A stretch of 64,000 nucleotides of DNA from Prosthecobacter gellanilyticus (GTDB lineage Bacteria; Verrucomicrobiota; Verrucomicrobiia; Verrucomicrobiales; Verrucomicrobiaceae), in the NCBI RefSeq assembly GCF_007992435.1, contig NZ_BKAG01000010.1, positions 62,001 through 126,000 of the forward strand, read 5' to 3'. A model generated the notes under the pieces. It ran no database searches, was not told where the DNA came from, and worked only from the letters and a program-made list of their open reading frames with translations. This document shows positions 1-64,000 of this stretch, one piece after another (positions within the stretch are counted from its first letter, which is position 1; each line of letters opens with the position of its first letter). The translations under genes were made by a program, and so were the position numbers.

Positions 1-1
1 C

Positions 2-871
2 GGCCTGGGTTCCAGCTCCTATGCCAACGGCAATCGTTGTTATTCCATTCTCAAGGAGAGCTTGCTCTGCAATGGCCCTTTCATGGGCAAGGAGACTTTC
101 CACCCGGCCACGCACACGCTGAACCCCATCGCGCAGGCTTTGATCTATGCGGATGACATGCACCGCGCGGCCAGCCAGCCAGCGTTTGCCAGCATGAGTG
201 CCGAGGAACGCGTCCGCTACATCATGCAGCATTCGCGGAAGCCGGAGCCTGCCGGTGCCGCCGCCATGGCGGGTTACCTGCTGTCGCGCATGGATGAGCG
301 CACGCTCTCCGTCATTGAGCTCGCCGCCGTGCTGCGCCTTGCCGGATTCGATTCAGCCACCTTCCTCGAGTTCGCCGGATTCAACAAGGACGTGCAGGGC
401 ACCAACTGGTTCCTGCAGGAGGCGAGCGAAGAAGGCCCTTACATGGAAACGCTGGCCAAGCAGTTCCTCCAACTCATCGACCGCGATCTCAAGGAACTCC
501 TCGAACTCGCCCGTCATGAGCGCACGCACAGCCGTCTTAACTACCGCCTGCGCCCGCTGGATCCAGCCGCCTTTGAAGCGCTCAATCCAGCCGTGAACAT
601 CTACCTCACGGGTGACAACACGCGTCAGCCGAAGGCGAAACTCGTGCAGAAGATTTTGGAGCGCTACATGGTCACTCGCGACCAGTTCGTGACGCTTCTC
701 AGCGAAGATCAGGCCGTGCAAAACCGCGCGCAGGAAGTGGACTTCATCACCCTGGTGAATCTCACCTTCAGCAAGACGGCCTCGGCACTGAAGTGGCTGC
801 AAAACAAGATCGAAGCGGCTGGCCAGAGCATCCTCGCCTCACGCATCTCCTCCATGGCGGAGAAAAACTAA
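2..871 (+). CDS. C-terminal part of an unrecognised protein, cut by the window edge
   Basis: The frame is open from base 2 with no credible start, so the gene begins upstream of the window. About 289 residues are visible. The fragment starts in a Gly/Ser/Asn-rich stretch (GLGSSSYANGNRCYS) and continues as a mostly helical protein with many acidic and Leu-rich segments and no cysteine cluster, membrane segment or ATP-binding motif. I do not recognise the family. It ends 13 bases before the acyl ligase gene on the same strand, so it is probably the preceding member of the same operon and may act in the same glycan or acyl pathway; that is only inferred from position. Confidence 0.75.
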   Translation, partial: GLGSSSYANGNRCYSILKESLLCNGPFMGKETFHPATHTLNPIAQALIYADDMHRAASQPAFASMSAEERVRYIMQHSRKPEPAGAAAMAGYLLSRMDERTLSVIELAAVLRLAGFDSATFLEFAGFNKDVQGTNWFLQEASEEGPYMETLAKQFLQLIDRDLKELLELARHERTHSRLNYRLRPLDPAAFEALNPAVNIYLTGDNTRQPKAKLVQKILERYMVTRDQFVTLLSEDQAVQNRAQEVDFITLVNLTFSKTASALKWLQNKIEAAGQSILASRISSMAEKN

Positions 872-884
872 TCAACCCGTCTTC

Positions 885-2465
885 ATGTCGCAGACCACGC
901 TCGTTAACCGCATCCGCAGCGTCTTCGAAGAGAATCGAGACCGGGTGTTCTTGATCGAATCGATGACAGGTCGCTCGTGGACCTTCGCCAAGATTCATGA
1001 GTGGGGCCTGCGTGGTGCAGCCCTGCTGAAGAGCCACGGCATCAGCAAGGGCGACCGCGTCGCGCTGGTGCTCGCGAACTCAGCCGAGTTTGCTGCCCTG
1101 TATTTTAGCTGCCTCTTCATCGGTGCTGTGGCGGTGCCGGTGAACCAGGCGCTGCACACGGATGACGTCAGTTACATCCTTCAGCACAGCGGAGCCAAGC
1201 TGCTGCTCTTCTCCCGCTGCACGCGATCCCTCATTTTGCAGGCGACTGAGAAGCTGAACACCTTGAAGCAACTACGTGTCGCTCTCGGTCAGGAGACCAG
1301 CTTTCATCCTGAGGATGTCGATGAAGCCTGGACCTTCGACCAAGCCACGACAAATCCTTCGATCGTTCCCTTCGCAGGTGCCAGCGATGACGATACGCTG
1401 CTCATCCTCTTCACCTCCGGCACCACCGGACGTCCGAAGGGCGTGGTGCATCTCGTGCGTTCAGAGTTCGGCAATGCCGTGGCCTTCAATGAGGCCATGC
1501 AGTTCGGTCCCGAACATCGCTTCCTGCACATCTGGCCCATGGCCTACAGCAGCGGCTACTTGAACACGCTCATGTCTCCCTTCATGGCAGGTTCCAGCGT
1601 CGTGCTTGCCCCGGCTTTTACCGCGCAGACGATCCTGAACTTCTGGAAGCCCGTGAAGGACCATTCGGCGAACACGCTCTGGCTTTCCCCCACCATGATG
1701 GCTTCCCTTCTGCGCATGGACCGCGATCAAGACGGACATAAATACTGCCGCGAAAACGTGCGCACGGTCTGTGTCGGCACCGCGCCGCTGGCCTTGAAGC
1801 TGAAGAAGGATTTCGAAGCCCGCTACGGCGTCGAATGCATGGAGAGCTATGGCTTGTCCGAGTTACTGATCCTCTGCGCCAACACACCGTCTCATCCACG
1901 AAAGGAAAACTCAGTGGGCAGGCTGCTCAGCGGCGTTGAGCTTGTGGCCGCTGATGAGCAAGGCATCCATCAAACAGCGGCAAACACCGAAGGCGAGCTG
2001 CTGGCGCGCACTGAATGCCGCATGCATGGCTATCTGAACGCTGAGACGCTCCAGGTGGAGGAACTCAGTGGCGAAACATGGTTCCCGACCGGTGACATCG
2101 GAGTCATTGATGCTGAAGGCAATGTCTTCATCACCGGACGCAAGAAGGACCTCATCATTCGCGGCGGCCAGAACCTGAGTCCTCGCGGCATCCGTGAGGT
2201 GCTGCTGCATCATCCGTCCGTTGAGGATGCCGTGGTCGTGGGCATTCCTCATGACTTCTACGGCGAGGAAGTGGCCGCCGCTCTCCGCCTTAAACCCGGG
2301 CTGCTGCTCGCTGACGAGCAGTCAGACATCCTCACCCACTGCCGCAAGCTCCTGGCCCAGGCTGCCGTGCCGACGAAGCTGAAGCAGGTGACTGAATTTC
2401 CGCTCGGCAGCACTGGTAAAATCCTCAATCGAGAGGTTCAGGCACTGCTCGCGGCCAAGGCATGA
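885..2465 (+). CDS. AMP-dependent acyl/aryl ligase (ANL superfamily)
   Basis: A 526-residue adenylate-forming enzyme that should activate a carboxylic acid with ATP and load it on CoA or, more likely here, on a carrier protein. The phosphate-binding loop TSGTTGRPKG is at residues 177-186, the adenine region is around ESYGLSELL (about 310-320), the GDIG aspartate is near 405, and the hinge GRKKD is near 417. The catalytic lysine of the C-terminal domain is K512 in STGKILNREV, so the enzyme looks complete. Its stop overlaps the start of the next gene (ATGA), and two acyl carrier protein genes lie downstream. The substrate cannot be read from the sequence. Confidence 0.9.
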   Translation: MSQTTLVNRIRSVFEENRDRVFLIESMTGRSWTFAKIHEWGLRGAALLKSHGISKGDRVALVLANSAEFAALYFSCLFIGAVAVPVNQALHTDDVSYILQHSGAKLLLFSRCTRSLILQATEKLNTLKQLRVALGQETSFHPEDVDEAWTFDQATTNPSIVPFAGASDDDTLLILFTSGTTGRPKGVVHLVRSEFGNAVAFNEAMQFGPEHRFLHIWPMAYSSGYLNTLMSPFMAGSSVVLAPAFTAQTILNFWKPVKDHSANTLWLSPTMMASLLRMDRDQDGHKYCRENVRTVCVGTAPLALKLKKDFEARYGVECMESYGLSELLILCANTPSHPRKENSVGRLLSGVELVAADEQGIHQTAANTEGELLARTECRMHGYLNAETLQVEELSGETWFPTGDIGVIDAEGNVFITGRKKDLIIRGGQNLSPRGIREVLLHHPSVEDAVVVGIPHDFYGEEVAAALRLKPGLLLADEQSDILTHCRKLLAQAAVPTKLKQVTEFPLGSTGKILNREVQALLAAKA

Positions 2466-3232
2466 TTCTCGGCGTCAGTCACATCGTTCTCGGCAGCACG
2501 GATTCAGGCCGTGACCGCGCCTTGTTTGAGTCCATGGGCTGGGGCTTGCGCTTCGAGCAGCATGACGTTCCCACCTTTCCAGGAAAGCAGCCCTTTCTTT
2601 GCACCTCGTCGCCGGACCTTTCCCTGGTCTTCCTGAATGCACCTGCTGGCACACCACTGGAACTCATCCACTACACTCAGCCCGCTCCAGCAGACCTCTC
2701 GGCACCTCTGCAGATCATCCTGCCCACGGGAGACTGGCTCTCACACGCGGTCGAGGTTCGCCCAGCCCCCTTGCCGGGTGTGCAGGAAATCGTTGTCCCC
2801 GGCCTCACCAGCCCGCTGTGGATCTCGGATGAACCTTCCCAGCCAAGCCTCATCGTGCATCGCATTACAGATTTGGGGGCTGCCACCCGCTTCTGGGAGG
2901 CTGGATTTGGCTTCCGCCGCTCCAAGCAGCCGCCCCCTTTGCCGGAGGCAGTCCTGCTGGAGTTTCCCAGCCTCATGCCCCAGTGGCGGGCCAGATTGCT
3001 CCTGCTGCCCGTGCGGGAGACGTCCCCCGCCCTGCTCGACGGACCCGGCTTCCGGGTGCTTTCCATGGTCGTCACGCAGTTTGAAAAGGATCGTGACCGG
3101 ATTTTTGCGAACGGCGGGGCTCTGGCTTCCACCGGCACGATGGAGGAAGAGATCGGCAGCAAACCGATGCTGCTGGACCTGATTCAGGGGCCGGACGGTG
3201 TGATGGTGGAAGTCTTCCAGATCCTCCAATAA
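2462..3232 (+). CDS. Tandem-VOC (glyoxalase/dioxygenase fold) protein
   Basis: A 256-residue protein made of two vicinal-oxygen-chelate halves, roughly residues 1-120 and 128-256. The first begins with GVSHIVLGSTD, the second with IVHRITDLGAATRFWEAGFGF; both are typical opening strands and helices of VOC modules, and the protein ends with a metal-ligand-like glutamate in VMVEVFQ. VOC proteins are metal-dependent lyases, isomerases or dioxygenases. The ATGA overlap with the acyl ligase argues for translational coupling and a role in the same pathway, possibly epimerising or rearranging an acyl intermediate. The reaction is unknown. Confidence 0.7.
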   Translation: MILGVSHIVLGSTDSGRDRALFESMGWGLRFEQHDVPTFPGKQPFLCTSSPDLSLVFLNAPAGTPLELIHYTQPAPADLSAPLQIILPTGDWLSHAVEVRPAPLPGVQEIVVPGLTSPLWISDEPSQPSLIVHRITDLGAATRFWEAGFGFRRSKQPPPLPEAVLLEFPSLMPQWRARLLLLPVRETSPALLDGPGFRVLSMVVTQFEKDRDRIFANGGALASTGTMEEEIGSKPMLLDLIQGPDGVMVEVFQILQ

Positions 3233-3388
3233 GTCTGTCTCCCTCCCGCCAGGACACAGACTGCGCATGGCAGGTGGAACAACACGGACGCCCACTCTCC
3301 CCGAAGGAGGCTGTGCAGGTCTCTCCGTAGCTGAAAATGATGTATTTGGGATTGCGTCAGACAGTGCCCCGGCTATCCAGCCCATCTC

Positions 3389-3628
3389 ATGCGTTCCGAT
3401 CTCCTCACCCGCGTCACTCCCGTCTTTCGCAACAACTTCAATGCTCCTGATCTCGTCCTGAACGAGACGATGACGGCCAAGGATGTCGAGGGTTGGGATT
3501 CGTTCGCCCACATCAATCTCATCATGGCGCTGGAAGATACCTTCAACGTTCGTTTTGAGACCTCCGAACTGGGCCAGATCGGCTGCGTCGGTGACCTCCT
3601 CACCCTTCTTGAGTCAAAGGGCGTCTGA
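3389..3628 (+). CDS. Acyl carrier protein (first of two)
   Basis: A 79-residue acidic helical protein with the phosphopantetheine attachment motif GWDSFAHINLI, the modified serine being Ser38. The length and a helix-4 pattern ending in LLTLLESKGV fit a stand-alone carrier protein. It sits 156 bases after the VOC gene, the largest gap in this operon, and before the methyltransferase. It probably carries the acyl group activated by the ligase at 885-2465 or made by the FkbH-like enzyme at 5103-6956. It is distinct in sequence from the second carrier protein at 8640-8891, so the two may receive different partners. Confidence 0.85.
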   Translation: MRSDLLTRVTPVFRNNFNAPDLVLNETMTAKDVEGWDSFAHINLIMALEDTFNVRFETSELGQIGCVGDLLTLLESKGV

Positions 3629-3715
3629 TCCTGCCCTTCGCCTCCCGTCTCCCGCAGAAACGCCCACGTTCCAGACCTGTTCCCCAACCAACTGTTCACC
3701 ACCGATTCATTGACG

Positions 3716-4657
3716 ATGTCCGCCACCCTCGACCCCATCTCCTCAGGCCGTCAGGCCGTCACCGGCCTCATTGAAGAAGTGGCAAAGACAAACCCCGTCC
3801 ATGCCAAGAAGCTGGAGCGCTTTTTGATGGCGCTCGGAGACGACTATTTCGAGTTTGCCGGACCCTTCATTCACCGGATCGAGACCTATCTCACAGCTCG
3901 TGGCCACACGCTGGAGTTCGCCGTGAAGTGCTACCTCAACATGATTGCTGACGTGACCATGGAGCACGTCCGCTTCCTGCGTTCAGGCCGCTACACCAGC
4001 ACTTCCTTCGCCGAAGTGAACGAACGCGTGTACGGAAACCCCAAGGTCATGAGCTACTACATGCACGGGCTGCTGCTCAGCCAGGTGCTGTGGGCGCATC
4101 ACTACAAGATGCTGCGCTTCTTCCACTCAGGCCTGGAAAAACGTGCCGCAGGCATCAAGCACTACATGGAAGTGGGTGGTGGTCACGGCATGTTCCTGGC
4201 GGATGCGCTTGGCATGGTCAAAGGAGGCGAGACGTTCACCATGGTGGACATCAGCCCGGCCTCGCTTGAGATGGCTCAGGAATTCGTCCCCCACGATCCC
4301 CGCACAGCCTTCAAGCTCGCCGATGTCTTTGCCTATGAGCATGGTGAGAAGATGGACTTCATCACGATGGGAGAGGTCATGGAGCATGTGGAGGACCCCG
4401 TGGCTCTGCTCGCACGGCTGAGAACCTTCCTGAAGGATGACGGTCGCGTTTTCATCACCACGCCCACGAACGCGCCGGCGATCGATCACATCTTCCTTTT
4501 CACCAGCGCGGAACACATCCGTCAGGTGATCCACGCTGCAGGCTATGACATCGAGGAGGAACTCGGCATCTGGTCCGAGGAGATGCCTCCTGAGCAGCTC
4601 GAGAAGAACAAGGTCACCCTGCTATACGGTGCCTTTCTCAAGCCACGTTTGTCATGA
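3716..4657 (+). CDS. SAM-dependent methyltransferase with a helical N-terminal domain
   Basis: A 313-residue class I methyltransferase. The SAM-binding motif is EVGGGHGMF from residue 152; motif II ends in MVDIS and a post-motif MGEVMEHVEDP follows, as in Methyltransf_11/23-like enzymes. The first 140 residues form a separate helical domain whose function I do not recognise. I chose the ATG at 3716; a TTG two codons upstream is possible. The stop overlaps the next gene by ATGA. In this setting a likely job is O-methylation of a carrier-bound or sugar-bound acyl group, but the target is not shown by the sequence. Confidence 0.8.
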   Translation: MSATLDPISSGRQAVTGLIEEVAKTNPVHAKKLERFLMALGDDYFEFAGPFIHRIETYLTARGHTLEFAVKCYLNMIADVTMEHVRFLRSGRYTSTSFAEVNERVYGNPKVMSYYMHGLLLSQVLWAHHYKMLRFFHSGLEKRAAGIKHYMEVGGGHGMFLADALGMVKGGETFTMVDISPASLEMAQEFVPHDPRTAFKLADVFAYEHGEKMDFITMGEVMEHVEDPVALLARLRTFLKDDGRVFITTPTNAPAIDHIFLFTSAEHIRQVIHAAGYDIEEELGIWSEEMPPEQLEKNKVTLLYGAFLKPRLS

Positions 4658-5064
4658 TCCAAGGAGCACGTTTTCATCACACAGGCTGCCTCGTCGCTGA
4701 TATCGAAAAGGCACGCTCCACTTATGGAGCCCTGTTTGGGATGGATGCGGTTTCGACCGTGACAGAAGTGGCGTCACAGTGCGTCCGCGTATGCTTTGTC
4801 ACCACCGGAGACGGTGGTGCCATCGAGTTGATCCAGCCAAATCCAGGCAGCTCGCTGACCCAGATGCTGGAGAAAGGTGCCAGCTTCTACCATGTGGCCT
4901 ATGAGGTTCCAGATCTGGCCGCGGCAGTCGCTGCCATGGAGACGGCAGGCTGCCGCATGATGCCGGCCTTTGCCTCGGAGGCCTTTCAGGGACGGCGCTG
5001 TCAATTCGCGTTCACCCGCGAAAGACATCTCATCGAGCTCATCGAGGCCGCACAGCCTCAATGA
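4654..5064 (+). CDS. VOC-family protein, methylmalonyl-CoA epimerase-like
   Basis: A 136-residue single VOC protein. It starts with FHHTGCLVADIEKA, includes AIELIQP and YHVAYEVPDL, and ends with HLIELIEA, so the histidines and glutamates expected of a VOC metal site are present. The layout resembles methylmalonyl-CoA epimerase and related glyoxalase-like proteins. It overlaps the methyltransferase stop by ATGA and is followed 38 bases later by the FkbH-like gene. It is a plausible epimerase for a 2-hydroxyacyl or similar thioester in this pathway; genuine methylmalonyl-CoA epimerase activity seems less likely in this context. Confidence 0.7.
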   Translation: MIQGARFHHTGCLVADIEKARSTYGALFGMDAVSTVTEVASQCVRVCFVTTGDGGAIELIQPNPGSSLTQMLEKGASFYHVAYEVPDLAAAVAAMETAGCRMMPAFASEAFQGRRCQFAFTRERHLIELIEAAQPQ

Positions 5065-5102
5065 CATCACCCCGCCCTGGTGTTTGACACTCTGCGGACC
5101 CT

Positions 5103-6956
5103 ATGACCTTTGCCGAAGCCCATACACGACTGCAAACGCATCTCCGCGCGGGGCACCTACCCCAGGCGGCAGGTGCTTTGCGGGACGCCCTTCAGGAACC
5201 TTTCAAATTCACCGAGCTGCAGCAGTTGAACCGGACGAACGCGGCTTCTGAAGCTGCCTGGCGCGGCCATCTGTCAGCTCGCAGCCTGCGTATCGCCATC
5301 CTGGGCGGATTCACCACACAGCCAGTGCGGGAAGTGATCAGGGCCGTGGTGCTGGCAGAAGGGTGGTGGCCGGAAATCTACGAGGCCCCTTACAACACCT
5401 TTGAAACCGAGCCCTTGGACGAAAGCTCGGGGGTCCATGCCTTCGCGCCAGACATCGTCATCCTCGCCACCGGCAGCGTGAATCTGCATGAACTCCCGCC
5501 TCCTGGTGCCGACGAGGCCTTGGTAGCCCAGATGGCTGAGCAGGTGGTGGCTGGCTGCGCCCAGCGCTGGCAGGCCCTGTGCCGCCGGGATGGAGTGCGG
5601 ATCATCCAGCATAATTTTGAAACGCCTGCTGACCTTCCTCTCGGACGTCTCGAAGGCCGCCTGCCCTGGTCTGCCACGCGTTTCACCCGCGAGGTCAATG
5701 ACCGGCTTTGGACCCACGATGGAGGCGCGGTGCGCATCCTCGACATGCACCAACTCACGTCTGACTGCGGCCGGCGTCACTGGCATGAACCGCGCTGGTT
5801 CCACCACGCCAAGCACGGGTTTGACCCCGCCCTAGTTCATCACTATTCCCGGGCTCTGGGAGGCCTCCTGCGATCCATGCTGGGGCGCACGCGCAAATGT
5901 CTCGTCACCGATCTCGACAACACACTCTGGGGCGGCGTCATTGGTGATGACGGGGTCGATGGGATAGCCTTTGGCAGCATCTCGGCCGCCGGAGAAGCTT
6001 ATGCGGCCTATGCTCATTATCTGAAGCGCCTCAGCACCCTCGGGGTGGCTCTTGCCGTGTGCAGCAAAAATGATCCCGCCGTGGCATCCGCCGTGTTTGA
6101 GACCCATTCCGAGATGCCACTGAAGAAGGACGAATTCGCCGCCTTTGTCTGCAATTGGGAACCCAAGTCCGACAATCTCCGAAGCATCGCCAAGCATCTG
6201 AATCTCGGCCTCGACAGCTTAGTGTTCGTCGATGACAACCCCGCAGAATGTGATGAAGTCCGCAGGGCTCTGCCTGAAGTCACAGTCATCGAAATGTCCG
6301 GGGATTCCGCCTACTTCCCGCGCAGGATTGAGGAGTTACAGCTCTTCACGCCGCTGGACATCACGCAGGAGGACTTCAGCCGCACGGCTAGTTACGCTGC
6401 GCTCAGGCAGATCAGCACGCTCACCCAGACTCCCGGCGCGGGACTGGAAGCGCATCTGGCCAGCCTGGAAATGGAAGGCTCGATCCACCAGGCGACCACG
6501 GGCGACTTGCCCCGGATCGAACAGCTCTTCAGAAAAACCAACCAGTTTAACCTCACCGGCGCCACCTACACACAAGATGCCCTGGCGGCGATGGCCGCCG
6601 CCCCTGACTGCCGCGTCTATGCCGTTCGGCTCAAAGACCGGTTCGCGGCGCATGGTATCGTTTCCGTTCTCGTGGCGCGGCTTGTGCAAGAAGAGTGGCA
6701 GGTGGATAACTGGGTCATGAGTTGCCGTGTTTTCAACCGCAGGCTGGAGGATGCCATCTTAAACCATGCGCTGGCAGATGCCCTCGCGTCTGGATGCTCC
6801 AAAGTCGCGGGTCTCTTCCGGCCCACGGCCAAGAATGACTATGCGAGAACCTTTCTGGCCAGGCTGGACCTGCTGCCCTCAGACAGTTCTGCTGAAGTCA
6901 CTTATTCCGTTCCCGCCAGCAGGCCTGCCCTGCCCCATTCCATCCATCTCATATGA
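5103..6956 (+). CDS. FkbH-like HAD-IIIC enzyme (candidate glyceroyl-ACP synthase)
   Basis: A 617-residue three-part protein. Residues about 45-260 resemble the SGNH-like N-terminal region of FkbH proteins. The HAD domain starts with KCLVTDLDNTLWGG near residue 267 and contains VFVDDNP near residue 379, the signatures of the HAD-IIIC subfamily. The C-terminal 170 residues resemble a GNAT acyltransferase, including LFRKTNQFNLTG and a VDNWVMSCRV segment. Characterised FkbH relatives take the glyceryl group of 1,3-bisphosphoglycerate and place it on a carrier protein. Two carrier proteins and two methyltransferases nearby make a glycerate or O-methylglycerate product plausible. The stop overlaps the next start (ATGA). 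Confidence 0.85.
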   Translation: MTFAEAHTRLQTHLRAGHLPQAAGALRDALQEPFKFTELQQLNRTNAASEAAWRGHLSARSLRIAILGGFTTQPVREVIRAVVLAEGWWPEIYEAPYNTFETEPLDESSGVHAFAPDIVILATGSVNLHELPPPGADEALVAQMAEQVVAGCAQRWQALCRRDGVRIIQHNFETPADLPLGRLEGRLPWSATRFTREVNDRLWTHDGGAVRILDMHQLTSDCGRRHWHEPRWFHHAKHGFDPALVHHYSRALGGLLRSMLGRTRKCLVTDLDNTLWGGVIGDDGVDGIAFGSISAAGEAYAAYAHYLKRLSTLGVALAVCSKNDPAVASAVFETHSEMPLKKDEFAAFVCNWEPKSDNLRSIAKHLNLGLDSLVFVDDNPAECDEVRRALPEVTVIEMSGDSAYFPRRIEELQLFTPLDITQEDFSRTASYAALRQISTLTQTPGAGLEAHLASLEMEGSIHQATTGDLPRIEQLFRKTNQFNLTGATYTQDALAAMAAAPDCRVYAVRLKDRFAAHGIVSVLVARLVQEEWQVDNWVMSCRVFNRRLEDAILNHALADALASGCSKVAGLFRPTAKNDYARTFLARLDLLPSDSSAEVTYSVPASRPALPHSIHLI

Positions 6957-7960
6957 TCGAGTATCACGATATCGAAGCCATCGCCGCCGAAGACTCGGAG
7001 GTCAATCCAGCCGCTGTCCGCGCCATCACCACAGAGGACGAGAAGGACGGCCCCGAGAAGCTGGTGGTCCTGGCGGAGTTCGGCGGTCCCCGGGTGACCT
7101 GCAGCGAGCGGCTGCGTGACCGTTTGACTGAGCAGGTGCGCCAGCGTTCCGGCTGGAAGGGTGACATCATCGTGGAGATCGTGCGCAGCGGCTGGCTTTC
7201 CGCAGGCAGTGAAGGCACGGCTGATTCTGCCGAGTGCGCAGCACGACTGGAGCGCCTGAACAAGATGCGCCAGGAAACCACGCAGATTTTCAACAGCACG
7301 TTCGAGAACAATATCACCGAAGCGGAGAAGGATGCCTTTGGCTACTTCGGCTCGTATGCCAAGATCCGCACGCCAGCCTCTGTCACCAACCCGCGGCTCA
7401 TCCATCTCGGAAACTGGGTCAGCTTCGGACGCATGGGCAAGATCCTGATGCAGACGGATTTCTCAGTCCTGCCGCCACTGATTCGTCAGCACTATCCGGA
7501 TGCAGTCTTCGATATTCCCGAAGAGCTTTGCGGCACGCGCAATCCGCGTTTCAAGATTGGTGATGGCTCCACCATCGGTGACAACTTCTTCATCAGCGTG
7601 AATCTTGAGCTCGTGCTCGGCCGTCATGTGGCCATCGCAGACCGCTGCTATATTTCCGACGCCAATCATCTGCATAAAAACCCGGACATCCCGCCCAGCC
7701 TCTGCCCCAACGAGCTGGGCAAGCCCATCCATATTGATGATCATTGTTGGTTCGGCGTGAACACGGTGCTCATCAATGGCGCGCGCATCGGCAGGCACTG
7801 CATCGTTTCAGCCAATTCCGTCGTCAGCGGTGACATGCCAGACTTCAGCCTGGCCGTGGGCAATCCGGCGCGCATCGTACCGTTCAACTCCTTCGGATTC
7901 GACCAAAAATCCAAGGCTGGCATCGTTCCCGACCAGCAGCCCGGGGCACCTCAACCTTGA
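6953..7960 (+). CDS. Left-handed beta-helix acyltransferase fused to a relic acyl-AMP-ligase C-domain
   Basis: A 335-residue protein. Residues about 200-315 contain hexapeptide repeats (IGDGSTIGDNFFIS, IDDHCWFGVNTVLING, ARIGRHCIVSANSVV), typical of O- or N-acyltransferases of the WbbJ/maltose acetyltransferase type. The first 100 residues look like the C-terminal subdomain of fatty-acyl-AMP ligases: HDIEAIAAED, then EKLVVLAEF, then the region normally ending in SSGK. Here that region reads GSEGTADSAECAARL, so the catalytic lysine is gone. I infer a structural or docking role for this part, perhaps carrier-protein binding. ATGA overlap with the FkbH-like gene supports joint action. Confidence 0.75.
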   Translation: MIEYHDIEAIAAEDSEVNPAAVRAITTEDEKDGPEKLVVLAEFGGPRVTCSERLRDRLTEQVRQRSGWKGDIIVEIVRSGWLSAGSEGTADSAECAARLERLNKMRQETTQIFNSTFENNITEAEKDAFGYFGSYAKIRTPASVTNPRLIHLGNWVSFGRMGKILMQTDFSVLPPLIRQHYPDAVFDIPEELCGTRNPRFKIGDGSTIGDNFFISVNLELVLGRHVAIADRCYISDANHLHKNPDIPPSLCPNELGKPIHIDDHCWFGVNTVLINGARIGRHCIVSANSVVSGDMPDFSLAVGNPARIVPFNSFGFDQKSKAGIVPDQQPGAPQP

Positions 7961-7964
7961 TCTT

Positions 7965-8627
7965 ATGCGCATCATCGATCTCAGCTACCCTATCCACGAA
8001 GGCATGACGACCTTCCCTGTCCACTGGCATCCTGTCGTGGAGATCACGCAGCTCGGCCGCTTCGGCATTGAGAACCGCGAGACTCGGAAGATCACCATGG
8101 GCACCCATTGCGGCACCCACATTGATGCGCCCCGCCACTTCATTCCCAATGGCCCGACCATCGACAAAATCCCGCTTGAATGGCTGGTCGGCCCGGCACG
8201 CGTGCTGAACTTCACCCCGATCACTCTGCCCAAGCAGGAATTCGGTGTGGAAGACTTCAAGCAGCGTCTGGGCGATGACAAACCCGAGCGCCTGATCCTT
8301 CGTTTCGACTGGTCCGATCACTGGGGCACGATGAAGTACTACACGGACCAGCCCTACATCACCGAAGAGGCCGGTCATTGGCTGGTAGAGCGCGGTGTGC
8401 GCGTGCTGGCCATGGACACTCCTCAGGTGGACAGCCCGGACAACGGCCGCACCGGCCCCAAGGACTCGCCCCTGCATAAAATCATGCTCGGCGCAGGTGT
8501 CGTCTTTGTTGAATACTGCACGAACCTCCGCCAGTTGTCGCGTGACGAGGTCGAGCTTGTCGTGGCGCCGCTGAACATTCTCGGCTCCGATGGCTCCCCC
8601 GCCCGTGTCATCGCCATTGAACGCTGA
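7965..8627 (+). CDS. Cyclase / kynurenine-formamidase-like metal hydrolase
   Basis: A 220-residue protein starting at the ATG 5 bases after the previous stop. It begins RIIDLSYPIHEGM and has the metal-binding signature HCGTHIDAPRHF (near residue 46), the hallmark of the cyclase/arylformamidase family (PF04199). The end region VVAPLNILGSDGSPARVIAIER matches the family's C-terminal strand. Members hydrolyse amides or lactones, or cyclise polyketides. Tryptophan catabolism genes are absent here, so a role on an acyl or amide intermediate of the surrounding acyl-carrier pathway is more likely than kynurenine formation. Confidence 0.85.
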   Translation: MRIIDLSYPIHEGMTTFPVHWHPVVEITQLGRFGIENRETRKITMGTHCGTHIDAPRHFIPNGPTIDKIPLEWLVGPARVLNFTPITLPKQEFGVEDFKQRLGDDKPERLILRFDWSDHWGTMKYYTDQPYITEEAGHWLVERGVRVLAMDTPQVDSPDNGRTGPKDSPLHKIMLGAGVVFVEYCTNLRQLSRDEVELVVAPLNILGSDGSPARVIAIER

Positions 8628-8639
8628 TTTTTCCCACTC

Positions 8640-8891
8640 ATGAACGTTACTCAAACCGTCCTCGAATTCTTCGACTCCCGCGGCGGCCTTCCTGGCTCCA
8701 CGGAGCAGGAAAAGCTCGCCTGTGCCTACCTTGATGCCAAGGTCATCGACAGCATGGGCATCATCGACATGATCTCGCATTTTGAGGACACTTTCGGCAT
8801 CCGTTTTGAAGCGGATGACATGCAGTCTGAAGAGTTCCAGACCGTGGGAGGTTTGGTGCAGGTGATCGAAAAACTCCGCGCCGCCGCATGA
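8640..8891 (+). CDS. Acyl carrier protein (second of two)
   Basis: An 83-residue carrier protein with the phosphopantetheine site VIDSMGIIDMI, the serine being Ser38. The acidic helices EDTFGIRFEADDM and a C-terminal VGGLVQVIEKL fit the four-helix fold. It starts 12 bases after the hydrolase gene and overlaps the following methyltransferase gene by ATGA, which suggests that the methyltransferase works on a substrate tethered to this protein. It is only distantly similar to the carrier at 3389-3628. Confidence 0.88.
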   Translation: MNVTQTVLEFFDSRGGLPGSTEQEKLACAYLDAKVIDSMGIIDMISHFEDTFGIRFEADDMQSEEFQTVGGLVQVIEKLRAAA

Positions 8892-10051
8892 GCCAGATCT
8901 GTCCGGACCTCATCTCCTTCCCTGAATCTCCGGCCACGCATCCGGACCGCTGGGTGCTCATGAACGTGCATACACGTCAGTGCATCGGCGCAGGCCCGGA
9001 GGTGCTGGCAGTGCTGGCCGATCCGGACAAGACCACCTCCGAGACTTATCGGGTCTGGAAGATCTGGAGGTTTTCAAACATTGACGGCCTCCTGGCTGAC
9101 CCCTCTCGTTTCAAACGCGACGCCGCCACGTGGGGCGAACCCGAAAACTTGGACCACGGCACCCTGGTGAAGATGCTGAAGGACCAGTGCCTTCTGATTG
9201 ATGACCTTGAGTCTTACCGCGCTCGTTTCGACTTTAAGAAATCATTGTTAGACCGCCAGCGCTTCGGCACCTATCACCAGCAGCTCGGGCAGCAGTTGAT
9301 CGCCTTTGAGCGTCGTGACCCAACCGCCTGGTGGCTGCAGCAAAAGTTCACACCGGACCTCTCCGCCATCCGTCAGGACAACCTGTATGGAGCCGTGCAG
9401 GACCGCTTTCTGGATGAATGGCTGCCCAAGCGCATGAAGCCAGGACTGCGCGTGCTGGACCTCGGCTGCGGCGCCGGCACCATCGCGCAAAAAATGGCGC
9501 GCCTCGGAGCCAGTGTGCTCGGCGTGGATCCTAACGAAGAATACATCCGCCTCGCCACCGAACGCGCGGAGGGTGATGCCACCTTCCAGGTGCTGGACCT
9601 GAACCAGCCACGCGCCCTCGATGCCCTGCCAGCCGCCTCGTTTGACTGCATCTACATGAGTGATGCGCTGCTGTTCTACTTCGTCCCTTACGAACCCGGC
9701 AAGCCACTCGATCTCGCAGGCTTCATCGCTGACGTGAAGCGCCTGCTGAAACCAGGTGGCACCTTCCTGTCCCTGGAACCGCATCCTGTGTTTTACGTCC
9801 AGCCTTGGCTGGGTGATCCCGCACGGCCCTTCACGGTGACGACCGAGTATCTGCACACCCACTGGCGCATCAATCCGCCGCTCAGCGTGCTGGCGCGTCC
9901 GTTCCTGGATTCCGGGTTCGTTATCACCGGTGTGGAAGAACCAGCCTCCAGCCGTAGTGATCCGCACGTGCCTCAGCGTGATGCGGTGTTCGCCAGCGAG
10001 TTCCCCGTTTGGCTCCTGCTTGAGATGAAGCTCGCCGACGCCGCCTCATGA
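8888..10051 (+). CDS. SAM-dependent methyltransferase, second in the operon
   Basis: A 387-residue protein whose class I methyltransferase domain begins at about residue 185. Motif I is VLDLGCGAG (189-197), motif II ends in GVDPNEEY, and a motif near 260 reads FDCIYMSDALLFYF. The first 180 residues are an extra domain with ordered charged helices and no recognised signature; it may position a carrier protein. It is coupled by ATGA to the carrier gene upstream and to the acyltransferase fusion downstream. Together with the methyltransferase at 3716-4657 it would allow two methylations of one substrate; the acceptor atoms are not deducible. Confidence 0.82.
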   Translation: MSQICPDLISFPESPATHPDRWVLMNVHTRQCIGAGPEVLAVLADPDKTTSETYRVWKIWRFSNIDGLLADPSRFKRDAATWGEPENLDHGTLVKMLKDQCLLIDDLESYRARFDFKKSLLDRQRFGTYHQQLGQQLIAFERRDPTAWWLQQKFTPDLSAIRQDNLYGAVQDRFLDEWLPKRMKPGLRVLDLGCGAGTIAQKMARLGASVLGVDPNEEYIRLATERAEGDATFQVLDLNQPRALDALPAASFDCIYMSDALLFYFVPYEPGKPLDLAGFIADVKRLLKPGGTFLSLEPHPVFYVQPWLGDPARPFTVTTEYLHTHWRINPPLSVLARPFLDSGFVITGVEEPASSRSDPHVPQRDAVFASEFPVWLLLEMKLADAAS

Positions 10052-12174
10052 CGAGCCCCGCTCCGTATCACTACACCCAGGCTGACCTGGTGCAGGGTCT
10101 TCGCGCCGCTGGCGTGGTGGAGGGAGACACCGTCTTTGTGCATGCCAGCCTCGGCAGGCTGGGCTACCCGGACCGCGGCCGCTCCATGCCAGATGCCTGT
10201 GCAGCAGCTCTGGATGCCCTGCGTGAAGCCGTGGGGGCAAGAGGCACGATCCTGGTGCCGACCTACACCTATTCCATCGGCAAAGGAGAAGTCTTCGACC
10301 CGGCCTTGACATGCTCAACGTTAGGCGACTTCACCGAGCACGTGCGCATGCAACTAGATGCACTGCGTTCCCATGACCCGATGCTGGCCGTCAGCGGCAT
10401 CGGCCCGAAGGCAGCTGAACTGCTTTCAGACCTGCCCCGCACCTGCTATGGCCCGGGCAGTATCTATGACCGGCTCGTGGACAGCGGTGGAAAGATTGTC
10501 ATGATCGGTCTTGGCCTTTTTTGGGCGACCTTTCGTCACTACATTGAGGAAAAGGCTGGTGTGCCATTCCGCTTTCGCAAGCTCTTCACGGGAGTCGTTC
10601 GTGTGGATGGCGTCGAGGCACGTCAGACATGGACTTACTCCTGCGCGCCACGTCAGGACAACTGCGCGCCCAATGGTGTCCCGCTGGAAAAACTGGCACG
10701 CGAACGTGGGCTATGTCTCTCCGCCAGGGTGGGTCGCGGCGAAGTCTGCGCCATCGACTGCGCAGAGTACACTCGTCTAGGCCTGGAGGCTTTTGCCGCT
10801 GATCCTTGGCTTTGCGCCAAGGGGCCTGCGTTGCATGAAGCAAAGCTGGTGGCACTGGAAGATGCGCGAACACAAGTTCCAGCAGCCTCCGTCACTCTGC
10901 CGCCCGGTGCGAGCATGGTTCAAATGCTTAAAGCCTTGTCTCCACTGCGCCGTGACATCGTCACCCAGGAGTATGACATCGCTCTAAATGCGCTGGCGGA
11001 GCAACTGCCGATGACGATCCACAAGTTTGTCAGTGGTGTCGAATGCTCCACCTGGCTGGTTCCTGAGCGCTGGACCTGCCGGGAGGCTTCGCTGCAGACT
11101 TTGGACGGGCAGGTGATTTTCTCAGACAAGGATCATCCTCTGCATGTCGTGTCCTATTCCCAGTCGTTTGAGGGTGTGGTCAGCCGTGAGGAACTGCTGA
11201 AACATCTTCATGTGCATCCGCACCTGGAGGATGCCGTGCCCTTCATGTTCAAGTACTACCAGCGTGACTGGGGGCTCTGCTGCAGCCAGCGTCAGAGGGC
11301 ATCCCTGACTGAGCCTGAGTACAAAGTGGCCATCAAGACCGACACCAACTTCAGTCATCTGAAAGTCGGTGAGGTGGTAGTCCAGGGCATGTCAGAAGCC
11401 AGCTTTGTGCTCTGCGCCCACCTTTGTCATCCAGCACAGACGGCGGATGATCTCAGCGGTGTCGTTGTTGGCATGGAAGTGATGCGCCGCCTGCAGCAGC
11501 GAAAGAATCTTCGTTACACCTACCGTCTCCTCATCCTTCCCGAAACAATTGGTTCGGCAGCCTGGCTTTCACGCCATCGCCATCTCGTTCCTGAGATCCA
11601 TGGCGGCCTCTTCCTGGAGATGCTGAGCCTGGCCCACCCCATGGCCCTTCAGATGCCTTTTGACGAGGCGTCTGCTGCAGCCCGCTGCTTGAAGGCCACC
11701 TTTGAGAAGCATGCCCCAGACGGCTGGACAGCACCATTCCGAGGCATCATCGGCAATGATGAAAGACAGTTCAACGGTCCCGGTGTGCGCGTCCCCATGC
11801 TGTCCCTTTCCAGGGTGCTTCCGCGCAATCATCCTGACTGGCCTTACCGCGAGTATCACTCCAGCCACGACAATTTCGCGCATGCCTCGCTTCCCCATCT
11901 AGAAGCCAGCGTGGACATGGTCATGAAGATGATCGAAGCCTGGGAGGCCAACGGCATCCCCCTGCCCCGGTTCAAGGGAGAAGTCTTCTGCACAAGGTAC
12001 GGCATCCACATCGATCCGACCACCCAGCCGGATCTTCACCGCCACTTCTTCAGCATCATGGACCAGATTGACGGAAGGCAGGATGTGCCCGCGATCGCTG
12101 AACGCTGCCAGGCTTCTGTCGAAGCCGTCGAAAAGAGCCTGGCTCTTCTGCGTCATCACGGTCTGGTCTGCTGA
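10048..12174 (+). CDS. Fusion of an AAC(3)-family N-acyltransferase and a DUF4910 aminopeptidase-like protein
   Basis: A 708-residue two-enzyme protein. Residues 1-270 are an AAC(3)-type acyltransferase, with VHASLGRLGY, PTYTYSIGKG and the histidine-containing RSHDPMLAVSGIG. Residues about 290-640 are a DUF4910 (M28-like) domain: AHLCHPAQTADDLSG and ILPETIGS hold candidate zinc ligands and the catalytic glutamate, and NDERQFN and YHSSHDN follow. The last 60 residues look like a winged helix. AAC(3) relatives in glycan loci N-acylate amino sugars, and DUF4910 proteins occur in flagellin glycan loci such as that of Campylobacter. The natural fusion implies that both act on the same product. It is the last gene of this operon. 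Confidence 0.85.
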   Translation: MTSPAPYHYTQADLVQGLRAAGVVEGDTVFVHASLGRLGYPDRGRSMPDACAAALDALREAVGARGTILVPTYTYSIGKGEVFDPALTCSTLGDFTEHVRMQLDALRSHDPMLAVSGIGPKAAELLSDLPRTCYGPGSIYDRLVDSGGKIVMIGLGLFWATFRHYIEEKAGVPFRFRKLFTGVVRVDGVEARQTWTYSCAPRQDNCAPNGVPLEKLARERGLCLSARVGRGEVCAIDCAEYTRLGLEAFAADPWLCAKGPALHEAKLVALEDARTQVPAASVTLPPGASMVQMLKALSPLRRDIVTQEYDIALNALAEQLPMTIHKFVSGVECSTWLVPERWTCREASLQTLDGQVIFSDKDHPLHVVSYSQSFEGVVSREELLKHLHVHPHLEDAVPFMFKYYQRDWGLCCSQRQRASLTEPEYKVAIKTDTNFSHLKVGEVVVQGMSEASFVLCAHLCHPAQTADDLSGVVVGMEVMRRLQQRKNLRYTYRLLILPETIGSAAWLSRHRHLVPEIHGGLFLEMLSLAHPMALQMPFDEASAAARCLKATFEKHAPDGWTAPFRGIIGNDERQFNGPGVRVPMLSLSRVLPRNHPDWPYREYHSSHDNFAHASLPHLEASVDMVMKMIEAWEANGIPLPRFKGEVFCTRYGIHIDPTTQPDLHRHFFSIMDQIDGRQDVPAIAERCQASVEAVEKSLALLRHHGLVC

Positions 12175-12202
12175 AAGAGCGCGTTGACTCTGCGCGCCTC
12201 CA

Positions 12203-13960
12203 TCAAACCGCCTTCGGACTCATGCTGGCCGCCTCATGCAGGAGCGGTCCCTCGGTGTGGAAGAAGCCGCGCAGGAACTCCTGCTGGCTTGCGGTCCTGG
12301 CACTGATCCAGGACGCATCTTCCAAGTTCCGCCGCACCAGTTCAGCCAGGGCTTCCGGGGTCTCGGCTACCTGGGCAGCACCGAGTTCGATCTGCCGCGC
12401 AAACGCCTTCTGTTCTGCGGCCACCGGGCACACATGGATCACAGGTATGCCCAGGGCATATGCCTCAAAAGCCGCGTAAGACTCGATGTTCAGCAGGATG
12501 TCCGACTTGTCCATCACAGGGGCCAGGCTCACTTCAGGCTCATGCCAGATGACATTCGGCGGTGCCTTGAGCTCACGCAGACAGTTCTCCATCTGCCAGA
12601 CATTGACGTGATGAAAGCCCGTCCAGTTCGTGGGCTCCTGAGGTCGTTCCCTGACAGGGTGGGGTTTCACATGGAAGTCATGACCGGGCAGCAGGCGGGC
12701 TGTCTCCACTAGCAAACGCAGCGACCAAAGATTCATGCGGGGACAGGCTGCGATGCGCTGGCCGCTGAAGTAGGTGCCAGCCAGCACAATCTGACCACGC
12801 TGCCCAGGGCGCAGCGCATGCTGCCGCCTCTCCCGGAGTGCCGGGGCCCGATGCGTGCGCACCATGGTGATCTGGGATTCCTTCATGCCTGAGTCGAGCG
12901 CCATCTCATGCTGCCGCTCATCATCGCAATAGGCCTGCTCCACGTTGAAGGCGATCAAAGGGTCCAGGTGGTCATCCAGAGTACAGGCAGCGGTCTCCAG
13001 CCCGCGCTCCTGGGCTGCAAGAAGCCACATCAGTTCCTTCTTGCCTCGCATGGCGCCCACAAGCAGCCGCTTGGGATTCAGCCCGGCCATCACACGCCGG
13101 GCCTCACTCAGACACACCGAATGAAGCGGGTAAACATGCAGCGCATAATGCTGCCCCACAGACTCCAGGATCTGCCCCTCATGCAAAGGAACACGATGCT
13201 CCTCGCATGACATCCAATCCTGCCACCAATCCTTCCACCAGGCGGAGTACTCGCGCTTCAGATCCGTCAGTTCCTGGGAGCCAGCGGCAGCGAATGACGG
13301 CATGCGATGCCATGGCCAGGCATCGCCACCTCGCGCCAGAAGGGCATCCAGGCGCGGGTCGGCACAGACCCACGGTGAACTGGAGGTCGCCAGGGGAAGA
13401 CTTGGCGCGGCATTGCCAGCCTTCTTTCCGGGGGCGGATTTCATGCGCCAGCGGCGCCATTTTCTGCGCAGACGCCACGCCAGAGGCGGGACCGAGTCTG
13501 ACTCCGGAAGGACCTCAAACTCCGCTCCCATGGCCTGTGCCAGCTGCCGCCAGGCGAGTGTGCTGACACCCGCGCCGGGACTGACCAAAATACGTTCCCA
13601 GCCACCCATGTCAGCCAGCTTTCGTGCCTGCTCCAGGCTCCAGATATAGGCAGTCGCCATGCGGAAGGCCATGGCATCCAGGCTGGCTGCGCGGAAGACA
13701 CGCCGGGTGTCGATGCCGGGCCTCACGCAGCGCTCCTCAAGAAATTTGTCCAGCAGAAGACGCACACGGTCACACTGCTCCGTGGACTGGGGATGATTCA
13801 TCATTGGCCCTTCCAGCACCTTCCTGGCACCGGCCCGCTCCAAAGCCTCGGGCAGAAAGGCATCCATCTCCAGCACGGAGACATGACTCCAGTCTTGTCC
13901 AATGCGCTCTCGAAGAGCGCTGGTGCCAAGGGAGCCATAGACCGCGAGGGTTTTCTTCAT
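12203..13960 (-). CDS. GT-B-like surface glycan transferase (paralogue of 14963-16750)
   Basis: About 585 residues starting at MKKTLAVYGSLG; ATG 13975, five codons upstream, is an alternative. A VKPHP motif near residue 430 and LNIESYAAFEAYALGIPV near 490 are the pattern of GT-B enzymes of capsule and sialyltransferase-like families, in which the His-Pro and the Glu region contact the nucleotide sugar. It shares this layout and its N-terminus with the gene at 14963-16750. It converges with the acyl operon and is the third gene of a - strand trio next to CMP-nonulosonate synthesis genes, so a nonulosonic acid transferase role is a reasonable guess. Donor and acceptor are unknown. Confidence 0.65.
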   Translation of the reverse strand: MKKTLAVYGSLGTSALRERIGQDWSHVSVLEMDAFLPEALERAGARKVLEGPMMNHPQSTEQCDRVRLLLDKFLEERCVRPGIDTRRVFRAASLDAMAFRMATAYIWSLEQARKLADMGGWERILVSPGAGVSTLAWRQLAQAMGAEFEVLPESDSVPPLAWRLRRKWRRWRMKSAPGKKAGNAAPSLPLATSSSPWVCADPRLDALLARGGDAWPWHRMPSFAAAGSQELTDLKREYSAWWKDWWQDWMSCEEHRVPLHEGQILESVGQHYALHVYPLHSVCLSEARRVMAGLNPKRLLVGAMRGKKELMWLLAAQERGLETAACTLDDHLDPLIAFNVEQAYCDDERQHEMALDSGMKESQITMVRTHRAPALRERRQHALRPGQRGQIVLAGTYFSGQRIAACPRMNLWSLRLLVETARLLPGHDFHVKPHPVRERPQEPTNWTGFHHVNVWQMENCLRELKAPPNVIWHEPEVSLAPVMDKSDILLNIESYAAFEAYALGIPVIHVCPVAAEQKAFARQIELGAAQVAETPEALAELVRRNLEDASWISARTASQQEFLRGFFHTEGPLLHEAASMSPKAV

Positions 13961-14003
13961 CTGACTGCTTGGCATGGGAGCCCCATGATTGCAAGCCAAG
14001 GGC

Positions 14004-14966
14004 TCAGCGCGACCCGCCACCTTGTGACAGGACCTTCTCAAATGCCTCCAGGACTGCAGCCGCGGGCACAGCCGAGCATGGCGGCGGTATTTCGCTGGAA
14101 AAATCAAACGCGCTCACCGCCACATGGCGGGGTGTCGGCCAATGCCAGCGCACAGGATAGACGGGGCCAAAGAGCGTCACCACGGGCACATCGAAAGCCT
14201 GGGCCAGATGCGATGCCGAACCATCCACACACAGAACCAAGCGCGCCCGGCTGACAGCGTGAAGGTACTGCTTCAGCGATGTGCGGCCGGCCAGATTCAC
14301 CAGAGAGGAAGGCGCAGACTGGACCACCCGCGCACAATGTTCCTTCTCTTCCGGTGTTCCACCTCCGGTCATGACCACTGACATGCCTTTCTCGGCGGAA
14401 ATCTGCTTCATCACCTGCGCCCAGAGCCCGGGCTCCCAAAATTTCGTCGGCCACGCGGCCGTTGGATTAACCAAAAGATAGTCACCGTGCGGCAGGTCCG
14501 GGTGCCTCCACTCCTCAGGCGGCAGAGTGAGTCTGGGGCTGGTGAATGCAGAGGTGTCTCCTCCCAACGCCCGCCAGAAATAAAAAGCCCAGTACTGGCT
14601 CTCCGCCGAGACCACATGAGTCTCATGGAAAAACAAACGATGCCACCAATGCCGGTGCCGCTCCTGATTGACGAGAAGATGCTTCCGCCTTGCGCGCACA
14701 CGGCGGGTCATCAAAGACGCGCGTGAATTCCAGTGTGTGGTCCATGAATACGCATGCGTGGTCTTCTGGTCAGGCCCCCACACAGCCGAGGGCATAAGCT
14801 CCACCAGCGGGCGAAACGCCTCCTTCACATACAGCGAGCAGGGTGTTCCCGTCCGGGAAGAGAGCAGCCGGGTCAGCGGCTCCAGCAGCGTGATGTCTCC
14901 CAGCTGCTTGTCGCTGACAAGCGCACAGCTTTGGGGTGGATGACTGGGTGCCGGGTCCATGATCAT
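14004..14966 (-). CDS. Glycosyltransferase family 9 (heptosyltransferase-like)
   Basis: A 320-residue protein. The start is the ATG at 14966, which overlaps the stop of the preceding gene as ATGA. The C-terminal half carries GT9 signatures: NPTAAWPTKFWEP (the phosphate-binding region), VNLAGRTSLKQYLHA near residue 225, and LCVDGSASHLAQAFDVPVV near 245, followed by LFGP. GT9 enzymes move ADP-heptose or related sugars onto lipopolysaccharide cores. The N-terminal part is less conserved, with SDKQLGDITLLEPL replacing the usual RLGDL opening. It lies between two paralogous glycosyltransferase-like genes and probably helps build the same glycan. Confidence 0.75.
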   Translation of the reverse strand: MIMDPAPSHPPQSCALVSDKQLGDITLLEPLTRLLSSRTGTPCSLYVKEAFRPLVELMPSAVWGPDQKTTHAYSWTTHWNSRASLMTRRVRARRKHLLVNQERHRHWWHRLFFHETHVVSAESQYWAFYFWRALGGDTSAFTSPRLTLPPEEWRHPDLPHGDYLLVNPTAAWPTKFWEPGLWAQVMKQISAEKGMSVVMTGGGTPEEKEHCARVVQSAPSSLVNLAGRTSLKQYLHAVSRARLVLCVDGSASHLAQAFDVPVVTLFGPVYPVRWHWPTPRHVAVSAFDFSSEIPPPCSAVPAAAVLEAFEKVLSQGGGSR

Positions 14967-16750
14967 TGAGAAAGGCCCAGCTTGTCCAGCGCCATGCACA
15001 CACCCGTGTTCAAGTCGATGCGCGACGGCCAGTAAAATTCGTCGAGGTAGCGCTTCTGCGCGGTGATGTGAGACTGCCGAAACTCCTTGGACGTGATTAG
15101 ACGGCCAAGAATCGCGGCGAGTTCCTTGCCGTTTTCCGTGACCTGCATGTCCATTCGGTCAATGAGTTCGGGGAACGTGATGGAGTCCGTCGTGTGCTCG
15201 GTCAGAAACACCACCGGAATGCCCATGTGAAAGGCTTCATGACCCGACATGGACGTCGTGTTCAGAAGCACCGCCGCACTCCGCAGGCGAAGTTCCATGC
15301 TTGCCTCCGGCGCCAGCAGTTTCACGTTGGCAGGAGCTTTCAAACTGCGGATGAAAAGCATCTTCGACTGCACTTCGCTTTCGTCCATTCCCACAAAGCT
15401 GCGCAGTTCCGACTTGGCCGCCCGCAGCGGATGGAACTTGATTACAAAGTTCACCTTGGGCAGCAGGCGCGCTGCCTCCACAATGGCGCTGAAGCAGCGC
15501 ATGCTGCGCTGGGGATCCGAGACCACGGACATAGGATCCGAGAAGAGAACCTCTGGCCGGGATTGGGTGAAAACGGCCTCCGTTTGGGCCTCCGTGCGCG
15601 GAGGCGTGCGAGGCCGCCGATGACTGGCCACATTGATCAACCGCTCCTCAGGGTAACCGCCTTGGAGCGCCCGCGGGTAAGTGCGCATGCCGTCAGCGAG
15701 CACATACGCCGGCAGCACCATCATCTTGGGATTGACCACCTGGTCATAGCTGTAGGCGATTACGGGGATACCCAAATCCAGCGCGGCCAGTTTCCAGACT
15801 CCCTCTTCCTCAGCCAGTTGTGTGTCTGCCAGCAGCGCATCGGGTTTGACCTGCTGGAGAAGCGCCCGCGCCTTGGCCCGTAGTGCGGACCAACGCGGAA
15901 AGATCCGCTGGATGAGATCCTCACCTGCACTCTTCAAAAGCGGGCCGAATCGCTGCAAAAGCTGCTTGTCTGAAGCATCTGCGGAGGCCTCGGCCGCAGT
16001 CGGCCACTTCTGCCACCAATCCTCAAACCGTGCCCGCTCGGACTGCAACAGCTCTGCGTCAGGACTTCCCAGGTCAGCAAGCTTCAGGTGCCGGACACGA
16101 AACTGGGTGGATGACGGGCCGTCCGCCAGCAGATGTGACACACGCTTGCTGACACACGCCACCAGCGGTCCGTTTGCCGTCTGCTGCACACTCTCGCCCG
16201 TTTCCGATCTGCCTTCTGATTCCAGCTTTTTGGACTGCCTCTTGTAGTACCATCTCTCGATGTTCCGCATCAAACCACGCTTGAAGTTCCTTGGCGGAAG
16301 GATCTCGATGGGCAACCCCATCGCTGCGGCTGTTTCGCGCCAGAACCCAAAGTGCACTCCACAACCGGCGGTCACGACCAGCCTGTCAAACTTCCAGCGC
16401 TCACAGAGCCCCCGGCACAACCAAGTGTTGAGAAGCTGGGTGAAGGCCGAGTCCATGTAGGCACCGTTCAAGGCCGTCCGGCGCAGGTCAGCATCTCCAG
16501 GCTCTTCAGGCAAACCGGGGCGTGGCACCAGGAAAAGGCTCAGCGCGGCAAACATCTCCTTCTGGAAGCCCTGGATGTCCGAGGTCGTCAGCAGATCCCG
16601 CACCGTCAACCAGTCAGTGACCTGCGGGTAGCGGCTCCTGTCCAGCATGGTGTCAAACTCCAGGACAAAGGCCGGCCCTTTCTGCTCCAGCAGCCGCTTC
16701 TCGAGCGCCTCCGGGGCCAGGGAGCCAGTCAGGAAAAGAGTATGCGGCAT
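14963..16750 (-). CDS. GT-B-like surface glycan transferase (paralogue of 12203-13960)
   Basis: About 595 residues from the ATG at 16750 (MPHTLFLTGSL); a TTG five codons upstream is less likely. An IKFHP motif near residue 437 and LNTTSMSGHEAFHMGIPV near 493 match the spacing seen in the paralogue at 12203-13960. The N-terminal half contains a Rossmann-like start and a predicted basic helix around residue 190. It is the first gene of the - strand trio and diverges from the neuA gene with 183 bases between them. I infer a role in polymerising or attaching the acidic sugar; there is no direct evidence for the donor. Confidence 0.65.
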   Translation of the reverse strand: MPHTLFLTGSLAPEALEKRLLEQKGPAFVLEFDTMLDRSRYPQVTDWLTVRDLLTTSDIQGFQKEMFAALSLFLVPRPGLPEEPGDADLRRTALNGAYMDSAFTQLLNTWLCRGLCERWKFDRLVVTAGCGVHFGFWRETAAAMGLPIEILPPRNFKRGLMRNIERWYYKRQSKKLESEGRSETGESVQQTANGPLVACVSKRVSHLLADGPSSTQFRVRHLKLADLGSPDAELLQSERARFEDWWQKWPTAAEASADASDKQLLQRFGPLLKSAGEDLIQRIFPRWSALRAKARALLQQVKPDALLADTQLAEEEGVWKLAALDLGIPVIAYSYDQVVNPKMMVLPAYVLADGMRTYPRALQGGYPEERLINVASHRRPRTPPRTEAQTEAVFTQSRPEVLFSDPMSVVSDPQRSMRCFSAIVEAARLLPKVNFVIKFHPLRAAKSELRSFVGMDESEVQSKMLFIRSLKAPANVKLLAPEASMELRLRSAAVLLNTTSMSGHEAFHMGIPVVFLTEHTTDSITFPELIDRMDMQVTENGKELAAILGRLITSKEFRQSHITAQKRYLDEFYWPSRIDLNTGVCMALDKLGLSQ

Positions 16751-16933
16751 AGAGGACAGGTTCAATCGCGCTCCGGAGCATGCGGAAGCACTGCGAAAGA
16801 CTCAATGAAGCAGTGAAATGCCCGGGCAAGCGAAATATTCTGCTCTGGAAACCGCCCGCTAACCTCACCCAGGGACTATTCAATATTGGCATAGTCGATC
16901 CGACCCTGCTAAAGGCCATGTTTTTCCGTTGTC

Positions 16934-17641
16934 GTGAACATCGTCGCTGTCATCACCGCACGGGGAGGCTCCCGTGGCCTGCCCCGCAAAAACGTCTTGC
17001 CGCTGGCCGGGCTGCCCTTGATCGCCCATTCGATCCGTGTGGCCCAGGAAGCAAAGCGAGTGAACAGGGTGATTGTCTCCACGGACGACGAGGAGATCAT
17101 TGCCGTTTCCCGGGAATATGGTGCCGAGGTGCCCTTTGTCCGCCCCCCTGAACTTTCGACAGCGGATTCAGCTCACATTGACGTCATGCTGCATGTGGTG
17201 TCATGGCTGGAGCAGCAGGGCGACCTGCCAGATGCCGTGCTGCTGCTGCAACCCACCACACCACTGCGCACGCCAGAGGACATCGATGGAGCGGTCGAGT
17301 TGATGGAAAGCACAAGCTGCCCGGCCGTGGTCGGCCTCAGCCCTGCGGAATCACACCCCTATCTGACCTACAAAGTCGCGGAGGATGGTCGTCTCACCGG
17401 ATTCATTGATCACGGCCTTCGTTATCCACGCCGGCAGGATCTGCCTCCTGCCTACATCCTCAACGGAGCGCTCTATCTCAACCGCTGCTCGTCCCTGCGT
17501 GAAACTCAGATGTTCCAGCCGCCAGGGGCCTTCGGATGGGTCATGCCCGCCGAACGATCTGTGGACATCGACAGCCTGGAGGATTTCCTCGTCGCAGAAA
17601 AGCTTTTGAAGGATCGCGCAACGTCGGCTCAACTTCCCTGA
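16934..17641 (+). CDS. neuA: CMP-nonulosonate (sialic/legionaminic acid) cytidylyltransferase
   Basis: A 235-residue enzyme that couples CTP to a nonulosonic acid, giving the CMP-sugar donor. The N-terminal nucleotide-binding motif ITARGGSRGLPRKN, the LQPTTPLR segment and YILNGALYLN are characteristic of NeuA/LegF/PseF. The chosen start is GTG at 16934 because the protein then begins NIVAVITARGG, as in the family. It heads a + strand set neuA-neuB-neuC-neuD with gaps of 12 bases or less or overlaps. Given LegB and LegC at 25251-27399, CMP-legionaminate is a more likely product than CMP-Neu5Ac. Confidence 0.92.
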   Translation: MNIVAVITARGGSRGLPRKNVLPLAGLPLIAHSIRVAQEAKRVNRVIVSTDDEEIIAVSREYGAEVPFVRPPELSTADSAHIDVMLHVVSWLEQQGDLPDAVLLLQPTTPLRTPEDIDGAVELMESTSCPAVVGLSPAESHPYLTYKVAEDGRLTGFIDHGLRYPRRQDLPPAYILNGALYLNRCSSLRETQMFQPPGAFGWVMPAERSVDIDSLEDFLVAEKLLKDRATSAQLP

Positions 17642-17653
17642 CCCGTCCTCGTC

Positions 17654-18694
17654 ATGTCTCTCAGCCAGCCTCCCCTTCAGTCCGACCGCCCCTGCTTCAT
17701 CATCGCGGAAGCCGGAGTAAATCATAACGGTGACCTTGAGCTCGCCAGACAACTCGTCCGCACCGCTGCAGAGAGCGGCGCAGATGCGGTGAAGTTTCAG
17801 ACCTTCCAGGCAAAGCATCTCGTGACATCGGATGCGCCTCAGGCCGCATATCAGGCCGAGAACTCGGGCATCACGGAGAGCCAGTTTGACATGCTCAAGC
17901 GTCTCGAGCTCCCGCTGGAGGCCTTTGCCGAACTAAGCCGTTACTGCCAGGAGTTGGGCATCATGTTCATGTCCACGGCCTTTGATGAAGAGAGCGCGGA
18001 CTTCCTCGCCGCGCTGGGCATGTCCATCTTCAAAATCCCCTCGGGTGAGTTGACGAACCTGCCGCTGCTGCGTCACATCGCCCGCCATGGCAAGCCGATG
18101 ATTGTGTCCACCGGCATGGGCACGCTGGACGAGGTCTTTGAAGCGGTGGATGCCATCCGCTCCGCAGGCAATGACCAGATCACCGTGCTGCACTGCGTCA
18201 CCAATTATCCTGCGCCGCCAGAGACGGTGAACCTGCGTGCCATGGACGTCATGCGCACCGCGCTGGGCGTGCCGATCGGCTATTCCGATCATACCATGGG
18301 CATCGAGGCCTCCGTCATCGCCGTGGCGGCAGGAGCCCAGGTGATCGAGAAGCATTTTACGTTAGACTGCAACATGCCCGGCCCTGATCACAAGGCCTCC
18401 CTGGAGCCTGCGGACCTGACGGAAATGGTGCGCAGCATCCGCCGTGTCGAGGTGCTGCTCGGAACCGGTCAGAAGCAGCCAAGCCAGACGGAGCTGGATG
18501 TGGCCAAGATCGTCCGCCGCAGCGTGGTGGCCCAGGCCAGCATTCCCGCAGGCACACTGATCACGGAGGACATGCTCGTTCTACGTCGTCCAGGCACCGG
18601 CATTCCGCCCGCTCGTTTCCATGAGGTGCCCGGAAAACGCGCGCTCGTGGACATCTCCGAAGGTTCCATGATCCGCTGGGAGGACGTGGCATGA
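17654..18694 (+). CDS. neuB: Nonulosonic acid synthase (PEP-condensing), NeuB/LegI type
   Basis: A 346-residue enzyme condensing phosphoenolpyruvate with a 6-carbon N-acyl amino sugar to give a 9-carbon acid. The TIM-barrel begins FIIAEAGVNHNGD and contains AVKFQTF, KIPSGELTN and IGYSDHT; the last 60 residues are the antifreeze-like SAF domain (VVAQASIPAGTLIT). It lies 12 bases after neuA and overlaps neuC by ATGA. LegI, NeuB and PseI cannot be separated with certainty by eye; the legB and legC genes in the window favour the legionaminate branch. Confidence 0.93.
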   Translation: MSLSQPPLQSDRPCFIIAEAGVNHNGDLELARQLVRTAAESGADAVKFQTFQAKHLVTSDAPQAAYQAENSGITESQFDMLKRLELPLEAFAELSRYCQELGIMFMSTAFDEESADFLAALGMSIFKIPSGELTNLPLLRHIARHGKPMIVSTGMGTLDEVFEAVDAIRSAGNDQITVLHCVTNYPAPPETVNLRAMDVMRTALGVPIGYSDHTMGIEASVIAVAAGAQVIEKHFTLDCNMPGPDHKASLEPADLTEMVRSIRRVEVLLGTGQKQPSQTELDVAKIVRRSVVAQASIPAGTLITEDMLVLRRPGTGIPPARFHEVPGKRALVDISEGSMIRWEDVA

Positions 18695-19854
18695 GATCCG
18701 TCGGCGTTGTCAGCGTCGGCCGGTCAGATTACAGCATCTATCGGCCTTTGCTCCAGCGCATCGCCGCGCATCCAGATCTGGAACTGCGCCTGCTTGTGTC
18801 CGGCATGCATCTGGAAGAGCGCTACGGCAGCACGGTGAACCTCATCGAGAAAGATGGCTTCCCTGTCACGGCACGCATTCCAGTGCTGCAAAAAGAAGAC
18901 ACGGCTGAGGCAGTGGCCATCGCCATGGGCGCGGGTGTCTCTGGATTCGCCCAGCACTTTGCCAGACAACGACCGGATCTTCTGGTGGTGCTGGGAGATC
19001 GGTTTGAAATGTTCGCCGCAGCACTGGCTGCGGTTCCCTTCAACATCCCCATCCTGCATCTTCACGGTGGCGAGCTCACCGAGGGCGCCATGGATGACCG
19101 CTTCCGCCATGGCCTAACCAAAATGAGTCATCTGCATGGTGTGGCCACTGAAGTGTATCGCCAGCGGGTCATCCAGCTCGGAGAAGAGCCCTGGCGTGTA
19201 GAGTGCTGCGGAGCGCTCTCGTTGGACAACATGCTGTCTGTCCCGCGCTTGAGCCGCGCCGAGATGGAAACCCGGTTCAAGCTGGATCTCTCCACACCTC
19301 CCCTGCTCGTCACACTGCATCCCACGACAAGCGAGTATGAGCAGACCGCCCCGCAGACGGACGCGCTGATGAGCGCGCTGCAGACCTTGGGTCTGCCGGT
19401 GATCTTCACCATGCCCAATGCGGACATGGCGGGCAGCGTGATCCGCGAACGAATCCTCGCTTTCTGCACCACTCATCCCAATGCGCGCTGGGTGGAAAAT
19501 TTCGGACCTGAAGGGTATTTCTCCATCTTGGGTGAAGTCAGCGCCATGGTGGGCAATTCCTCCAGCGGTTTGCTCGAGGCCCCAAGCTACGCGTTGCCCG
19601 TGGTGAACATTGGCAACCGCCAGAAGGGTCGCTTGAGAGCGGGTAACGTGATTGATGTGCCTCAGTTTGAAGCGGCGGATATCGTGCGTGCGGTGAAGCA
19701 GGCTTTGACTCCTGAATTCAAAGCTCGCGCCGCAGGTTTCGAGCACTTCTTTGGTGACGGTCACGCTTCCGAGCGACTGCTGAACCTCATCGTGAACACA
19801 CCGCTGGATGAGCGGCTGCTGAACAAAACCTTCCACGACCTTCCTCCATCATGA
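18691..19854 (+). CDS. neuC: Hydrolysing UDP/GDP-sugar 2-epimerase, NeuC/LegG type
   Basis: A 387-residue GT-B-fold enzyme that releases the nucleotide and inverts C2 of the sugar, supplying the free hexosamine for NeuB. Signatures include VSVGRSDYSIYRPLL at the start, LVVLGDRFEMFAAA, HLHGGELTEGAMDD and the nucleotide-binding GNSSSGLLEAP and NIGNRQKGR. It is translationally coupled to neuB upstream (ATGA) and neuD downstream (ATGA). With LegB and LegC present, the substrate may be the 2,4-diacetamido-trideoxy sugar nucleotide handled by LegG rather than UDP-GlcNAc. Confidence 0.92.
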   Translation: MRSVGVVSVGRSDYSIYRPLLQRIAAHPDLELRLLVSGMHLEERYGSTVNLIEKDGFPVTARIPVLQKEDTAEAVAIAMGAGVSGFAQHFARQRPDLLVVLGDRFEMFAAALAAVPFNIPILHLHGGELTEGAMDDRFRHGLTKMSHLHGVATEVYRQRVIQLGEEPWRVECCGALSLDNMLSVPRLSRAEMETRFKLDLSTPPLLVTLHPTTSEYEQTAPQTDALMSALQTLGLPVIFTMPNADMAGSVIRERILAFCTTHPNARWVENFGPEGYFSILGEVSAMVGNSSSGLLEAPSYALPVVNIGNRQKGRLRAGNVIDVPQFEAADIVRAVKQALTPEFKARAAGFEHFFGDGHASERLLNLIVNTPLDERLLNKTFHDLPPS

Positions 19855-20474
19855 AATGTGTCCTCATCGGTGCTGGCGGGCATGGTCGCGTGCTGATGGA
19901 AGCGTATCTGCCTGCTAGCTTTCAGGCCATCTTGGACTCCCAGCCGGGCTTGATGGAGGTCAGCCATGTTCCTGTGATCGGAGGCGATGACATGCTGCCG
20001 GAACTCGCAGCCCAGGGATTCACTCATTTTGTCATCGGGGTGGGCTCCGGCAGGAGCTGCGCACGACGTGCCCAGCTTTTTCAAATCGCTATCGAGGCAG
20101 GTTTGCTACCTCAGGCTGTGATTCACCCGACCGCCTGGGTTTCGCCATTGGCGGTCCTCGGAGCGGGCTGCCAGTTGCTGCCGAAAGCGGTCGTCCATAC
20201 CAACGCACAACTCGGAGCCCACGTGCTGGTGAACACGGGGGCCATTGTGGAGCATGACTGCGTCGTCGGCACGCACTGCCATATCGCCACAGGGGCCGTG
20301 CTGTGCGGGAATGTGACGATTGGCGAGGCCAGCCACATCGGAGCCGGGGCCGTGATCCGCCAGGGAATCACGATCGGCGCAGGTGCGCTGGTCGCCGCAG
20401 GCGCGGTGGTGGTGCGGGACGTGGCCGACGGGCAGACGGTCGTGGGAGTGCCCGCTCGCCCTGTTGAGTCATGA
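19851..20474 (+). CDS. neuD: NeuD/PglD-like sugar N- or O-acyltransferase
   Basis: A 207-residue protein with a short Rossmann N-terminal domain (CVLIGAGGHGRVLMEAYL) and a left-handed beta-helix of hexapeptide repeats (LGAGCQLLPKAVVH, LGAHVLVNTGAIVEHDCVVG, IGAGALVAAGAVV). HDC holds the catalytic histidine position used by PglD and NeuD enzymes, which acetylate amino sugars with acetyl-CoA. It closes the neuABCD-like operon. In the legionaminate route it may supply the C4 N-acetylation done by LegH elsewhere, since no GNAT-type LegH is seen in the window. Confidence 0.85.
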   Translation: MKCVLIGAGGHGRVLMEAYLPASFQAILDSQPGLMEVSHVPVIGGDDMLPELAAQGFTHFVIGVGSGRSCARRAQLFQIAIEAGLLPQAVIHPTAWVSPLAVLGAGCQLLPKAVVHTNAQLGAHVLVNTGAIVEHDCVVGTHCHIATGAVLCGNVTIGEASHIGAGAVIRQGITIGAGALVAAGAVVVRDVADGQTVVGVPARPVES

Positions 20475-20538
20475 GGTGCGGTCAACGTCCCAGGATTCAG
20501 CTTGCTCATGGATCACCGACGCCCCTAGACTGGTGGTC

Positions 20539-21510
20539 ATGCGCCCGAATCTTCTCTCCATCAGCCTGGTCTTGGCCCTCTGCCTGAGTGGCGTCTGTGC
20601 AGGTGCGGACAAGCCTAAAATCATCCGTGCGTGGAAGTCCTCCGATGGCCGCGAACTCAAGGCCGAGCTGCTGGAATTCGATGCCGCTGAGATCAAGATC
20701 AAACGCATGACGGACTTTCAAATCATGAAAGTGCCAGTGGATAAGTTTAGCGCCGAGGATCAGGCTTTTGTCGCCGGCCTGGTGCATGAGCGCAGCCTGG
20801 ATGAGGGGATGACCAAGGGGCCATATGCGGATAAGATCACGGGCGCCTTTGTGAAAGCCGTGTCCAAGCAAGGGCTGAACTATCAGATCTATGGCAATCC
20901 AGAATGGGAGGGCACCCAGCGCTATCCTTTGGTGATCTGGCTGCACGGTTCCGGCCAGAGCGGCAGTGACAATCAAGCGCAGATGGGCGGGCCGACGGGA
21001 CTTTTCACCAATGCCGAGCACCAAAGCGCGCATCCGTGCTTCATGATCGCCCCGCAGTGCCCTGATTCGGCCATCGGCTGGAATAAACAGGTGGCGGACA
21101 ATTTGATGGCACTGATCGCCGATCTGACGAGCAAGCTGCCGATTGATCTGAAGCGTCTTTATCTGACAGGCAGCAGCATGGGAGGCTTTGGCACCTGGAG
21201 CCTGTGCGCCAAGTATCCGAACGTCTTCGCGGCAGGCGTGCCCCTGTGCGGCGGCGGTGACCCTAAAAAAGCTGACGTGCTGAAGAACGTGCCGATGTGG
21301 GTCTTCCATGGTGACCAAGATCCCATGGTTCCGGTGGAGCGTGATCGTGTACCGGTGGAGGCGGTGAAGGCGGCAGGCGGGCTGCTGATGAAGTACACAG
21401 AGTTTGCCGGGGTCGGCCACAGCCTGACAGGTCTGGTTTATCCCATGCCGGAACTGCATCAGTGGCTCTTTGAGCAACGTCTCGCGCCAACGAGCAAGAA
21501 AGCCGAGTGA
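20539..21510 (+). CDS. Secreted SHD1-domain alpha/beta-hydrolase (esterase)
   Basis: A 323-residue protein from the ATG at 20539, giving a signal peptide (LLSISLVLALCLSGVCAGA). Residues about 28-75 match an SLA1-homology-like domain (AWKSSDGRELKAELLEF and VPVDKFSAEDQAFV), a module common in Planctomycetes and Verrucomicrobia. An alpha/beta-hydrolase follows, with the oxyanion region WLHGSGQSG, nucleophile elbow GSSMGG, acid HGDQDPMVP and histidine GVGHS. This resembles PHB-depolymerase/dienelactone-hydrolase-type esterases. It follows neuD by 64 bases; removal of an ester group from a surface glycan is possible but unproven. Confidence 0.8.
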   Translation: MRPNLLSISLVLALCLSGVCAGADKPKIIRAWKSSDGRELKAELLEFDAAEIKIKRMTDFQIMKVPVDKFSAEDQAFVAGLVHERSLDEGMTKGPYADKITGAFVKAVSKQGLNYQIYGNPEWEGTQRYPLVIWLHGSGQSGSDNQAQMGGPTGLFTNAEHQSAHPCFMIAPQCPDSAIGWNKQVADNLMALIADLTSKLPIDLKRLYLTGSSMGGFGTWSLCAKYPNVFAAGVPLCGGGDPKKADVLKNVPMWVFHGDQDPMVPVERDRVPVEAVKAAGGLLMKYTEFAGVGHSLTGLVYPMPELHQWLFEQRLAPTSKKAE

Positions 21511-21553
21511 AGACTGGAGGTTCTGGTGGATGCCTGTTTAGTCGAGCGCCTCC

Positions 21554-24082
21554 ATGCCTGACCATCCCTTGCTCCGCCGACTGCCCGCCACGCAGAGTTG
21601 TTCCAGTGATGAGCTGCTGAGCCGCTTTCTGGATTATGTGACGGAGAAGAAGCTGACGCTCTACCCCGCGCAGGAGGAGTCCATCCTGGAGTTGTTTGAG
21701 GACAAGAACGTCATCCTCGCCACGCCGACGGGCTCAGGCAAATCACTGGTGGCCACGGCGATGCATTTTCGTTCGCTGGCCATGGGGCGAAAGTCCATCT
21801 ACACCTGCCCGATCAAGGCGCTGGTGAACGAAAAATTTCTCGCTCTTTGCCGTGACTTTGGGCCCGAAAATGTCGGCATGGCGACAGGAGATGCGACGGT
21901 GAACCGAGACGCGCCCATCCTTTGCTGCACGGCGGAGATCTTAGCCAACTATGCGCTGCGTGATGGCGAGCGAGCCCCCTTCCGTGAGGTGATCATGGAT
22001 GAGTTCCACTACTACAGCGATCCGGAGCGCGGAGTGGCCTGGCAGGTGCCGCTGCTGACGATGAACAAGGCCCGCTTTTTGCTCATCTCGGCCACTCTCG
22101 GCTCGACGGAATTTTTCCAAAAGGAGGTGACGCGTCTCACGGGTCATGAGACGACGCTCATCTCGGGCAGCGAGCGGCCAGTGCCGCTGGAGTTCAGCTA
22201 CGTGGAGACATCGGTGGACGTGACTTTGCAGGAGCTGGTCGCCGCGAACAAGGCACCGATCTACCTCGTTCATTTCACCCAAAACGATGCCGCGCAGGCA
22301 GCGCAGGATCTGATGAGTCTGAACTTCTGCTCCACGGCGGAAAAGGCTGAGATCAAAGAGGCCATGCAGGGAGCGAAGTTCACCAGTCCGTATGCCAAAG
22401 AGGTGCGGAAGTATCTGCAACACGGCGTGGGCATCCATCACGCAGGCCTGCTGCCGAAGTATCGCGTGCTGGTGGAGAAACTGGCGCAGCGCGGCCTCTT
22501 AAAGGTCATCTGTGGCACAGACACTCTCGGTGTCGGCGTGAACGTACCTATCCGCACCGTGGTGCTGACGAAGCTGAGCAAATACAGCGGTCAAAAAGTG
22601 GCGACTCTCACAGCGCGCGACTTTCATCAGATCACCGGGCGTGCCGGACGGCGCGGCTTTGATGACATCGGCTATGTGGTGGCGCAGGCACCGGAGCATG
22701 TGGTGGAAAATGCCAAGCTCGAGGCCAAGGCCGGAGGTGACCCGAAGAAGCTGCGCAAGATGGTGAAGAAAAAGCCGCCCGAGGGTTTTGTTGGCTGGAG
22801 TGAGGATACCTTTAAGCGTCTGCAAACCGCCAAGCCAGAGCCGCTCATTTCACGCTTCCAGGTCTCTCACGGCCTGCTGCTAAATGTGCTGAGCCGCAGT
22901 GATGATGGCTGCCGGGCGATGATGAAGCTGATCCGTGACTCCCATGAAACAGCGGCCGCGAAGAAGCTGCATCGCAAGCGCGCCTGGCAGCTTTTTCGAG
23001 CCTTGATTGATCGGAAGATCGTCGAGATTCTGCCTTTGGCGCAGCGCAGCGGTGGCACCAAGCTGCGGCTCAACGTGACGCTTCAGGATGACTTCTCACT
23101 CAACCACGGGCTGTCACTCTACCTCATCGACGCCCTCGCCTTGATCGACCCAGAGTCCCCGTCTTATGCGCCGGATGTCATGACGCTGTGCGAGTCCATC
23201 TTGGAGAATCCAGACATCATCCTGCGCCGGCAGCTGGACAAGATCAAAACCGAGGCCATGAACACGATGAAGGCCGAGGGGATACCTTTTGAGGAGCGGA
23301 TCGCCAAACTGGAGGAGCTGGAATACCCGAAGCCTTGCCGCGATTTCATCTACAATACCTTCAACGACTTCGCCGCCGAACATCCCTGGGTAGGGCAGGA
23401 GAACATCCGGCCCAAGAGCATCGCCCGCGAGATGTTCGAGAACTTCCGCAGCTTCGCCGACTACATCCATGACTATGACCTGCACCGTTCTGAAGGCGTG
23501 CTGCTGCGGCATCTGAGCAGCGTTTATAAAGTGCTGGCCCAAACGGTGCCTGACACAGCAAAGACCGAGCCCGTGCAGGAGATGGAGGCTTGGCTGGCTG
23601 GCCTGCTGCGCGGCACGGACTCCAGTTTGCTGGATGAGTGGGAGCGCCTGCGTGATCCCAACTACCAACCCGACGAACTCGAGGAGAAGCCCGCCGAAGC
23701 TCCTGACATCACGCGCAACAAACGCGAGTTCACCGCCCTCATTCGCACCGAGATCTTCCGCTTCCTGAAGCCTCTTTCCACCGAGCACTACGCGGCGGCG
23801 GTCTCGACCGTGAAGTCATCTTTCACCGCTGACTCCCTGGCCGCGCTGATGGATCCTTACTACGCGGACCACGACCGTATCCGCCTCGACAATGAAGCGC
23901 GCAACGGCCGCCACACCTATGTGGGGCCAAGTGAAGACAACTCGTCGTGGCGCATTTGCCAGGTGTTGATCGACCCCGAAGAAATGAACGACTGGCAGGC
24001 GGAGTTCAGCGTGGATCTGGCTCAGGCCCGTGAAGATGGGAAGCCCACCCTCGTGCTCAAAACCGTGCAGCGCATCGAGTGA
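21554..24082 (+). CDS. Ski2-like DEAD/DEAH helicase with DUF3516 C-terminal region
   Basis: An 842-residue helicase. Walker A is ATPTGSGKS (about residues 56-64), the Walker B box is DEFH (149-152), motif III is SATLGS, motif V lies in [12 protein letters not shown], and motif VI is [12 protein letters not shown]. The remaining 450 residues include a [20 protein letters not shown]-like segment typical of DUF3516 proteins found in Actinobacteria and other phyla. The family is thought to act on RNA or DNA, but its bacterial role is not settled. It interrupts the sugar pathway genes and is likely an unrelated housekeeping gene. Confidence 0.85.
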
Positions 24083-24142
24083 GGGAAAGTTAGGGGTTGC
24101 CAAAACGCGCCCAGCGGCAAAATGACAGGAGCGCCACCTCCT

Positions 24143-24167
24143 CCCACCGGATGGCGGGGTCTTTTTT
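24143..24167 (+). terminator. Weak candidate terminator after the helicase gene
   Basis: A GC-rich imperfect inverted repeat (CCCACC and GGCGGG) is followed at once by a run of six T (24162-24167). The stem has an internal mismatch and a 4-base loop. Position 60 bases after the helicase stop and before the nucleotidyltransferase gene suits a terminator. Confidence 0.3.
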
Positions 24168-24185
24168 CGTTCCAACCCGCCCCTC

Positions 24186-25232
24186 ATGACTTCCAAGCCC
24201 GTCTCCCTGCTCTGTCTGCCGCCCACCGGCACGATACGAGATGCCCTGGAGGTGATCGAAAAAGGCGCGGAGGGCATCTGCCTCCTCGTGGATGCCGAGC
24301 AGCGCCTGCTGAGTACGGTGACGGATGGAGACATCCGCCGCGCTTTGCTCAAAGGGGCATCCATGGCGGATTGCGTGGAGCCTTTCGGCAAGCGCCGCTT
24401 CACCAGCGTGTCCGCGAATGCCTCACGCGCCGAGGTCATCGACCTCATGCAGGCGCGGCATCTTCATCAGATCCCCATCCTTGATGACCAAGGCCGCCTC
24501 AAAGGTCTGCACTTGGTCCGCGAGATCCTTGGCTCCCAACCGAGGCCCAACTGGGCGGTCATCATGGCCGGAGGCAAAGGCACACGCCTGGGCGAGCTCA
24601 CCAAAGCCACGCCGAAGCCGATGCTCAAAGTGGCGGGCCGACCGATTCTGGAGCGTCTGGTCTTGCACCTCGTCGGCTGTGGCATCCGGCGCATTTTTAT
24701 TTCCACGAACTACCTCGCCAGCGTGATCGAAGATCATTTTGGTGATGGCACCAACTTTGGTTGCCGCATCGAGTATCTGCGCGAGACCACAGACCAGCCG
24801 CTGGGCACTGGCGGCTCTCTTTCGCTGCTGCCAGAGAGGCCCGAGCATCCCATCTTTGTCTGCAATGGTGATCTCGTGACCCAGGTGGACGTGTCCAGCC
24901 TCTTCGAGTTTCATCAGGACGGCGGTTATCTGGCCACCATCGGTGTGCGCAGCTATGCGCATGAGATTCCCTTTGGCTGCCTGGAGGTCAACGAGGGCTG
25001 CGTGACCAGTATCGTGGAGAAACCCACGGTGTCCCAGCTCATCAACGCCGGCATCTACATCCTCTCCCCGGAGATCATCGACCGCGTGCCGCGCCAGTTC
25101 TTCCCCATCACCGAGCTCTTCGACGAAGCAGTCCGCAAGAGTGATCGCATCGGCGCTTTCGAGATCGTGGACGAATGGATCGATGTGGGACAGCGCGAGC
25201 AGCTCAAGCAAGCGCGCGGAGGCGCTCAATAA
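24186..25232 (+). CDS. ptmE: CBS-domain sugar-1-phosphate nucleotidyltransferase (PtmE-like)
   Basis: A 348-residue protein: two CBS motifs in residues 1-120 (LLSTVTDGDIRRALLKG and HQIPILDDQGRLKGL), then a nucleotidyltransferase domain beginning AVIMAGGKGTRLGELT near residue 124, with the KPMLKVAGRP lysine, NGDLV and INAGIYIL. This architecture is that of Campylobacter PtmE, a glucosamine-1-phosphate guanylyltransferase that starts the GDP-based legionaminic acid route. LegB and LegC directly follow (18-base gap, then overlap). The choice of GTP over UTP or TTP is inferred from the neighbours. Confidence 0.87.
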   Translation: MTSKPVSLLCLPPTGTIRDALEVIEKGAEGICLLVDAEQRLLSTVTDGDIRRALLKGASMADCVEPFGKRRFTSVSANASRAEVIDLMQARHLHQIPILDDQGRLKGLHLVREILGSQPRPNWAVIMAGGKGTRLGELTKATPKPMLKVAGRPILERLVLHLVGCGIRRIFISTNYLASVIEDHFGDGTNFGCRIEYLRETTDQPLGTGGSLSLLPERPEHPIFVCNGDLVTQVDVSSLFEFHQDGGYLATIGVRSYAHEIPFGCLEVNEGCVTSIVEKPTVSQLINAGIYILSPEIIDRVPRQFFPITELFDEAVRKSDRIGAFEIVDEWIDVGQREQLKQARGGAQ

Positions 25233-25250
25233 CCTAACGAATTTTTATTT

Positions 25251-26237
25251 ATGGGATCATTCAAAGGCAAAAAAGTCTTCATCACAGGAGCTGGCGGTTT
25301 CATCGGCAGCCATCTGGCCGAGCATCTGATGCGCGAAGGCGCGCAGGTGCGGTCCATGGTGCACTACAATGCGCTCGGCAAGCGCGGCTGGCTGGACTAC
25401 AGCGACCTCGCCAGCGAGATGGAAATCCTTCCTGGCGACATCACGGATCGTGACAGCGTGCGCGCTGGAGTGAAAGGCCGTGACTATGTCTTCCACCTCG
25501 GCGCCCTCATCGCCATCCCCTACTCCTATCAGGCTCCGCGCAGCTATGTGCGGGCCAACATCGAAGGCACCCTGAACGTGCTGCAGTCCGCCATGGATGA
25601 AGGCGTGCAGCGTGTGCTGCATACCTCCACGAGCGAGGTCTACGGCACGGCACTCTTTGTGCCGATCACAGAAGAACACCCTCTTCAGGGCCAGTCCCCC
25701 TACTCCGCCTCCAAGATCGGAGCGGACAAGATGGCGGAAGCTTTCGCGGCCTCCTTTGAGCTTGAAGTGGTGACAGTGCGTCCCTTCAACACCTTCGGCC
25801 CTCGCCAAAGCATGCGCGCAGTCATTCCGACGATCATCAGCCAGTGCCTGCGTGGCAATGATGTGAAGCTCGGAGCCGTGAGCCCGACGCGCGACCTGAA
25901 CTATGTGCAAAACACGGTTGAAGGTTTCTGCGCTGCCGCACTGGCTCCCAACGCTAAGGGCCAGACCATCAATTTTGGTTCGGGCCGTGAGATCAGCGTC
26001 GGTGATCTGGCGATCGCGATTGGCAAGATCTTTGGCAAGGACGTGAACATCATCTGCGAGCAGGAACGTCTGCGCCCAAGCAAGAGCGAGGTCGAGCGCC
26101 TGCTGGCCTGCAACAAGAAGGCCAAGGCCCTGACCGACTGGGAGCCGCGTGTGACCCTGGAGCAGGGCCTGGAAAAAACCGTGGCCTGGATCCAGCAGAA
26201 CGCCGAACATTACAAAGCCCAAGGCTATGTCGTCTGA
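25251..26237 (+). CDS. legB: Sugar-nucleotide 4,6-dehydratase LegB (extended SDR)
   Basis: A 328-residue extended short-chain dehydrogenase. The NAD site ITGAGGFIGSH is at residues 11-21, the catalytic Ser/Thr lies in STSEVYG near 125, and YSASK is at 151-155. The sugar-binding part includes RPFNTFGPRQSMRAVIPTII and RDLNYVQNTVEGF, typical of LegB-type dehydratases, which convert GDP- (or UDP-) GlcNAc into the 4-keto-6-deoxy sugar. It overlaps the aminotransferase by 11 bases. Confidence 0.9.
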   Translation: MGSFKGKKVFITGAGGFIGSHLAEHLMREGAQVRSMVHYNALGKRGWLDYSDLASEMEILPGDITDRDSVRAGVKGRDYVFHLGALIAIPYSYQAPRSYVRANIEGTLNVLQSAMDEGVQRVLHTSTSEVYGTALFVPITEEHPLQGQSPYSASKIGADKMAEAFAASFELEVVTVRPFNTFGPRQSMRAVIPTIISQCLRGNDVKLGAVSPTRDLNYVQNTVEGFCAAALAPNAKGQTINFGSGREISVGDLAIAIGKIFGKDVNIICEQERLRPSKSEVERLLACNKKAKALTDWEPRVTLEQGLEKTVAWIQQNAEHYKAQGYVV

Positions 26238-27399
26238 GCCGCCTGCCTTCATCCCGCTCAGCGTGCCGCACCTCAGCGGCAATGAATGGACTTACATCAA
26301 GGACTGCCTCGACACGGGCTGGGTCTCTTCCGTTGGGTCGTATGTCACGCGCTTCGAGGGTGATCTCGCGAAAGCGGCAGGCACTTCTCATGCTGTGGCA
26401 ACCCAATGCGGCACGGCCGCGCTGCACGTGGCCATGCTTGTTTGTGGCGTGAAGCCGGGAGACGAGGTGATCGTCTCCTCCATGACCTTCATCGCGCCGG
26501 TGAATGCCATTCGTTATGCGAATGCCATCCCTGTGCTGGTGGATTCCGAAGCCACCCATTGGCAGATGGATGTGAACCAGGTGCGTGACTTCCTCACGAA
26601 TGGTTGTGAGCGCAAGACCGGCGGTGTTTACAACAAGCAGACCGGGCGTCGCGTCGCGGCGATCATCCCCGTACACATCCTCGGCCATCCGGTGGACATG
26701 AATGCCCTGATGCCGCTCGCCGAAGAGTTTGACCTGACCGTCATTGAAGATGCGACGGAAAGCCTCGGTTCACTGTATCATGGCAAACCCGTCGGTGGCA
26801 TCGGCCACATGGGCTGCTTCAGCTTCAACGGGAACAAGATCATCACCACCGGTGGCGGCGGCATGCTGGTCACCAATCACGAAGCCTGGGCCAAGAAGGC
26901 ACGCTACCTCACCACTCAGGCCAAGGACGACCCGCAGGAATACATCCACCACGAAGTCGGCTACAACTACCGCCTAACCAACATTCAGGCGGCCTTCGGC
27001 TGTGCGCAGATGGAGGCGCTGCCGGGCTACGTGCAGCGCCGTCGCGAGATCCAGGCGCTGTATCAAAGGCAGCTCGCGGACATCCCCGGCATCCGTTTCC
27101 AAGGCGAAGCGGATGGAGTGGTCAGCAACTGCTGGCTGACGACCATCTATGTGGATCCCGCGAATTTCGGCATGGAGGCGCGTGCCCTGCGCGACCAGCT
27201 CAAAGAAGCCCGCATCGAGGCTCGGCCGCTCTGGCAGCCCGGGCACCTTTCTCCCGCGCATCAGGACGCCGTGAAGCTTCCCTGCCCCGTGGCTGAGGAC
27301 CTCTATGCGAACTGCCTCTCGATCCCCTCGAGCTCGTCATCCACGGATGCCGACATCGAGCGCGTCATCGGAGTGATCCGGCAGGTGGCTGGACGCTAA
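26227..27399 (+). CDS. legC: LegC-type PLP sugar aminotransferase
   Basis: A 390-residue DegT/DnrJ/EryC1 family aminotransferase that would aminate C4 of the 4-keto sugar made by LegB. The catalytic lysine is in FNGNKIITTGGGG (about residue 204); TQCGTAALHVAM binds the PLP phosphate and EDATESLGS contains the aspartate. An insert of about 25 residues (around 120-145, NGCERKTGGVYNKQTGRR) is typical of the LegC branch. It overlaps legB and ends the + strand sugar-nucleotide block. Confidence 0.9.
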   Translation: MSSEPPAFIPLSVPHLSGNEWTYIKDCLDTGWVSSVGSYVTRFEGDLAKAAGTSHAVATQCGTAALHVAMLVCGVKPGDEVIVSSMTFIAPVNAIRYANAIPVLVDSEATHWQMDVNQVRDFLTNGCERKTGGVYNKQTGRRVAAIIPVHILGHPVDMNALMPLAEEFDLTVIEDATESLGSLYHGKPVGGIGHMGCFSFNGNKIITTGGGGMLVTNHEAWAKKARYLTTQAKDDPQEYIHHEVGYNYRLTNIQAAFGCAQMEALPGYVQRRREIQALYQRQLADIPGIRFQGEADGVVSNCWLTTIYVDPANFGMEARALRDQLKEARIEARPLWQPGHLSPAHQDAVKLPCPVAEDLYANCLSIPSSSSSTDADIERVIGVIRQVAGR

Positions 27400-27484
27400 T
27401 TTTAGGGCCGGTTTCGGCGTTAAGATAGCGCCAGGAAAAGTCTTGCAGCTTTTCCGGCGAACCCTCAGTCTCCCGCCGCACCGC

Positions 27485-29197
27485 ATGTCTGATACGCCGC
27501 CCGAAGATTTCCAGCATCTCCCCACCGCCGATGCTGACGCCGCGCGTGCCGCCAAGGCAGCCCTTTGGAAACAGATCGCCGAGCAGCGGAAGCAGAGCCG
27601 CGCAGCCGCCACGCCGCCAGTGGAGCCCGCGCCTGAACCCGAACCTCCCGCCCCCGAAGAACCGCTGCCAGCACCGCAGCGACCGAGTTCGCGAGATGAA
27701 TGGGCGGAACTCTTTGCGATGAATCCGGATGAGGCAGCTGGCTCCACGCTGCCCGCCCTGAATCCCTCCCCCGCCGCCTCGCCGGCTCCGAGAAAACGCA
27801 GCGTGATCCGGCGCAACACGCCGCCGGTGGAAACACCCCCAGAGCAGCCTCTGCTTTCCGAATCCGCGCCAGAGTCTCCTTCGACTCCAGAGCCAGCTCC
27901 TGAAAGCACTGTCGTTTCGCAGCCTGAGACACCTCGTTCGGAACCGGAGCCAGTTCGCGAAGAACCTGTCGTCGCTGAAGCACCGGAGAAGCCGCGCAAG
28001 AACAAGACCAAGATCAGCAAACACACGGAGGACTCCCCTGCCAGTGCGACGACGCCCAAGGCCGAAACGCCCAAAGATGCGGATGCCAAGCCGGCCGAAC
28101 AAAAGGCTCCCAAGGATGGTGATGCCGAGGGCGAAAAGAAGCCTGACGCCGATGTTCTGAAGAAGGACAGCCCGGTAGTGCGGTTGCTGCGGCAAAAGTG
28201 GGTGCAGTGGGGTGGCGCATCACTCTCACTCAGCCTGGGCATTCATCTGTTGATTCTAGGTGTGGGCGGCTTCCTGGTGGTGAACCAAGTCCTGCTCGAA
28301 CCCCAGGTGGACTTCCTGCCCGGTGGCACACAGCAAGGGCAGCAGGCCTCCCAGGAACTGCAGCACAAGGTTCAGCAGAAGAAGCAGCCCTGGAACAAGA
28401 AGATCCCCAAGCAGAAGATCGCCGCGGTTGGCTCCATTTCCGAGATCGTATTACCGGATGAAGTGCCGGACCTTCTCGATCTGCCCAGCGCGAACAACAT
28501 GCTTGCGAATAGCAAGGTCGGCGGCGGATTGGGTGGTGGCGGTTTCGGCAAGGGTATGGGCCTAGGTGCCAAAGGCGGCATGGTCTTCCAGCCGCTCTCG
28601 ATGTTTGGCCGTGAGATCAAGGCGAAGAAACTGGCGCTTGTGCTCGATGTCTCCAGCTCGATGGCGCCGTTCCTGCCCAAGGTGATCGAGGAAGTGGACA
28701 AGGTGGCGCGTGGCAGCATCATCGTGCTTTTTCCAGGCTGTGGCTTGGAAGCCCCTCCTGGAGGCGGGCTCAGTGGCGATGAGGTCTACCGCACGAATGG
28801 AACTGAGTTTGAGCGCTTCTGGAGATCCGGCGGCATGTCTTCCATTTCAGACGCCCGCAAGTTTAAGTTCAGCCGCAATGACCCGATCCCCAGCGAGAGC
28901 ATCTACAACATTCTCTCCAATAGGCCGCAGACCTTCTTCGTGCATTACGTTGGTGTTGGTTACGCCTGGACAGCACTGCTTAGCGAGCAGGTGAGGCAGG
29001 CAGATGCGCTTTACTGGTTCTCCGATTTCCAGGACAGCGCGAACTTCCAGCAGCTCGAGATCGTGCGTGAGAACCTCTTACGCCGGAAGCAGAAGCTCTA
29101 CATCCAGCCCTATACGCATGGGTCTTCGTTTGATCTGGTGAGAACCCAGCTTGTGGAGCCGACAGGTGGTGAGGTGATCGAGGCGAACATGCAGTGA
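27485..29197 (+). CDS. Single-pass membrane protein with proline-rich N-domain and VWA-like C-domain
   Basis: About 570 residues from the ATG at 27485. Residues 1-230 are low-complexity, rich in Pro, Glu, Ala and Lys, and should be disordered and cytoplasmic. One hydrophobic helix lies near 241-263 (SLSLGIHLLILGVGGFLVVN). It is followed by a Gln/Lys-rich linker, a glycine-rich stretch (345-365) and a domain with ALVLDVSSSMAPF near 385, which holds the DxSxS metal site of von Willebrand A domains. The DUAL layout resembles TonB-like or secretion-associated proteins, but no family is certain. It converges with ccsA. Confidence 0.7.
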   Translation: MSDTPPEDFQHLPTADADAARAAKAALWKQIAEQRKQSRAAATPPVEPAPEPEPPAPEEPLPAPQRPSSRDEWAELFAMNPDEAAGSTLPALNPSPAASPAPRKRSVIRRNTPPVETPPEQPLLSESAPESPSTPEPAPESTVVSQPETPRSEPEPVREEPVVAEAPEKPRKNKTKISKHTEDSPASATTPKAETPKDADAKPAEQKAPKDGDAEGEKKPDADVLKKDSPVVRLLRQKWVQWGGASLSLSLGIHLLILGVGGFLVVNQVLLEPQVDFLPGGTQQGQQASQELQHKVQQKKQPWNKKIPKQKIAAVGSISEIVLPDEVPDLLDLPSANNMLANSKVGGGLGGGGFGKGMGLGAKGGMVFQPLSMFGREIKAKKLALVLDVSSSMAPFLPKVIEEVDKVARGSIIVLFPGCGLEAPPGGGLSGDEVYRTNGTEFERFWRSGGMSSISDARKFKFSRNDPIPSESIYNILSNRPQTFFVHYVGVGYAWTALLSEQVRQADALYWFSDFQDSANFQQLEIVRENLLRRKQKLYIQPYTHGSSFDLVRTQLVEPTGGEVIEANMQ

Positions 29198-29311
29198 TGA
29201 CTTGCAGGCCGCCCCGTCAGAACGCGGAACACCGGTCCTGGTGAGTTTCGTTTCCTTGATCCTTGGGCTGGCTGCGGCTCCGTCGTCATTCGAGAAGCCA
29301 CCGCACCTGCA

Positions 29312-31300
29312 TCAAGCCGGCACCGGAGGACGATTCTTCACTTTGCGGCCTTCGCGCCAGGCGAGAAACAATCCATACGTCAGCAGAAGCACCTGACTGA
29401 GCCAGTAGCCGTAGATCTTCGGCCAAGTGCCGTCCGTGAATCCGTAGGCATGCAGGCCGACCCCGAGCTGGTTCACACCGAACCAGCTGAAGATCACAAT
29501 GCACCCGAGGACGAGATTGCAGCAATGCAGGCCGATCTCGCGGATGTAACCACCCAGGCGGGCATGCAGGATGACCAGGCACATGAGCACGATCATGAGA
29601 GCCCCGTTCTCTTTGGGATCCCAGCCCCAGAACCGGCCCCAGCTGTAGTTCGCCCAGATGCCACCGAGGACGGTGCCGACGAGAGACAGCAGCAGGCCGA
29701 AACCAATGAAGGCATAGGCGATCTTGGTCATGGCGCGGGCATCGTCATCTCCTGTCCGGAGACCGCCCAAAAGGCGCTTGATGAAGTAAACGATGGAGAT
29801 GAGGGCTGCGACCATGCAAGCGGCATAACCAAGATTGATGATCGGCACGTGCGTGGACAGCCAGAAGTTCGTAATGAGCACGGCCTGGAGCTGCTGGAGG
29901 TTGTCCGTGGCCTCGGCGGTATCAAACTGGATGGAAAGGAACATGCAGGCGGTGCCGGCCACCGCGGCAATGAGCAGGCCGAGTCCGCGTTTGGTCAGCC
30001 ACTCAGCAATGAGGCCCAGCAGGGCGCAGGCGGAGCCGATGAAGAGGATCGTCTCATACAGCGTGGTGATGGGCGGGCGCTGCAGGATGATGCAGCGAAC
30101 GACCACGCCGGTGACGGCCAGAGCGGTGGCGCTGATCAGCGCGAGCCAGGCCAGCAATCTGGCGGTCTTCTCCAGTCGGGAACCTGGTGAGATCCAGGTC
30201 AGCCCCACCAAGATGAAACCGGTGAGGAAGATCCACTGGGCCTTGAAGAAGTAATCAGCTTTGATGAGATGCTGCTCCAGACCGACATATTTTGCCTCGC
30301 CGCGCTCTTTGGCGGCTGTCTGGATTTTCGTCAGCAGCGCCTGGGACGCAGTCTTGAACTTTGCGGCATCTGGCAGCGCGAGATAGATGTCCTCGTAATC
30401 CGCCAGCCACTTGAGCTGCCCCGCGTTCGGCACGGTGCCGCTGTTCAGGGAGTCGAAAATCAAGGCACCAGGGCCATCCCAGATCTCAACAGACTTGTCG
30501 GCCGAGGGAAAGAGCCGGAGCTGCGCCTCGGCATTGCCGCTCATCATCGCACCGAGCGCTGTTTTGAAGAACTGCTGGAACCAGGGCAGCTGCATCGGAG
30601 CACCACTATTCTTCACGACCTCGATGATCTTGGGCAGGCTCTGGGACAGGCGCACGGGCGCGGTGACACCTTCAGGCAGGCTTTCCCCTTTGCCAAAGGG
30701 CGCGCGGATAAAGTCAAAGTGGCCCATCATCATCTCGAAGTCGAGATAGCTGGAGGCAAGCTGCACGATCATGCGCTGCTCGGGGCTGAGCTTTTTGGAT
30801 CCCATCTCCCGATACACCTTCATCTTGTCCATCAGAGTCACGCGGGCAGGCTCGATCTCGGCATAGGTGTACTGGTCACGCTTGGCCTTTGTTGGCAGGC
30901 CCAGCTCCGCGATCGCTGAGGAGTTGTCCACTTTGAACAAGGGCACGATGCGGGCCACGTCTGGCCGGAACCAGGTCAGAAGCAGCCACTGAGTCCCGCT
31001 GAGTTTCACAGGCTTATCCCCTTCTTTGACGATGGGCTTCTGAGTGGCGGGATCCACCAGCGGCTTGCCACCAGACATCTCCCCATTGTCCGTGAGCCAG
31101 ATGCTCTGCCGGGCGCGGAAGCTGAGCAGGCGCGTGTTCGCCACCTTCTCCAGAGGCTTGATGCGGCCAGACTCCAGCACGGGGATGGCCTCAAAGATGG
31201 CTGACACCTCGGGATCGCGGAGAAGCTCGAGCGAGGGGAGCTCAGCCGCCTCCGCCAGCGATGCCAGCATGACCAAAAGTGTGACAAGGAAGTTCTTCAT
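29312..31300 (-). CDS. ccsA: Cytochrome c assembly protein CcsA/CcsB-type (system II), with an N-terminal extension
   Basis: A 662-residue membrane protein. The last 330 residues are the CcsA/CcmC-like domain with about eight helices and the haem-handling motif SWGRFWGWDPKEN near residue 553; flanking histidines are in STHVPI and GLHAYGF. Residues 1-330 form a signal-peptide-led periplasmic region absent from short CcsA proteins, as seen in fused or large bacteroidete-like CcsA. It lies 13 bases after ResB, the partner of system II that ligates haem to apocytochromes outside the membrane. Cytochrome-domain proteins are encoded just upstream. Confidence 0.9.
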   Translation of the reverse strand: MKNFLVTLLVMLASLAEAAELPSLELLRDPEVSAIFEAIPVLESGRIKPLEKVANTRLLSFRARQSIWLTDNGEMSGGKPLVDPATQKPIVKEGDKPVKLSGTQWLLLTWFRPDVARIVPLFKVDNSSAIAELGLPTKAKRDQYTYAEIEPARVTLMDKMKVYREMGSKKLSPEQRMIVQLASSYLDFEMMMGHFDFIRAPFGKGESLPEGVTAPVRLSQSLPKIIEVVKNSGAPMQLPWFQQFFKTALGAMMSGNAEAQLRLFPSADKSVEIWDGPGALIFDSLNSGTVPNAGQLKWLADYEDIYLALPDAAKFKTASQALLTKIQTAAKERGEAKYVGLEQHLIKADYFFKAQWIFLTGFILVGLTWISPGSRLEKTARLLAWLALISATALAVTGVVVRCIILQRPPITTLYETILFIGSACALLGLIAEWLTKRGLGLLIAAVAGTACMFLSIQFDTAEATDNLQQLQAVLITNFWLSTHVPIINLGYAACMVAALISIVYFIKRLLGGLRTGDDDARAMTKIAYAFIGFGLLLSLVGTVLGGIWANYSWGRFWGWDPKENGALMIVLMCLVILHARLGGYIREIGLHCCNLVLGCIVIFSWFGVNQLGVGLHAYGFTDGTWPKIYGYWLSQVLLLTYGLFLAWREGRKVKNRPPVPA

Positions 31301-31313
31301 AAGACAGAAAAGG

Positions 31314-32660
31314 TCAGAGTTTCAGATAGGCGAGCCAGAAGCCCGCAGTGACGACAAACAGGGTGATGCCGACCGCGAGCCAGGGATTCCACTTCATGGC
31401 TCGGGCCAGCATCAGGACGAAGTGAATGAGCAGGCCGATGGCGACGAGGATGCAGGAGATAAGAGGCCAGTGGTCCGAGGGATTTTCCACGACCTGGAAG
31501 CCGCTGCGCTTCACCCCGCCTTCCTCCTCACCGGAATCAAAGCTGCTCTGGAAGATGGCATAGCCCTCACCACGCACAGGTTCGTTCATGGTCACCACTC
31601 GCTTCTCCTCACGGGTGCCGTGGAGCTTGGTCACCTTGCTGGTGAAGCGGCGGGCACGATTGGTGCCAGGATGTTTCTCCTGGCTGGTCTCATCCAGGCG
31701 GATCGCGAAGGGCAGACGATAGGAGCGGCGGGTGATGTTGATGAGGAACTTCTGGTCGCCGATGGTGACCGTCCATGGAGCCCTGGCGAACTCCCAGAGG
31801 ATGCCACGCTGCTCGGCACCGCTCTTTTTGTCCTTCACGACCGCGACGCAGGCCTGGGACAGCCGCTCATCAGGGAGGAGCTGGCCGTTCTCATCCAGCT
31901 TTGTCAGTTCCTGGATGTAGTAGCCATCCACCGCATCGCCACGCGTGGCATCCTCCGCATGCTTCACCTCGGCGTGCTGCTTCCAGTTGGTGATGCTGAG
32001 GTCAAACGGCAGGCTCTCATGGGTGAAGGTGCGGGACTTGCCATGATCCGTGCTGTTACCGAGGTCCTGGAACAGCCTTGCGTCGATGACCAGCACGCTG
32101 CGCTTCGAGCCCTCCGGCTGCACTTTCTCGATCTCGATCACGCGCTCATGGAAGCTTTGGAACTCATCATTCGTCTGGCCTTCCGCCAGGTTCAGGATGC
32201 CTTCGTTGGCAAAGTGGTAGGTCACCGCGCCGGCGGCGATCATGAAGAGAATGGCGAAGTGGCTGATGACGACCCCGATCGTGCGCGGGCTCTTGCGGAT
32301 GCGGATGAGACCACCTAACAACATGTTCACAAACAAGACACCCATCAGCGTGTAGCCGCCTGGCAGGATGGGGGTGGGCAGCACCACATCTCCGATGTTC
32401 CAGTAGACATCCAGCGCCAGTGCGCGCCAGCAGGCGCCGACGTCAATGCGATCGACGATCACAGATTCAAAATACCGCGCCTGGCTGGCGACCAGGCCAT
32501 ACTCTGCCTGCTCCAGCGTGCCCAGAAAGGTGAGCAGGAGCAGCAGGGCCAGGACGACGGTGGCGAGTCCGAAACTGGACAGGAACGCGATGATTTTCGC
32601 GGGAAAGCTTTGGGGGGAAGTGGACACGGGGAAAGCGGCGCTGTTAATGACGAAAGACAA
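31314..32660 (-). CDS. resB: ResB-family cytochrome c biogenesis protein
   Basis: A 448-residue protein with two N-terminal transmembrane helices (IIAFLSSFGLATVVLALLLL and a second near residue 115), a third near 135, a large periplasmic domain of about 220 residues, and two C-terminal helices (HWPLISCILVAIGLLIHFVL and the last 20 residues). The start LASFGLATVVL..TFLGTLEQ is the ResB signature in which Thr-Leu-Glu-Gln follows helix 1. ResB and CcsA form the system II haem lyase. It sits between the lipoprotein gene (60 bases) and ccsA (13 bases). Confidence 0.88.
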   Translation of the reverse strand: MSFVINSAAFPVSTSPQSFPAKIIAFLSSFGLATVVLALLLLLTFLGTLEQAEYGLVASQARYFESVIVDRIDVGACWRALALDVYWNIGDVVLPTPILPGGYTLMGVLFVNMLLGGLIRIRKSPRTIGVVISHFAILFMIAAGAVTYHFANEGILNLAEGQTNDEFQSFHERVIEIEKVQPEGSKRSVLVIDARLFQDLGNSTDHGKSRTFTHESLPFDLSITNWKQHAEVKHAEDATRGDAVDGYYIQELTKLDENGQLLPDERLSQACVAVVKDKKSGAEQRGILWEFARAPWTVTIGDQKFLINITRRSYRLPFAIRLDETSQEKHPGTNRARRFTSKVTKLHGTREEKRVVTMNEPVRGEGYAIFQSSFDSGEEEGGVKRSGFQVVENPSDHWPLISCILVAIGLLIHFVLMLARAMKWNPWLAVGITLFVVTAGFWLAYLKL

Positions 32661-32720
32661 AAGGGAAACGACGAAGGGAGGACTGCGGAAGGCAATGCTT
32701 TTGGTTCGTCAAATAGAGGA

Positions 32721-33377
32721 TCACTCCTTCGGCAGGTTGGGCCGGATGGACTGGCAAAACTGGTCAAAGGCCGCCGCGTTTTGCTCCACCAGGGCCTTGG
32801 GGCCGGTGAGCTTCACAAAGATGGTGGCCTGCTCCGCGCTGTTGATCAGGCCGAGCATTCGGTAGCCGGTCTTGGCGGCTTCAGCACCGAAGCCTTTGAA
32901 GTCGCCATCAAAGGCTACAAAGGTCGCCTCGCGGTTGAAGAAGGGCTTCTTCGGCAGACTGGCGAGTTCCTCGGCGGTGTAAGGGGGCAGTCCCATCTGC
33001 GAGCGCCAGCGGTTCACGTTGGCATCGAGACCGCCCGAAGGCCCGGGCAAGAGGGAGATGTAGCACTCGCCTTCCTGGTTTGGACCGAAGCGGAGATCCA
33101 CCAGGCGCATGCCCATGGGATCAGGAGTGGAGCTTTCAGCCCAGCCTTGCGGCACCGTCCAGGCCAGCAGGCTGCGGAAGTCCATGCGCGGCTGCGGTGT
33201 TTCCGGCTTTGCATCATCATAGAACCGGGTGGCGCTGGAAATGTCCACGGCAGGCGGGCGCGCGTACTGGGACAGCTCACGAGACTCGGTGATGGGTTCC
33301 GTGGAGTCAGGAGCGCAGGCAGCGAGGCAGGCAGATGCTGCAAGACAAGCCGCAAGACGTGGGGGGGATGCAATCAT
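32721..33377 (-). CDS. Predicted lipoprotein of unknown function
   Basis: About 218 residues from the ATG at 33377; a GTG 30 bases upstream is a weaker alternative. The N-terminus MIASPPRLAACLAASACLAAC ends in a lipobox (LAAC), so an outer or inner membrane lipoprotein is expected. The mature part has a segment SLLAWTVPQGWAE and ends in a domain with FDQFCQSIRPNLPK, resembling a conserved Verrucomicrobia family that I cannot name. It precedes resB and ccsA on the same strand and may assist the same respiratory or cytochrome system. Confidence 0.65.
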   Translation of the reverse strand: MIASPPRLAACLAASACLAACAPDSTEPITESRELSQYARPPAVDISSATRFYDDAKPETPQPRMDFRSLLAWTVPQGWAESSTPDPMGMRLVDLRFGPNQEGECYISLLPGPSGGLDANVNRWRSQMGLPPYTAEELASLPKKPFFNREATFVAFDGDFKGFGAEAAKTGYRMLGLINSAEQATIFVKLTGPKALVEQNAAAFDQFCQSIRPNLPKE

Positions 33378-33610
33378 GATGGCGATGAATAACGAGCAAA
33401 CGGGCAAAGGCTTTGGACAACGTGCTTCAGGGATGAAGAAACGAAGGTGGAAAATGACAAGTGCCCAGTGGTCAGACCAAGCTTTCCACGGAGATTACGT
33501 TCCCGTGTCATGCCTAGTTCACCATCCCTGAGACCACCTCAACCAAAACACCATGCCGATGTGACAGGCAGCATCAACACAGGTGGGGGTTCAGGTGCAG
33601 TCATCAAGGT

Positions 33611-35743
33611 TCAGGAACCCTTGTGATCTGTGTGGCAGGCCTTGCAGTTCGAGGCCTTTTTAAAAGCTTCCATGCCAGTCGCGTCCTTGGCCTGGATCTT
33701 CTTCACGGAGGCGATGAGGATCTCACACTTGCTGGCCCAGGCGGCTTTGTCACCTTTCGGCGGCATGGCTGCGGCGATGTCCTGGCAGATTTTCAGCATC
33801 TGCGCCACCTCGGCATCACTGGCGGTGCCCGCCGATACCTTTTTGCTCAGGGCATCATCAGGTTTGAAGGACTGCTTCATGGCCACCTTGATGACATCGC
33901 TGCCACCGGCGGCAGCCTTCTTGTCGTCCGCTTTCTTGGCCTCAGGCTTCGCGGCGTCTGGCTTGGGAGCATCAGGTTTCTTCTCCTCGGCTTTTTTGGC
34001 ATCAGCTTTTTTGGCATCAGCTTTCTTGGCGTCATCCTTCTTCGGCTCTTCTTTTTTCGGCGGGGCCGGAGGAGCAGGCGGTGGCGTGGTGAGAGCGGCG
34101 ATCTCGGCTTCGCTCAAGCCAACGTTCACCTTCAAGCCAGGAAGCTGGCCTTCAAGTGCCTTGGCACCGTTTTTGGTGACAGCGGTCTGCCAGGCGAAGA
34201 GCTTCTTCAGCCCCTTGGCACCCGCGAGTTTGGCGATGCCGCCATCTGTGGTCTTGGTGCCGTAAAGGTTGAGGTATTCCAGCTTCTGCAACGTGGCGAG
34301 CTTGGCGATTCCAGCATCGGTCACCTTGGTGTTTTCGAGGTGCAGGCGCTCCAGGTTGCTCATCTTCGCCAGCGTGTCAGCAGCGGCATCGGTGACCTGG
34401 CTGCGGGCAAGGTCCACCCACACAATTTGTTGGGCGATCGGCTCCAGAAGAGCGAGCTCTTTGTCGGTGAACTTGTCAGCGGCATTGATGACGCTGAGGC
34501 GAAGCTGCTCAGTGTCCTGGGCCAGCGGCATGAGGCTGGCATTCAGAGCCTGCATCTTGGCAGTGACATCAGCGACCTGCTTCTTCTCAGCATCCGTCAG
34601 AGGCTTGGCTTTTGGCTTCTCAACCTTGGCAGCAGCGGTGGCATCTCCCTTTGGCAGCCCCTTGGCGAGCACCACGGCGAGGGCACCTTCCACATCAGCC
34701 GGGGGCTTGGCAGCGGCCACGGTGTCAGATTCAGAAGCACCGGCTTCAATCCACCACTTCAGAATGGCGATCTCTTCCTTCGTGAGCTGCGGCTCATCAC
34801 TCGGCGGCATGTGCTCATCGTCATCAGTCGGCAGAAGAGCGCGAACGAGGAGAAGGCTGTCCTTGGTGTTCTTCGGGATGACAGTGTTCTCGCCATCGCT
34901 GCCACCCTTCAGGATGGAGGCGAAGGTGTGAAGCTGCAGCTTGCCCTTCTTCTTCTCCTCACCGTGACAGCTCACGCATTTGGCTTTCATGATCGGAGCC
35001 ACGACATCTTTATAAACCACTGCCTTCGCAGCGATGGCAGCATCAAGCTTGCCACCAGCGGCAGCAGGAGCGGCGGCGGGTGCAGCTGCCGCAGGTTTGG
35101 CAGCGGCATCAGCCTTGGCGGGAGCCGCGGCGGCCGGTGCTGGTGCGCCGGCAGCAGGAGCAGCGGCCACGATGGCAGCGGGCTTGGCATCATCTTCAGC
35201 GGTCCAGCCGTTGTTGATCTGTGTGTTCGGCAGCTTGGCCTTGAGCTGGGCCACGCCAGCCTTGGTCACGCCGCTCTGCCAGAAGTAAATAGACTTCAGC
35301 TTGCTGAGACCGGCCAGCGTGGGCAGCCCCTTGTCAGTGACCTTGGTGTTGTAAAGGTTGAGATACTCAAGCGAGGCGAGACCCTTGAGATGGTCCAGGC
35401 CAGCATCACTGATGGCGGTGTTTTCCAGATGAAGCTCCGTGAGGTTCTTCATCGTGGCCACCTTGGCCAGACCTGCGTCGGTGATCTTCGTGCGAGCCAG
35501 GTCGATCGAGGTTACCTTGTCCGCGATCGGAGCCAATGAATCGAGCCCAGCATCTGTGAAATCCTTGGCCACATTCAGAGCTGTGAAGCGATAGGTCTTG
35601 CCATCGGCAGCGATGGGCATGAGCGAGGCTCCGGAGGCATTGACCTTGTCGAGAGCGGCCTTGATGGCGGGATCAACAGCAGGCTGCTCGGCAGCGTGCA
35701 GGCTCAGGGCGAGGAGGGCCGGAAGCAGCAGGGATTTCTTCAT
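33611..35743 (-). CDS. Secreted leucine-rich-repeat / cytochrome c protein with internal duplication
   Basis: A 710-residue protein with a signal peptide (LLLPALLALSLHAA). Order of parts: leucine-rich repeats (about 55-175, LTELHLENTAISDAGL), an Ala/Pro-rich linker, a planctomycete-type cytochrome domain (CVSCH with distal Met in EHMPP), a second repeat block (about 435-560, LERLHLENTKVTDAGI), a Lys/Ala/Asp-rich linker and a C-terminal CKACH. The two repeat blocks are clearly duplicates. Two CxxCH sites imply two haems. The gene lies 97 bases after a similar cytochrome-domain gene, and ResB/CcsA follow. It may be a periplasmic electron-transfer or scaffold protein. Confidence 0.82.
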   Translation of the reverse strand: MKKSLLLPALLALSLHAAEQPAVDPAIKAALDKVNASGASLMPIAADGKTYRFTALNVAKDFTDAGLDSLAPIADKVTSIDLARTKITDAGLAKVATMKNLTELHLENTAISDAGLDHLKGLASLEYLNLYNTKVTDKGLPTLAGLSKLKSIYFWQSGVTKAGVAQLKAKLPNTQINNGWTAEDDAKPAAIVAAAPAAGAPAPAAAAPAKADAAAKPAAAAPAAAPAAAGGKLDAAIAAKAVVYKDVVAPIMKAKCVSCHGEEKKKGKLQLHTFASILKGGSDGENTVIPKNTKDSLLLVRALLPTDDDEHMPPSDEPQLTKEEIAILKWWIEAGASESDTVAAAKPPADVEGALAVVLAKGLPKGDATAAAKVEKPKAKPLTDAEKKQVADVTAKMQALNASLMPLAQDTEQLRLSVINAADKFTDKELALLEPIAQQIVWVDLARSQVTDAAADTLAKMSNLERLHLENTKVTDAGIAKLATLQKLEYLNLYGTKTTDGGIAKLAGAKGLKKLFAWQTAVTKNGAKALEGQLPGLKVNVGLSEAEIAALTTPPPAPPAPPKKEEPKKDDAKKADAKKADAKKAEEKKPDAPKPDAAKPEAKKADDKKAAAGGSDVIKVAMKQSFKPDDALSKKVSAGTASDAEVAQMLKICQDIAAAMPPKGDKAAWASKCEILIASVKKIQAKDATGMEAFKKASNCKACHTDHKGS

Positions 35744-35839
35744 GGGTGGGTGGGGACAGTTAAGCGGGGGAAACGGATGAGTGATGCCGTCAGAAGGTTA
35801 CGCTCCCAAGACGGCATCCCTTGCCAAGGCAGATCGGGA

Positions 35840-37018
35840 TCAAAGTTTGACAGCTTCTTTCGCCTCAGGCGGAAATTGAGCCTCGGAGACCTTCATCGTC
35901 TCGCTGGCACCGGACTGGATCCAGTAACGGATGGCGGCTGCCTCAGCAGGAGTGAGCTGTTCTTTGCCATCGGGTGGCATGTGCTCATCATCGTCATCAG
36001 GAAGAGCGATACGCTGAACGGTCAGGCTGTCCTCGGGCTTGCCTGCCACGATGTTCTTGCCGTTCTCACCACCCTTCAAGGCCATCTCATAGGTGTCGAG
36101 ACGGAGGTCGCCCTTCGACTTGTCCTCATTGTGGCACTTGTTGCACTTGGCTTCGAAGATGGGGAGGATCACGTGCTGGAACACAAGCTTCTCATCCGGT
36201 CCGGAGCTCGAGCCTGCAGGAGGAGTGGGCGGCGGAGGAGTGGGCGGCGGAGGAGTTGGAGTGGTGCCGCTAGAAGCGACCACCGGCACTGGAACCGGAA
36301 TTGGCACAGGAGTCGGCACCGGTGTGGGAACTGGCGCCGGGGTCGGGCTCGCCTCAGGAGCAGCAGGCTCCCCCTTGGTCTTCGGCTTCTCGACAAAGCT
36401 GAGCATCCACTTCTCCATGCCGGTGATCTGGCTCTTGATGGGCTCCGGAGCGTGCTCGGTCATGAACTTGGAGCCGTGACTCATGTTGCCGCCGAAGTGA
36501 GCACCGAGGCCCATGAGGCCGAAGCTGCCGAAGAAGAGCGCACGGTAGGCGTGCATGAGTTCCCTGTTTTCATGACTCATGGAGAAGATGCGGACCACAA
36601 GGGCCAGCAACACCCCGCAGGTACCGATGAGCGCCAGAGTTTGGTGAAGGGTGAAGTTCCCCCCTTCATAACCGCCTTCACGGGAAAGCATGATGCCCGC
36701 GAGCACCGCCATCACGGAACCTGCGGCACCGACCCAAAGAGTGAGCAGCGCACCTACGCCCAGGCTTTCCTCGCCACGACGAGTGAAACAGATCAGCTCC
36801 ATGAGGCAGAGCAGCCCTAGCGCACCCACGGGCATATGCAGGAGGATGGGGTGGAAACGGCCCACGAAGAGCACGCTGCTGGTCGCCTCATCCTTCGGCG
36901 TTTCATACATGGGTGGAAACATCACCAAGCCCGTCACAAAACCCACGATGAGGAGGAGCGTGGCCACCCAGACGAGTGTGTAGGACTTGGGAGAGTCGTA
37001 ATCAGAAGCGCGTGACAT
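35840..37018 (-). CDS. Membrane protein with DUF2231-like helices and a C-terminal cytochrome c domain
   Basis: About 392 residues from the ATG at 37018. Residues about 13-200 form five to six transmembrane helices of DUF2231 type (FHPILLHMPVGALGLL is the signature). A Pro/Thr/Val-rich linker follows, then a cytochrome domain with CNKCH and distal Met in EHMPPDG, matching the one in the neighbouring repeat protein. The soluble haem domain should face the periplasm. It is the first gene of a - strand run of cytochrome-related genes. Its electron partner is unknown. Confidence 0.82.
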   Translation of the reverse strand: MSRASDYDSPKSYTLVWVATLLLIVGFVTGLVMFPPMYETPKDEATSSVLFVGRFHPILLHMPVGALGLLCLMELICFTRRGEESLGVGALLTLWVGAAGSVMAVLAGIMLSREGGYEGGNFTLHQTLALIGTCGVLLALVVRIFSMSHENRELMHAYRALFFGSFGLMGLGAHFGGNMSHGSKFMTEHAPEPIKSQITGMEKWMLSFVEKPKTKGEPAAPEASPTPAPVPTPVPTPVPIPVPVPVVASSGTTPTPPPPTPPPPTPPAGSSSGPDEKLVFQHVILPIFEAKCNKCHNEDKSKGDLRLDTYEMALKGGENGKNIVAGKPEDSLTVQRIALPDDDDEHMPPDGKEQLTPAEAAAIRYWIQSGASETMKVSEAQFPPEAKEAVKL

Positions 37019-37220
37019 GGAGGGGGAACTAGTTTGGGAGAGCGGTGTCCAGGGGTGAGCCGCCAGAATTACCAACGTGGCATAGAATGACAATCAATCA
37101 GGCGAAAGCGTGTCGGATTGTGCCGCCGACATGTCGGAAAGGGCGGGCTGATGTCCCTTCCAGAGGGGCTACAAGAGCGGCAAAACTCTGTTTTTGACCC
37201 GGGAGCTGCGTCGGAAAGCC

Positions 37221-37256
37221 TGTGGCGGGGGCGTGGATTGCTTTGTGGCGGGGGCG
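37221..37256. repeat. 13-base direct repeat, 23-base period
   Basis: TGTGGCGGGGGCG occurs at 37221-37233 and again, without mismatch, at 37244-37256 in the intergenic region before the RND operon. The sequence shows the repeat directly; a protein-binding function is inferred. Confidence 0.7.
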
Positions 37257-37283
37257 CATGTCGTTGACCCAATAGGGTCTCAA

Positions 37284-37303
37284 TGTGACAAAACTGTAAC
37301 AAA
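37284..37303. promoter_or_regulatory. Pho-box-like direct repeat upstream of the RND operon
   Basis: TGTGACA (37284-37290) and TGTAACA (37295-37301) are 11 bases apart, the spacing of PhoB half-sites; read on the other strand they are TTGTTAC and TTGTCAC. A similar family of half-sites crowds the pst control region at 46273-46489. The match to the family consensus is partial. Confidence 0.35.
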
Positions 37304-37340
37304 GAATCCTTTGGAGCCGTTGCCAAAAATCCCCCGAGAC

Positions 37341-38522
37341 ATGCTTTTTGAAACAATCCCCCCGCCCCTCCTCCCGTCACGAAGCCTGCGATGGCTCTCC
37401 ACTCTCAGTTTGCTGGGTCTGAGCCTGACTTACCTGCCCGCCGCCGATGCTCCCGTCGTGGCCGTCGTTCCCGTGGTGAAAGGCGTGATTTACAGGGAGG
37501 TGTCGTTTGATGCCGAACTGCGCCCTTATAAGGAGATCGAACTGCATGCCCGGGCTACAGGTTACCTGGACAAGATGCTGGTCGATGCCGGTGACGTTGT
37601 GAAGGACGGCCAGCTCATCGCCGCCCTGGATGTGCCCGAACTAAAGTTCGACCTGCAGAATGCCGAGGCCACGGAGCGCCGAGCCAAGGCTGACATGGAA
37701 AAATTCACCGCCGCCTATGAGGAGGCGCATCTGGCCATCACACGCCTTGAAGCTGCCGACAAGGCCCAGCCAAACCTCATCGCCAAGCAGGACATCGACT
37801 CCGCCCGCCTCCAGGACCAGTCCGCCAGGGCTGCACTCAACTCCGCCAAGGAAGAGCAGAACGTGGCCGCCGCGACCACTGCCCGCTTCCAGACCATGCT
37901 GGACTACACGCAGATCTCGGCACCGTTTGCCGGGGTTATCACGCGTCGCTATTCGGATCCAGGCTCGCTCATTCAAGCGGGCACGAGTTCAGGATCATCG
38001 CCACTGGTGCGCCTCTCGCAGGTGGACAAGCTGCGCGTGGCCTTTCCCGTTTCCGTTTCCTATGTGGCCGGAGTGAAGGTGGGTGATGAGGCGGAGATCC
38101 GCATTCCATCTCTGGGCAAAAAATTCACGGCGAAGATCTCCCGTGTCGCCCAGAAGGTGGAGACAGCGACCCGCACCATGGAGGCGCAGATCGACCTGGA
38201 GAACACAGACAACTCTTTGATTGCCGGTGTCTACGCGACCGTGGTGCTGAAGATCGACCGGCGGAATGACGCGCTGGTGCTGCCGATCGAGTCCGTGGCG
38301 CGGGACAAGGGAACCTCCAGTGTCTATCTGGTGACCAAGGAGAACAAGATCGAGGCGAAGAACATCACGGTGGGCACGGAGTCGCCCACGCATCTGGAGA
38401 TCAAGGAAGGCCTGGCGGAGGGAGACCTCGTCATGGTGGGCAGTCGTGCGCAGTTCAGCCACGGCCAGAGTGTGCAACCGAAGCATGTGGAACTGCCAAC
38501 CCTCGAGAAGAAAGAGAAATGA
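37341..38522 (+). CDS. RND efflux periplasmic adaptor (membrane fusion protein)
   Basis: About 393 residues from the ATG at 37341, which gives a signal sequence (LSTLSLLGLSLTYLPAADA). The order is barrel-sandwich half (ARATGYLDKMLVDAGDVVKDGQLIAALD), an alpha-helical hairpin of about 80 residues, the second barrel half (YTQISAPFAGVITRRYSDPG) and beta-barrel/membrane-proximal domains (VLPIESVARDKG). This is the HlyD/AcrA family. The gene overlaps the RraA-like gene by ATGA and is the first in the efflux operon. Confidence 0.9.
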   Translation: MLFETIPPPLLPSRSLRWLSTLSLLGLSLTYLPAADAPVVAVVPVVKGVIYREVSFDAELRPYKEIELHARATGYLDKMLVDAGDVVKDGQLIAALDVPELKFDLQNAEATERRAKADMEKFTAAYEEAHLAITRLEAADKAQPNLIAKQDIDSARLQDQSARAALNSAKEEQNVAAATTARFQTMLDYTQISAPFAGVITRRYSDPGSLIQAGTSSGSSPLVRLSQVDKLRVAFPVSVSYVAGVKVGDEAEIRIPSLGKKFTAKISRVAQKVETATRTMEAQIDLENTDNSLIAGVYATVVLKIDRRNDALVLPIESVARDKGTSSVYLVTKENKIEAKNITVGTESPTHLEIKEGLAEGDLVMVGSRAQFSHGQSVQPKHVELPTLEKKEK

Positions 38523-39214
38523 AGCCGCCGATCTCTCCTGACACCCTCAAGGCATTGCAGGCTCTCGACACCTGCACGGTGGCCAATGCCATCGAGACCT
38601 TCAACGTGCGTCTCCGCAATGAAGGTTACGCCGACTCCAGCATCCGCTGCATGACGAACTGTGACTCACCAGTCGTGGGATATGCCGTCACCGCGCGCAT
38701 CCGCTGCTCTAGCCCGCCTGTGATGGGTGGCAACTTCCCCGACCGCACGGACTGGTGGGATCACATCCTGACCATTCCCGGACCGCGTATCGTCGTCATT
38801 GAAGATGTGGATGAAACTCCTGGCGCAGGCGCTTTCCTGGGCGAGGTGCATGCCTGCATCCTGCATGGGCTCGGCTGCGTTGCAGCCATCACGAACGGCT
38901 CCGTGCGTGACCTGCCCGCGATCAACAAAGGCAAGTTCAAGCTCTTCGCGAATCATGTCTCCGTCTCTCATGCCTATGTGCATGTGGTGGAGTTTGGCAC
39001 GCCGGTGAAGATTGGCGGACTGGAGGTGAAGCCAGGTGATCTGCTGCATGCGGACTGCCATGGCGTGCTTTCCGTGCCGCATGAGATTGCTGACAAAATC
39101 CCGGCCGCTGCCGAGGCGATCATCGCACGCGAGCAGAAGGTCTTTGATCTCTGCTACGCAGGTGACGTGACCGTGGACAAGCTGCGCAACGCGGTGCGTG
39201 GCGTTTTTGATTGA
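38519..39214 (+). CDS. RraA / HMG-aldolase family protein inside an efflux operon
   Basis: A 231-residue protein. The core has FLGEVHACILHGLGC and the active-site motif TNGSVRDLPAI, where the Arg and Asp bind substrate and Mg in 4-hydroxy-4-methyl-2-oxoglutarate aldolases; the end includes GDLLHADCHGVLSVP. RraA proteins of this family also inhibit RNase E in enterobacteria, but the preserved RD motif points to a lyase or decarboxylase. It is coupled to the adaptor upstream and lies 28 bases before the pump gene. The link with efflux is unexplained. Confidence 0.85.
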   Translation: MKPPISPDTLKALQALDTCTVANAIETFNVRLRNEGYADSSIRCMTNCDSPVVGYAVTARIRCSSPPVMGGNFPDRTDWWDHILTIPGPRIVVIEDVDETPGAGAFLGEVHACILHGLGCVAAITNGSVRDLPAINKGKFKLFANHVSVSHAYVHVVEFGTPVKIGGLEVKPGDLLHADCHGVLSVPHEIADKIPAAAEAIIAREQKVFDLCYAGDVTVDKLRNAVRGVFD

Positions 39215-39242
39215 GAACCGAAGCCAGACTGACCAGCCCCCC

Positions 39243-42200
39243 ATGACGCGATTCGCCCTTCGGTATCCCTATTTCATCATCGTCTCCTGCCTTGCCACAC
39301 TTGTGGTTGGGCTAACCAGCCTCGTGAGGCTGCCGGTCGATCTCTTTCCGGAGATCAAGATGCCGGTGGTCATCGTGGCCACCTTCTACCCCGGCATGCC
39401 GCCGGAGCAGATCGAGCAGGACCTCACCGCCCGTCTTGAGCGCTTCCTCACGCTCGCGGGTGGCATTGACCACATGGAATCACGTTCGCTCCCCGGAGCG
39501 AGCTTGATCAAGATCTACTTCCAGCCCGGCACCAGCGCAGACTCTGCGGTGAGTTCCATCGGCAATCTGGCCATGGCTGAGCTGCGGCGACTCCCGCCCG
39601 GCACCCTTCCGCCGGTGGTCCTGAAGTTTGACGCCTCCAGCCAGCCCGTGTGCTTGATCACGCTGAAAGGTGAAGGCATGAACGAGGCGCAACTGCGTGA
39701 CACCGGTCACTACAAGGTGCGAACACAGGTCGCGGTGGTGCCAGGCGCTGCCGTGCCGCAGCCCTTCGGTGGACGTTACCGCCAGATCCAGGTCTACGTG
39801 GACCCGCTCAAGCTGGAAGCGCATCAACTCAGTGTCATGGATGTGGTTAGGTCAGTCAATGACTCGAACCTCATCCTGCCTGCAGGTGACGTGCGCATTG
39901 GCCCCTTTGACTACAACATCTATGCGAACACGCAGGTGGACACGATCGAGGAGATCGGGCGCATCCCCCTGAAGACGGTGGGGCAGTCGTCCGTGCTCGT
40001 CGGTGACATCGGCGAGGCCAAGGATGCCTCGCAGGTGCAGTACAACATCGTGCGTGTGGACGGCCAGAGATCGGCCTATCAACCCGTGCTCAAACAAGGT
40101 GGCGATGCCAACACGATCTCAGTCGTGGCGGGTGTGAAGGAGGTGCTGAAGAATCTGGTGGATGTGCCCAAGCAGCTTGTGACGAACGTGGTGTTTGACC
40201 AGTCGATGTTCGTCAAGAAGGCCATCGAAAACCTGATTCACGAAGGTGGCATCGGCCTCATCCTCACCGGCATTTTGATTCTGATCTTCCTCGGCAACAT
40301 GCGCGCGACGATCGCAGTGTTCCTGTCCATCCCTCTGTCAGCACTGGCCATGTTCATCGCGCTGGCGATTGGTGGCGGCACGATCAACACGATGATCCTC
40401 GGCGGTCTCGCGCTCGGTTTCTCACGCCTTATCGATGACTCGGTGGTGGTGCTGGAAAACATCTTCCGGCACATGGAGCATGGCGAGACGCCAGAGGTGG
40501 CTGCGGAGAAAGGCGGACGTGAAGTGGCGCTGCCAGTGCTTGCTGCCACGCTGACGACGGCGGTGGTGTTCTTCCCCGTGATCTTCCTGTCGGGTGCAAG
40601 CCGCTATCTCTTCATGGCGCTTGGGCTTGCCGTGGTGCTTTCCATCCTGGCTTCCTATCTCGTGGCAATGACGGTGGTGCCGCTGTTCTGCGCGAAGCTG
40701 ATCAAGAAGGTGCAGCCGCATGGTTCACCCGATGCCAAGGGTTTCAATGCGTGGTTCAACCGCCGCTTCGATGGCATGCTAAACATCTTTGAGAGGCTTC
40801 TGCGCTCGGCGATGAGGGCACCTTCGCTGGTGTTGATCGCGCTTGTCATCGCGCTGGGGGCTTCGGCTTTGATTCTGCCGAGGATTGGCCTGGCTTACTT
40901 CCCGCGCACGGATGCGGGACAGTTCTACATCAGCCTGAAGGCACCGAGCGGCACCCGCTTGGAAGTCACTGAAAAGCTCGTCGAGCAGGTGGAGAAGATC
41001 TGCCATGAGGTCATCTCCAAAGACGACATGAACATCATCGTGTCCAACATCGGCATCACGGCAGACTTCTCCGCGATCTTCAATCCGAACTCAGCGCAGC
41101 ACACGGCCACGGTGCAGGTGAGCCTGAAGGAAGAGCATCATGTGGGCAGCTATGATTACATGCAGCGTGTGCGCGAGCGCATCCGCGCGGAGCTTCCGCA
41201 CGTGAGTGCTTTCTTCCAATCCGGAGGCTTGGTGGACTCCGTGCTGAACCTGGGCCAGCCAACGCCGATCGATATTCAGATCAGCGGCTCGGACCTCAAG
41301 GCCACGCACAAGACGGCGTCTGAACTGGCGGCGAAGATCCGCCAGCTTCCAGGGGTGAGTGATGTGCTCGTTCCGCAAGACATGGACTACCCGGCGATCC
41401 GCATGGACCTGGACCGCAAGCGCATCTCGGAACTCGGACTGACCCCGAAGGAGGTGACGCATAACGTGATCACCGCGCTGATGTCGAACGGCCTCATCGC
41501 CCCGACCTTCTGGGCGGATCCGAAGAGCGGCAACGACTACTACCTCACGGTGCAGTATCCCGATCATCACGTGAAGGATTTTGAAATGCTGCGCGCGATT
41601 CCGATTCGCGGCCCGGGCATGGAAAAGTCCGTGCGTCTTGATGCCGTGGCAACTCTTGAGCCGATGCTCGGTCCGACCGAGATCACACACTATCAGATCC
41701 GCCGCATCATCAATCTCTTCGTGGCACCGGAAGGTGAGGACGTGAGCTTGGTCATGAAGGGCGTGGAGAAGATCCTCAAGGAAACCAAGGTGCCGGAAGG
41801 GGCACGCATCGACCTGCGCGGCAGCGTGGGGAACATGAACGCTTCGTTCAAGACCTTCGGGCTGGGTTTGATCCTCGCGGTCGTTCTTGTGTATCTGATC
41901 CTCGTCGCTCAGTTCCAGTCCTTTCTGGATCCGCTTCTGATCCTGCTGGCCATTCCGACGGGTCTCATTGGCGTGGTGCTCACTCTCTGGCTGACCGGCA
42001 CGACGATGAACGTCATGTCGCTCATGGGCGTGGTGATGATGATGGGCATTGTGGTCTCGAACAGCATTCTCATCGTCGAGTTCGCCCGCCATCAAAGACA
42101 GGACGGAATGCCGCTGCTGGATGCGGTGGTCAGCGCCTGCCGTGTGCGCTTGCGGCCGATCTTGATGACCTCGCTCGCCACCCTCATCGGCCTCATGCCC

Positions 42201-42377
42201 ATGGCTCTCGCGCTTGGTGCTGGCAGCGAGGCCTATGCGCCGCTGGCCCGCGCCATCATCGGCGGTCTCGGTGTCTCGGTGCTGCTCACCATGTTCGTCG
42301 TGCCTGCAGCCTATCTCATCGCGCATCGCCGCAGCGAAGCCCTCCCTCGTTCCCCTTCCCCCACGCCTGCTTCATGA
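39243..42377 (+). CDS. RND (AcrB/MexF-type) efflux pump
   Basis: About 1044 residues from the ATG at 39243, the usual length for an RND transporter. It begins FALRYPYFIIVSCLATLVVG, has LFPEIKMPVVIV after helix 1, and carries the proton-relay aspartates in helix 4 (GFSRLIDDSVVVLENIF). Large periplasmic loops follow helices 1 and 7, and the C-terminal half shows MGVVMMMGIVVSNSILIVEFA. It should take substrates from the periplasm or inner membrane and, with the adaptor and TolC-like protein, expel them. Its substrate is unknown. It overlaps the TolC-like gene by ATGA. Confidence 0.93.
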   Translation: MTRFALRYPYFIIVSCLATLVVGLTSLVRLPVDLFPEIKMPVVIVATFYPGMPPEQIEQDLTARLERFLTLAGGIDHMESRSLPGASLIKIYFQPGTSADSAVSSIGNLAMAELRRLPPGTLPPVVLKFDASSQPVCLITLKGEGMNEAQLRDTGHYKVRTQVAVVPGAAVPQPFGGRYRQIQVYVDPLKLEAHQLSVMDVVRSVNDSNLILPAGDVRIGPFDYNIYANTQVDTIEEIGRIPLKTVGQSSVLVGDIGEAKDASQVQYNIVRVDGQRSAYQPVLKQGGDANTISVVAGVKEVLKNLVDVPKQLVTNVVFDQSMFVKKAIENLIHEGGIGLILTGILILIFLGNMRATIAVFLSIPLSALAMFIALAIGGGTINTMILGGLALGFSRLIDDSVVVLENIFRHMEHGETPEVAAEKGGREVALPVLAATLTTAVVFFPVIFLSGASRYLFMALGLAVVLSILASYLVAMTVVPLFCAKLIKKVQPHGSPDAKGFNAWFNRRFDGMLNIFERLLRSAMRAPSLVLIALVIALGASALILPRIGLAYFPRTDAGQFYISLKAPSGTRLEVTEKLVEQVEKICHEVISKDDMNIIVSNIGITADFSAIFNPNSAQHTATVQVSLKEEHHVGSYDYMQRVRERIRAELPHVSAFFQSGGLVDSVLNLGQPTPIDIQISGSDLKATHKTASELAAKIRQLPGVSDVLVPQDMDYPAIRMDLDRKRISELGLTPKEVTHNVITALMSNGLIAPTFWADPKSGNDYYLTVQYPDHHVKDFEMLRAIPIRGPGMEKSVRLDAVATLEPMLGPTEITHYQIRRIINLFVAPEGEDVSLVMKGVEKILKETKVPEGARIDLRGSVGNMNASFKTFGLGLILAVVLVYLILVAQFQSFLDPLLILLAIPTGLIGVVLTLWLTGTTMNVMSLMGVVMMMGIVVSNSILIVEFARHQRQDGMPLLDAVVSACRVRLRPILMTSLATLIGLMPMALALGAGSEAYAPLARAIIGGLGVSVLLTMFVVPAAYLIAHRRSEALPRSPSPTPAS

Positions 42378-43687
42378 ACCGAATCTCCCTTTTACTCGCC
42401 TGCCTGCCACTCCTTGCCGCCCATGCCGGAGAGCAGCCGCAGAAGCTGAGCCTGCGTGAGGCTCGTGTGCTGGTTTTGCAGAGGCATCCGCGCATCAACG
42501 CTGCTGACTTCACCGTTCGCGCGGTGGAAGAGATTGTGAACCAAAATCGCGCAGCGTATCTGCCGCAGGTACAGGGCACCATGGCTGGCGTCATCACGTC
42601 TGAAAGCCAGGGAGGTGTCCGCGCCTCCACGGATGCCTTGCAGCTCGCCGGCATCTATGACCGTGCATCGGGAGCATTGAACGTGACCCAGCTCATCACG
42701 GACTTTGGCCGCACGACAAACCTCACTGCCAGCTCGCGACTACGAGCCGAGGCCGAGGCGCAGAACGCGCAGACCACGCGAGCGCAGATTCTGCTGGAAA
42801 CGGATGCGGCCTGCTATGCGATCCTGCAGGCGCAGGCGCTGCTGGATGTGGCCGAGCAGACGGTGAAGACACGCGGCCTGCTGCGTGACAACACCGTCTC
42901 ACTGCAAAAGAACCAGCTCAAGTCGGCCATCGATGTGAGCTTTGCCGAGGTGAACCTGAAGGATGCGGAACTGCTGGTCTCGCGCTCGAGCAATGATCTG
43001 AAGTCCGCTCACGCCACACTGGCACGGCTGCTGATGGATCCGAAGGACACCGTGTATCACATCACCTCGCCCATCCAGCCCGTGGCCTTGCCATCCAAAG
43101 CGGATGGCCTGGTACAGATGGCGATGAACATGCGTCCTGAGCTGGCCAAATTGAGGCTGGAGCATGATGCGGCGCTGAAGTTTGTGAAGGCTGAAAACGC
43201 GCTAAGCCGGCCCCGCCTGACCTTGCAAGGCGCCGCAGGCGTGATGCCCTGGCGAGATCGCAGCCTGGATCAGAACTACGCTGCCGCGGGTGTGGTGCTG
43301 ACCTGGCCGCTTTTCACCGGCGGGCTGAACACCGCTCGGCAGAACGAGGCCGGTCTGCGCGCACAAGCCGCCGAACAAACTTTGAAGGATCAGGAAGCCG
43401 CGGTCACACGGGATGTGCAGCTCGCCTGGCTAAATGCCACGAACGCGCTGGAGCGGCTGAACATCACCGGCCGTCTGCGCGAGCAGTCGGCGCAGGCATA
43501 TTCGCTGGCGGAGGCACGGTATCAGGCCGGGAGCAGCAGTGTGGTGGAGCTGAGCCAGGCACAGCTCACGCTGACAGCGGCGGAGATCAACCAGACGACG
43601 ACAAGGTATGAGTACCTGCTGAGGCGATCTGTGCTGGATTTCCAGACGGGTATGCTGCTGCCGAGGGGGAGTGCAGAGGCGAAATAA
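42374..43687 (+). CDS. TolC-family outer membrane efflux protein
   Basis: A 437-residue protein with a signal peptide (SLLLACLPLLAAHAGE). Two duplicated outer membrane efflux regions are visible: LSLREARVLVLQRHP with a following coiled coil, and the second with MAMNMRPELAKLRLEHDAALK and ARYQAGSSSVVELSQAQLTL, the classical OEP pattern. It forms the outer membrane exit duct of the tripartite pump encoded just upstream. The start overlaps the pump stop as ATGA. Confidence 0.9.
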   Translation: MNRISLLLACLPLLAAHAGEQPQKLSLREARVLVLQRHPRINAADFTVRAVEEIVNQNRAAYLPQVQGTMAGVITSESQGGVRASTDALQLAGIYDRASGALNVTQLITDFGRTTNLTASSRLRAEAEAQNAQTTRAQILLETDAACYAILQAQALLDVAEQTVKTRGLLRDNTVSLQKNQLKSAIDVSFAEVNLKDAELLVSRSSNDLKSAHATLARLLMDPKDTVYHITSPIQPVALPSKADGLVQMAMNMRPELAKLRLEHDAALKFVKAENALSRPRLTLQGAAGVMPWRDRSLDQNYAAAGVVLTWPLFTGGLNTARQNEAGLRAQAAEQTLKDQEAAVTRDVQLAWLNATNALERLNITGRLREQSAQAYSLAEARYQAGSSSVVELSQAQLTLTAAEINQTTTRYEYLLRRSVLDFQTGMLLPRGSAEAK

Positions 43688-43794
43688 GGAAAACGACTTC
43701 GTCATTCGTTCCCGAGAGATATTGACTCGACCTACCACATTGCATCTCATGCGCATATCCTCTTCGCGAGGAGCAAACAACGCAGCCCCTTCGA

Positions 43795-44436
43795 ATGCGC
43801 ACACTACAGATCACTCTCTTTATCATCGGCAATGTCCTCTTCCTCGGCCAGCTTGGGCGCGACCTGCACCACATTGCCTGGGGCGTGGAAACCTCCGTCT
43901 TTGATGAATTTTCTCCCGAGCGAACAAAGGTGCGCAACGAGAGCAGTTCCAGCGTCCTGCTGGAAGAGTACCGCAAAGCTTGGGTCGAGTCCGAGAAGCT
44001 CAAAGCGGACGCCCAGCCGCAGAAAGACGACCCATTCAGCAGCGGGGGCGACTCTGGAACATATGTCAGTTCTACCACACGCTCCAAGAATCCCGCACTC
44101 TTTAAGAAGCTGGATGAACTGCACTCTGAACTGGCCGAACGTCAAAACAAATCTCGCGAACTGCGCGACACCTGGGCCTACTCTGTTTACGGCATCCTCC
44201 TGATCCTCACCGGCTTCGGCCTGTATCATCGTGGCCGGCGTTGGGTGGGCGTTGCGCTTGCCATCTCCGGCTTCACGGTGGTGGAATATTGGGCCAGCCC
44301 GCCCATCGGCTTCGGGGGTGCACAGGCCGAGTTTACTGCCCTGCTCTGGTCCAAGACCGCCCTCACTGTCATCGCTCTCATCCTTCTCTACGTCTCCGCC
44401 CGTGCTTTCAATGGACAGAGGATTTTTGAATCATAA
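43795..44436 (+). CDS. Small membrane protein of unknown function
   Basis: A 213-residue protein with one N-terminal helix (LQITLFIIGNVLFLGQLG), a hydrophilic, coiled-coil-prone middle of about 95 residues (KNPALFKKLDELHSELAERQ) and three helices in the last 90 residues. No family is recognised. It lies 107 bases after the TolC-like gene and may have its own promoter; a weak TTGACT is present at about 43718. It converges with the porin gene. Confidence 0.65.
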   Translation: MRTLQITLFIIGNVLFLGQLGRDLHHIAWGVETSVFDEFSPERTKVRNESSSSVLLEEYRKAWVESEKLKADAQPQKDDPFSSGGDSGTYVSSTTRSKNPALFKKLDELHSELAERQNKSRELRDTWAYSVYGILLILTGFGLYHRGRRWVGVALAISGFTVVEYWASPPIGFGGAQAEFTALLWSKTALTVIALILLYVSARAFNGQRIFES

Positions 44437-44456
44437 ACACACCCCATCAAAACAAA

Positions 44457-44483
44457 TCAGGCCTCCCTTTTGAGGAGGCCTGA
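44457..44483 (-). terminator. Rho-independent terminator of the porin gene
   Basis: A perfect 10-base inverted repeat (TCAGGCCTCC and GGAGGCCTGA, 7-base loop) lies 31 bases past the porin stop. On the - strand the stem is followed by TTTGTTTT; the + strand has no T run, so the - strand is the functional direction. Confidence 0.9.
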
Positions 44484-44514
44484 TCGTCACATCAGTCTAA
44501 CTAAATATCGATCA

Positions 44515-46191
44515 TCAGAAGTTGATCTGGGCCTGGAGGCCGATGTAGTCGGCGCGGGTCTGATTGTAGGGGGCGACAGCGGTATTGGTGCGATCGCCGT
44601 GAGTATACATCAGGCTCAGCTCGAGCTCAGGATAAGGGATGTAGCGGAGACCGAGGCCGATCTCGTCCACTTGGTTGCGCGGGGCGTTGGTGGCGAACTT
44701 ACGACCACCATCGTAGGTGCTCCAGCGGACGAAGGGGATGAGTTCCTGCTGGTTCGCAAAGACGTGACGATAGTTCGCCTGGACGTAACCTCCGCTGAGG
44801 CTGTCTGAGGTGATGGTGCGCATGTCCTTGCTGAGCGTTGGGCCGCGGCCCCAGTTCCACTCGGCTTCGAGACCGAAGGGCTGCGGGTAAAGGATGGCGC
44901 TGAGACCCACGCGCTGATCGAGCACGCCTTTTTTGTCGGCAAAGGTCGGCGTGCCAGTTGTGCCATCCGGACGGCGGACAGACGAGGTGCCTGGCGCGAA
45001 CTGGCCGGTGTAGCCCTGAACACCCAGCTCCAGGAACTGGCCGTTCTCAAACTCAAACGGATAGGCGAGACGGGCGACGTAGTGCGTCCGGCCGTTGTTG
45101 TCGGCACGATTGATGCCATTGCCCGAGTAGGCACCGAGAGCGAGCACGCCGTAGTCACCCGAGCCACGCAGACCCATCTTCACAAGGTCCTTGAAGCGGT
45201 TACGGATCTCATACGGAGCCCAGTAGAAGAAAGCACCGAAATCACGCTCGCCTTCGACGGCCGAGTTGATGGCGTCCGGACGCTCCAAGGCGAGGCGGTT
45301 CTGGGAGGACTGCATGTTCGACCAGCCGTAAGGAACCTTGGAAAGACCGAGACGGACACGATATTCGCGGGCGGAGTCGAGGGAGATATCCGCATAGTAG
45401 TCACGAGCGGAGACGGCATTGGAAACGGAGCCAGCGACGCTGCCGAAGAAGTCCAGCTGAGCATAGAGATAGACGTGGTTGGTCAGGTCACCGCTGTAGG
45501 TCATGCGGGCACGACGGATGCCGATGCTGGTCAGGTCATTGGCGATGGCATCATTCGGCACGTTAAGCGGAGCACCTTCATCATGCAGAACCGAGGTGCC
45601 GCGCACCTGGACGTAACCTTTAAGCTTCAGACGCTCATACCATTTGTCAGCCAGCATCTCATCCAGCTCGGTCTTGCTCAGAGTGGAAGGAGAGGTGTTA
45701 TCCGTGATACGGGAAAGCTCCTCCACCTGGCCCTTGGTGCCCATGAGGATGTCTTCAAGCTTCTCCACCTTGCCAGCGAGACCTGTGGAAGCTTCCGGCT
45801 TCGTGCCGGCAGCGATCTGATCCACCTTGGTCTTCGTGCCACTGAGAGCAGACTCGAGCTGCTTGATGCGGGTCTCTTGAGCAGCAAGGCGCCTTTCCAA
45901 AGCAGCCGTGGAACCAGCCGGGGCATTGGCGACCACGGGCGCTGAAGAAGGAGTGGCTCCAGAAGCCGGGGCCGGAGCAGGGACGGCGGCCTTGGCTTCA
46001 TCAGCCTTCATGGCGGCCACGAGCATGTCATGCTCGGCCTGGGTAATGCTGCCCTTGGTCTTCAGGATGCCAAAAAGCTGCTCCATAGCCTGGCTGGCAA
46101 GCACGGGAGAGGCGGGAGTGAGGGCCACTGTAGCGGCCGTGAAGAGACTGAGGAGTCTCCAGCGAGTGCGGGTCGGGTTGATGCGTAGCAT
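44515..46191 (-). CDS. Phosphate-selective porin O/P-type outer membrane protein
   Basis: A 558-residue protein with a signal peptide ending near LTPASPVLAS. The next 130 residues are Ala/Pro-rich plus a coiled coil (ALERRLAAQETRIKQLESAL), followed by a beta-barrel of about 370 residues opening with LKLKGYVQVRGTS and ending in a C-terminal Phe (LQAQINF), the usual outer-membrane sorting signal. This is the O/P porin layout. The divergent pst phosphate genes with a shared control region make phosphate selectivity likely, although porin specificity cannot be read from sequence. Confidence 0.83.
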   Translation of the reverse strand: MLRINPTRTRWRLLSLFTAATVALTPASPVLASQAMEQLFGILKTKGSITQAEHDMLVAAMKADEAKAAVPAPAPASGATPSSAPVVANAPAGSTAALERRLAAQETRIKQLESALSGTKTKVDQIAAGTKPEASTGLAGKVEKLEDILMGTKGQVEELSRITDNTSPSTLSKTELDEMLADKWYERLKLKGYVQVRGTSVLHDEGAPLNVPNDAIANDLTSIGIRRARMTYSGDLTNHVYLYAQLDFFGSVAGSVSNAVSARDYYADISLDSAREYRVRLGLSKVPYGWSNMQSSQNRLALERPDAINSAVEGERDFGAFFYWAPYEIRNRFKDLVKMGLRGSGDYGVLALGAYSGNGINRADNNGRTHYVARLAYPFEFENGQFLELGVQGYTGQFAPGTSSVRRPDGTTGTPTFADKKGVLDQRVGLSAILYPQPFGLEAEWNWGRGPTLSKDMRTITSDSLSGGYVQANYRHVFANQQELIPFVRWSTYDGGRKFATNAPRNQVDEIGLGLRYIPYPELELSLMYTHGDRTNTAVAPYNQTRADYIGLQAQINF

Positions 46192-46561
46192 GATGTGGGT
46201 GAAGCGTAGAGAGAGAGAGCCAAGGACCTGCCTCAGAGGCAGTGAGACACAGCACCCAGGCTGGATGCCAAGGTGACAGTTCCGACATGTATTGGGAGCG
46301 TCACCAAGTTGGCGAGATTTCGAATGTTACATGTTCGTCACACGCAACCACAACGCCCCACCAATTTATATTTAATCATTTGATTAACAGCAATTTACAC
46401 GTGTGTCACAGAGCGTCACACGACATCATGGACACCCATATTTTCACTCTTCGTGACAAAATATCCCCATGTGTGACAAACTCGTCACAAGCCAACTTTT
46501 GCCACTCTCCTCACCACCTCCTAAAAGGTGGCCGCCTCCAACCAACAGACATCCTATTCCT
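46192..46561. promoter_or_regulatory. Divergent porin/pstS control region with repeated GTCAC half-sites
   Basis: 370 bases between the porin and pstS. Eight GTCAC or GTGAC half-sites lie at 46273, 46300, 46337, 46405, 46415, 46453, 46473 and 46484; some are 10 or 20 bases apart. TGTGAC-AAACTC-GTCACA (46472-46489) is a perfect inverted repeat. There is also an AT-rich palindrome TTAATCA-TT-TGATTAA (46372-46387) and a 15-base palindrome in the porin leader (46228-46242). Phosphate genes on both sides suggest PhoB-like control, though the 10-base spacing differs from the usual 11. No gene is seen in the region. Confidence 0.6.
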
Positions 46562-47377
46562 ATGAAATCCGCCCTTCTTACCCTGGCCCTCATCGCGACG
46601 ACGGCCGTCAGCCTTCAGGCGCAGACCACCCTCCGTATCCGCGGTTCTGACACCCTCGGTGCCAAGCTCGTCCCCCAGCTGGCCGAGTCCTTCAAGAAGC
46701 AGGGTGGCAAAGTGAGCTTTGACATCGCTGCGGAAGGTTCCTCCACCGCTTTCACAAATCTGGCCGCCGGCACCGCCGAGATCGGCATGTCTTCCCGCAA
46801 GGTGAAGGCCGACGAGCGTGCCCTCTGCCGCAGCAAGGGTGTGACCCTGACCGAGTTCGAGATCGCTTGGGACATGATCGTCATCGTGGTGAACAAGAAC
46901 AATCCCGTCTCGGACCTGAGCAAGAAGCAGGTGCTGCAGATCTTCGCCGGTGATATCACCGACTGGAGCGAAGTGGGTGGCACCCCTGGCCCGATCTCGC
47001 TCTACACCCGTAACACCTCCTCTGGCACTTATAAGGACTTCATCGGTCTGGCCATGAAGGGCCGTGAGTATGGCAAAAACAGCCAGAAGATGGCTGGCAA
47101 TGAGCAGATCGCTTCCGAAGTCGGCTCGAACGCCAATGGCGTGGGTTACGTGGGCCTGGCCTATGCCGCCTCCAAGGGCACGAAAGTGGTGACCATCGGT
47201 GGCGTGTCCCCCAGCGTGGCCACGGTGAAGGACTACCCTTACTCCCGCCCGACCTACCTCTACACCAGCGGCGAACCCACCGGCACGACCAAGGAATTCG
47301 TGGATTTCTGCCTCAGCGCCAATGGCGACAGCATCGTGGGCAAGGTCGGTTTCGTGCCGAAGTCCCTGGCGAAGTAA
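46562..47377 (+). CDS. pstS: Phosphate ABC transporter substrate-binding protein
   Basis: A 271-residue periplasmic protein with a cleavable signal peptide (LLTLALIATTAVSLQA, cut before QTT). Phosphate ligands are expected in RGSDTLGAKL (about residue 25), EGSSTAF and RNTSSGTYKDF, the conserved phosphate loops of PstS. It binds phosphate and delivers it to PstCA. It is the first gene of pstS-pstC-pstA-pstB-pstB and begins 371 bases from the divergent porin. Confidence 0.93.
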   Translation: MKSALLTLALIATTAVSLQAQTTLRIRGSDTLGAKLVPQLAESFKKQGGKVSFDIAAEGSSTAFTNLAAGTAEIGMSSRKVKADERALCRSKGVTLTEFEIAWDMIVIVVNKNNPVSDLSKKQVLQIFAGDITDWSEVGGTPGPISLYTRNTSSGTYKDFIGLAMKGREYGKNSQKMAGNEQIASEVGSNANGVGYVGLAYAASKGTKVVTIGGVSPSVATVKDYPYSRPTYLYTSGEPTGTTKEFVDFCLSANGDSIVGKVGFVPKSLAK

Positions 47378-47472
47378 AGAACACCTGATTTGACAGTGCG
47401 TGCCAACCGGCGAATGAGACACTTCCTTCGCCGGTTGCCCGTTTCTCTCCCTGTCACCCGTGACCTCCTGAC

Positions 47473-49413
47473 TTGGTGGATACTCCTGCTCCAATTGAAC
47501 GCCCTCCGCTCCGTGACCTGATCCTCAGGAAGGGGAAACGCACCATCGTGGGTGCCGACCCCCAGGGCCTCATCCGAGGCTTCTTCGCGGCCAACTCCAG
47601 CGTGACCATCATCGTGCTGGCGCTGATCATGATCTTCCTGCTGAAGGAGGGTGCCGGTTTCCTCGGCACCTACAAGCATGAGCTGGAGATCTACCGCCGC
47701 GCTGGTCTTGAGTTTTGCGATATCGTGGATCGCCCGCTCTCCGAGCAGCAGGAGCTTTCCAGCAAGCTGCGCCGGGCCGTGACCACCAGTGTGGACCCGA
47801 TCATCCAAGGAGTGCGCGCACGACGTGATGCCGCTTTCCTGCTGAAGCGTGAGGTGGAAGAGCAGACCAAGCTGGCCCGCGAGCCTCTGGCGGCGGCTTT
47901 GGAAAAAGAACCCGCGCCTGCCGCGACGGAGCTTGATCCTCTGCGCCAGCAAGTTGCCGCGGCGACTCAGCAAGCAGCGGCCAAAATGAATGTGCCTGAC
48001 GTCTTCACCGCTGATGAAGCCAAGCGCCTGCGCGACGAATTTGCCAAGCTGACACCGGAAGTGAGCGATCTGCCTCCGATGCTGATGGAACTGAGCGCCG
48101 CCTTCACGGTGAAGGACAAGGAGGCGAAGCAAAAGTTCGGACCACTCGTGGATGCCTCTGATGAACTCGAGGAAGCCCCTGAGGAACTGCGTGGTGTGCT
48201 GGATGAGCTGAAGGAAGAAGTTCTCGCCACGAAGGAAGCCGCCACCACCCATTTCACCCTTGAGGAAGGCCGCCAGAAACTCCTCAAAGCCGCCAGCAAG
48301 GCCAAAGATCCCCAGGAAAAAGAAGATCTGATCAAAGAGGCTGATGCATCCAAGACCGACGAGCCTAACTATGAGGAAAGCATCAAGCCCGTCCTCGAAC
48401 GTCGGGAAGAGCTCATCGGAAAAGTCGTGGCCTATGCCGCTGCGGCGGATGCAGCTGCCGTCAATCTGCCCAAGGAGGGCGGCACCGCTGAAGCCACCCA
48501 ACTCCTCACCGAAGTGCGCGCTGCCCTGCCACTGCATGCCAAAGCATTGCGTGATGGTGTGGAGAGCCTTCGCACCTGGAAGCAGGACAAACCCGTTTCC
48601 ATCTTCACTGTCATCGGCGCTTTCTTCTTCGGCACATCCTGGCTCACGAACAGCTCGTGGCAGGACTTCTTCGGCTTCGTTCCACTGCTGGTGGGTTCTG
48701 TGGTGATTGCCTTGATTGCCATCGTGATCGCCACGCCGCTGAGTGTGGCGGCAGCGATCTACACGAACCAGTTCGCCTCGGACCGTGAGAAGGAGATCAT
48801 CAAACCAGTGATCGAGTTCATCCAGGCCATTCCATCCGTGGTGCTCGGTTTCATCGGCATCTCATTGGTGGGTGATCTCATCAAAGAGATCAGCGAGGTG
48901 CCATGGCTGGGCTGGCTGCCGGGCTTCCCGATTCAAGAGCGGCTCAACATGTTCAACGCTGGCTGCCTGCTCGCGCTGATGGCCGTGCCGACCATGTTCA
49001 GCCTCGCGGAAGATGCGCTGAACAATGTGCCGCAGGCCTACATCGATGCCTCGGATGCGCTCGGTGCCACGAAGCTGCAGACGGTGTTCCGGGTCATCGT
49101 TCCCGCAGGCTTGTCCGGCATCGCCGCCGCGATCTTGCTCGGCCTTGGCCGTGTGATCGGTGAGACCATGGTGGTGCTGCTTGTGGCCGGCAACCGTATC
49201 GCCATTCCTGATTTCAGCGGAGGCCCGGGCGTGATTTTCCAGCCCGCGCATACACTGACCGGCATCATCGCCCAGGAACTGGGTGAGGTGTCACGCGGCA
49301 GCGCGCACTGGCAGGCACTCTTCATGGTAGGCATCGTCCTCTTTGTCATCTCCCTCGCTGTGAACGGCTGCGCCCGCGCCGTGGTGCGCAGGTTTGAACT
49401 CCCGAAAGCATGA
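47473..49413 (+). CDS. pstC: Phosphate ABC permease PstC with a very large insertion
   Basis: A 646-residue protein, about twice the usual PstC length. Helix 1 (SSVTIIVLALIMIFLLKEGA) is at residues 42-61. A charged, helical, coiled-coil-like segment spans about 63-373 before the conserved permease core (PLLVGSVVIALIAIVIATPL onwards) with the EAA-type loop DASDALGATKLQTVFRVIVP. The insertion should face the periplasm. The start may be TTG 47473 or GTG 47476. The stop overlaps pstA by ATGA. Confidence 0.88.
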   Translation: MVDTPAPIERPPLRDLILRKGKRTIVGADPQGLIRGFFAANSSVTIIVLALIMIFLLKEGAGFLGTYKHELEIYRRAGLEFCDIVDRPLSEQQELSSKLRRAVTTSVDPIIQGVRARRDAAFLLKREVEEQTKLAREPLAAALEKEPAPAATELDPLRQQVAAATQQAAAKMNVPDVFTADEAKRLRDEFAKLTPEVSDLPPMLMELSAAFTVKDKEAKQKFGPLVDASDELEEAPEELRGVLDELKEEVLATKEAATTHFTLEEGRQKLLKAASKAKDPQEKEDLIKEADASKTDEPNYEESIKPVLERREELIGKVVAYAAAADAAAVNLPKEGGTAEATQLLTEVRAALPLHAKALRDGVESLRTWKQDKPVSIFTVIGAFFFGTSWLTNSSWQDFFGFVPLLVGSVVIALIAIVIATPLSVAAAIYTNQFASDREKEIIKPVIEFIQAIPSVVLGFIGISLVGDLIKEISEVPWLGWLPGFPIQERLNMFNAGCLLALMAVPTMFSLAEDALNNVPQAYIDASDALGATKLQTVFRVIVPAGLSGIAAAILLGLGRVIGETMVVLLVAGNRIAIPDFSGGPGVIFQPAHTLTGIIAQELGEVSRGSAHWQALFMVGIVLFVISLAVNGCARAVVRRFELPKA

Positions 49414-50588
49414 TGAGCAACGAATCTGCCAATCCCTTCGCCGGAGACCAAAGCTCCGCCCAGCGCCGCGAGACCACGGTGCGCTGGCTTCTCCGCCTGA
49501 GCACCTTCCTCATCGTGGCCGTCACGGTGTCCATCGTGGCGCATATTTTCATCAAGGGCGCGCCGATCACCTTCCGCAAAGAGTTCCCCTTTGTGAATGT
49601 GAAGTTTCTCACCGAGCTGCCAGGCACGCTGCACGTCATCTTCGACAAGCAAGGCAACGCCATCGAGACGGATGTGAACGGTGCTGATGGGATCAAGAAA
49701 CAGCTCGGCGATAACTTCCGAGAGGAGAAGACCATCTCTTACTCTGGCGGAGGCATTCTCGGTCCCATCGTCGGCACCGCGTTGCTCGTCGTTGTCAGTG
49801 TCACCATCGCCCTCTTCCTCGGAGTGTGCAGTGCCATCTATCTGAGTGAGTATGCCAGCAAAGGAAAGCGCGTGGAGATGATCCGGCTCGCCATTCTAAA
49901 TCTCGCCGGCGTGCCCTCGGTGGTGTTTGGTCTGTTCGGTCTTGGCGCCTTCGTTCTGACGGCACCCGTGCTGACTGACACACCGCATGAGCGCAGCCTG
50001 CTGGTCATTCCGCTGCTCTTCACGAAGCTGAGTTTCCAAGGCTGGGACACCTGCGTGCTGAGTGGTGGCTTCACGCTGGCCTTCGTCATTCTGCCGGTGA
50101 TCATCACGGCCAGCGAGCAGTGCCTTCAGGCCGTGCCCCAGGGCTTCCGCGAAACCAGCATGGCCCTCGGAGCCACCCGCTGGCAGACCATCTGGCGTGC
50201 GGTGCTGCCCTTTGCCACACCAGGCATCCTGACGAGCAGCATCCTCGGCATCGCCCGCGCTGCAGGTGAAACCGCACCGATCATGTTCACCGCGGCGCTG
50301 GCCTTCAAAGACAAGCTTCCTTGGCAAAAAGACATGCCTCCCCTGCCCGCAGATGCCGGCATGTTCGCGCATTGGGAGCAGAGCGTGCAGCGCTTCCTGG
50401 GCATCTTCACCGAATCCGTGCAGGCCCTGCCCTATCACATCTACACCCTGGCAGCGCGCATTCCGCATAATGAATACTCGGAGCGCGCTCAATACGGCAG
50501 CGTCTTCGTCTTCCTCGTCCTCGTCGCCAGCCTCGCTGCGACCTCCATCTGGATGCGCCGCCGTCTGCGCGGCAAATACAAATGGTAA
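49410..50588 (+). CDS. pstA: Phosphate ABC permease PstA
   Basis: A 392-residue permease. Helix 1 lies at residues 25-50 ([20 protein letters not shown]), followed by a periplasmic segment of about 75 residues, larger than in short PstA proteins. The core has [20 protein letters not shown] and the ATPase-contact loop [20 protein letters not shown] with the conserved glycine. It pairs with PstC to form the phosphate channel and overlaps its gene by ATGA. Confidence 0.92.
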
Positions 50589-50598
50589 GGGGTTCCCG

Positions 50599-50629
50599 GT
50601 TCTCAGTTCACGGTTTCCTGTTCTCAGTT
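50599..50629. repeat. Short direct repeat between pstA and pstB
   Basis: GTTCTCAGTT occurs at 50599-50608 and 50620-50629 (21-base period), in a 53-base gap rich in G/T/C. The repeat is seen directly; no function is evident. Confidence 0.6.
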
Positions 50630-50641
50630 TTCATTTCACTC

Positions 50642-51424
<783 letters not shown>

Positions 51425-51450
51425 TCCTCTGATCGAACTCATGAACACCC

Positions 51451-52326
51451 ATGACGACTTTTTTCAGAACTGCAGAAGACAATGGTTTGGAAGCCCGGGG
51501 TATTAGTGCTCCATATCAGCCTTCTGTCGTTTCACCAATGCCAGCCACCTCGCCATCGCCAACACCCGACGCCAGCTTCATCCAGGTGGAGAAGTTCAAC
51601 TATGCCTATGGCGACCATCAGGTGATCTTTGATGTGGATTTGGATCTGCATCGGCAGGACATCACGGCGCTTATCGGGCCCTCAGGTTGCGGCAAAAGCA
51701 CCCTGCTGCGCGCCATCAACCGCATCAATGATCTGGTGGACATCGCCCGCGTGGTCAGCGGCCACATCCGCATTGATGGTGTGGACATTTACTCGCCTGA
51801 GGTTGATGTGATCAGCCTGCGCCGAAACATCGGCATGGTTTTCCAGAAGTACAATCCCTTCCCGCGCAGCATCTTTGAAAACGCCGTGTATGGACTGCGT
51901 GTCGCCGGAGTGAAGGACAAGCAGGAGCTGGAAGAAGCTGCGGAGCGCAGTCTCAAGCTCTCCGCTCTGTGGGATGAGGTGAAGGATCGTCTGCATGAGC
52001 CTGCCACAGGTCTCAGCGGCGGTCAGCAGCAGCGTTTGTGCATCGCCAGAGCGGTGGCCCTTCAGCCGCGCATTCTTTTGATGGATGAGCCCTGCGCCGC
52101 GCTGGATCCCATCGCCACAGCACGTATCGAAGACCTCATCGCGCAGCTTCGCGGGCAGTTCACCTTTGTCATCGTGACCCACAACATGGAGCAGGCGAAG
52201 CGCATCGCCGACAAAACGGCCTTCTTTTACAAGGGAAAGCTCGTGGAGTATGACGACACCATGGAGATCTTCGGCAATCCGAAGCTCAAGCTGACCGAGC
52301 AGTATGTGACGGGACGGCTGGTTTAA
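51451..52326 (+). CDS. pstB: Phosphate ABC ATPase PstB (second copy)
   Basis: A 291-residue ATPase; the ATG at 51538 (262 residues) is an alternative start. It has Walker [49 protein letters not shown] and VTHNMEQA, so it is a complete PstB. It differs throughout from the first copy, so this is an old duplication rather than a recent tandem copy. Both may serve the same permease pair, or one may be induced under different conditions. It ends at a hairpin terminator. Confidence 0.93.
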
Positions 52327-52375
52327 GACGAGATACTGGAATCAATGTCCAGTTGAGGGGGGGAACTCGTCTTTT
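52325..52375 (+). terminator. Terminator of the pst operon with a nested hairpin
   Basis: AAGACGAG (52325-52332) pairs with CTCGTCTT (52366-52373), followed by TT; inside lies a second perfect repeat, ACTGGA-atcaatg-TCCAGT (52335-52353). The outer arm starts within the pstB stop codon. The T tract is short. Confidence 0.7.
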
Positions 52376-52520
52376 GAGCTCGTCAAACCAGGATGATCAG
52401 TGGACCTATTTGGTGGGTGTTCTGAAGTCGTCTCGCAAGTCGACAAAAGGCGCTCGAACCGGCCATTTTGGCGGCCTAACCAAAGGCAGGACCACTGTTC
52501 ATGAGAACGTGCAAAAATAT

Positions 52521-52571
52521 CAAGGTTTATTAAATATAAACTTTGAAACAGACGTATATTGCCCGTATAAC
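52521..52571 (+). promoter_or_regulatory. Near-consensus sigma70-type promoter with an overlapping palindrome
   Basis: TTGAAA (52543-52548), a 17-base spacer and TATAAC (52566-52571) lie just before the gene at 52586. A 25-base imperfect palindrome, CAAGGTTTAT-taaat-ATAAACTTTG (52521-52545), overlaps the -35 box. The distance from the -10 box to the ATG is only 14 bases, so the transcript should have almost no leader. Confidence 0.75.
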
Positions 52572-52585
52572 CATAATTAATAGCC

Positions 52586-53089
52586 ATGACTCGCTCCCTT
52601 TCTCCCTCGCTTCTTGTGGAAGCTCCAGTTTTTTCAGCGCGGCGGTCCGCGCGTCGCGTCAGGATCCATTGGTTCGACTACGCTTTCTTCACCCTCATGC
52701 TCATCATGATCTGCGGCGGTGCCCTGTTCATGCTTGAGCTGGCCTCCTCCCACAGCGCGGGACATGAGTCCACCCTGGGCCACCTGATGAGCGAAGGCTC
52801 CATTTGGCTGTCCGTGGCTATCAAGAAGGTTTCCTATTATGGTCTGCTGTTCCTGGCCAGCGTGGTGAATTCCGCGCTCATGGTCGCCCTGGTCCAGGTG
52901 CTGCGCACCGTTGACCGTCAGTTCAGCCGCAAGGTTCAGCGCCGCTGGCCCTCCTCCACTTCCTATGTGCCCCAGCAGGCTCGCCGTGTGGTCGTCGGCA
53001 CTCCAGTCGCCCGCGTTCCGGCAGCCTCTGTCGTGGTGAGCAAGTCTCCCCTGCACCACTCCTTCCTGCTCAGCCCGATCGTTCGCTAA
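52586..53089 (+). CDS. Small two-helix membrane protein, unknown function
   Basis: A 167-residue protein with two hydrophobic segments (WFDYAFFTLMLIMICGGALF and YYGLLFLASVVNSALMVALV), a basic N-terminus (ARRSARRVRIH) and a basic, Val/Pro-rich tail. No family is recognised. It has its own strong-looking promoter and terminator-like neighbourhood upstream, so it is probably a single-gene unit; it converges with the M48-like gene. It may be an inner membrane accessory or stress protein, but nothing in the sequence proves this. Confidence 0.65.
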   Translation: MTRSLSPSLLVEAPVFSARRSARRVRIHWFDYAFFTLMLIMICGGALFMLELASSHSAGHESTLGHLMSEGSIWLSVAIKKVSYYGLLFLASVVNSALMVALVQVLRTVDRQFSRKVQRRWPSSTSYVPQQARRVVVGTPVARVPAASVVVSKSPLHHSFLLSPIVR

Positions 53090-53122
53090 TTTGCTGGTCG
53101 TCATCGGTTTATCACAGAGTCA

Positions 53123-55372
53123 TCACGCCTTTTTCGGCAAGACCGGAGGCGTGCGCAGAGGCTGGGTTTCCCGCATTTTGGCAAACTCCTCAGGCATCAG
53201 CAGTTCCACGTCCGCGCCCATGCTCAATGGGCTGAGGAAATGGTTCTCCGTGCGCTCAGCTGACTCGGCCAGCCAGGCATAGGACTTGTGGTAAAGCTGC
53301 AGAAAGCGATCCACAAACGGCGCGATCACCTCGGAGGAGGTGGCGGCCATTTGCGCGGAGAGTGCCCGGGTATCGATGGTCGAACCAGGATTCATCGACA
53401 CATTTGCAGGCTCCGGGAGCTTACCCTGCAGCAAGTAGTCATTCATCGGGATGGGGACCCTGTTTGACGTGAAGGGATACATGGCCCCGTCCAGCGTTCC
53501 CAGGATCTGGCGCACCAGATTGGTCATCTTTGGCACCACGGATTGGAGCGCCGCAAAGAAGCTGCCGTTATCATTGAGGTTCGCAAACTTGGCCCCCAGA
53601 GTTTGGAAGGCGAAGAAGGTCGTCAGCAGTTCCCTGAAGCTTGGAAGGGCGGAGGCCAGGCTTTCATAGACCAGACACCACTGCGGAAGCTCCTGCTTTC
53701 TCACGCACAAAGCATCATCGAGCTCACTGTCAGACGTCCACCAAAGCAGCCCAAGAGCCGCCGCAAAGCGGCTCTCCATACGCTTCTCATAAGCCTGGAC
53801 CGCTGTCTCCACATGCTCCATGACCATGCGCTGGCGGGAACCTTCCGCACGAAGGGACTCAGGACTGGTGTCCTCCGTGCCGAACTGAATGCGGGAAACC
53901 GTGAACCCCGCCAGGCTGAGAGTGGCCGCGGCCTCGAGATCACGCCGGCGCTGCCAGGCCAGGTTCCACTCCTGAAGAGACATTTTAAGCCGGCTGGCCC
54001 ATTCCTTCATTTCCTCACGGACCAGCAGGATCTCCGCTTTGAGCGGTGCCTGCCCCGGTGAAGTCACATGAGTGCCACCCAGCCCGCACATCGCGCGCTC
54101 TGGATGAGCCAGGCCTCCAAAGTAGCGACGAATGACGATGAGTGACTCGTCTTCCCGGCGGTTTTGATGAATCACCTCCTCCTCGGCCACCATGCGGTGC
54201 TCAAGCAGGCTGACACCCAGCTCATGCTGGTAATAGAAGAAGGTCACCTGCCGGGACAGATCCACAAAGCTACGAAACTGCGAGGCCGCCGGTGCATCGA
54301 CAGGAAGCCCGGAGATGATTTCCTCACCCTTGGCGGCCTTGCGAGATGCTCCAGAGGGAGGGACGACTTTGCTCTCACGAGCTGCCCGGGCCACATGGCG
54401 GGCGAGCAGCAGGGAGAGATTCTCAGGCAGACGGTTTTGGACCATGCCGCGGCGGATCTCCACCTTGCTGGCGCTCCAGGCTTTGTCGAGCAGGCCGATC
54501 TTGGCCTCCAACGCGGCCCAAGCCTCAGGTCCGATGAGGTTTCGCGCCGCAGCGTTCGCCCCAGATTGCAGGCGCAAAAGGGCAGCAGCATTCACCAAAC
54601 GAGCGATCACAAAGAAGAAGGCGAACAGCACCTTCGCCACCGTCATCCACAGCCAGGTGACCTTCCGGATGAAAGCCTGAAACTTCGTCTCCTTCTTCCT
54701 GGCCTGACTCATGTCCATCTCCCACGGGTCACGCTCCATGAGAGCTCTGTAGAACCAGGAGTTCAGCTCCCGCACCAGATGGCTGAATGTGGTGCCGATG
54801 CCGCCTGCATTCATCGCGAGTTCCTGAACCAAAAGAGAGGCAAATTCCCTGGCACTGGTCACGGAGACAACCGGCAGGCCGATATTCAAAATCATCTGGC
54901 CGCTGCTCACGCCGACGACCCCATCCTTCACGGACGTGCGGATGCTCGCCGTGGTATCCAGCCAGATCTCTTCCACAGGATCCAGGCGCAGGTGCCAGCA
55001 CAGCTCGTCGACCAGCTCATAGATGTCTGGCTGGCTCGCCGGAGTGATCTGCAAAGCCACTCCTTTTCGACGCGGATTCGGCAGCAGCGGGCGCAGCATA
55101 AAAATCCATGTCACCACCCCTCCTGCCAGATACCCGAGAGGCAAGGCATCCTGCCAGGTCAGTTGTTGGGCAAAGGCCAGGTGATGGGTCCAGTCCCACG
55201 CCACCCACGCCAGATAACCCATGAAGGCCATCAGTGCGACGATGTAGAGCAATGGCAAAGTCAGCGATACCGCGCTCGTCGCCATGAGCAGTGCAAAATG
55301 CACCGGCCCGCGCCACGGAAGGAGGCGCACACGCTTCGTCGAAGGCGGCTTTGGCGGACTATCAGCGGGCAT
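53123..55372 (-). CDS. M48-like membrane protein lacking the zinc-binding motif
   Basis: About 749 residues from the ATG at 55372. Four transmembrane segments are visible: two near residues 20-75, one near 90, and a cluster near 245-265. The stretch EFASLLVQELAMNAGG aligns with the metallopeptidase segment AHEFGHF of M48 proteins in Planctomycetes, and LVRELNSWFYRALMERDPWE matches the following region. In this gene both histidines are replaced (Q and M), so hydrolysis of peptides is not expected. It may be a scaffold or a decoy of a true protease. It converges with the small membrane gene. Confidence 0.7.
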   Translation of the reverse strand: MPADSPPKPPSTKRVRLLPWRGPVHFALLMATSAVSLTLPLLYIVALMAFMGYLAWVAWDWTHHLAFAQQLTWQDALPLGYLAGGVVTWIFMLRPLLPNPRRKGVALQITPASQPDIYELVDELCWHLRLDPVEEIWLDTTASIRTSVKDGVVGVSSGQMILNIGLPVVSVTSAREFASLLVQELAMNAGGIGTTFSHLVRELNSWFYRALMERDPWEMDMSQARKKETKFQAFIRKVTWLWMTVAKVLFAFFFVIARLVNAAALLRLQSGANAAARNLIGPEAWAALEAKIGLLDKAWSASKVEIRRGMVQNRLPENLSLLLARHVARAARESKVVPPSGASRKAAKGEEIISGLPVDAPAASQFRSFVDLSRQVTFFYYQHELGVSLLEHRMVAEEEVIHQNRREDESLIVIRRYFGGLAHPERAMCGLGGTHVTSPGQAPLKAEILLVREEMKEWASRLKMSLQEWNLAWQRRRDLEAAATLSLAGFTVSRIQFGTEDTSPESLRAEGSRQRMVMEHVETAVQAYEKRMESRFAAALGLLWWTSDSELDDALCVRKQELPQWCLVYESLASALPSFRELLTTFFAFQTLGAKFANLNDNGSFFAALQSVVPKMTNLVRQILGTLDGAMYPFTSNRVPIPMNDYLLQGKLPEPANVSMNPGSTIDTRALSAQMAATSSEVIAPFVDRFLQLYHKSYAWLAESAERTENHFLSPLSMGADVELLMPEEFAKMRETQPLRTPPVLPKKA

Positions 55373-55546
55373 TGGGAGCAATGGACGACCAAAATTAAAT
55401 GCATTTTATATAAATACAATAATTTATAGACAGGAAATCTCACCTTCTTTTACCTTCCAATCTTCTGTCGTATCTTTTCCCAACTAGCTCCATTGGCTGC
55501 CCTGCATACACTTCAAATCCTAAGCATGAACCACAGCCTGCGCGGA
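55373..55546. promoter_or_regulatory. AT-rich intergenic region upstream of the M48-like gene
   Basis: A perfect inverted repeat, TATAAAT-acaata-ATTTATA (55409-55428), sits in a 174-base gap that is far richer in A/T than its surroundings. It probably holds the promoter and an operator for the - strand M48-like gene. No -35/-10 pair is clear enough to assign. Confidence 0.35.
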
Positions 55547-56896
55547 TCAGGCGATGATATCCTTCGCGACGACGCCCTCAACATCCGTCAGACGGAAGTT
55601 ACGACCCGCGTAACGGTAGGTCAGGCGCTCATGATTGATGCCCAGCAGATAAAGCACCGTCGCATGCAGGTCATGCGTGCCGATGATGCCAGTTTCAGCG
55701 GTATCTCCCATTTCGTTGGTGCTGCCGTAGGTGAAGCCGCCTTTCACTCCCCCGCCCGCCATCCACATGGTGTAGCCACGTCCATTGTGACCACGACCGT
55801 TGTAGGGCTCATTGTCATAGCTGCTACCACGACCAAACTCACCCCCCCAGATGATGAGCGTGTCCTTCAGCATGTCCCGCTGCTTGAGATCGGCAATCAA
55901 ACCGGCGATCGGGCGGTCGATGGAGGTGCACTGCCGGCCCAGATTGTCCTTGAGGCCATTGTGGTGATCCCAGCCGGGTGACGTGAGCTGGATGAAGCGC
56001 ACGCCTTTCTCGGCCATGCGCCGCGCCATGAGGCACTGGGTGCCGAAGCGCTCTGTGTCCGCGTTGTCGAGGCCGTAGAGATCACGGATGTGCTGCGGCT
56101 CCTTTTCGAGTTCAAGAACCGCGGGCACACTGCTCTGCATCTTGTAGGCCAGTTCATAGCTCTGGATGATCCCTTCCAACTCGGGATTGCCGGGATCGCC
56201 TTCCAGCATCTTGCGATTCGCCTTCTGGATGAACTCGATCTGCTTGCGCTGCTGAGCATCACTAAGACGGCCGTTGCTGAGGTCAGGAACACCTCCACCG
56301 CCTGTGCTGAGACGCGTACCCTGGAAGGTGGCGGGCAGGAAGGCCGAGCCATAGTTCATGGCACCGCCATTGTCCGCTGCTGGATTGATGGTGACGAATC
56401 CTGGCAGGTCCTCTGCCTCCGTGCCGAGGCCATACACCACCCAGGCCCCCATGGACGGCCTAACGAATGTTTCGTTTCCAATGTGCAGGGCTACCGTGGC
56501 CATCTGGTGAGCATTCGTGCGGGTCTGCATGCCATTCAGCATGCACAGGTCATCCGCCTGCTTGGCCAGTTCTGGAAAGGCGTCCGAAATCATGAGCCCG
56601 CTCTTGCCTCGCGGCTTGAACTCAAACTTTGCACCCATGTATTTGGCCACCTTGTTTGCCTCGGCCTTGGCCAGCTCAGGCTTCCAGTCAAAGGTGTCCA
56701 GATGGCTGGGGCCGCCCTGCATGAACATGAAGATCACTCGCTTCGCCTTCGGCGCGAAGTGCGAGGGCTTCGGAGCCAGCGGATTGATCGTCTTCGGCGG
56801 CGCCGCAGCACTTGCCCACTGCTGATGCAGCGCATTGAAAGCAAGCCAGCCAAAGCCTGCGCTGGTGGATTGAAGAAGGTTGCGACGAGTGTTCAT
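55547..56896 (-). CDS. DUF1501 family protein with a twin-arginine signal
   Basis: A 449-residue protein starting with a twin-arginine signal (NTRRNLLQSTSAGFGWLAF). The mature part has MFMQGGPSHLDTFDWKPEL and later SPGWDHHNG and GGEFGRGSSYD, landmarks of DUF1501, a sulfatase-fold-related family found paired with DUF1549/DUF1553 proteins in Planctomycetes and Verrucomicrobia. The likely location is the periplasm. It lies 129 bases after the DUF1549 partner gene. The reaction is not established; these pairs are often linked with polysaccharide breakdown loci. Confidence 0.88.
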   Translation of the reverse strand: MNTRRNLLQSTSAGFGWLAFNALHQQWASAAAPPKTINPLAPKPSHFAPKAKRVIFMFMQGGPSHLDTFDWKPELAKAEANKVAKYMGAKFEFKPRGKSGLMISDAFPELAKQADDLCMLNGMQTRTNAHQMATVALHIGNETFVRPSMGAWVVYGLGTEAEDLPGFVTINPAADNGGAMNYGSAFLPATFQGTRLSTGGGGVPDLSNGRLSDAQQRKQIEFIQKANRKMLEGDPGNPELEGIIQSYELAYKMQSSVPAVLELEKEPQHIRDLYGLDNADTERFGTQCLMARRMAEKGVRFIQLTSPGWDHHNGLKDNLGRQCTSIDRPIAGLIADLKQRDMLKDTLIIWGGEFGRGSSYDNEPYNGRGHNGRGYTMWMAGGGVKGGFTYGSTNEMGDTAETGIIGTHDLHATVLYLLGINHERLTYRYAGRNFRLTDVEGVVAKDIIA

Positions 56897-57025
56897 GGCA
56901 GACGTTTATACCAATAATGGGCACTGATAAGCACTGACGACCAAGCATTCAGATTCAGAAAATAAGTGCTCATCAGTGTCTATCAGTGGTTAACAAGGTT
57001 TGAGACTAGAAGTTGTATCCAAGAC

Positions 57026-58963
57026 TTAAAACACATACCGGAACTCGGCCGTGCCCAACAAAGATTGCACCAGCGTTTCCAATCCGAGTTCACGTTTCAG
57101 TTCCTCGGCATCACCCAGTTCGTCAGCCTTGGGATCACGGTTGAGGACCAGGCGGTAGGCGGCTTTCACATCGTTGTTGGCCTTGGTGGCGATCTCCGTA
57201 GCAATCTCCTCCACCAGCGGATTGTTCATGAAGAACAGCGCCTGCGGAGCCACGGTGGTGACATCGCGCTGGCCTTTGATCTGCGTGGGTCCAGGGAAAT
57301 CAAAGGTGCTGAAGAGTTCGGGCACGGCATCGCGAATCACCGGGAGATAGATGGTGCGGAAGTTATCCTCGACGGTGAGCAGACTGCGTGTGCGGCCATG
57401 GTTGCCCTTGCCACCTGTGCCTGCAACCTGCACGCCCTCGGGGCGATCCAGAGTAAGGCGCCCGGAGAGCTGTAGCAAGGTATCGCGCAGCGGCTCGAGC
57501 TCAAGCCGCTTGGGGTTCATGCGCCAGCGCAGCTTGTTGCCGGCATCCGGATGTGTGTTGTCCCCCTTGCTGGAGAGACGGTAGGTGCGGCTCAGCATCA
57601 TCGTGCGGATCATCTTCTTCACCGACCAACCGCCTTCGATGAAACGCACGGCCAGATGATCCAGCAGTTCTGGATGGGTGGGATCCGCGCCGGTGATGCC
57701 AAAGTCATCCACGGTGCGCACCAGCCCCTCGCCGAACAAATGTTGCCACAAGCGGTTCACCATCACCCTGGAGGTCAGCGGATGTGAGGGCGAGGCCATC
57801 CATTGAGCGAGCTCGAGACGTCCGGAGGACTTCGCTGGGATGGCGGACAAGGCAGGAAGATTCGGCAGGCCGAGTTTGCCACGATCCGGCGCGGCCTCGC
57901 GCTCATACGGATCGCCACCGACAGCCAGCTCGCAGTCGCGAACATCGCCCTCGATCACGCCCATGCAGAAATGTGGATCGTGATCAAAGCGGATCGTGCC
58001 CTTGGGATTTCCCAGCTCGCGGATGTCATCCATGGAATGAATGCCGGCAGGCAGCTGCAACGGCGGACCGACCTCCTCATTCAGCTCCGTGGGAAGATCC
58101 ACCAGTGCCTCAGGACTCACGTAACCCCCGCGCGCGGGCTCGGACCGGTTTGGTGTGCCGCTGAGCGTGCGGCTGCTGTAAAAGATGCCAGCCAGCGCAT
58201 AATAGTCCTTTTGAGTGATCGGCTCAGTCTTGTGATCATGGCAGCGAGCACAACTGAGCGTGAGCCCCATGAAAGCACGCGAGACGACATCGATCTGGTC
58301 ATCCACCTGATCCAGCACGTATTGCTCATAGCTGCCTTCCTGCAGATTCATGCTGCCAAGAGCCAGCATGCCTGTGCCCACAATCTGATCGCGACGTTGC
58401 AGCACTGTTTTTGCAGGCAGCAGATCCCCAGCGATCTGCTCCGCCACGAAGCGGTTGTAGGGTTTGTCCTCGTTCAATGAATCAATGACCCAGTCACGAT
58501 AGCGCGCTGCATAAAGGAAAGGGGCATTCCACACACGGCCGACACTGTCCGCATAACGGACCACGTCTAACCAATGACGCGCCCAGCGCTCACCGAAACG
58601 CTCGGACTCGAGGTAAGCATCCACCACCTTGGCAAAGGCCACGTCATCCGTAGCTGGATCTCGCACAAACTTCTCCACGTCCCCCTGGGTCGGTGGCAAC
58701 CCGAGCAGATCAAAGGAAGCACGACGGATCAGCGTGAGACGGGAGGCATCGCCAATCGGGTGCAGGTTGTCTTTCTCCAATCGCGCCAGGATGAAGCGAT
58801 CAATGTCATCCTTGGCCCAGGCCGTGTCCTTCGTCGCTGGCGCGGGATGCCGGACGATGCGCTGGTAGGACCAGGGCGTGGGGTTCTCATACTTCTCCGC
58901 AGCGAGCAGTCCCGAGCAGGACACCGCAGAGAGAAAGAGAACACGGAGGTGAGTTGCTTTCAT
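57026..58963 (-). CDS. DUF1549/DUF1553 (PSCyt2-PSD1) protein
   Basis: A 645-residue protein with a signal peptide (VLFLSAVSCSGLLAAE). DUF1549 follows at about 50-280 (IDRFILARLEKDNLHPIG, ERWARHWLDVVRYADS, a haem-like CARCHDHK), then DUF1553 from about 385 (ASPSHPLTSRVMVNRLWQHL, LLDHLAVRFIEGGWSVKKMI). The more common architecture begins with a PSCyt1 cytochrome domain, which is missing here. The protein precedes the DUF1501 gene on the same strand, its constant partner in these phyla. Confidence 0.88.
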   Translation of the reverse strand: MKATHLRVLFLSAVSCSGLLAAEKYENPTPWSYQRIVRHPAPATKDTAWAKDDIDRFILARLEKDNLHPIGDASRLTLIRRASFDLLGLPPTQGDVEKFVRDPATDDVAFAKVVDAYLESERFGERWARHWLDVVRYADSVGRVWNAPFLYAARYRDWVIDSLNEDKPYNRFVAEQIAGDLLPAKTVLQRRDQIVGTGMLALGSMNLQEGSYEQYVLDQVDDQIDVVSRAFMGLTLSCARCHDHKTEPITQKDYYALAGIFYSSRTLSGTPNRSEPARGGYVSPEALVDLPTELNEEVGPPLQLPAGIHSMDDIRELGNPKGTIRFDHDPHFCMGVIEGDVRDCELAVGGDPYEREAAPDRGKLGLPNLPALSAIPAKSSGRLELAQWMASPSHPLTSRVMVNRLWQHLFGEGLVRTVDDFGITGADPTHPELLDHLAVRFIEGGWSVKKMIRTMMLSRTYRLSSKGDNTHPDAGNKLRWRMNPKRLELEPLRDTLLQLSGRLTLDRPEGVQVAGTGGKGNHGRTRSLLTVEDNFRTIYLPVIRDAVPELFSTFDFPGPTQIKGQRDVTTVAPQALFFMNNPLVEEIATEIATKANNDVKAAYRLVLNRDPKADELGDAEELKRELGLETLVQSLLGTAEFRYVF

Positions 58964-59006
58964 GACCGGATGGGTAAGTCACACAAATCACTAACAAAGT
59001 TTGCTC

Positions 59007-60551
59007 TCAGCGATGCGTCTTGAGCCACACGCTGAGCGCTTTCACGTTCTGGTTAAAGTCGAGGCTGTAAAGCACACCGCCCTCGGGTTTGACCTTCTTG
59101 CCTTCGGAATTGCGCATCACGCCGCGCTCGTCATCCGTGGCAGTCCAGGAGCCATCAGGCTTCATCTCGGCGAGGATCGTTTTGATGTCTTCCTCCGTGG
59201 GAGGCGAGGACCAGCGCTCTTTTTCCACGCGTGGGAAGTCCACCTTTTCACCGCGGGCGATCTTGCTGCCAGTGGCCTGGATGGCGTCGAGTTCGCTGTC
59301 CCATTTCCAGCCGTAGTTGGAGGAAGCTTTCTTGTCGGAATAGGTGAGCTCAAAGCCTTTGCCACCTGGTCCGCGCTCAAAATAGATGGGCTTGTTGGTT
59401 TGCAGTTCGTAGAAGCGGGCGACCTGATTGCCCGGGAGCAGCACGGTGCGGAGGTAGATAACAGCTTTGGCGATCGGCGGCAGGTATTTCTTGTCACCCG
59501 TGGCGGCGGAGAGCTTCAGCAGTGCCCACATGGCGGCCTGGGATTCGCGACCACAGATGGCGGTGGGTTCGAACTGGCGGCTCCACACGGGCTGCATCTC
59601 GGCATTGTATTGCTGGCCCCAGGCCGGCTGCGGATCAGGCATCTGCGAGGTGACGAGGAAATCGCCTCCATGCTTGGCGGCATCGATGTATTTTTGATCT
59701 CCACGCAGCTGCCCGGCGAGCAGCAGGGTGCTCATGAGGGTGGCGTGCGTGTTGTCATTCAGCACATAGCAGCCGGTGAAATCCTTGGGCCATTTGCGCG
59801 GCCAGTCGGCAGGATAATTGCCGGGCTTGACGGGATACATCGACTCCGGCGGCGGCGCTGTGGGATGCGAATCAAAGTTCGCGCTCCATCCGCCCGCCGG
59901 ATACTGCGTGGCCATGATCGTCTCGAGAGCATAATCAGCCGCTTCCTTGATCTCCGCATCCTTACCGCCGAGCGCATGATCCACACGCACCAGCAGGCGT
60001 GTCGCAGCCTGGGAGACATCATCGTCAAAGGTGGAGTAGTTGTTCTTGTTTTTGTGCTGACGCCAATTGTGCCAGCCCGCCTCGGCCTGAGGTGTCTTGG
60101 AGCGTGAGATGAGCTTTCCTTCCAGATCGCGGCGATAAAGCATTTCATCGCGCCCCTTCGCATCAAAGTGCCCCGAATAATCCCAACCACCGGAAGCCAG
60201 TTGTGTGCGTGCCACCGCGCGCGCCGCGTCCACGGCTCCCTTCAGGCAGGCCTCGTCCTTCGTCGCCTCATAAGCATCCAGCATCGCCATGCCTACCGCC
60301 GGTGTGCCTGGAGGCTGGATCCAGATGGTGTCAGGCCCGGGAATGCCCTCCGCCTCACGCAGCTTGAAGTCCGCGCTGTAGCGATAAACGTAGCCGCCAT
60401 GAGCCGCTGCATTGCTGTGATAGAAGGTCACAGCTTTGGTTAGGGCGGAGGAAACCTCGGCGGGAGTGGCGGCATTCGCGAGCGGAGCAATGACGAAGGC
60501 CGAAGCCAGAATGACGAAGGAATGACGAAGAGAATATAGCGAGCTGTGCAT
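59007..60551 (-). CDS. Secreted alpha/alpha-toroid protein, pectate lyase PL10-like
   Basis: A 514-residue secreted protein (signal VILASAFVIAPLANAA). Repeated helical pairs with Gly-Trp turns (ARTQLASGGWDYS, ETIMATQYPAGGWSANFDSHP, DNTHATLMSTLLLAGQL) resemble PL10 pectate lyases and related polysaccharide-active toroids. The catalytic aspartate of PL10 cannot be confirmed by eye. The gene is upstream of the DUF1549 and DUF1501 genes on the same strand (43 bases), so the three may form a uronic-acid-polysaccharide breakdown unit. Confidence 0.65.
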   Translation of the reverse strand: MHSSLYSLRHSFVILASAFVIAPLANAATPAEVSSALTKAVTFYHSNAAAHGGYVYRYSADFKLREAEGIPGPDTIWIQPPGTPAVGMAMLDAYEATKDEACLKGAVDAARAVARTQLASGGWDYSGHFDAKGRDEMLYRRDLEGKLISRSKTPQAEAGWHNWRQHKNKNNYSTFDDDVSQAATRLLVRVDHALGGKDAEIKEAADYALETIMATQYPAGGWSANFDSHPTAPPPESMYPVKPGNYPADWPRKWPKDFTGCYVLNDNTHATLMSTLLLAGQLRGDQKYIDAAKHGGDFLVTSQMPDPQPAWGQQYNAEMQPVWSRQFEPTAICGRESQAAMWALLKLSAATGDKKYLPPIAKAVIYLRTVLLPGNQVARFYELQTNKPIYFERGPGGKGFELTYSDKKASSNYGWKWDSELDAIQATGSKIARGEKVDFPRVEKERWSSPPTEEDIKTILAEMKPDGSWTATDDERGVMRNSEGKKVKPEGGVLYSLDFNQNVKALSVWLKTHR

Positions 60552-60583
60552 GGCGATTCTGGTTTCTGTTCCGGACGATGAAC

Positions 60584-61042
60584 TTAGTCTGAAATGTTAA
60601 ATCCTGTGATTATGGTACCCTCGGGAAGGTGTCTGACTTTATCGTGCAGTTGACCGGCAAGATTCACTGCCACCACGAAAGACCGAATCCCTATGTTGTC
60701 GTAGCTTATGCTTCCACCAACGACAGGATTCACCTTGAAATCGTAGCATTGACCTTGGCCCAACAGCCTGCCTTCCCGAACAGCTCTCTCGACGAAGCCG
60801 CCGAACAAATAATGGTCTTGGCCGTCTTCGGTGCCAAGCAACTCATTCAATTGAGCGATCGACTGACAAACTAGTGAAATTTTGCCTTCGAGAGTATCGA
60901 GAAACCAGATTCCTTCATCATTCTGAAGAAAGAAGTCTCCAAACGCAGTCACGCGAATGACCGCTTTATCAGCCAGCGGCAACCACAGCCACGAATCCAA
61001 GGCTCGTTGGATATCCTGAGCGGATGGTTGAATGAAAAACAT
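60584..61042 (-). CDS. Tdi1-type immunity protein (DUF1851-like)
   Basis: A 152-residue soluble protein from the ATG at 61042. The C-terminal half, CYDFKVNPVVGGSISYDNIG and GQLHDKVRHLPEGTII, matches the T6SS immunity protein Tdi1 C-terminal domain (PF08906), and the N-terminal half has the DFFLQNDEGIWFLDTLEGKI strand pattern. No toxin gene is adjacent. The ATG lies one base after the M56 gene stop, so translation is probably coupled. The role may be immunity to a non-local toxin, or a signalling module. Confidence 0.75.
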   Translation of the reverse strand: MFFIQPSAQDIQRALDSWLWLPLADKAVIRVTAFGDFFLQNDEGIWFLDTLEGKISLVCQSIAQLNELLGTEDGQDHYLFGGFVERAVREGRLLGQGQCYDFKVNPVVGGSISYDNIGIRSFVVAVNLAGQLHDKVRHLPEGTIITGFNISD

Positions 61043-61043
61043 C

Positions 61044-62879
61044 TTACTCCGCCTTGATCCCGACATTCTTGTTCCCGTTGTCACGCACGGCGTCCACGGT
61101 GTTGTGCAGGGAGCCCAGCGGCACATTGGCATCACCAGAGACGACGACTTTGGAGCTTGGGTGTTCAGGGAGGAACTTGCTGAGATAACCACGCAGGCCG
61201 GTGGTGGCGACTTTGTCGCCGTTGACCAGCACGGTGTCACCGCCAGCGGTCACATGAAGGTTGATGACCTCTCCACTGCTAGCGGAGGCGGACTCCCCTT
61301 TGCGGACCTTGATGGCACCCTCACCTTCACGGGCACCGGGCTTCTTGCCACCTTCACCATCGCGAGCGCCAGTTTTGACACCGCCTTCACCATCACGGGC
61401 ACCAGGCTTTTTCACTCCTTCACCGTCGCGGGCTCCTGTGCGAGGTTTCTCGCCATCGCGCTCGCCGGTGCGTGGTTTGTCTCCGTCACGCTCGCCCGTG
61501 CGGGGCTTGTCGCCATCACGCATGCCAGGCTTCTTGGCACCTTCGCCATCGCGGACGCCGGGCTTCTTGCCGCCCTCGCCTTCACCATCACGGGCAGGCT
61601 TCTTCACGCCGCCCTCACCATCGCGGGCTCCAGGCTTCTTCACACCTTCGCCATCGCGATCGCCGGTCTTCTTGGCACCTTCACCGTCACGGTCACCGGA
61701 TTTCTTCACGCCGTCGCGCTCGCGTTCACCTTCGCGCATGGGCTTGCCATCTTGCTCGGCCTCGCCTTTGCGCGGCTGCTCTGTTTCAGTGGAGCGGTTG
61801 GCTGCGCCTTCACGGACCTTGGCGGGGACTTCTTTTTCCGCAGCACGAGCTGTGGTGAAGGAATAGCTGACGAGGACGCCGAGCGTGAGGACGAGCAGTG
61901 CGTGAACCCAGGGCTGGCGGGTGGTTGGTTGGGCGATCATAAGAATGCGTTGACGCAGAGTGGGGTGGTTGCGCACACATGGGGCCAACCCTGCAATGGC
62001 CGGAGGTGCGAAAAAGGTTTCCTGAATGCGCAGCAGCGTGTGCCCGTAATCGAGACGCTCCGAGGGCGCGAGAATCTCAAGTGCTCCAGCATCACAGCGC
62101 AGTTCACGATCCGCCTGAAAGCGCGAGACCACGAACCACACGAGCGGATTGAACCAATGCAGCGCCTGCACCGCCGTGGCGGCCCAGTTCCAGGCCAGGT
62201 CATGCTGCTTCACATGCAGCAGCTCATGCAGCACCACATGACGGAGGCTGCTTTCATCAAAGCGAGTCTCCCAATCCTCCGGCAGAAGCAATGTTGGTTG
62301 GCGGATGCCGACCATGGCCGGCGTGGTGCCCTCAGGCATCAGCGCGATGCTCACTGGCTTCTCGATGGCAATCTTGCGGGAAAGACTGGCCACAAGCGCC
62401 TTCAGTAGAGGTGATTTGGCACGTGGACGACTCCCAAGCTGGCGATGAAACTGATGCTGCCTCCACAAAGCAGCACCAAGCACCGCCAGAGCCCCAAGCG
62501 ACCATAGTGACAGCAATGCTCCACGAACCGTAATGACAGGCTGAGCGACCACTGAAGAGACGGTAGAAGCATCAAGCCTGTCTGCAGCCGTGACCATAGA
62601 GTCCATCAGCCCAGCATCCATCAAGGGCTGGTCTTCCGCGACCGTCTCAATGACCGCAGGCTGTGCATCTGAAGTCGCCATCCAGGCCCCAATACCAAAC
62701 CCGGCCGGAATGAAGGCGGGCAGCATGAGCTTCATGCCCACCAGCATCCAGAGTCCAATGCGCCAGGCAGGACTGAGCCGGATGCCGAGCATCAGGCGCA
62801 GACCAAGCACCGCCAGGATGAGGACACTGGCCTCCAGGGAAGTGCGCATGAGCCAGTGGAAAAGGGCGTCGGCATTCAT
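61044..62879 (-). CDS. BlaR1-like M56 metallopeptidase with RDGEG repeats and an ExbD-like tail
   Basis: A 611-residue membrane protein. Helices lie near 15-70 and 120-140; the zinc motif HELLH is near residue 218 (VVLHELLHVKQHD), and the ELRCDAGALE glutamate near 260 is the third ligand. A helix near 330 (VHALLVLTLGVLVSYSF) puts the rest outside the cytoplasm: a charged region with over ten repeats of about 8-12 residues (RDGEGxKKPG), then an ExbD/TolR-like domain of about 75 residues (VVVSGDANVPLGSLHNTVD). The usual penicillin-binding sensor domain of BlaR1 is absent. The gene sits between blaI and the Tdi1-like gene. Confidence 0.85.
   Translation of the reverse strand: MNADALFHWLMRTSLEASVLILAVLGLRLMLGIRLSPAWRIGLWMLVGMKLMLPAFIPAGFGIGAWMATSDAQPAVIETVAEDQPLMDAGLMDSMVTAADRLDASTVSSVVAQPVITVRGALLSLWSLGALAVLGAALWRQHQFHRQLGSRPRAKSPLLKALVASLSRKIAIEKPVSIALMPEGTTPAMVGIRQPTLLLPEDWETRFDESSLRHVVLHELLHVKQHDLAWNWAATAVQALHWFNPLVWFVVSRFQADRELRCDAGALEILAPSERLDYGHTLLRIQETFFAPPAIAGLAPCVRNHPTLRQRILMIAQPTTRQPWVHALLVLTLGVLVSYSFTTARAAEKEVPAKVREGAANRSTETEQPRKGEAEQDGKPMREGERERDGVKKSGDRDGEGAKKTGDRDGEGVKKPGARDGEGGVKKPARDGEGEGGKKPGVRDGEGAKKPGMRDGDKPRTGERDGDKPRTGERDGEKPRTGARDGEGVKKPGARDGEGGVKTGARDGEGGKKPGAREGEGAIKVRKGESASASSGEVINLHVTAGGDTVLVNGDKVATTGLRGYLSKFLPEHPSSKVVVSGDANVPLGSLHNTVDAVRDNGNKNVGIKAE
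61305..61740 (-). repeat. In-frame repeats coding for RDGEG/KPRTG units
   Basis: Within the M56 gene, units of about 24-36 bases encode variants of RDGEGxKKPGA and GERDGDKPRT in tandem. Near-identical copies such as the KPRTGERDGD pair mark recent slippage-type expansion. Repeat number may vary between strains. Confidence 0.8.
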
Positions 62880-62932
62880 GGTGAGTTGAAAGGTTGGTTA
62901 GACGGCCAGGAGAAGGGTTTGAGGAGTGGAAG

Positions 62933-63337
62933 CTACTTTTTCAGTTTCTTCTCTGCCTGGGCCAGCACTTCACGAAGCGCAGCGAGGTCGTCTTTCGAGA
63001 CTTCCTCACGTTCCATCAGTCCGGCCACGAAAGGTGTGAGGCGGCCGTTGAACACGCGATCGAGGAAACTGACGCTTTCCTCGTGTTGGCACTGGTCCTG
63101 CGAAACCGCTGGCGTGTAGCGAAACTCCCGGCCCACCGACTCCACGGCCAGGGCGCCCTTTTCAGTCAGGCGGCGGATCAGGGACTGCACGGTGCGCGGT
63201 TTCCAGTGCAGGTGTCCTTCCAGGACCTTCACCACCTCGCCGAGCGTGCTGGTGCCACGCTCCCACAGCACCTTCATGACCGTCCATTCGGCATCGGAAA
63301 TGCGTGGCGTTGCGTGGATGTCTTGTTCGTCGGACAT
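62933..63337 (-). CDS. blaI: BlaI/MecI-family transcriptional repressor
   Basis: A 134-residue winged-helix protein. ISDAEWTVMKVLWERG and LHWKPRTVQSLIRRLTEKGALA form the DNA-binding domain; the rest is a dimerisation tail containing DRVFNGRLTPFVAGLM. BlaI proteins repress their own operon until the M56 partner cleaves them. The M56 gene follows by 53 bases. Two palindromes of BlaI type lie directly upstream of its start, which fits autorepression. Confidence 0.92.
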   Translation of the reverse strand: MSDEQDIHATPRISDAEWTVMKVLWERGTSTLGEVVKVLEGHLHWKPRTVQSLIRRLTEKGALAVESVGREFRYTPAVSQDQCQHEESVSFLDRVFNGRLTPFVAGLMEREEVSKDDLAALREVLAQAEKKLKK

Positions 63338-63342
63338 GGCTT

Positions 63343-63380
63343 GGATTACAAACGTGATCCATGGATTACACGCGTAATCC
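63343..63380. promoter_or_regulatory. Two BlaI-type palindromic operators
   Basis: GGATTAC-AAAC-GTGATCC (63343-63360) and GGATTAC-ACGC-GTAATCC (63363-63380) are 18-base palindromes with 7-base arms, 20 bases apart, starting six bases upstream of the blaI ATG. The second is perfect; the first has one arm mismatch. Placement and symmetry match operators bound by BlaI/MecI repressors. Confidence 0.85.
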
Positions 63381-63409
63381 GAGGTAGCAAGAATATTTTT
63401 CTCTTTTTG

Positions 63410-64000
63410 TTAAACCGCTGCCTTCCGCCCCCGATAAGCGAGCGCGAAGAACAGGCAGACCACCGCCGTGAGTGCTGTTTCACCCCACCAAAAGTGCTTC
63501 CAATCCGCATGACCTTCCGCCTGGGAGGCGAGATACCACCACCCACCGCCGAGATACCCCAGCAGATTTCCCACACCGCTCATCAGCAGGGCCAGCAGGG
63601 CCTGCGCACGCACACGCCAGCGGGGATCAATGCGCTCCTCCAGATAGATCTGGGTGGTGATGAAGTAGAGCGTGAAGGCAAAACCATGCAGCGTGGTGCC
63701 GACAACGATCCATGGGAACGAATCCGTCGCGTTCAATGAATAGCGCACCACACAGATGGCGATGCCTGACATGAACACCCACTTCAGCCGGAAGCGCGCG
63801 AGCAAGCCGGCAAGAAACACCATCGTGAGGATCTCCGTGCTTTGCGCCAGAGACATCACCGCCGCCACATTCTTCACGCCATGATCTTTCAGTTGCAGTG
63901 CTGTGTAGGGATAGAAAGCCGCCAGCGGAATGCAGTAGAGAGCCGCCGTGATGAAGACGATGCGGTGATCCCGATGCTTGAGAAGTGAGAGCGCATCCAG
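63410..64000 (-). CDS. MFS nucleoside-permease-like protein, cut by the window end
   Basis: The C-terminal 196 residues of a membrane transporter whose start lies beyond base 64000. It has six or so helices and the motif-like segments LYCIPLAAFYPYTALQ, VAAVMSLAQSTEIL, TLHGFAFTLYFITTQIYLE and ALLALLMSGVGNLLGYLGG, which resemble the NupG/XapB nucleoside:H+ symporter branch of the MFS. It is divided from blaI by the operators but is on the same strand, so it could be read into the blaI promoter region. The substrate is inferred only. Confidence 0.72.
   Translation of the reverse strand: MDALSLLKHRDHRIVFITAALYCIPLAAFYPYTALQLKDHGVKNVAAVMSLAQSTEILTMVFLAGLLARFRLKWVFMSGIAICVVRYSLNATDSFPWIVVGTTLHGFAFTLYFITTQIYLEERIDPRWRVRAQALLALLMSGVGNLLGYLGGGWWYLASQAEGHADWKHFWWGETALTAVVCLFFALAYRGRKAAV

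Follow-up and report, generated by a model that had tools for sequence, protein, structure and literature searches.

The locus examined here raises the question of what a domain of adenylating enzymes does at the start of an acyltransferase in a putative glycan-decoration operon. The window, i.e. the whole analysed stretch of 64,000 nucleotides of Prosthecobacter gellanilyticus DNA, contains a reading frame whose position and motifs HDIEAIAAED, EKLVVLAEF and GSEGTADSAEC were found exactly as the first-pass annotation had given them. Its features and those of the operon are collected in Table 1.

Table 1. Positions of the acyltransferase reading frame, its parts and the surrounding operon genes in the window
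Feature	Position	Strand	Remarks
Acyl-CoA-ligase-type ANL enzyme	885..2465	+	Intact STGK, own C-domain
VOC-like protein 1	2462..3232	+	Core operon; our own reading, no NCBIfam match at 1e-10
Carrier protein 1	3389..3628	+	DS motif; PF00550 18.1 bits, under the cut-off of 20.8; not found in three relatives' stretches
SAM methyltransferase-like protein 1	3710..4657	+	UbiG model, under its cut-off
VOC protein 2	4654..5064	+	Methylmalonyl-CoA epimerase model, under its cut-off
FkbH-like HAD protein	5103..6956	+	TIGR01686 E 8.7e-86; not found in three relatives' stretches
Fusion acyltransferase, 335 aa	6953..7960	+	ATGA overlap: start codon over the stop of the FkbH-like gene
N-domain, FAAL-type ANL C-domain core, residues 1-105	6953..7267	+	Without A8 hairpin, without A10 lysine
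HDIE, residues 5-8	6965..6976	+	Start of the FAAL C-domain core; collected FAALs e.g. PQDIE, AHDIE
W81 of 'VR-GWL'	7193..7195	+	Invariant in 4/4 proteins; common to the FAAL in L069 (AAGWLVKTTSGK)
T89	7217..7219	+	Where FAALs have the A10 catalytic lysine; orthologues: Q, R, R
Long helix (predicted), residues 92-125	7226..7327	+	From the N-domain towards the beta-helix part; AF2
Left-handed beta-helix (hexapeptide) acyltransferase domain, residues ~134-312	7352..7888	+	
H239, candidate catalytic His	7667..7669	+	Invariant in 4/4 proteins
Cyclase-family protein (PF04199)	7965..8627	+	92-95% identity in three relatives
Carrier protein 2	8640..8891	+	DS motif; PF00550 23.9 bits; in 4/4 operons
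SAM methyltransferase 2	8888..10051	+	Core operon
AAC(3)-like acyltransferase fused to DUF2172/DUF4910	10048..12174	+	Core operon

A FAAL-type C-domain on a hexapeptide acyltransferase

The N-domain was compared with a profile of 17 C-domains of fatty-acyl-AMP ligases (FAALs). A search with the FAAL model MbtM matched 11 of 145 genomes of the phylum at E<=1e-25; five of these matches (L068-L072) entered the profile, while six were left out, of which L073 scores like a FAAL and L074-L078 like the CoA-ligase type. The other 12 members were chosen from 42 plasmid records whose C-domain is FAAL-like. This profile matched the N-domain with 36.5 bits (E 1.1e-9) and the whole reading frame with 33.2 bits (E 1.3e-8), whereas 2000 shuffled copies yielded at most 7.5 bits. 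The N-domains of three orthologues, searched singly, scored 17.2, 16.1 and 7.0 bits (E 1.2e-3, 2.5e-3 and 1.7, the weakest being that of orthologue G024), the same range as that of CoA-ligase-type ANL domains (12.6-24.2 bits). Alignment of the four N-domains with the FAAL C-domains by hhalign gave a score of 73.0 (98.0%, P 2.4e-13, 98 columns); the highest score among 100 column shuffles was 19.7. The domain is assigned as FAAL-type rather than CoA-ligase-type because a profile of six CoA-ligase-type C-domains, a small and biased set with five members from this operon or its relatives, left all four N-domains unmatched at E<=10. By sequence profile, the N-domain thus belongs with the FAAL C-domains.

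No curated model passed its cut-off on the N-domain (PF13193, E 0.14; MbtM, E 0.03). AMP-binding_C appeared as a weak Pfam match in the window protein and in none of the three orthologues, two of which weakly matched RNA 3'-phosphate cyclase (PF01137, best E 0.048). A PDB search with the single N-domain sequence gave no match, and the four-row N-domain profile retrieved only 3lax (PaaK C-domain, E 0.83) and AcvB (E 1.3), which are unusable alone. Applied to the genome sample, the four-row profile recovered the window protein and two orthologues, followed by 34 further weak rows with E values of at least 0.017. Nine of these were inspected and comprised Deg-type proteases, an RNA 3'-phosphate cyclase-like frame, low-complexity frames and others; none was taken as ANL.

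The first-pass annotation was to count as refuted if the model showed a fold of another kind than that of ANL C-domains, and it did not. AF2 modelling of the N-domain alone (pLDDT 75.2, pTM 0.66) returned the three-stranded sheet with helices of ANL C-domains, and 49 of the 50 PDB rows listed by Foldseek bear ANL enzyme names; the other is 5d6j, titled 'a mycobacterial protein'. VIA aligned the predicted model with FadD32 at Z 11.6 (2.3 A over 100 residues) and with EcFAAL at Z 10.9, with which non-FAAL rows at 10.7 are tied. The window domain shares fold, sequence profile, HDIE start and the position of the A10 loop with FAAL C-domains, but it lacks the N-core, the A8 hairpin and the A10 lysine, is more acidic, and precedes an acyltransferase rather than following an adenylation core.

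The beta-helix part matched PF00132 (E 2.2e-8, 33.9 bits against a cut-off of 27), as did the hexapeptide repeats of all four family members, and its beta-helix domain further matched NF007240 (E 1.6e-20, below that model's cut-off) and PDB 3ect (E 1.9e-21). By analogy, H239 is a candidate for its catalytic His. The full-length AF2 model reached a mean pLDDT of 41.2, with a poorly modelled beta-helix part; the fold search used the model of the N-domain alone. The beta-helix domain is shared with WbbJ/WcaF/maltose-type hexapeptide acyltransferases, but the three best of these outside the phylum (L105-L107) match only from residue 194 on and none aligned to the N-domain. Taken together, these profile, fold and repeat matches confirm the proposal of the first-pass annotation that the frame encodes a hexapeptide acyltransferase with a FAAL-type C-domain as its first ~105 residues.

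Loss of the catalytic parts

The A10 catalytic lysine (SSGK) of functional FAAL and ANL enzymes, already described as lost from the window protein, is missing in all four proteins (Table 1). The loss exceeds the lysine alone because the A8 hairpin, overlooked at first, is missing too. According to passages of PMC4667280, the C-domain of FadD32 spans residues 484-630 with A8 at Gly492 and A10 at Lys601 (the same numbering being assumed for 5ey8_E). The predicted N-domain model, starting at its residue 1, aligns to 5ey8_E (the M. smegmatis FadD32) from residue 495 on; on this model the domain begins past the A8 glycine position, and A8 hairpin and hinge are missing. The in-frame stretch upstream comprises 19 codons without an A8 motif, and the orthologues begin 6-9 residues earlier, where the motif is absent as well. 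The reading frame contains no N-terminal adenylation core, and the FkbH-like gene lies directly upstream. From the alignment (A10) and the structural alignment of the predicted model (A8), both catalytic loops used in the ANL cycle would be gone.

Among known proteins, PDB 6ulw, a keto-acid-selecting NRPS module, is the best Foldseek row (E 1e-4, a chain-level match). Its 'pseudo Asub', as the title calls it, is a precedent for a silent C-domain. However, it sits within a module having an A domain, whereas in the window the domain is the sole ANL part of a beta-helix acyltransferase, in a frame without adenylation core; the likeness is one of fold only. A Sinorhizobium fredii plasmid (L086) also encodes a FAAL C-domain and an acyltransferase (PlsC, by product name) in one chain, but with TSSGK, at least part of the adenylation core, and an acyltransferase of another type. 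In the public genome contigs scanned, two loci matched, both over residues 255-319 only, and none of the 310 plasmid records matched by tblastn covered 80% of the query. Among the papers listed in searches of mostly open-access literature on adenylating enzymes with hexapeptide/beta-helix or fused acyltransferases, judged by titles and abstract starts, none described the fusion. The C-domain of FadD23 has reportedly been the subject of a dedicated study. Nothing informative was seen around the FAAL gene of L069.

Conservation of the N-domain

The N-domain is kept in four proteins, all from one genus, and its frame is open in each. Among three close proteins its pN/pS is 0.36-0.43 (upper 95% limits 0.47-0.55), ratios that are rough because pS is near saturation. 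The domain is under purifying selection, looser than that on the beta-helix part: pN is 0.24-0.30 versus 0.08-0.12, a 2-4 times faster change at the protein level, as expected of a weakly constrained part. In the alignment of the four sequences, 20 of 138 columns are invariant, and LAEF/FAEF and VE.VR.GWL are invariant or nearly so. A pseudogene was rejected on the open frames and on pN/pS below 1, even as a rough ratio. The label 'relic' in the first-pass annotation is too weak for a domain that four proteins keep, the three close ones at such ratios.

The operon and a probable swapped cassette

The acyltransferase is 36-38% identical to those of three relatives, compared with 51-98% for the other shared operon genes. 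The stretches examined in these relatives yielded no carrier 1, methyltransferase 1, VOC protein 2 or FkbH, and the acyltransferase appears to belong to a swapped five-gene cassette of carrier, methyltransferase, VOC, FkbH and acyltransferase. The ligase of the operon was rejected as a source of the N-domain, as BLAST similarity is at noise and the CoA-ligase-type C-domain profile misses the domain. Nonulosonic-acid genes lie further along in the window. The core operon includes a DUF2172/DUF4910 fusion, and we take Cj1295 of C. jejuni to be of this type. The C. jejuni flagellin glycan locus, which places dimethylglyceric acid on pseudaminic acid, shares an FkbH-domain gene (cj1302) and the methylglyceryl-nonulosonate link proposed here for the window, a cj1295-dependent di-O-methylglyceryl group on nonulosonic acid being described in parts of PMC7099621 and PMC3068675. 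The two loci are likened by description only, and those parts describe no such fusion in C. jejuni.

Possible role of the N-domain

Judging from the gene set, FkbH, a methyltransferase and carrier 1 would produce a carrier-bound glyceryl or O-methylglyceryl group, which the acyltransferase would most likely move onto a sugar of the nonulosonic or a related kind. Joined to this hexapeptide acyltransferase of a glycan-decoration operon, the globular FAAL C-domain core would be kept as a folded and selected part, as fold prediction, open frames and purifying selection suggest, and would most likely help the acyl carrier, alone or paired with the ligase, to reach the active site of the beta-helix part. 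Our preferred reading, to which we give slightly less than an even chance, is that of a silenced FAAL C-domain core, kept on a glycan hexapeptide acyltransferase, that helps to deliver carrier-bound (methyl)glyceryl for sugar transfer. Carrier docking by the N-domain is no more than plausible; ACP docking is ascribed to FAAL C-domains in a portion of PMC11837247. Each of the 17 FAAL C-domains compared carries a higher net charge (-3 to +7) than the four N-domains (-7, -5, -5 and -4). With both carrier proteins acidic too (-6 and -9), these charges argue against docking by simple electrostatic attraction. According to sections of PMC8460268, FAALs have their functional phosphopantetheine pocket in the N-terminal domain; as this domain is absent here, the C-domain alone would not hold the phosphopantetheine arm of the carrier.

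Alternatively, the N-domain might be a passive spacer or a stability or oligomer element that recognises nothing, with a fold kept because misfolding would harm the enzyme. We regard this as possible though rather unlikely: its faster change, divergent charge, few invariant columns and loss of both catalytic loops would suit such an element, and enzyme stabilization is named among the roles of FAAL C-domains in part of a review, but the two acyltransferase versions, diverged as they are, both keep the domain, and its two conserved motifs persist. Docking to another operon protein (ligase, methyltransferase, cyclase or FkbH) in a multienzyme complex, and not to the carrier, is improbable. The overlap of the FkbH stop with the acyltransferase start codon, the cassette genes accompanying this acyltransferase version and an acidic domain beside acidic carriers are in keeping with it, but FkbH is missing from the operon stretches of three relatives that keep the domain and is therefore hardly the general partner. 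That the domain still contributes to adenylation, say as the trans partner of a separate ANL N-core, is very hard to credit: an ANL ligase is encoded in the same operon, yet it has its own C-domain with STGK, the N-domain has neither lysine nor A8 hairpin, and the MbtM FAAL model matched none of 37 genomes, that of the window included, at E<=1e-30. Chance resemblance of a small alpha/beta domain from another family, favoured by the failure of curated models, the score of G024 alone and the weak cyclase matches of two orthologues, can practically be dismissed, as the shuffle-controlled profile and profile-profile tests and the fold tests indicate ANL C-domains.

The silenced C-domain core is also an example of a domain missed by the libraries searched. 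The ANL C-domain is the moving half of adenylating enzymes, and a silent, selected copy on an unrelated acyltransferase offers a natural test of its non-chemical role, the central question being carrier-protein recognition by the C-domain on its own. If docking were confirmed, glycan engineering would gain a compact module that directs acyl carriers to acyltransferases. It is further conceivable, though doubtful, that a FAAL C-domain detached from adenylation has been reused as a recognition module that chooses the acyl-carrier protein and travels with exchangeable acyl-making cassettes (FkbH, carrier and methyltransferase). If this were true, the acyl groups on surface sugars would be swappable between related bacteria.

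An ANL C-domain precedes the beta-helix acyltransferase

The open reading frame of the fusion acyltransferase (position, strand and length in the table) agrees with the first-pass annotation, and its ATG overlaps the stop codon of the preceding FkbH-like gene. From about residue 134 onward it encodes a hexapeptide acyltransferase (PF00132, E 2.2e-8). The WbbJ model matched this part at E 1.6e-20, below the model cut-off, and a four-row profile of the beta-helix part matched PDB entry 3ect at E 1.9e-21. His239, which we take by analogy to be the candidate catalytic residue, is unchanged in all four fusion proteins, including the orthologues of three same-genus genomes (G008, G024 and G044).

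Curated libraries left the N-domain (residues 1-105) unnamed (PF13193 at E 0.14, MbtM model at E 0.03), and the full-length proteins matched only hexapeptide-type families above cut-off. Therefore, three separate tests were employed: a fatty-acyl-AMP ligase (FAAL) C-domain profile, hhalign and the AF2 fold. The profile was built from 17 sequences (five same-phylum genomes and 12 plasmid records, the four fusion proteins being excluded) and searched against 2421 ORFs, the four N-domains and 2000 shuffled N-domains. The window N-domain reached 36.5 bits (E 1.1e-9), the top score among non-FAALs, while the shuffled sequences reached at most 7.5 bits. The orthologues from G008, G044 and G024 scored 17.2 (E 0.0012), 16.1 (E 0.0025) and 7.0 bits (E 1.7); since CoA-ligase-type frames of the adenylating-enzyme (ANL) superfamily obtained 12.6-24.2 bits, these orthologue scores alone cannot separate FAALs from other ANL enzymes. 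Profile-profile comparison by hhalign joined the N-domain and FAAL profiles over 98 columns (98.0%, P 2.4e-13, score 73.0; highest score in 100 column shuffles, 19.7).

The AF2 model of the N-domain, obtained from a four-row alignment (pLDDT 75.2, pTM 0.66), gave 1313 Foldseek matches in the PDB at E<=10, 13 of them at E<=0.001. ANL enzyme names are carried by 49 of the best 50 of these 1313, the remaining one being 5d6j, 'a mycobacterial protein'. The top match was 6ulw (E 1e-4), whose entry title calls an A subdomain pseudo, a precedent for the N-domain. VIA-align placed the model on FadD32 (Z 11.6, 2.3 A, 100 residues) and EcFAAL (Z 10.9); acyl-CoA-ligase matches at Z 10.7 lie within 1 of FadD32 and are hence tied. 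At E<=10, a CoA-ligase-type C-domain profile from a small, biased set of six sequences detected no N-domain of the four fusion proteins. Because of the profile, profile-profile and fold tests, the N-domain is assigned as an ANL C-domain, most likely of FAAL type, which bears out the origin proposed from sequence alone. In Pfam, AMP-binding_C matched none of the three orthologues, and RNA 3'-phosphate cyclase weakly matched two of their N-domains (best E 0.048), a resemblance regarded as chance. That match centres on VE.VRAGWLP; an RTC-like frame (L043) was also among the weak genome-search matches.

Loss of the catalytic loops, selection and distribution

The first-pass annotation had noted the loss of the catalytic lysine, and the alignment agrees: the SSGK lysine is replaced by T89 in the window protein, by Q in one orthologue and by R in the other two. 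In MsFadD32 the C-domain covers residues 484-630; its A8 glycine is residue 492 and its A10 lysine is residue 601 (PMC4667280). As the model alignment to 5ey8_E begins at residue 495, past this glycine, the A8 hairpin and hinge are predicted to be absent as well, which adds to the earlier observation. The upstream open frame, just 19 codons long, contains no A8-like motif, and the motif is also missing from the orthologues, which begin 6-9 residues earlier. The N-domain has lost the two loops that carry catalysis in the ANL cycle.

The N-domain and open reading frames are retained in all three relatives. With pS close to saturation, pN/pS among them was 0.38, 0.36 and 0.43 for the N-domain (upper 95% limits 0.52, 0.47 and 0.55), 0.13-0.20 for the beta-helix part, and 0.18-0.34 and 0.26-0.39 for the C-domain and core of the operon ligase. 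The N-domain is under selection, but looser. It does not look like a dead relic; the open frames and its range of 0.36-0.43 speak against that part of the earlier description. The window N-domain shares 25-26% identity with those of the orthologues; for the beta-helix part the figure is 40-42%.

Among the matches listed from 96 genomes (the window's own and relatives), 48 of them of the window's genus, the fusion occurs in four, all of that genus; no other match starts before residue 158. The window's own copy was the sole find in 387 phylum genomes (first 198 residues, E<=0.001) and in 384 class genomes (profile, E<=1e-5), overlapping, evenly drawn samples that may omit the three orthologue genomes, with up to eight candidates scored per genome. 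In another phylum, three of 398 genomes matched at E<=1e-16, in the beta-helix part only (up to five candidates per genome). The FAAL model MbtM found nothing in 37 genomes, own included, at E<=1e-30. A Sinorhizobium fredii plasmid gene (L086, 6945-9230), annotated only as 1-acyl-G3P acyltransferase, encodes one chain that has a carrier-like start, a FAAL-type part retaining TSSGK, and a PlsC-type acyltransferase; its adenylation core looks shortened.

A proposed swapped cassette in the operon

Features of the window, with identity (%) of the window protein to its counterparts in three same-genus genomes
Feature	Position	Strand	Length	G044	G024	G008
ORF at window edge	62-871		269 residues
Ligase	885-2465			77-91 (two pieces)	80	72
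VOC1				66	79	51
Proposed swapped cassette	3389-7960
Fusion acyltransferase	6953-7960	+	335 codons	38	36	36
Cyclase				95	95	92
Carrier 2	8640-8891			87	98	80
Methyltransferase 2				91	91	81
AAC(3)-DUF4910	10048-12174			74	81	59 (over 436 residues only)
Nonulosonic (legionaminic-like) acid genes: NeuB-type, NeuC-type, nucleotidyltransferase with CBS-like front, LegB-like, LegC-type	17654-19854 and 24186-27399

The genes with identity values in the table are common to the window and the three relatives. Carrier 1, methyltransferase 1, VOC2 and FkbH found no match at E<=1e-5 within the relatives' three 11-20 kb stretches. Because the acyltransferase is the sole sharply divergent common gene and adjoins these four extra genes, the simplest reading is a swapped cassette, five genes having taken the place of a single acyltransferase gene. 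A 19.5 kb stretch of a more distant phylum member (G245) contains relatives of the ligase, cyclase, methyltransferase, carrier and AAC(3); the acyltransferase and VOC proteins were unmatched there. In the G044 ligase (L080, 781-2178), about 51 residues are missing, corresponding to positions 326-376 in the ligase of the window; the contig is short, and an assembly fault is possible. The first ORF in the table is probably cut by the window edge, its G024 and G008 relatives being the ends of 752-residue ORFs.

Possible roles of the N-domain and the pathway

A review assigns stabilization and ACP docking to FAAL C-domains (PMC11837247), and the operon carriers possess the DS motif. Docking of a carrier, or of a carrier-ligase pair, is the leading guess for the N-domain, at somewhat less than even chances. 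Against it, simple counts give the N-domains net charges of -7, -5, -5 and -4 (17 FAAL C-domains, -3 to +7) beside carriers at -6 and -9, and the pocket for the carrier's arm is described in the FAAL N-terminal domain (PMC8460268), which is absent from the fusion acyltransferase. The main rival to docking is a passive spacer.

The AAC(3)-DUF4910 chain combines an AAC(3)-like acyltransferase with DUF2172/DUF4910, presumably of Cj1295 type, and has a weak M28 match. FkbH probably uses 1,3-bisphosphoglycerate as substrate for glycerate loading. The window also contains NeuB-, NeuC-, LegB- and LegC-type genes, LegB scoring 438.4, below the cut-off of 475. The literature names 1,3-bisphosphoglycerate as the source of glyceryl-ACP (PMC3679948) and FkbH domains as probable glycerate loaders (PMC10143770). 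For C. jejuni, dimethylglyceric acid on pseudaminic acid is reported to require cj1295 (PMC3068675), and cj1302 is described as an fkbH-domain gene (PMC7099621). The set of FkbH, AAC(3)-DUF2172/DUF4910 and nonulosonate genes in the window resembles this flagellin glycan locus, and its products may decorate a nonulosonic or related sugar with a (methyl)glyceryl group.
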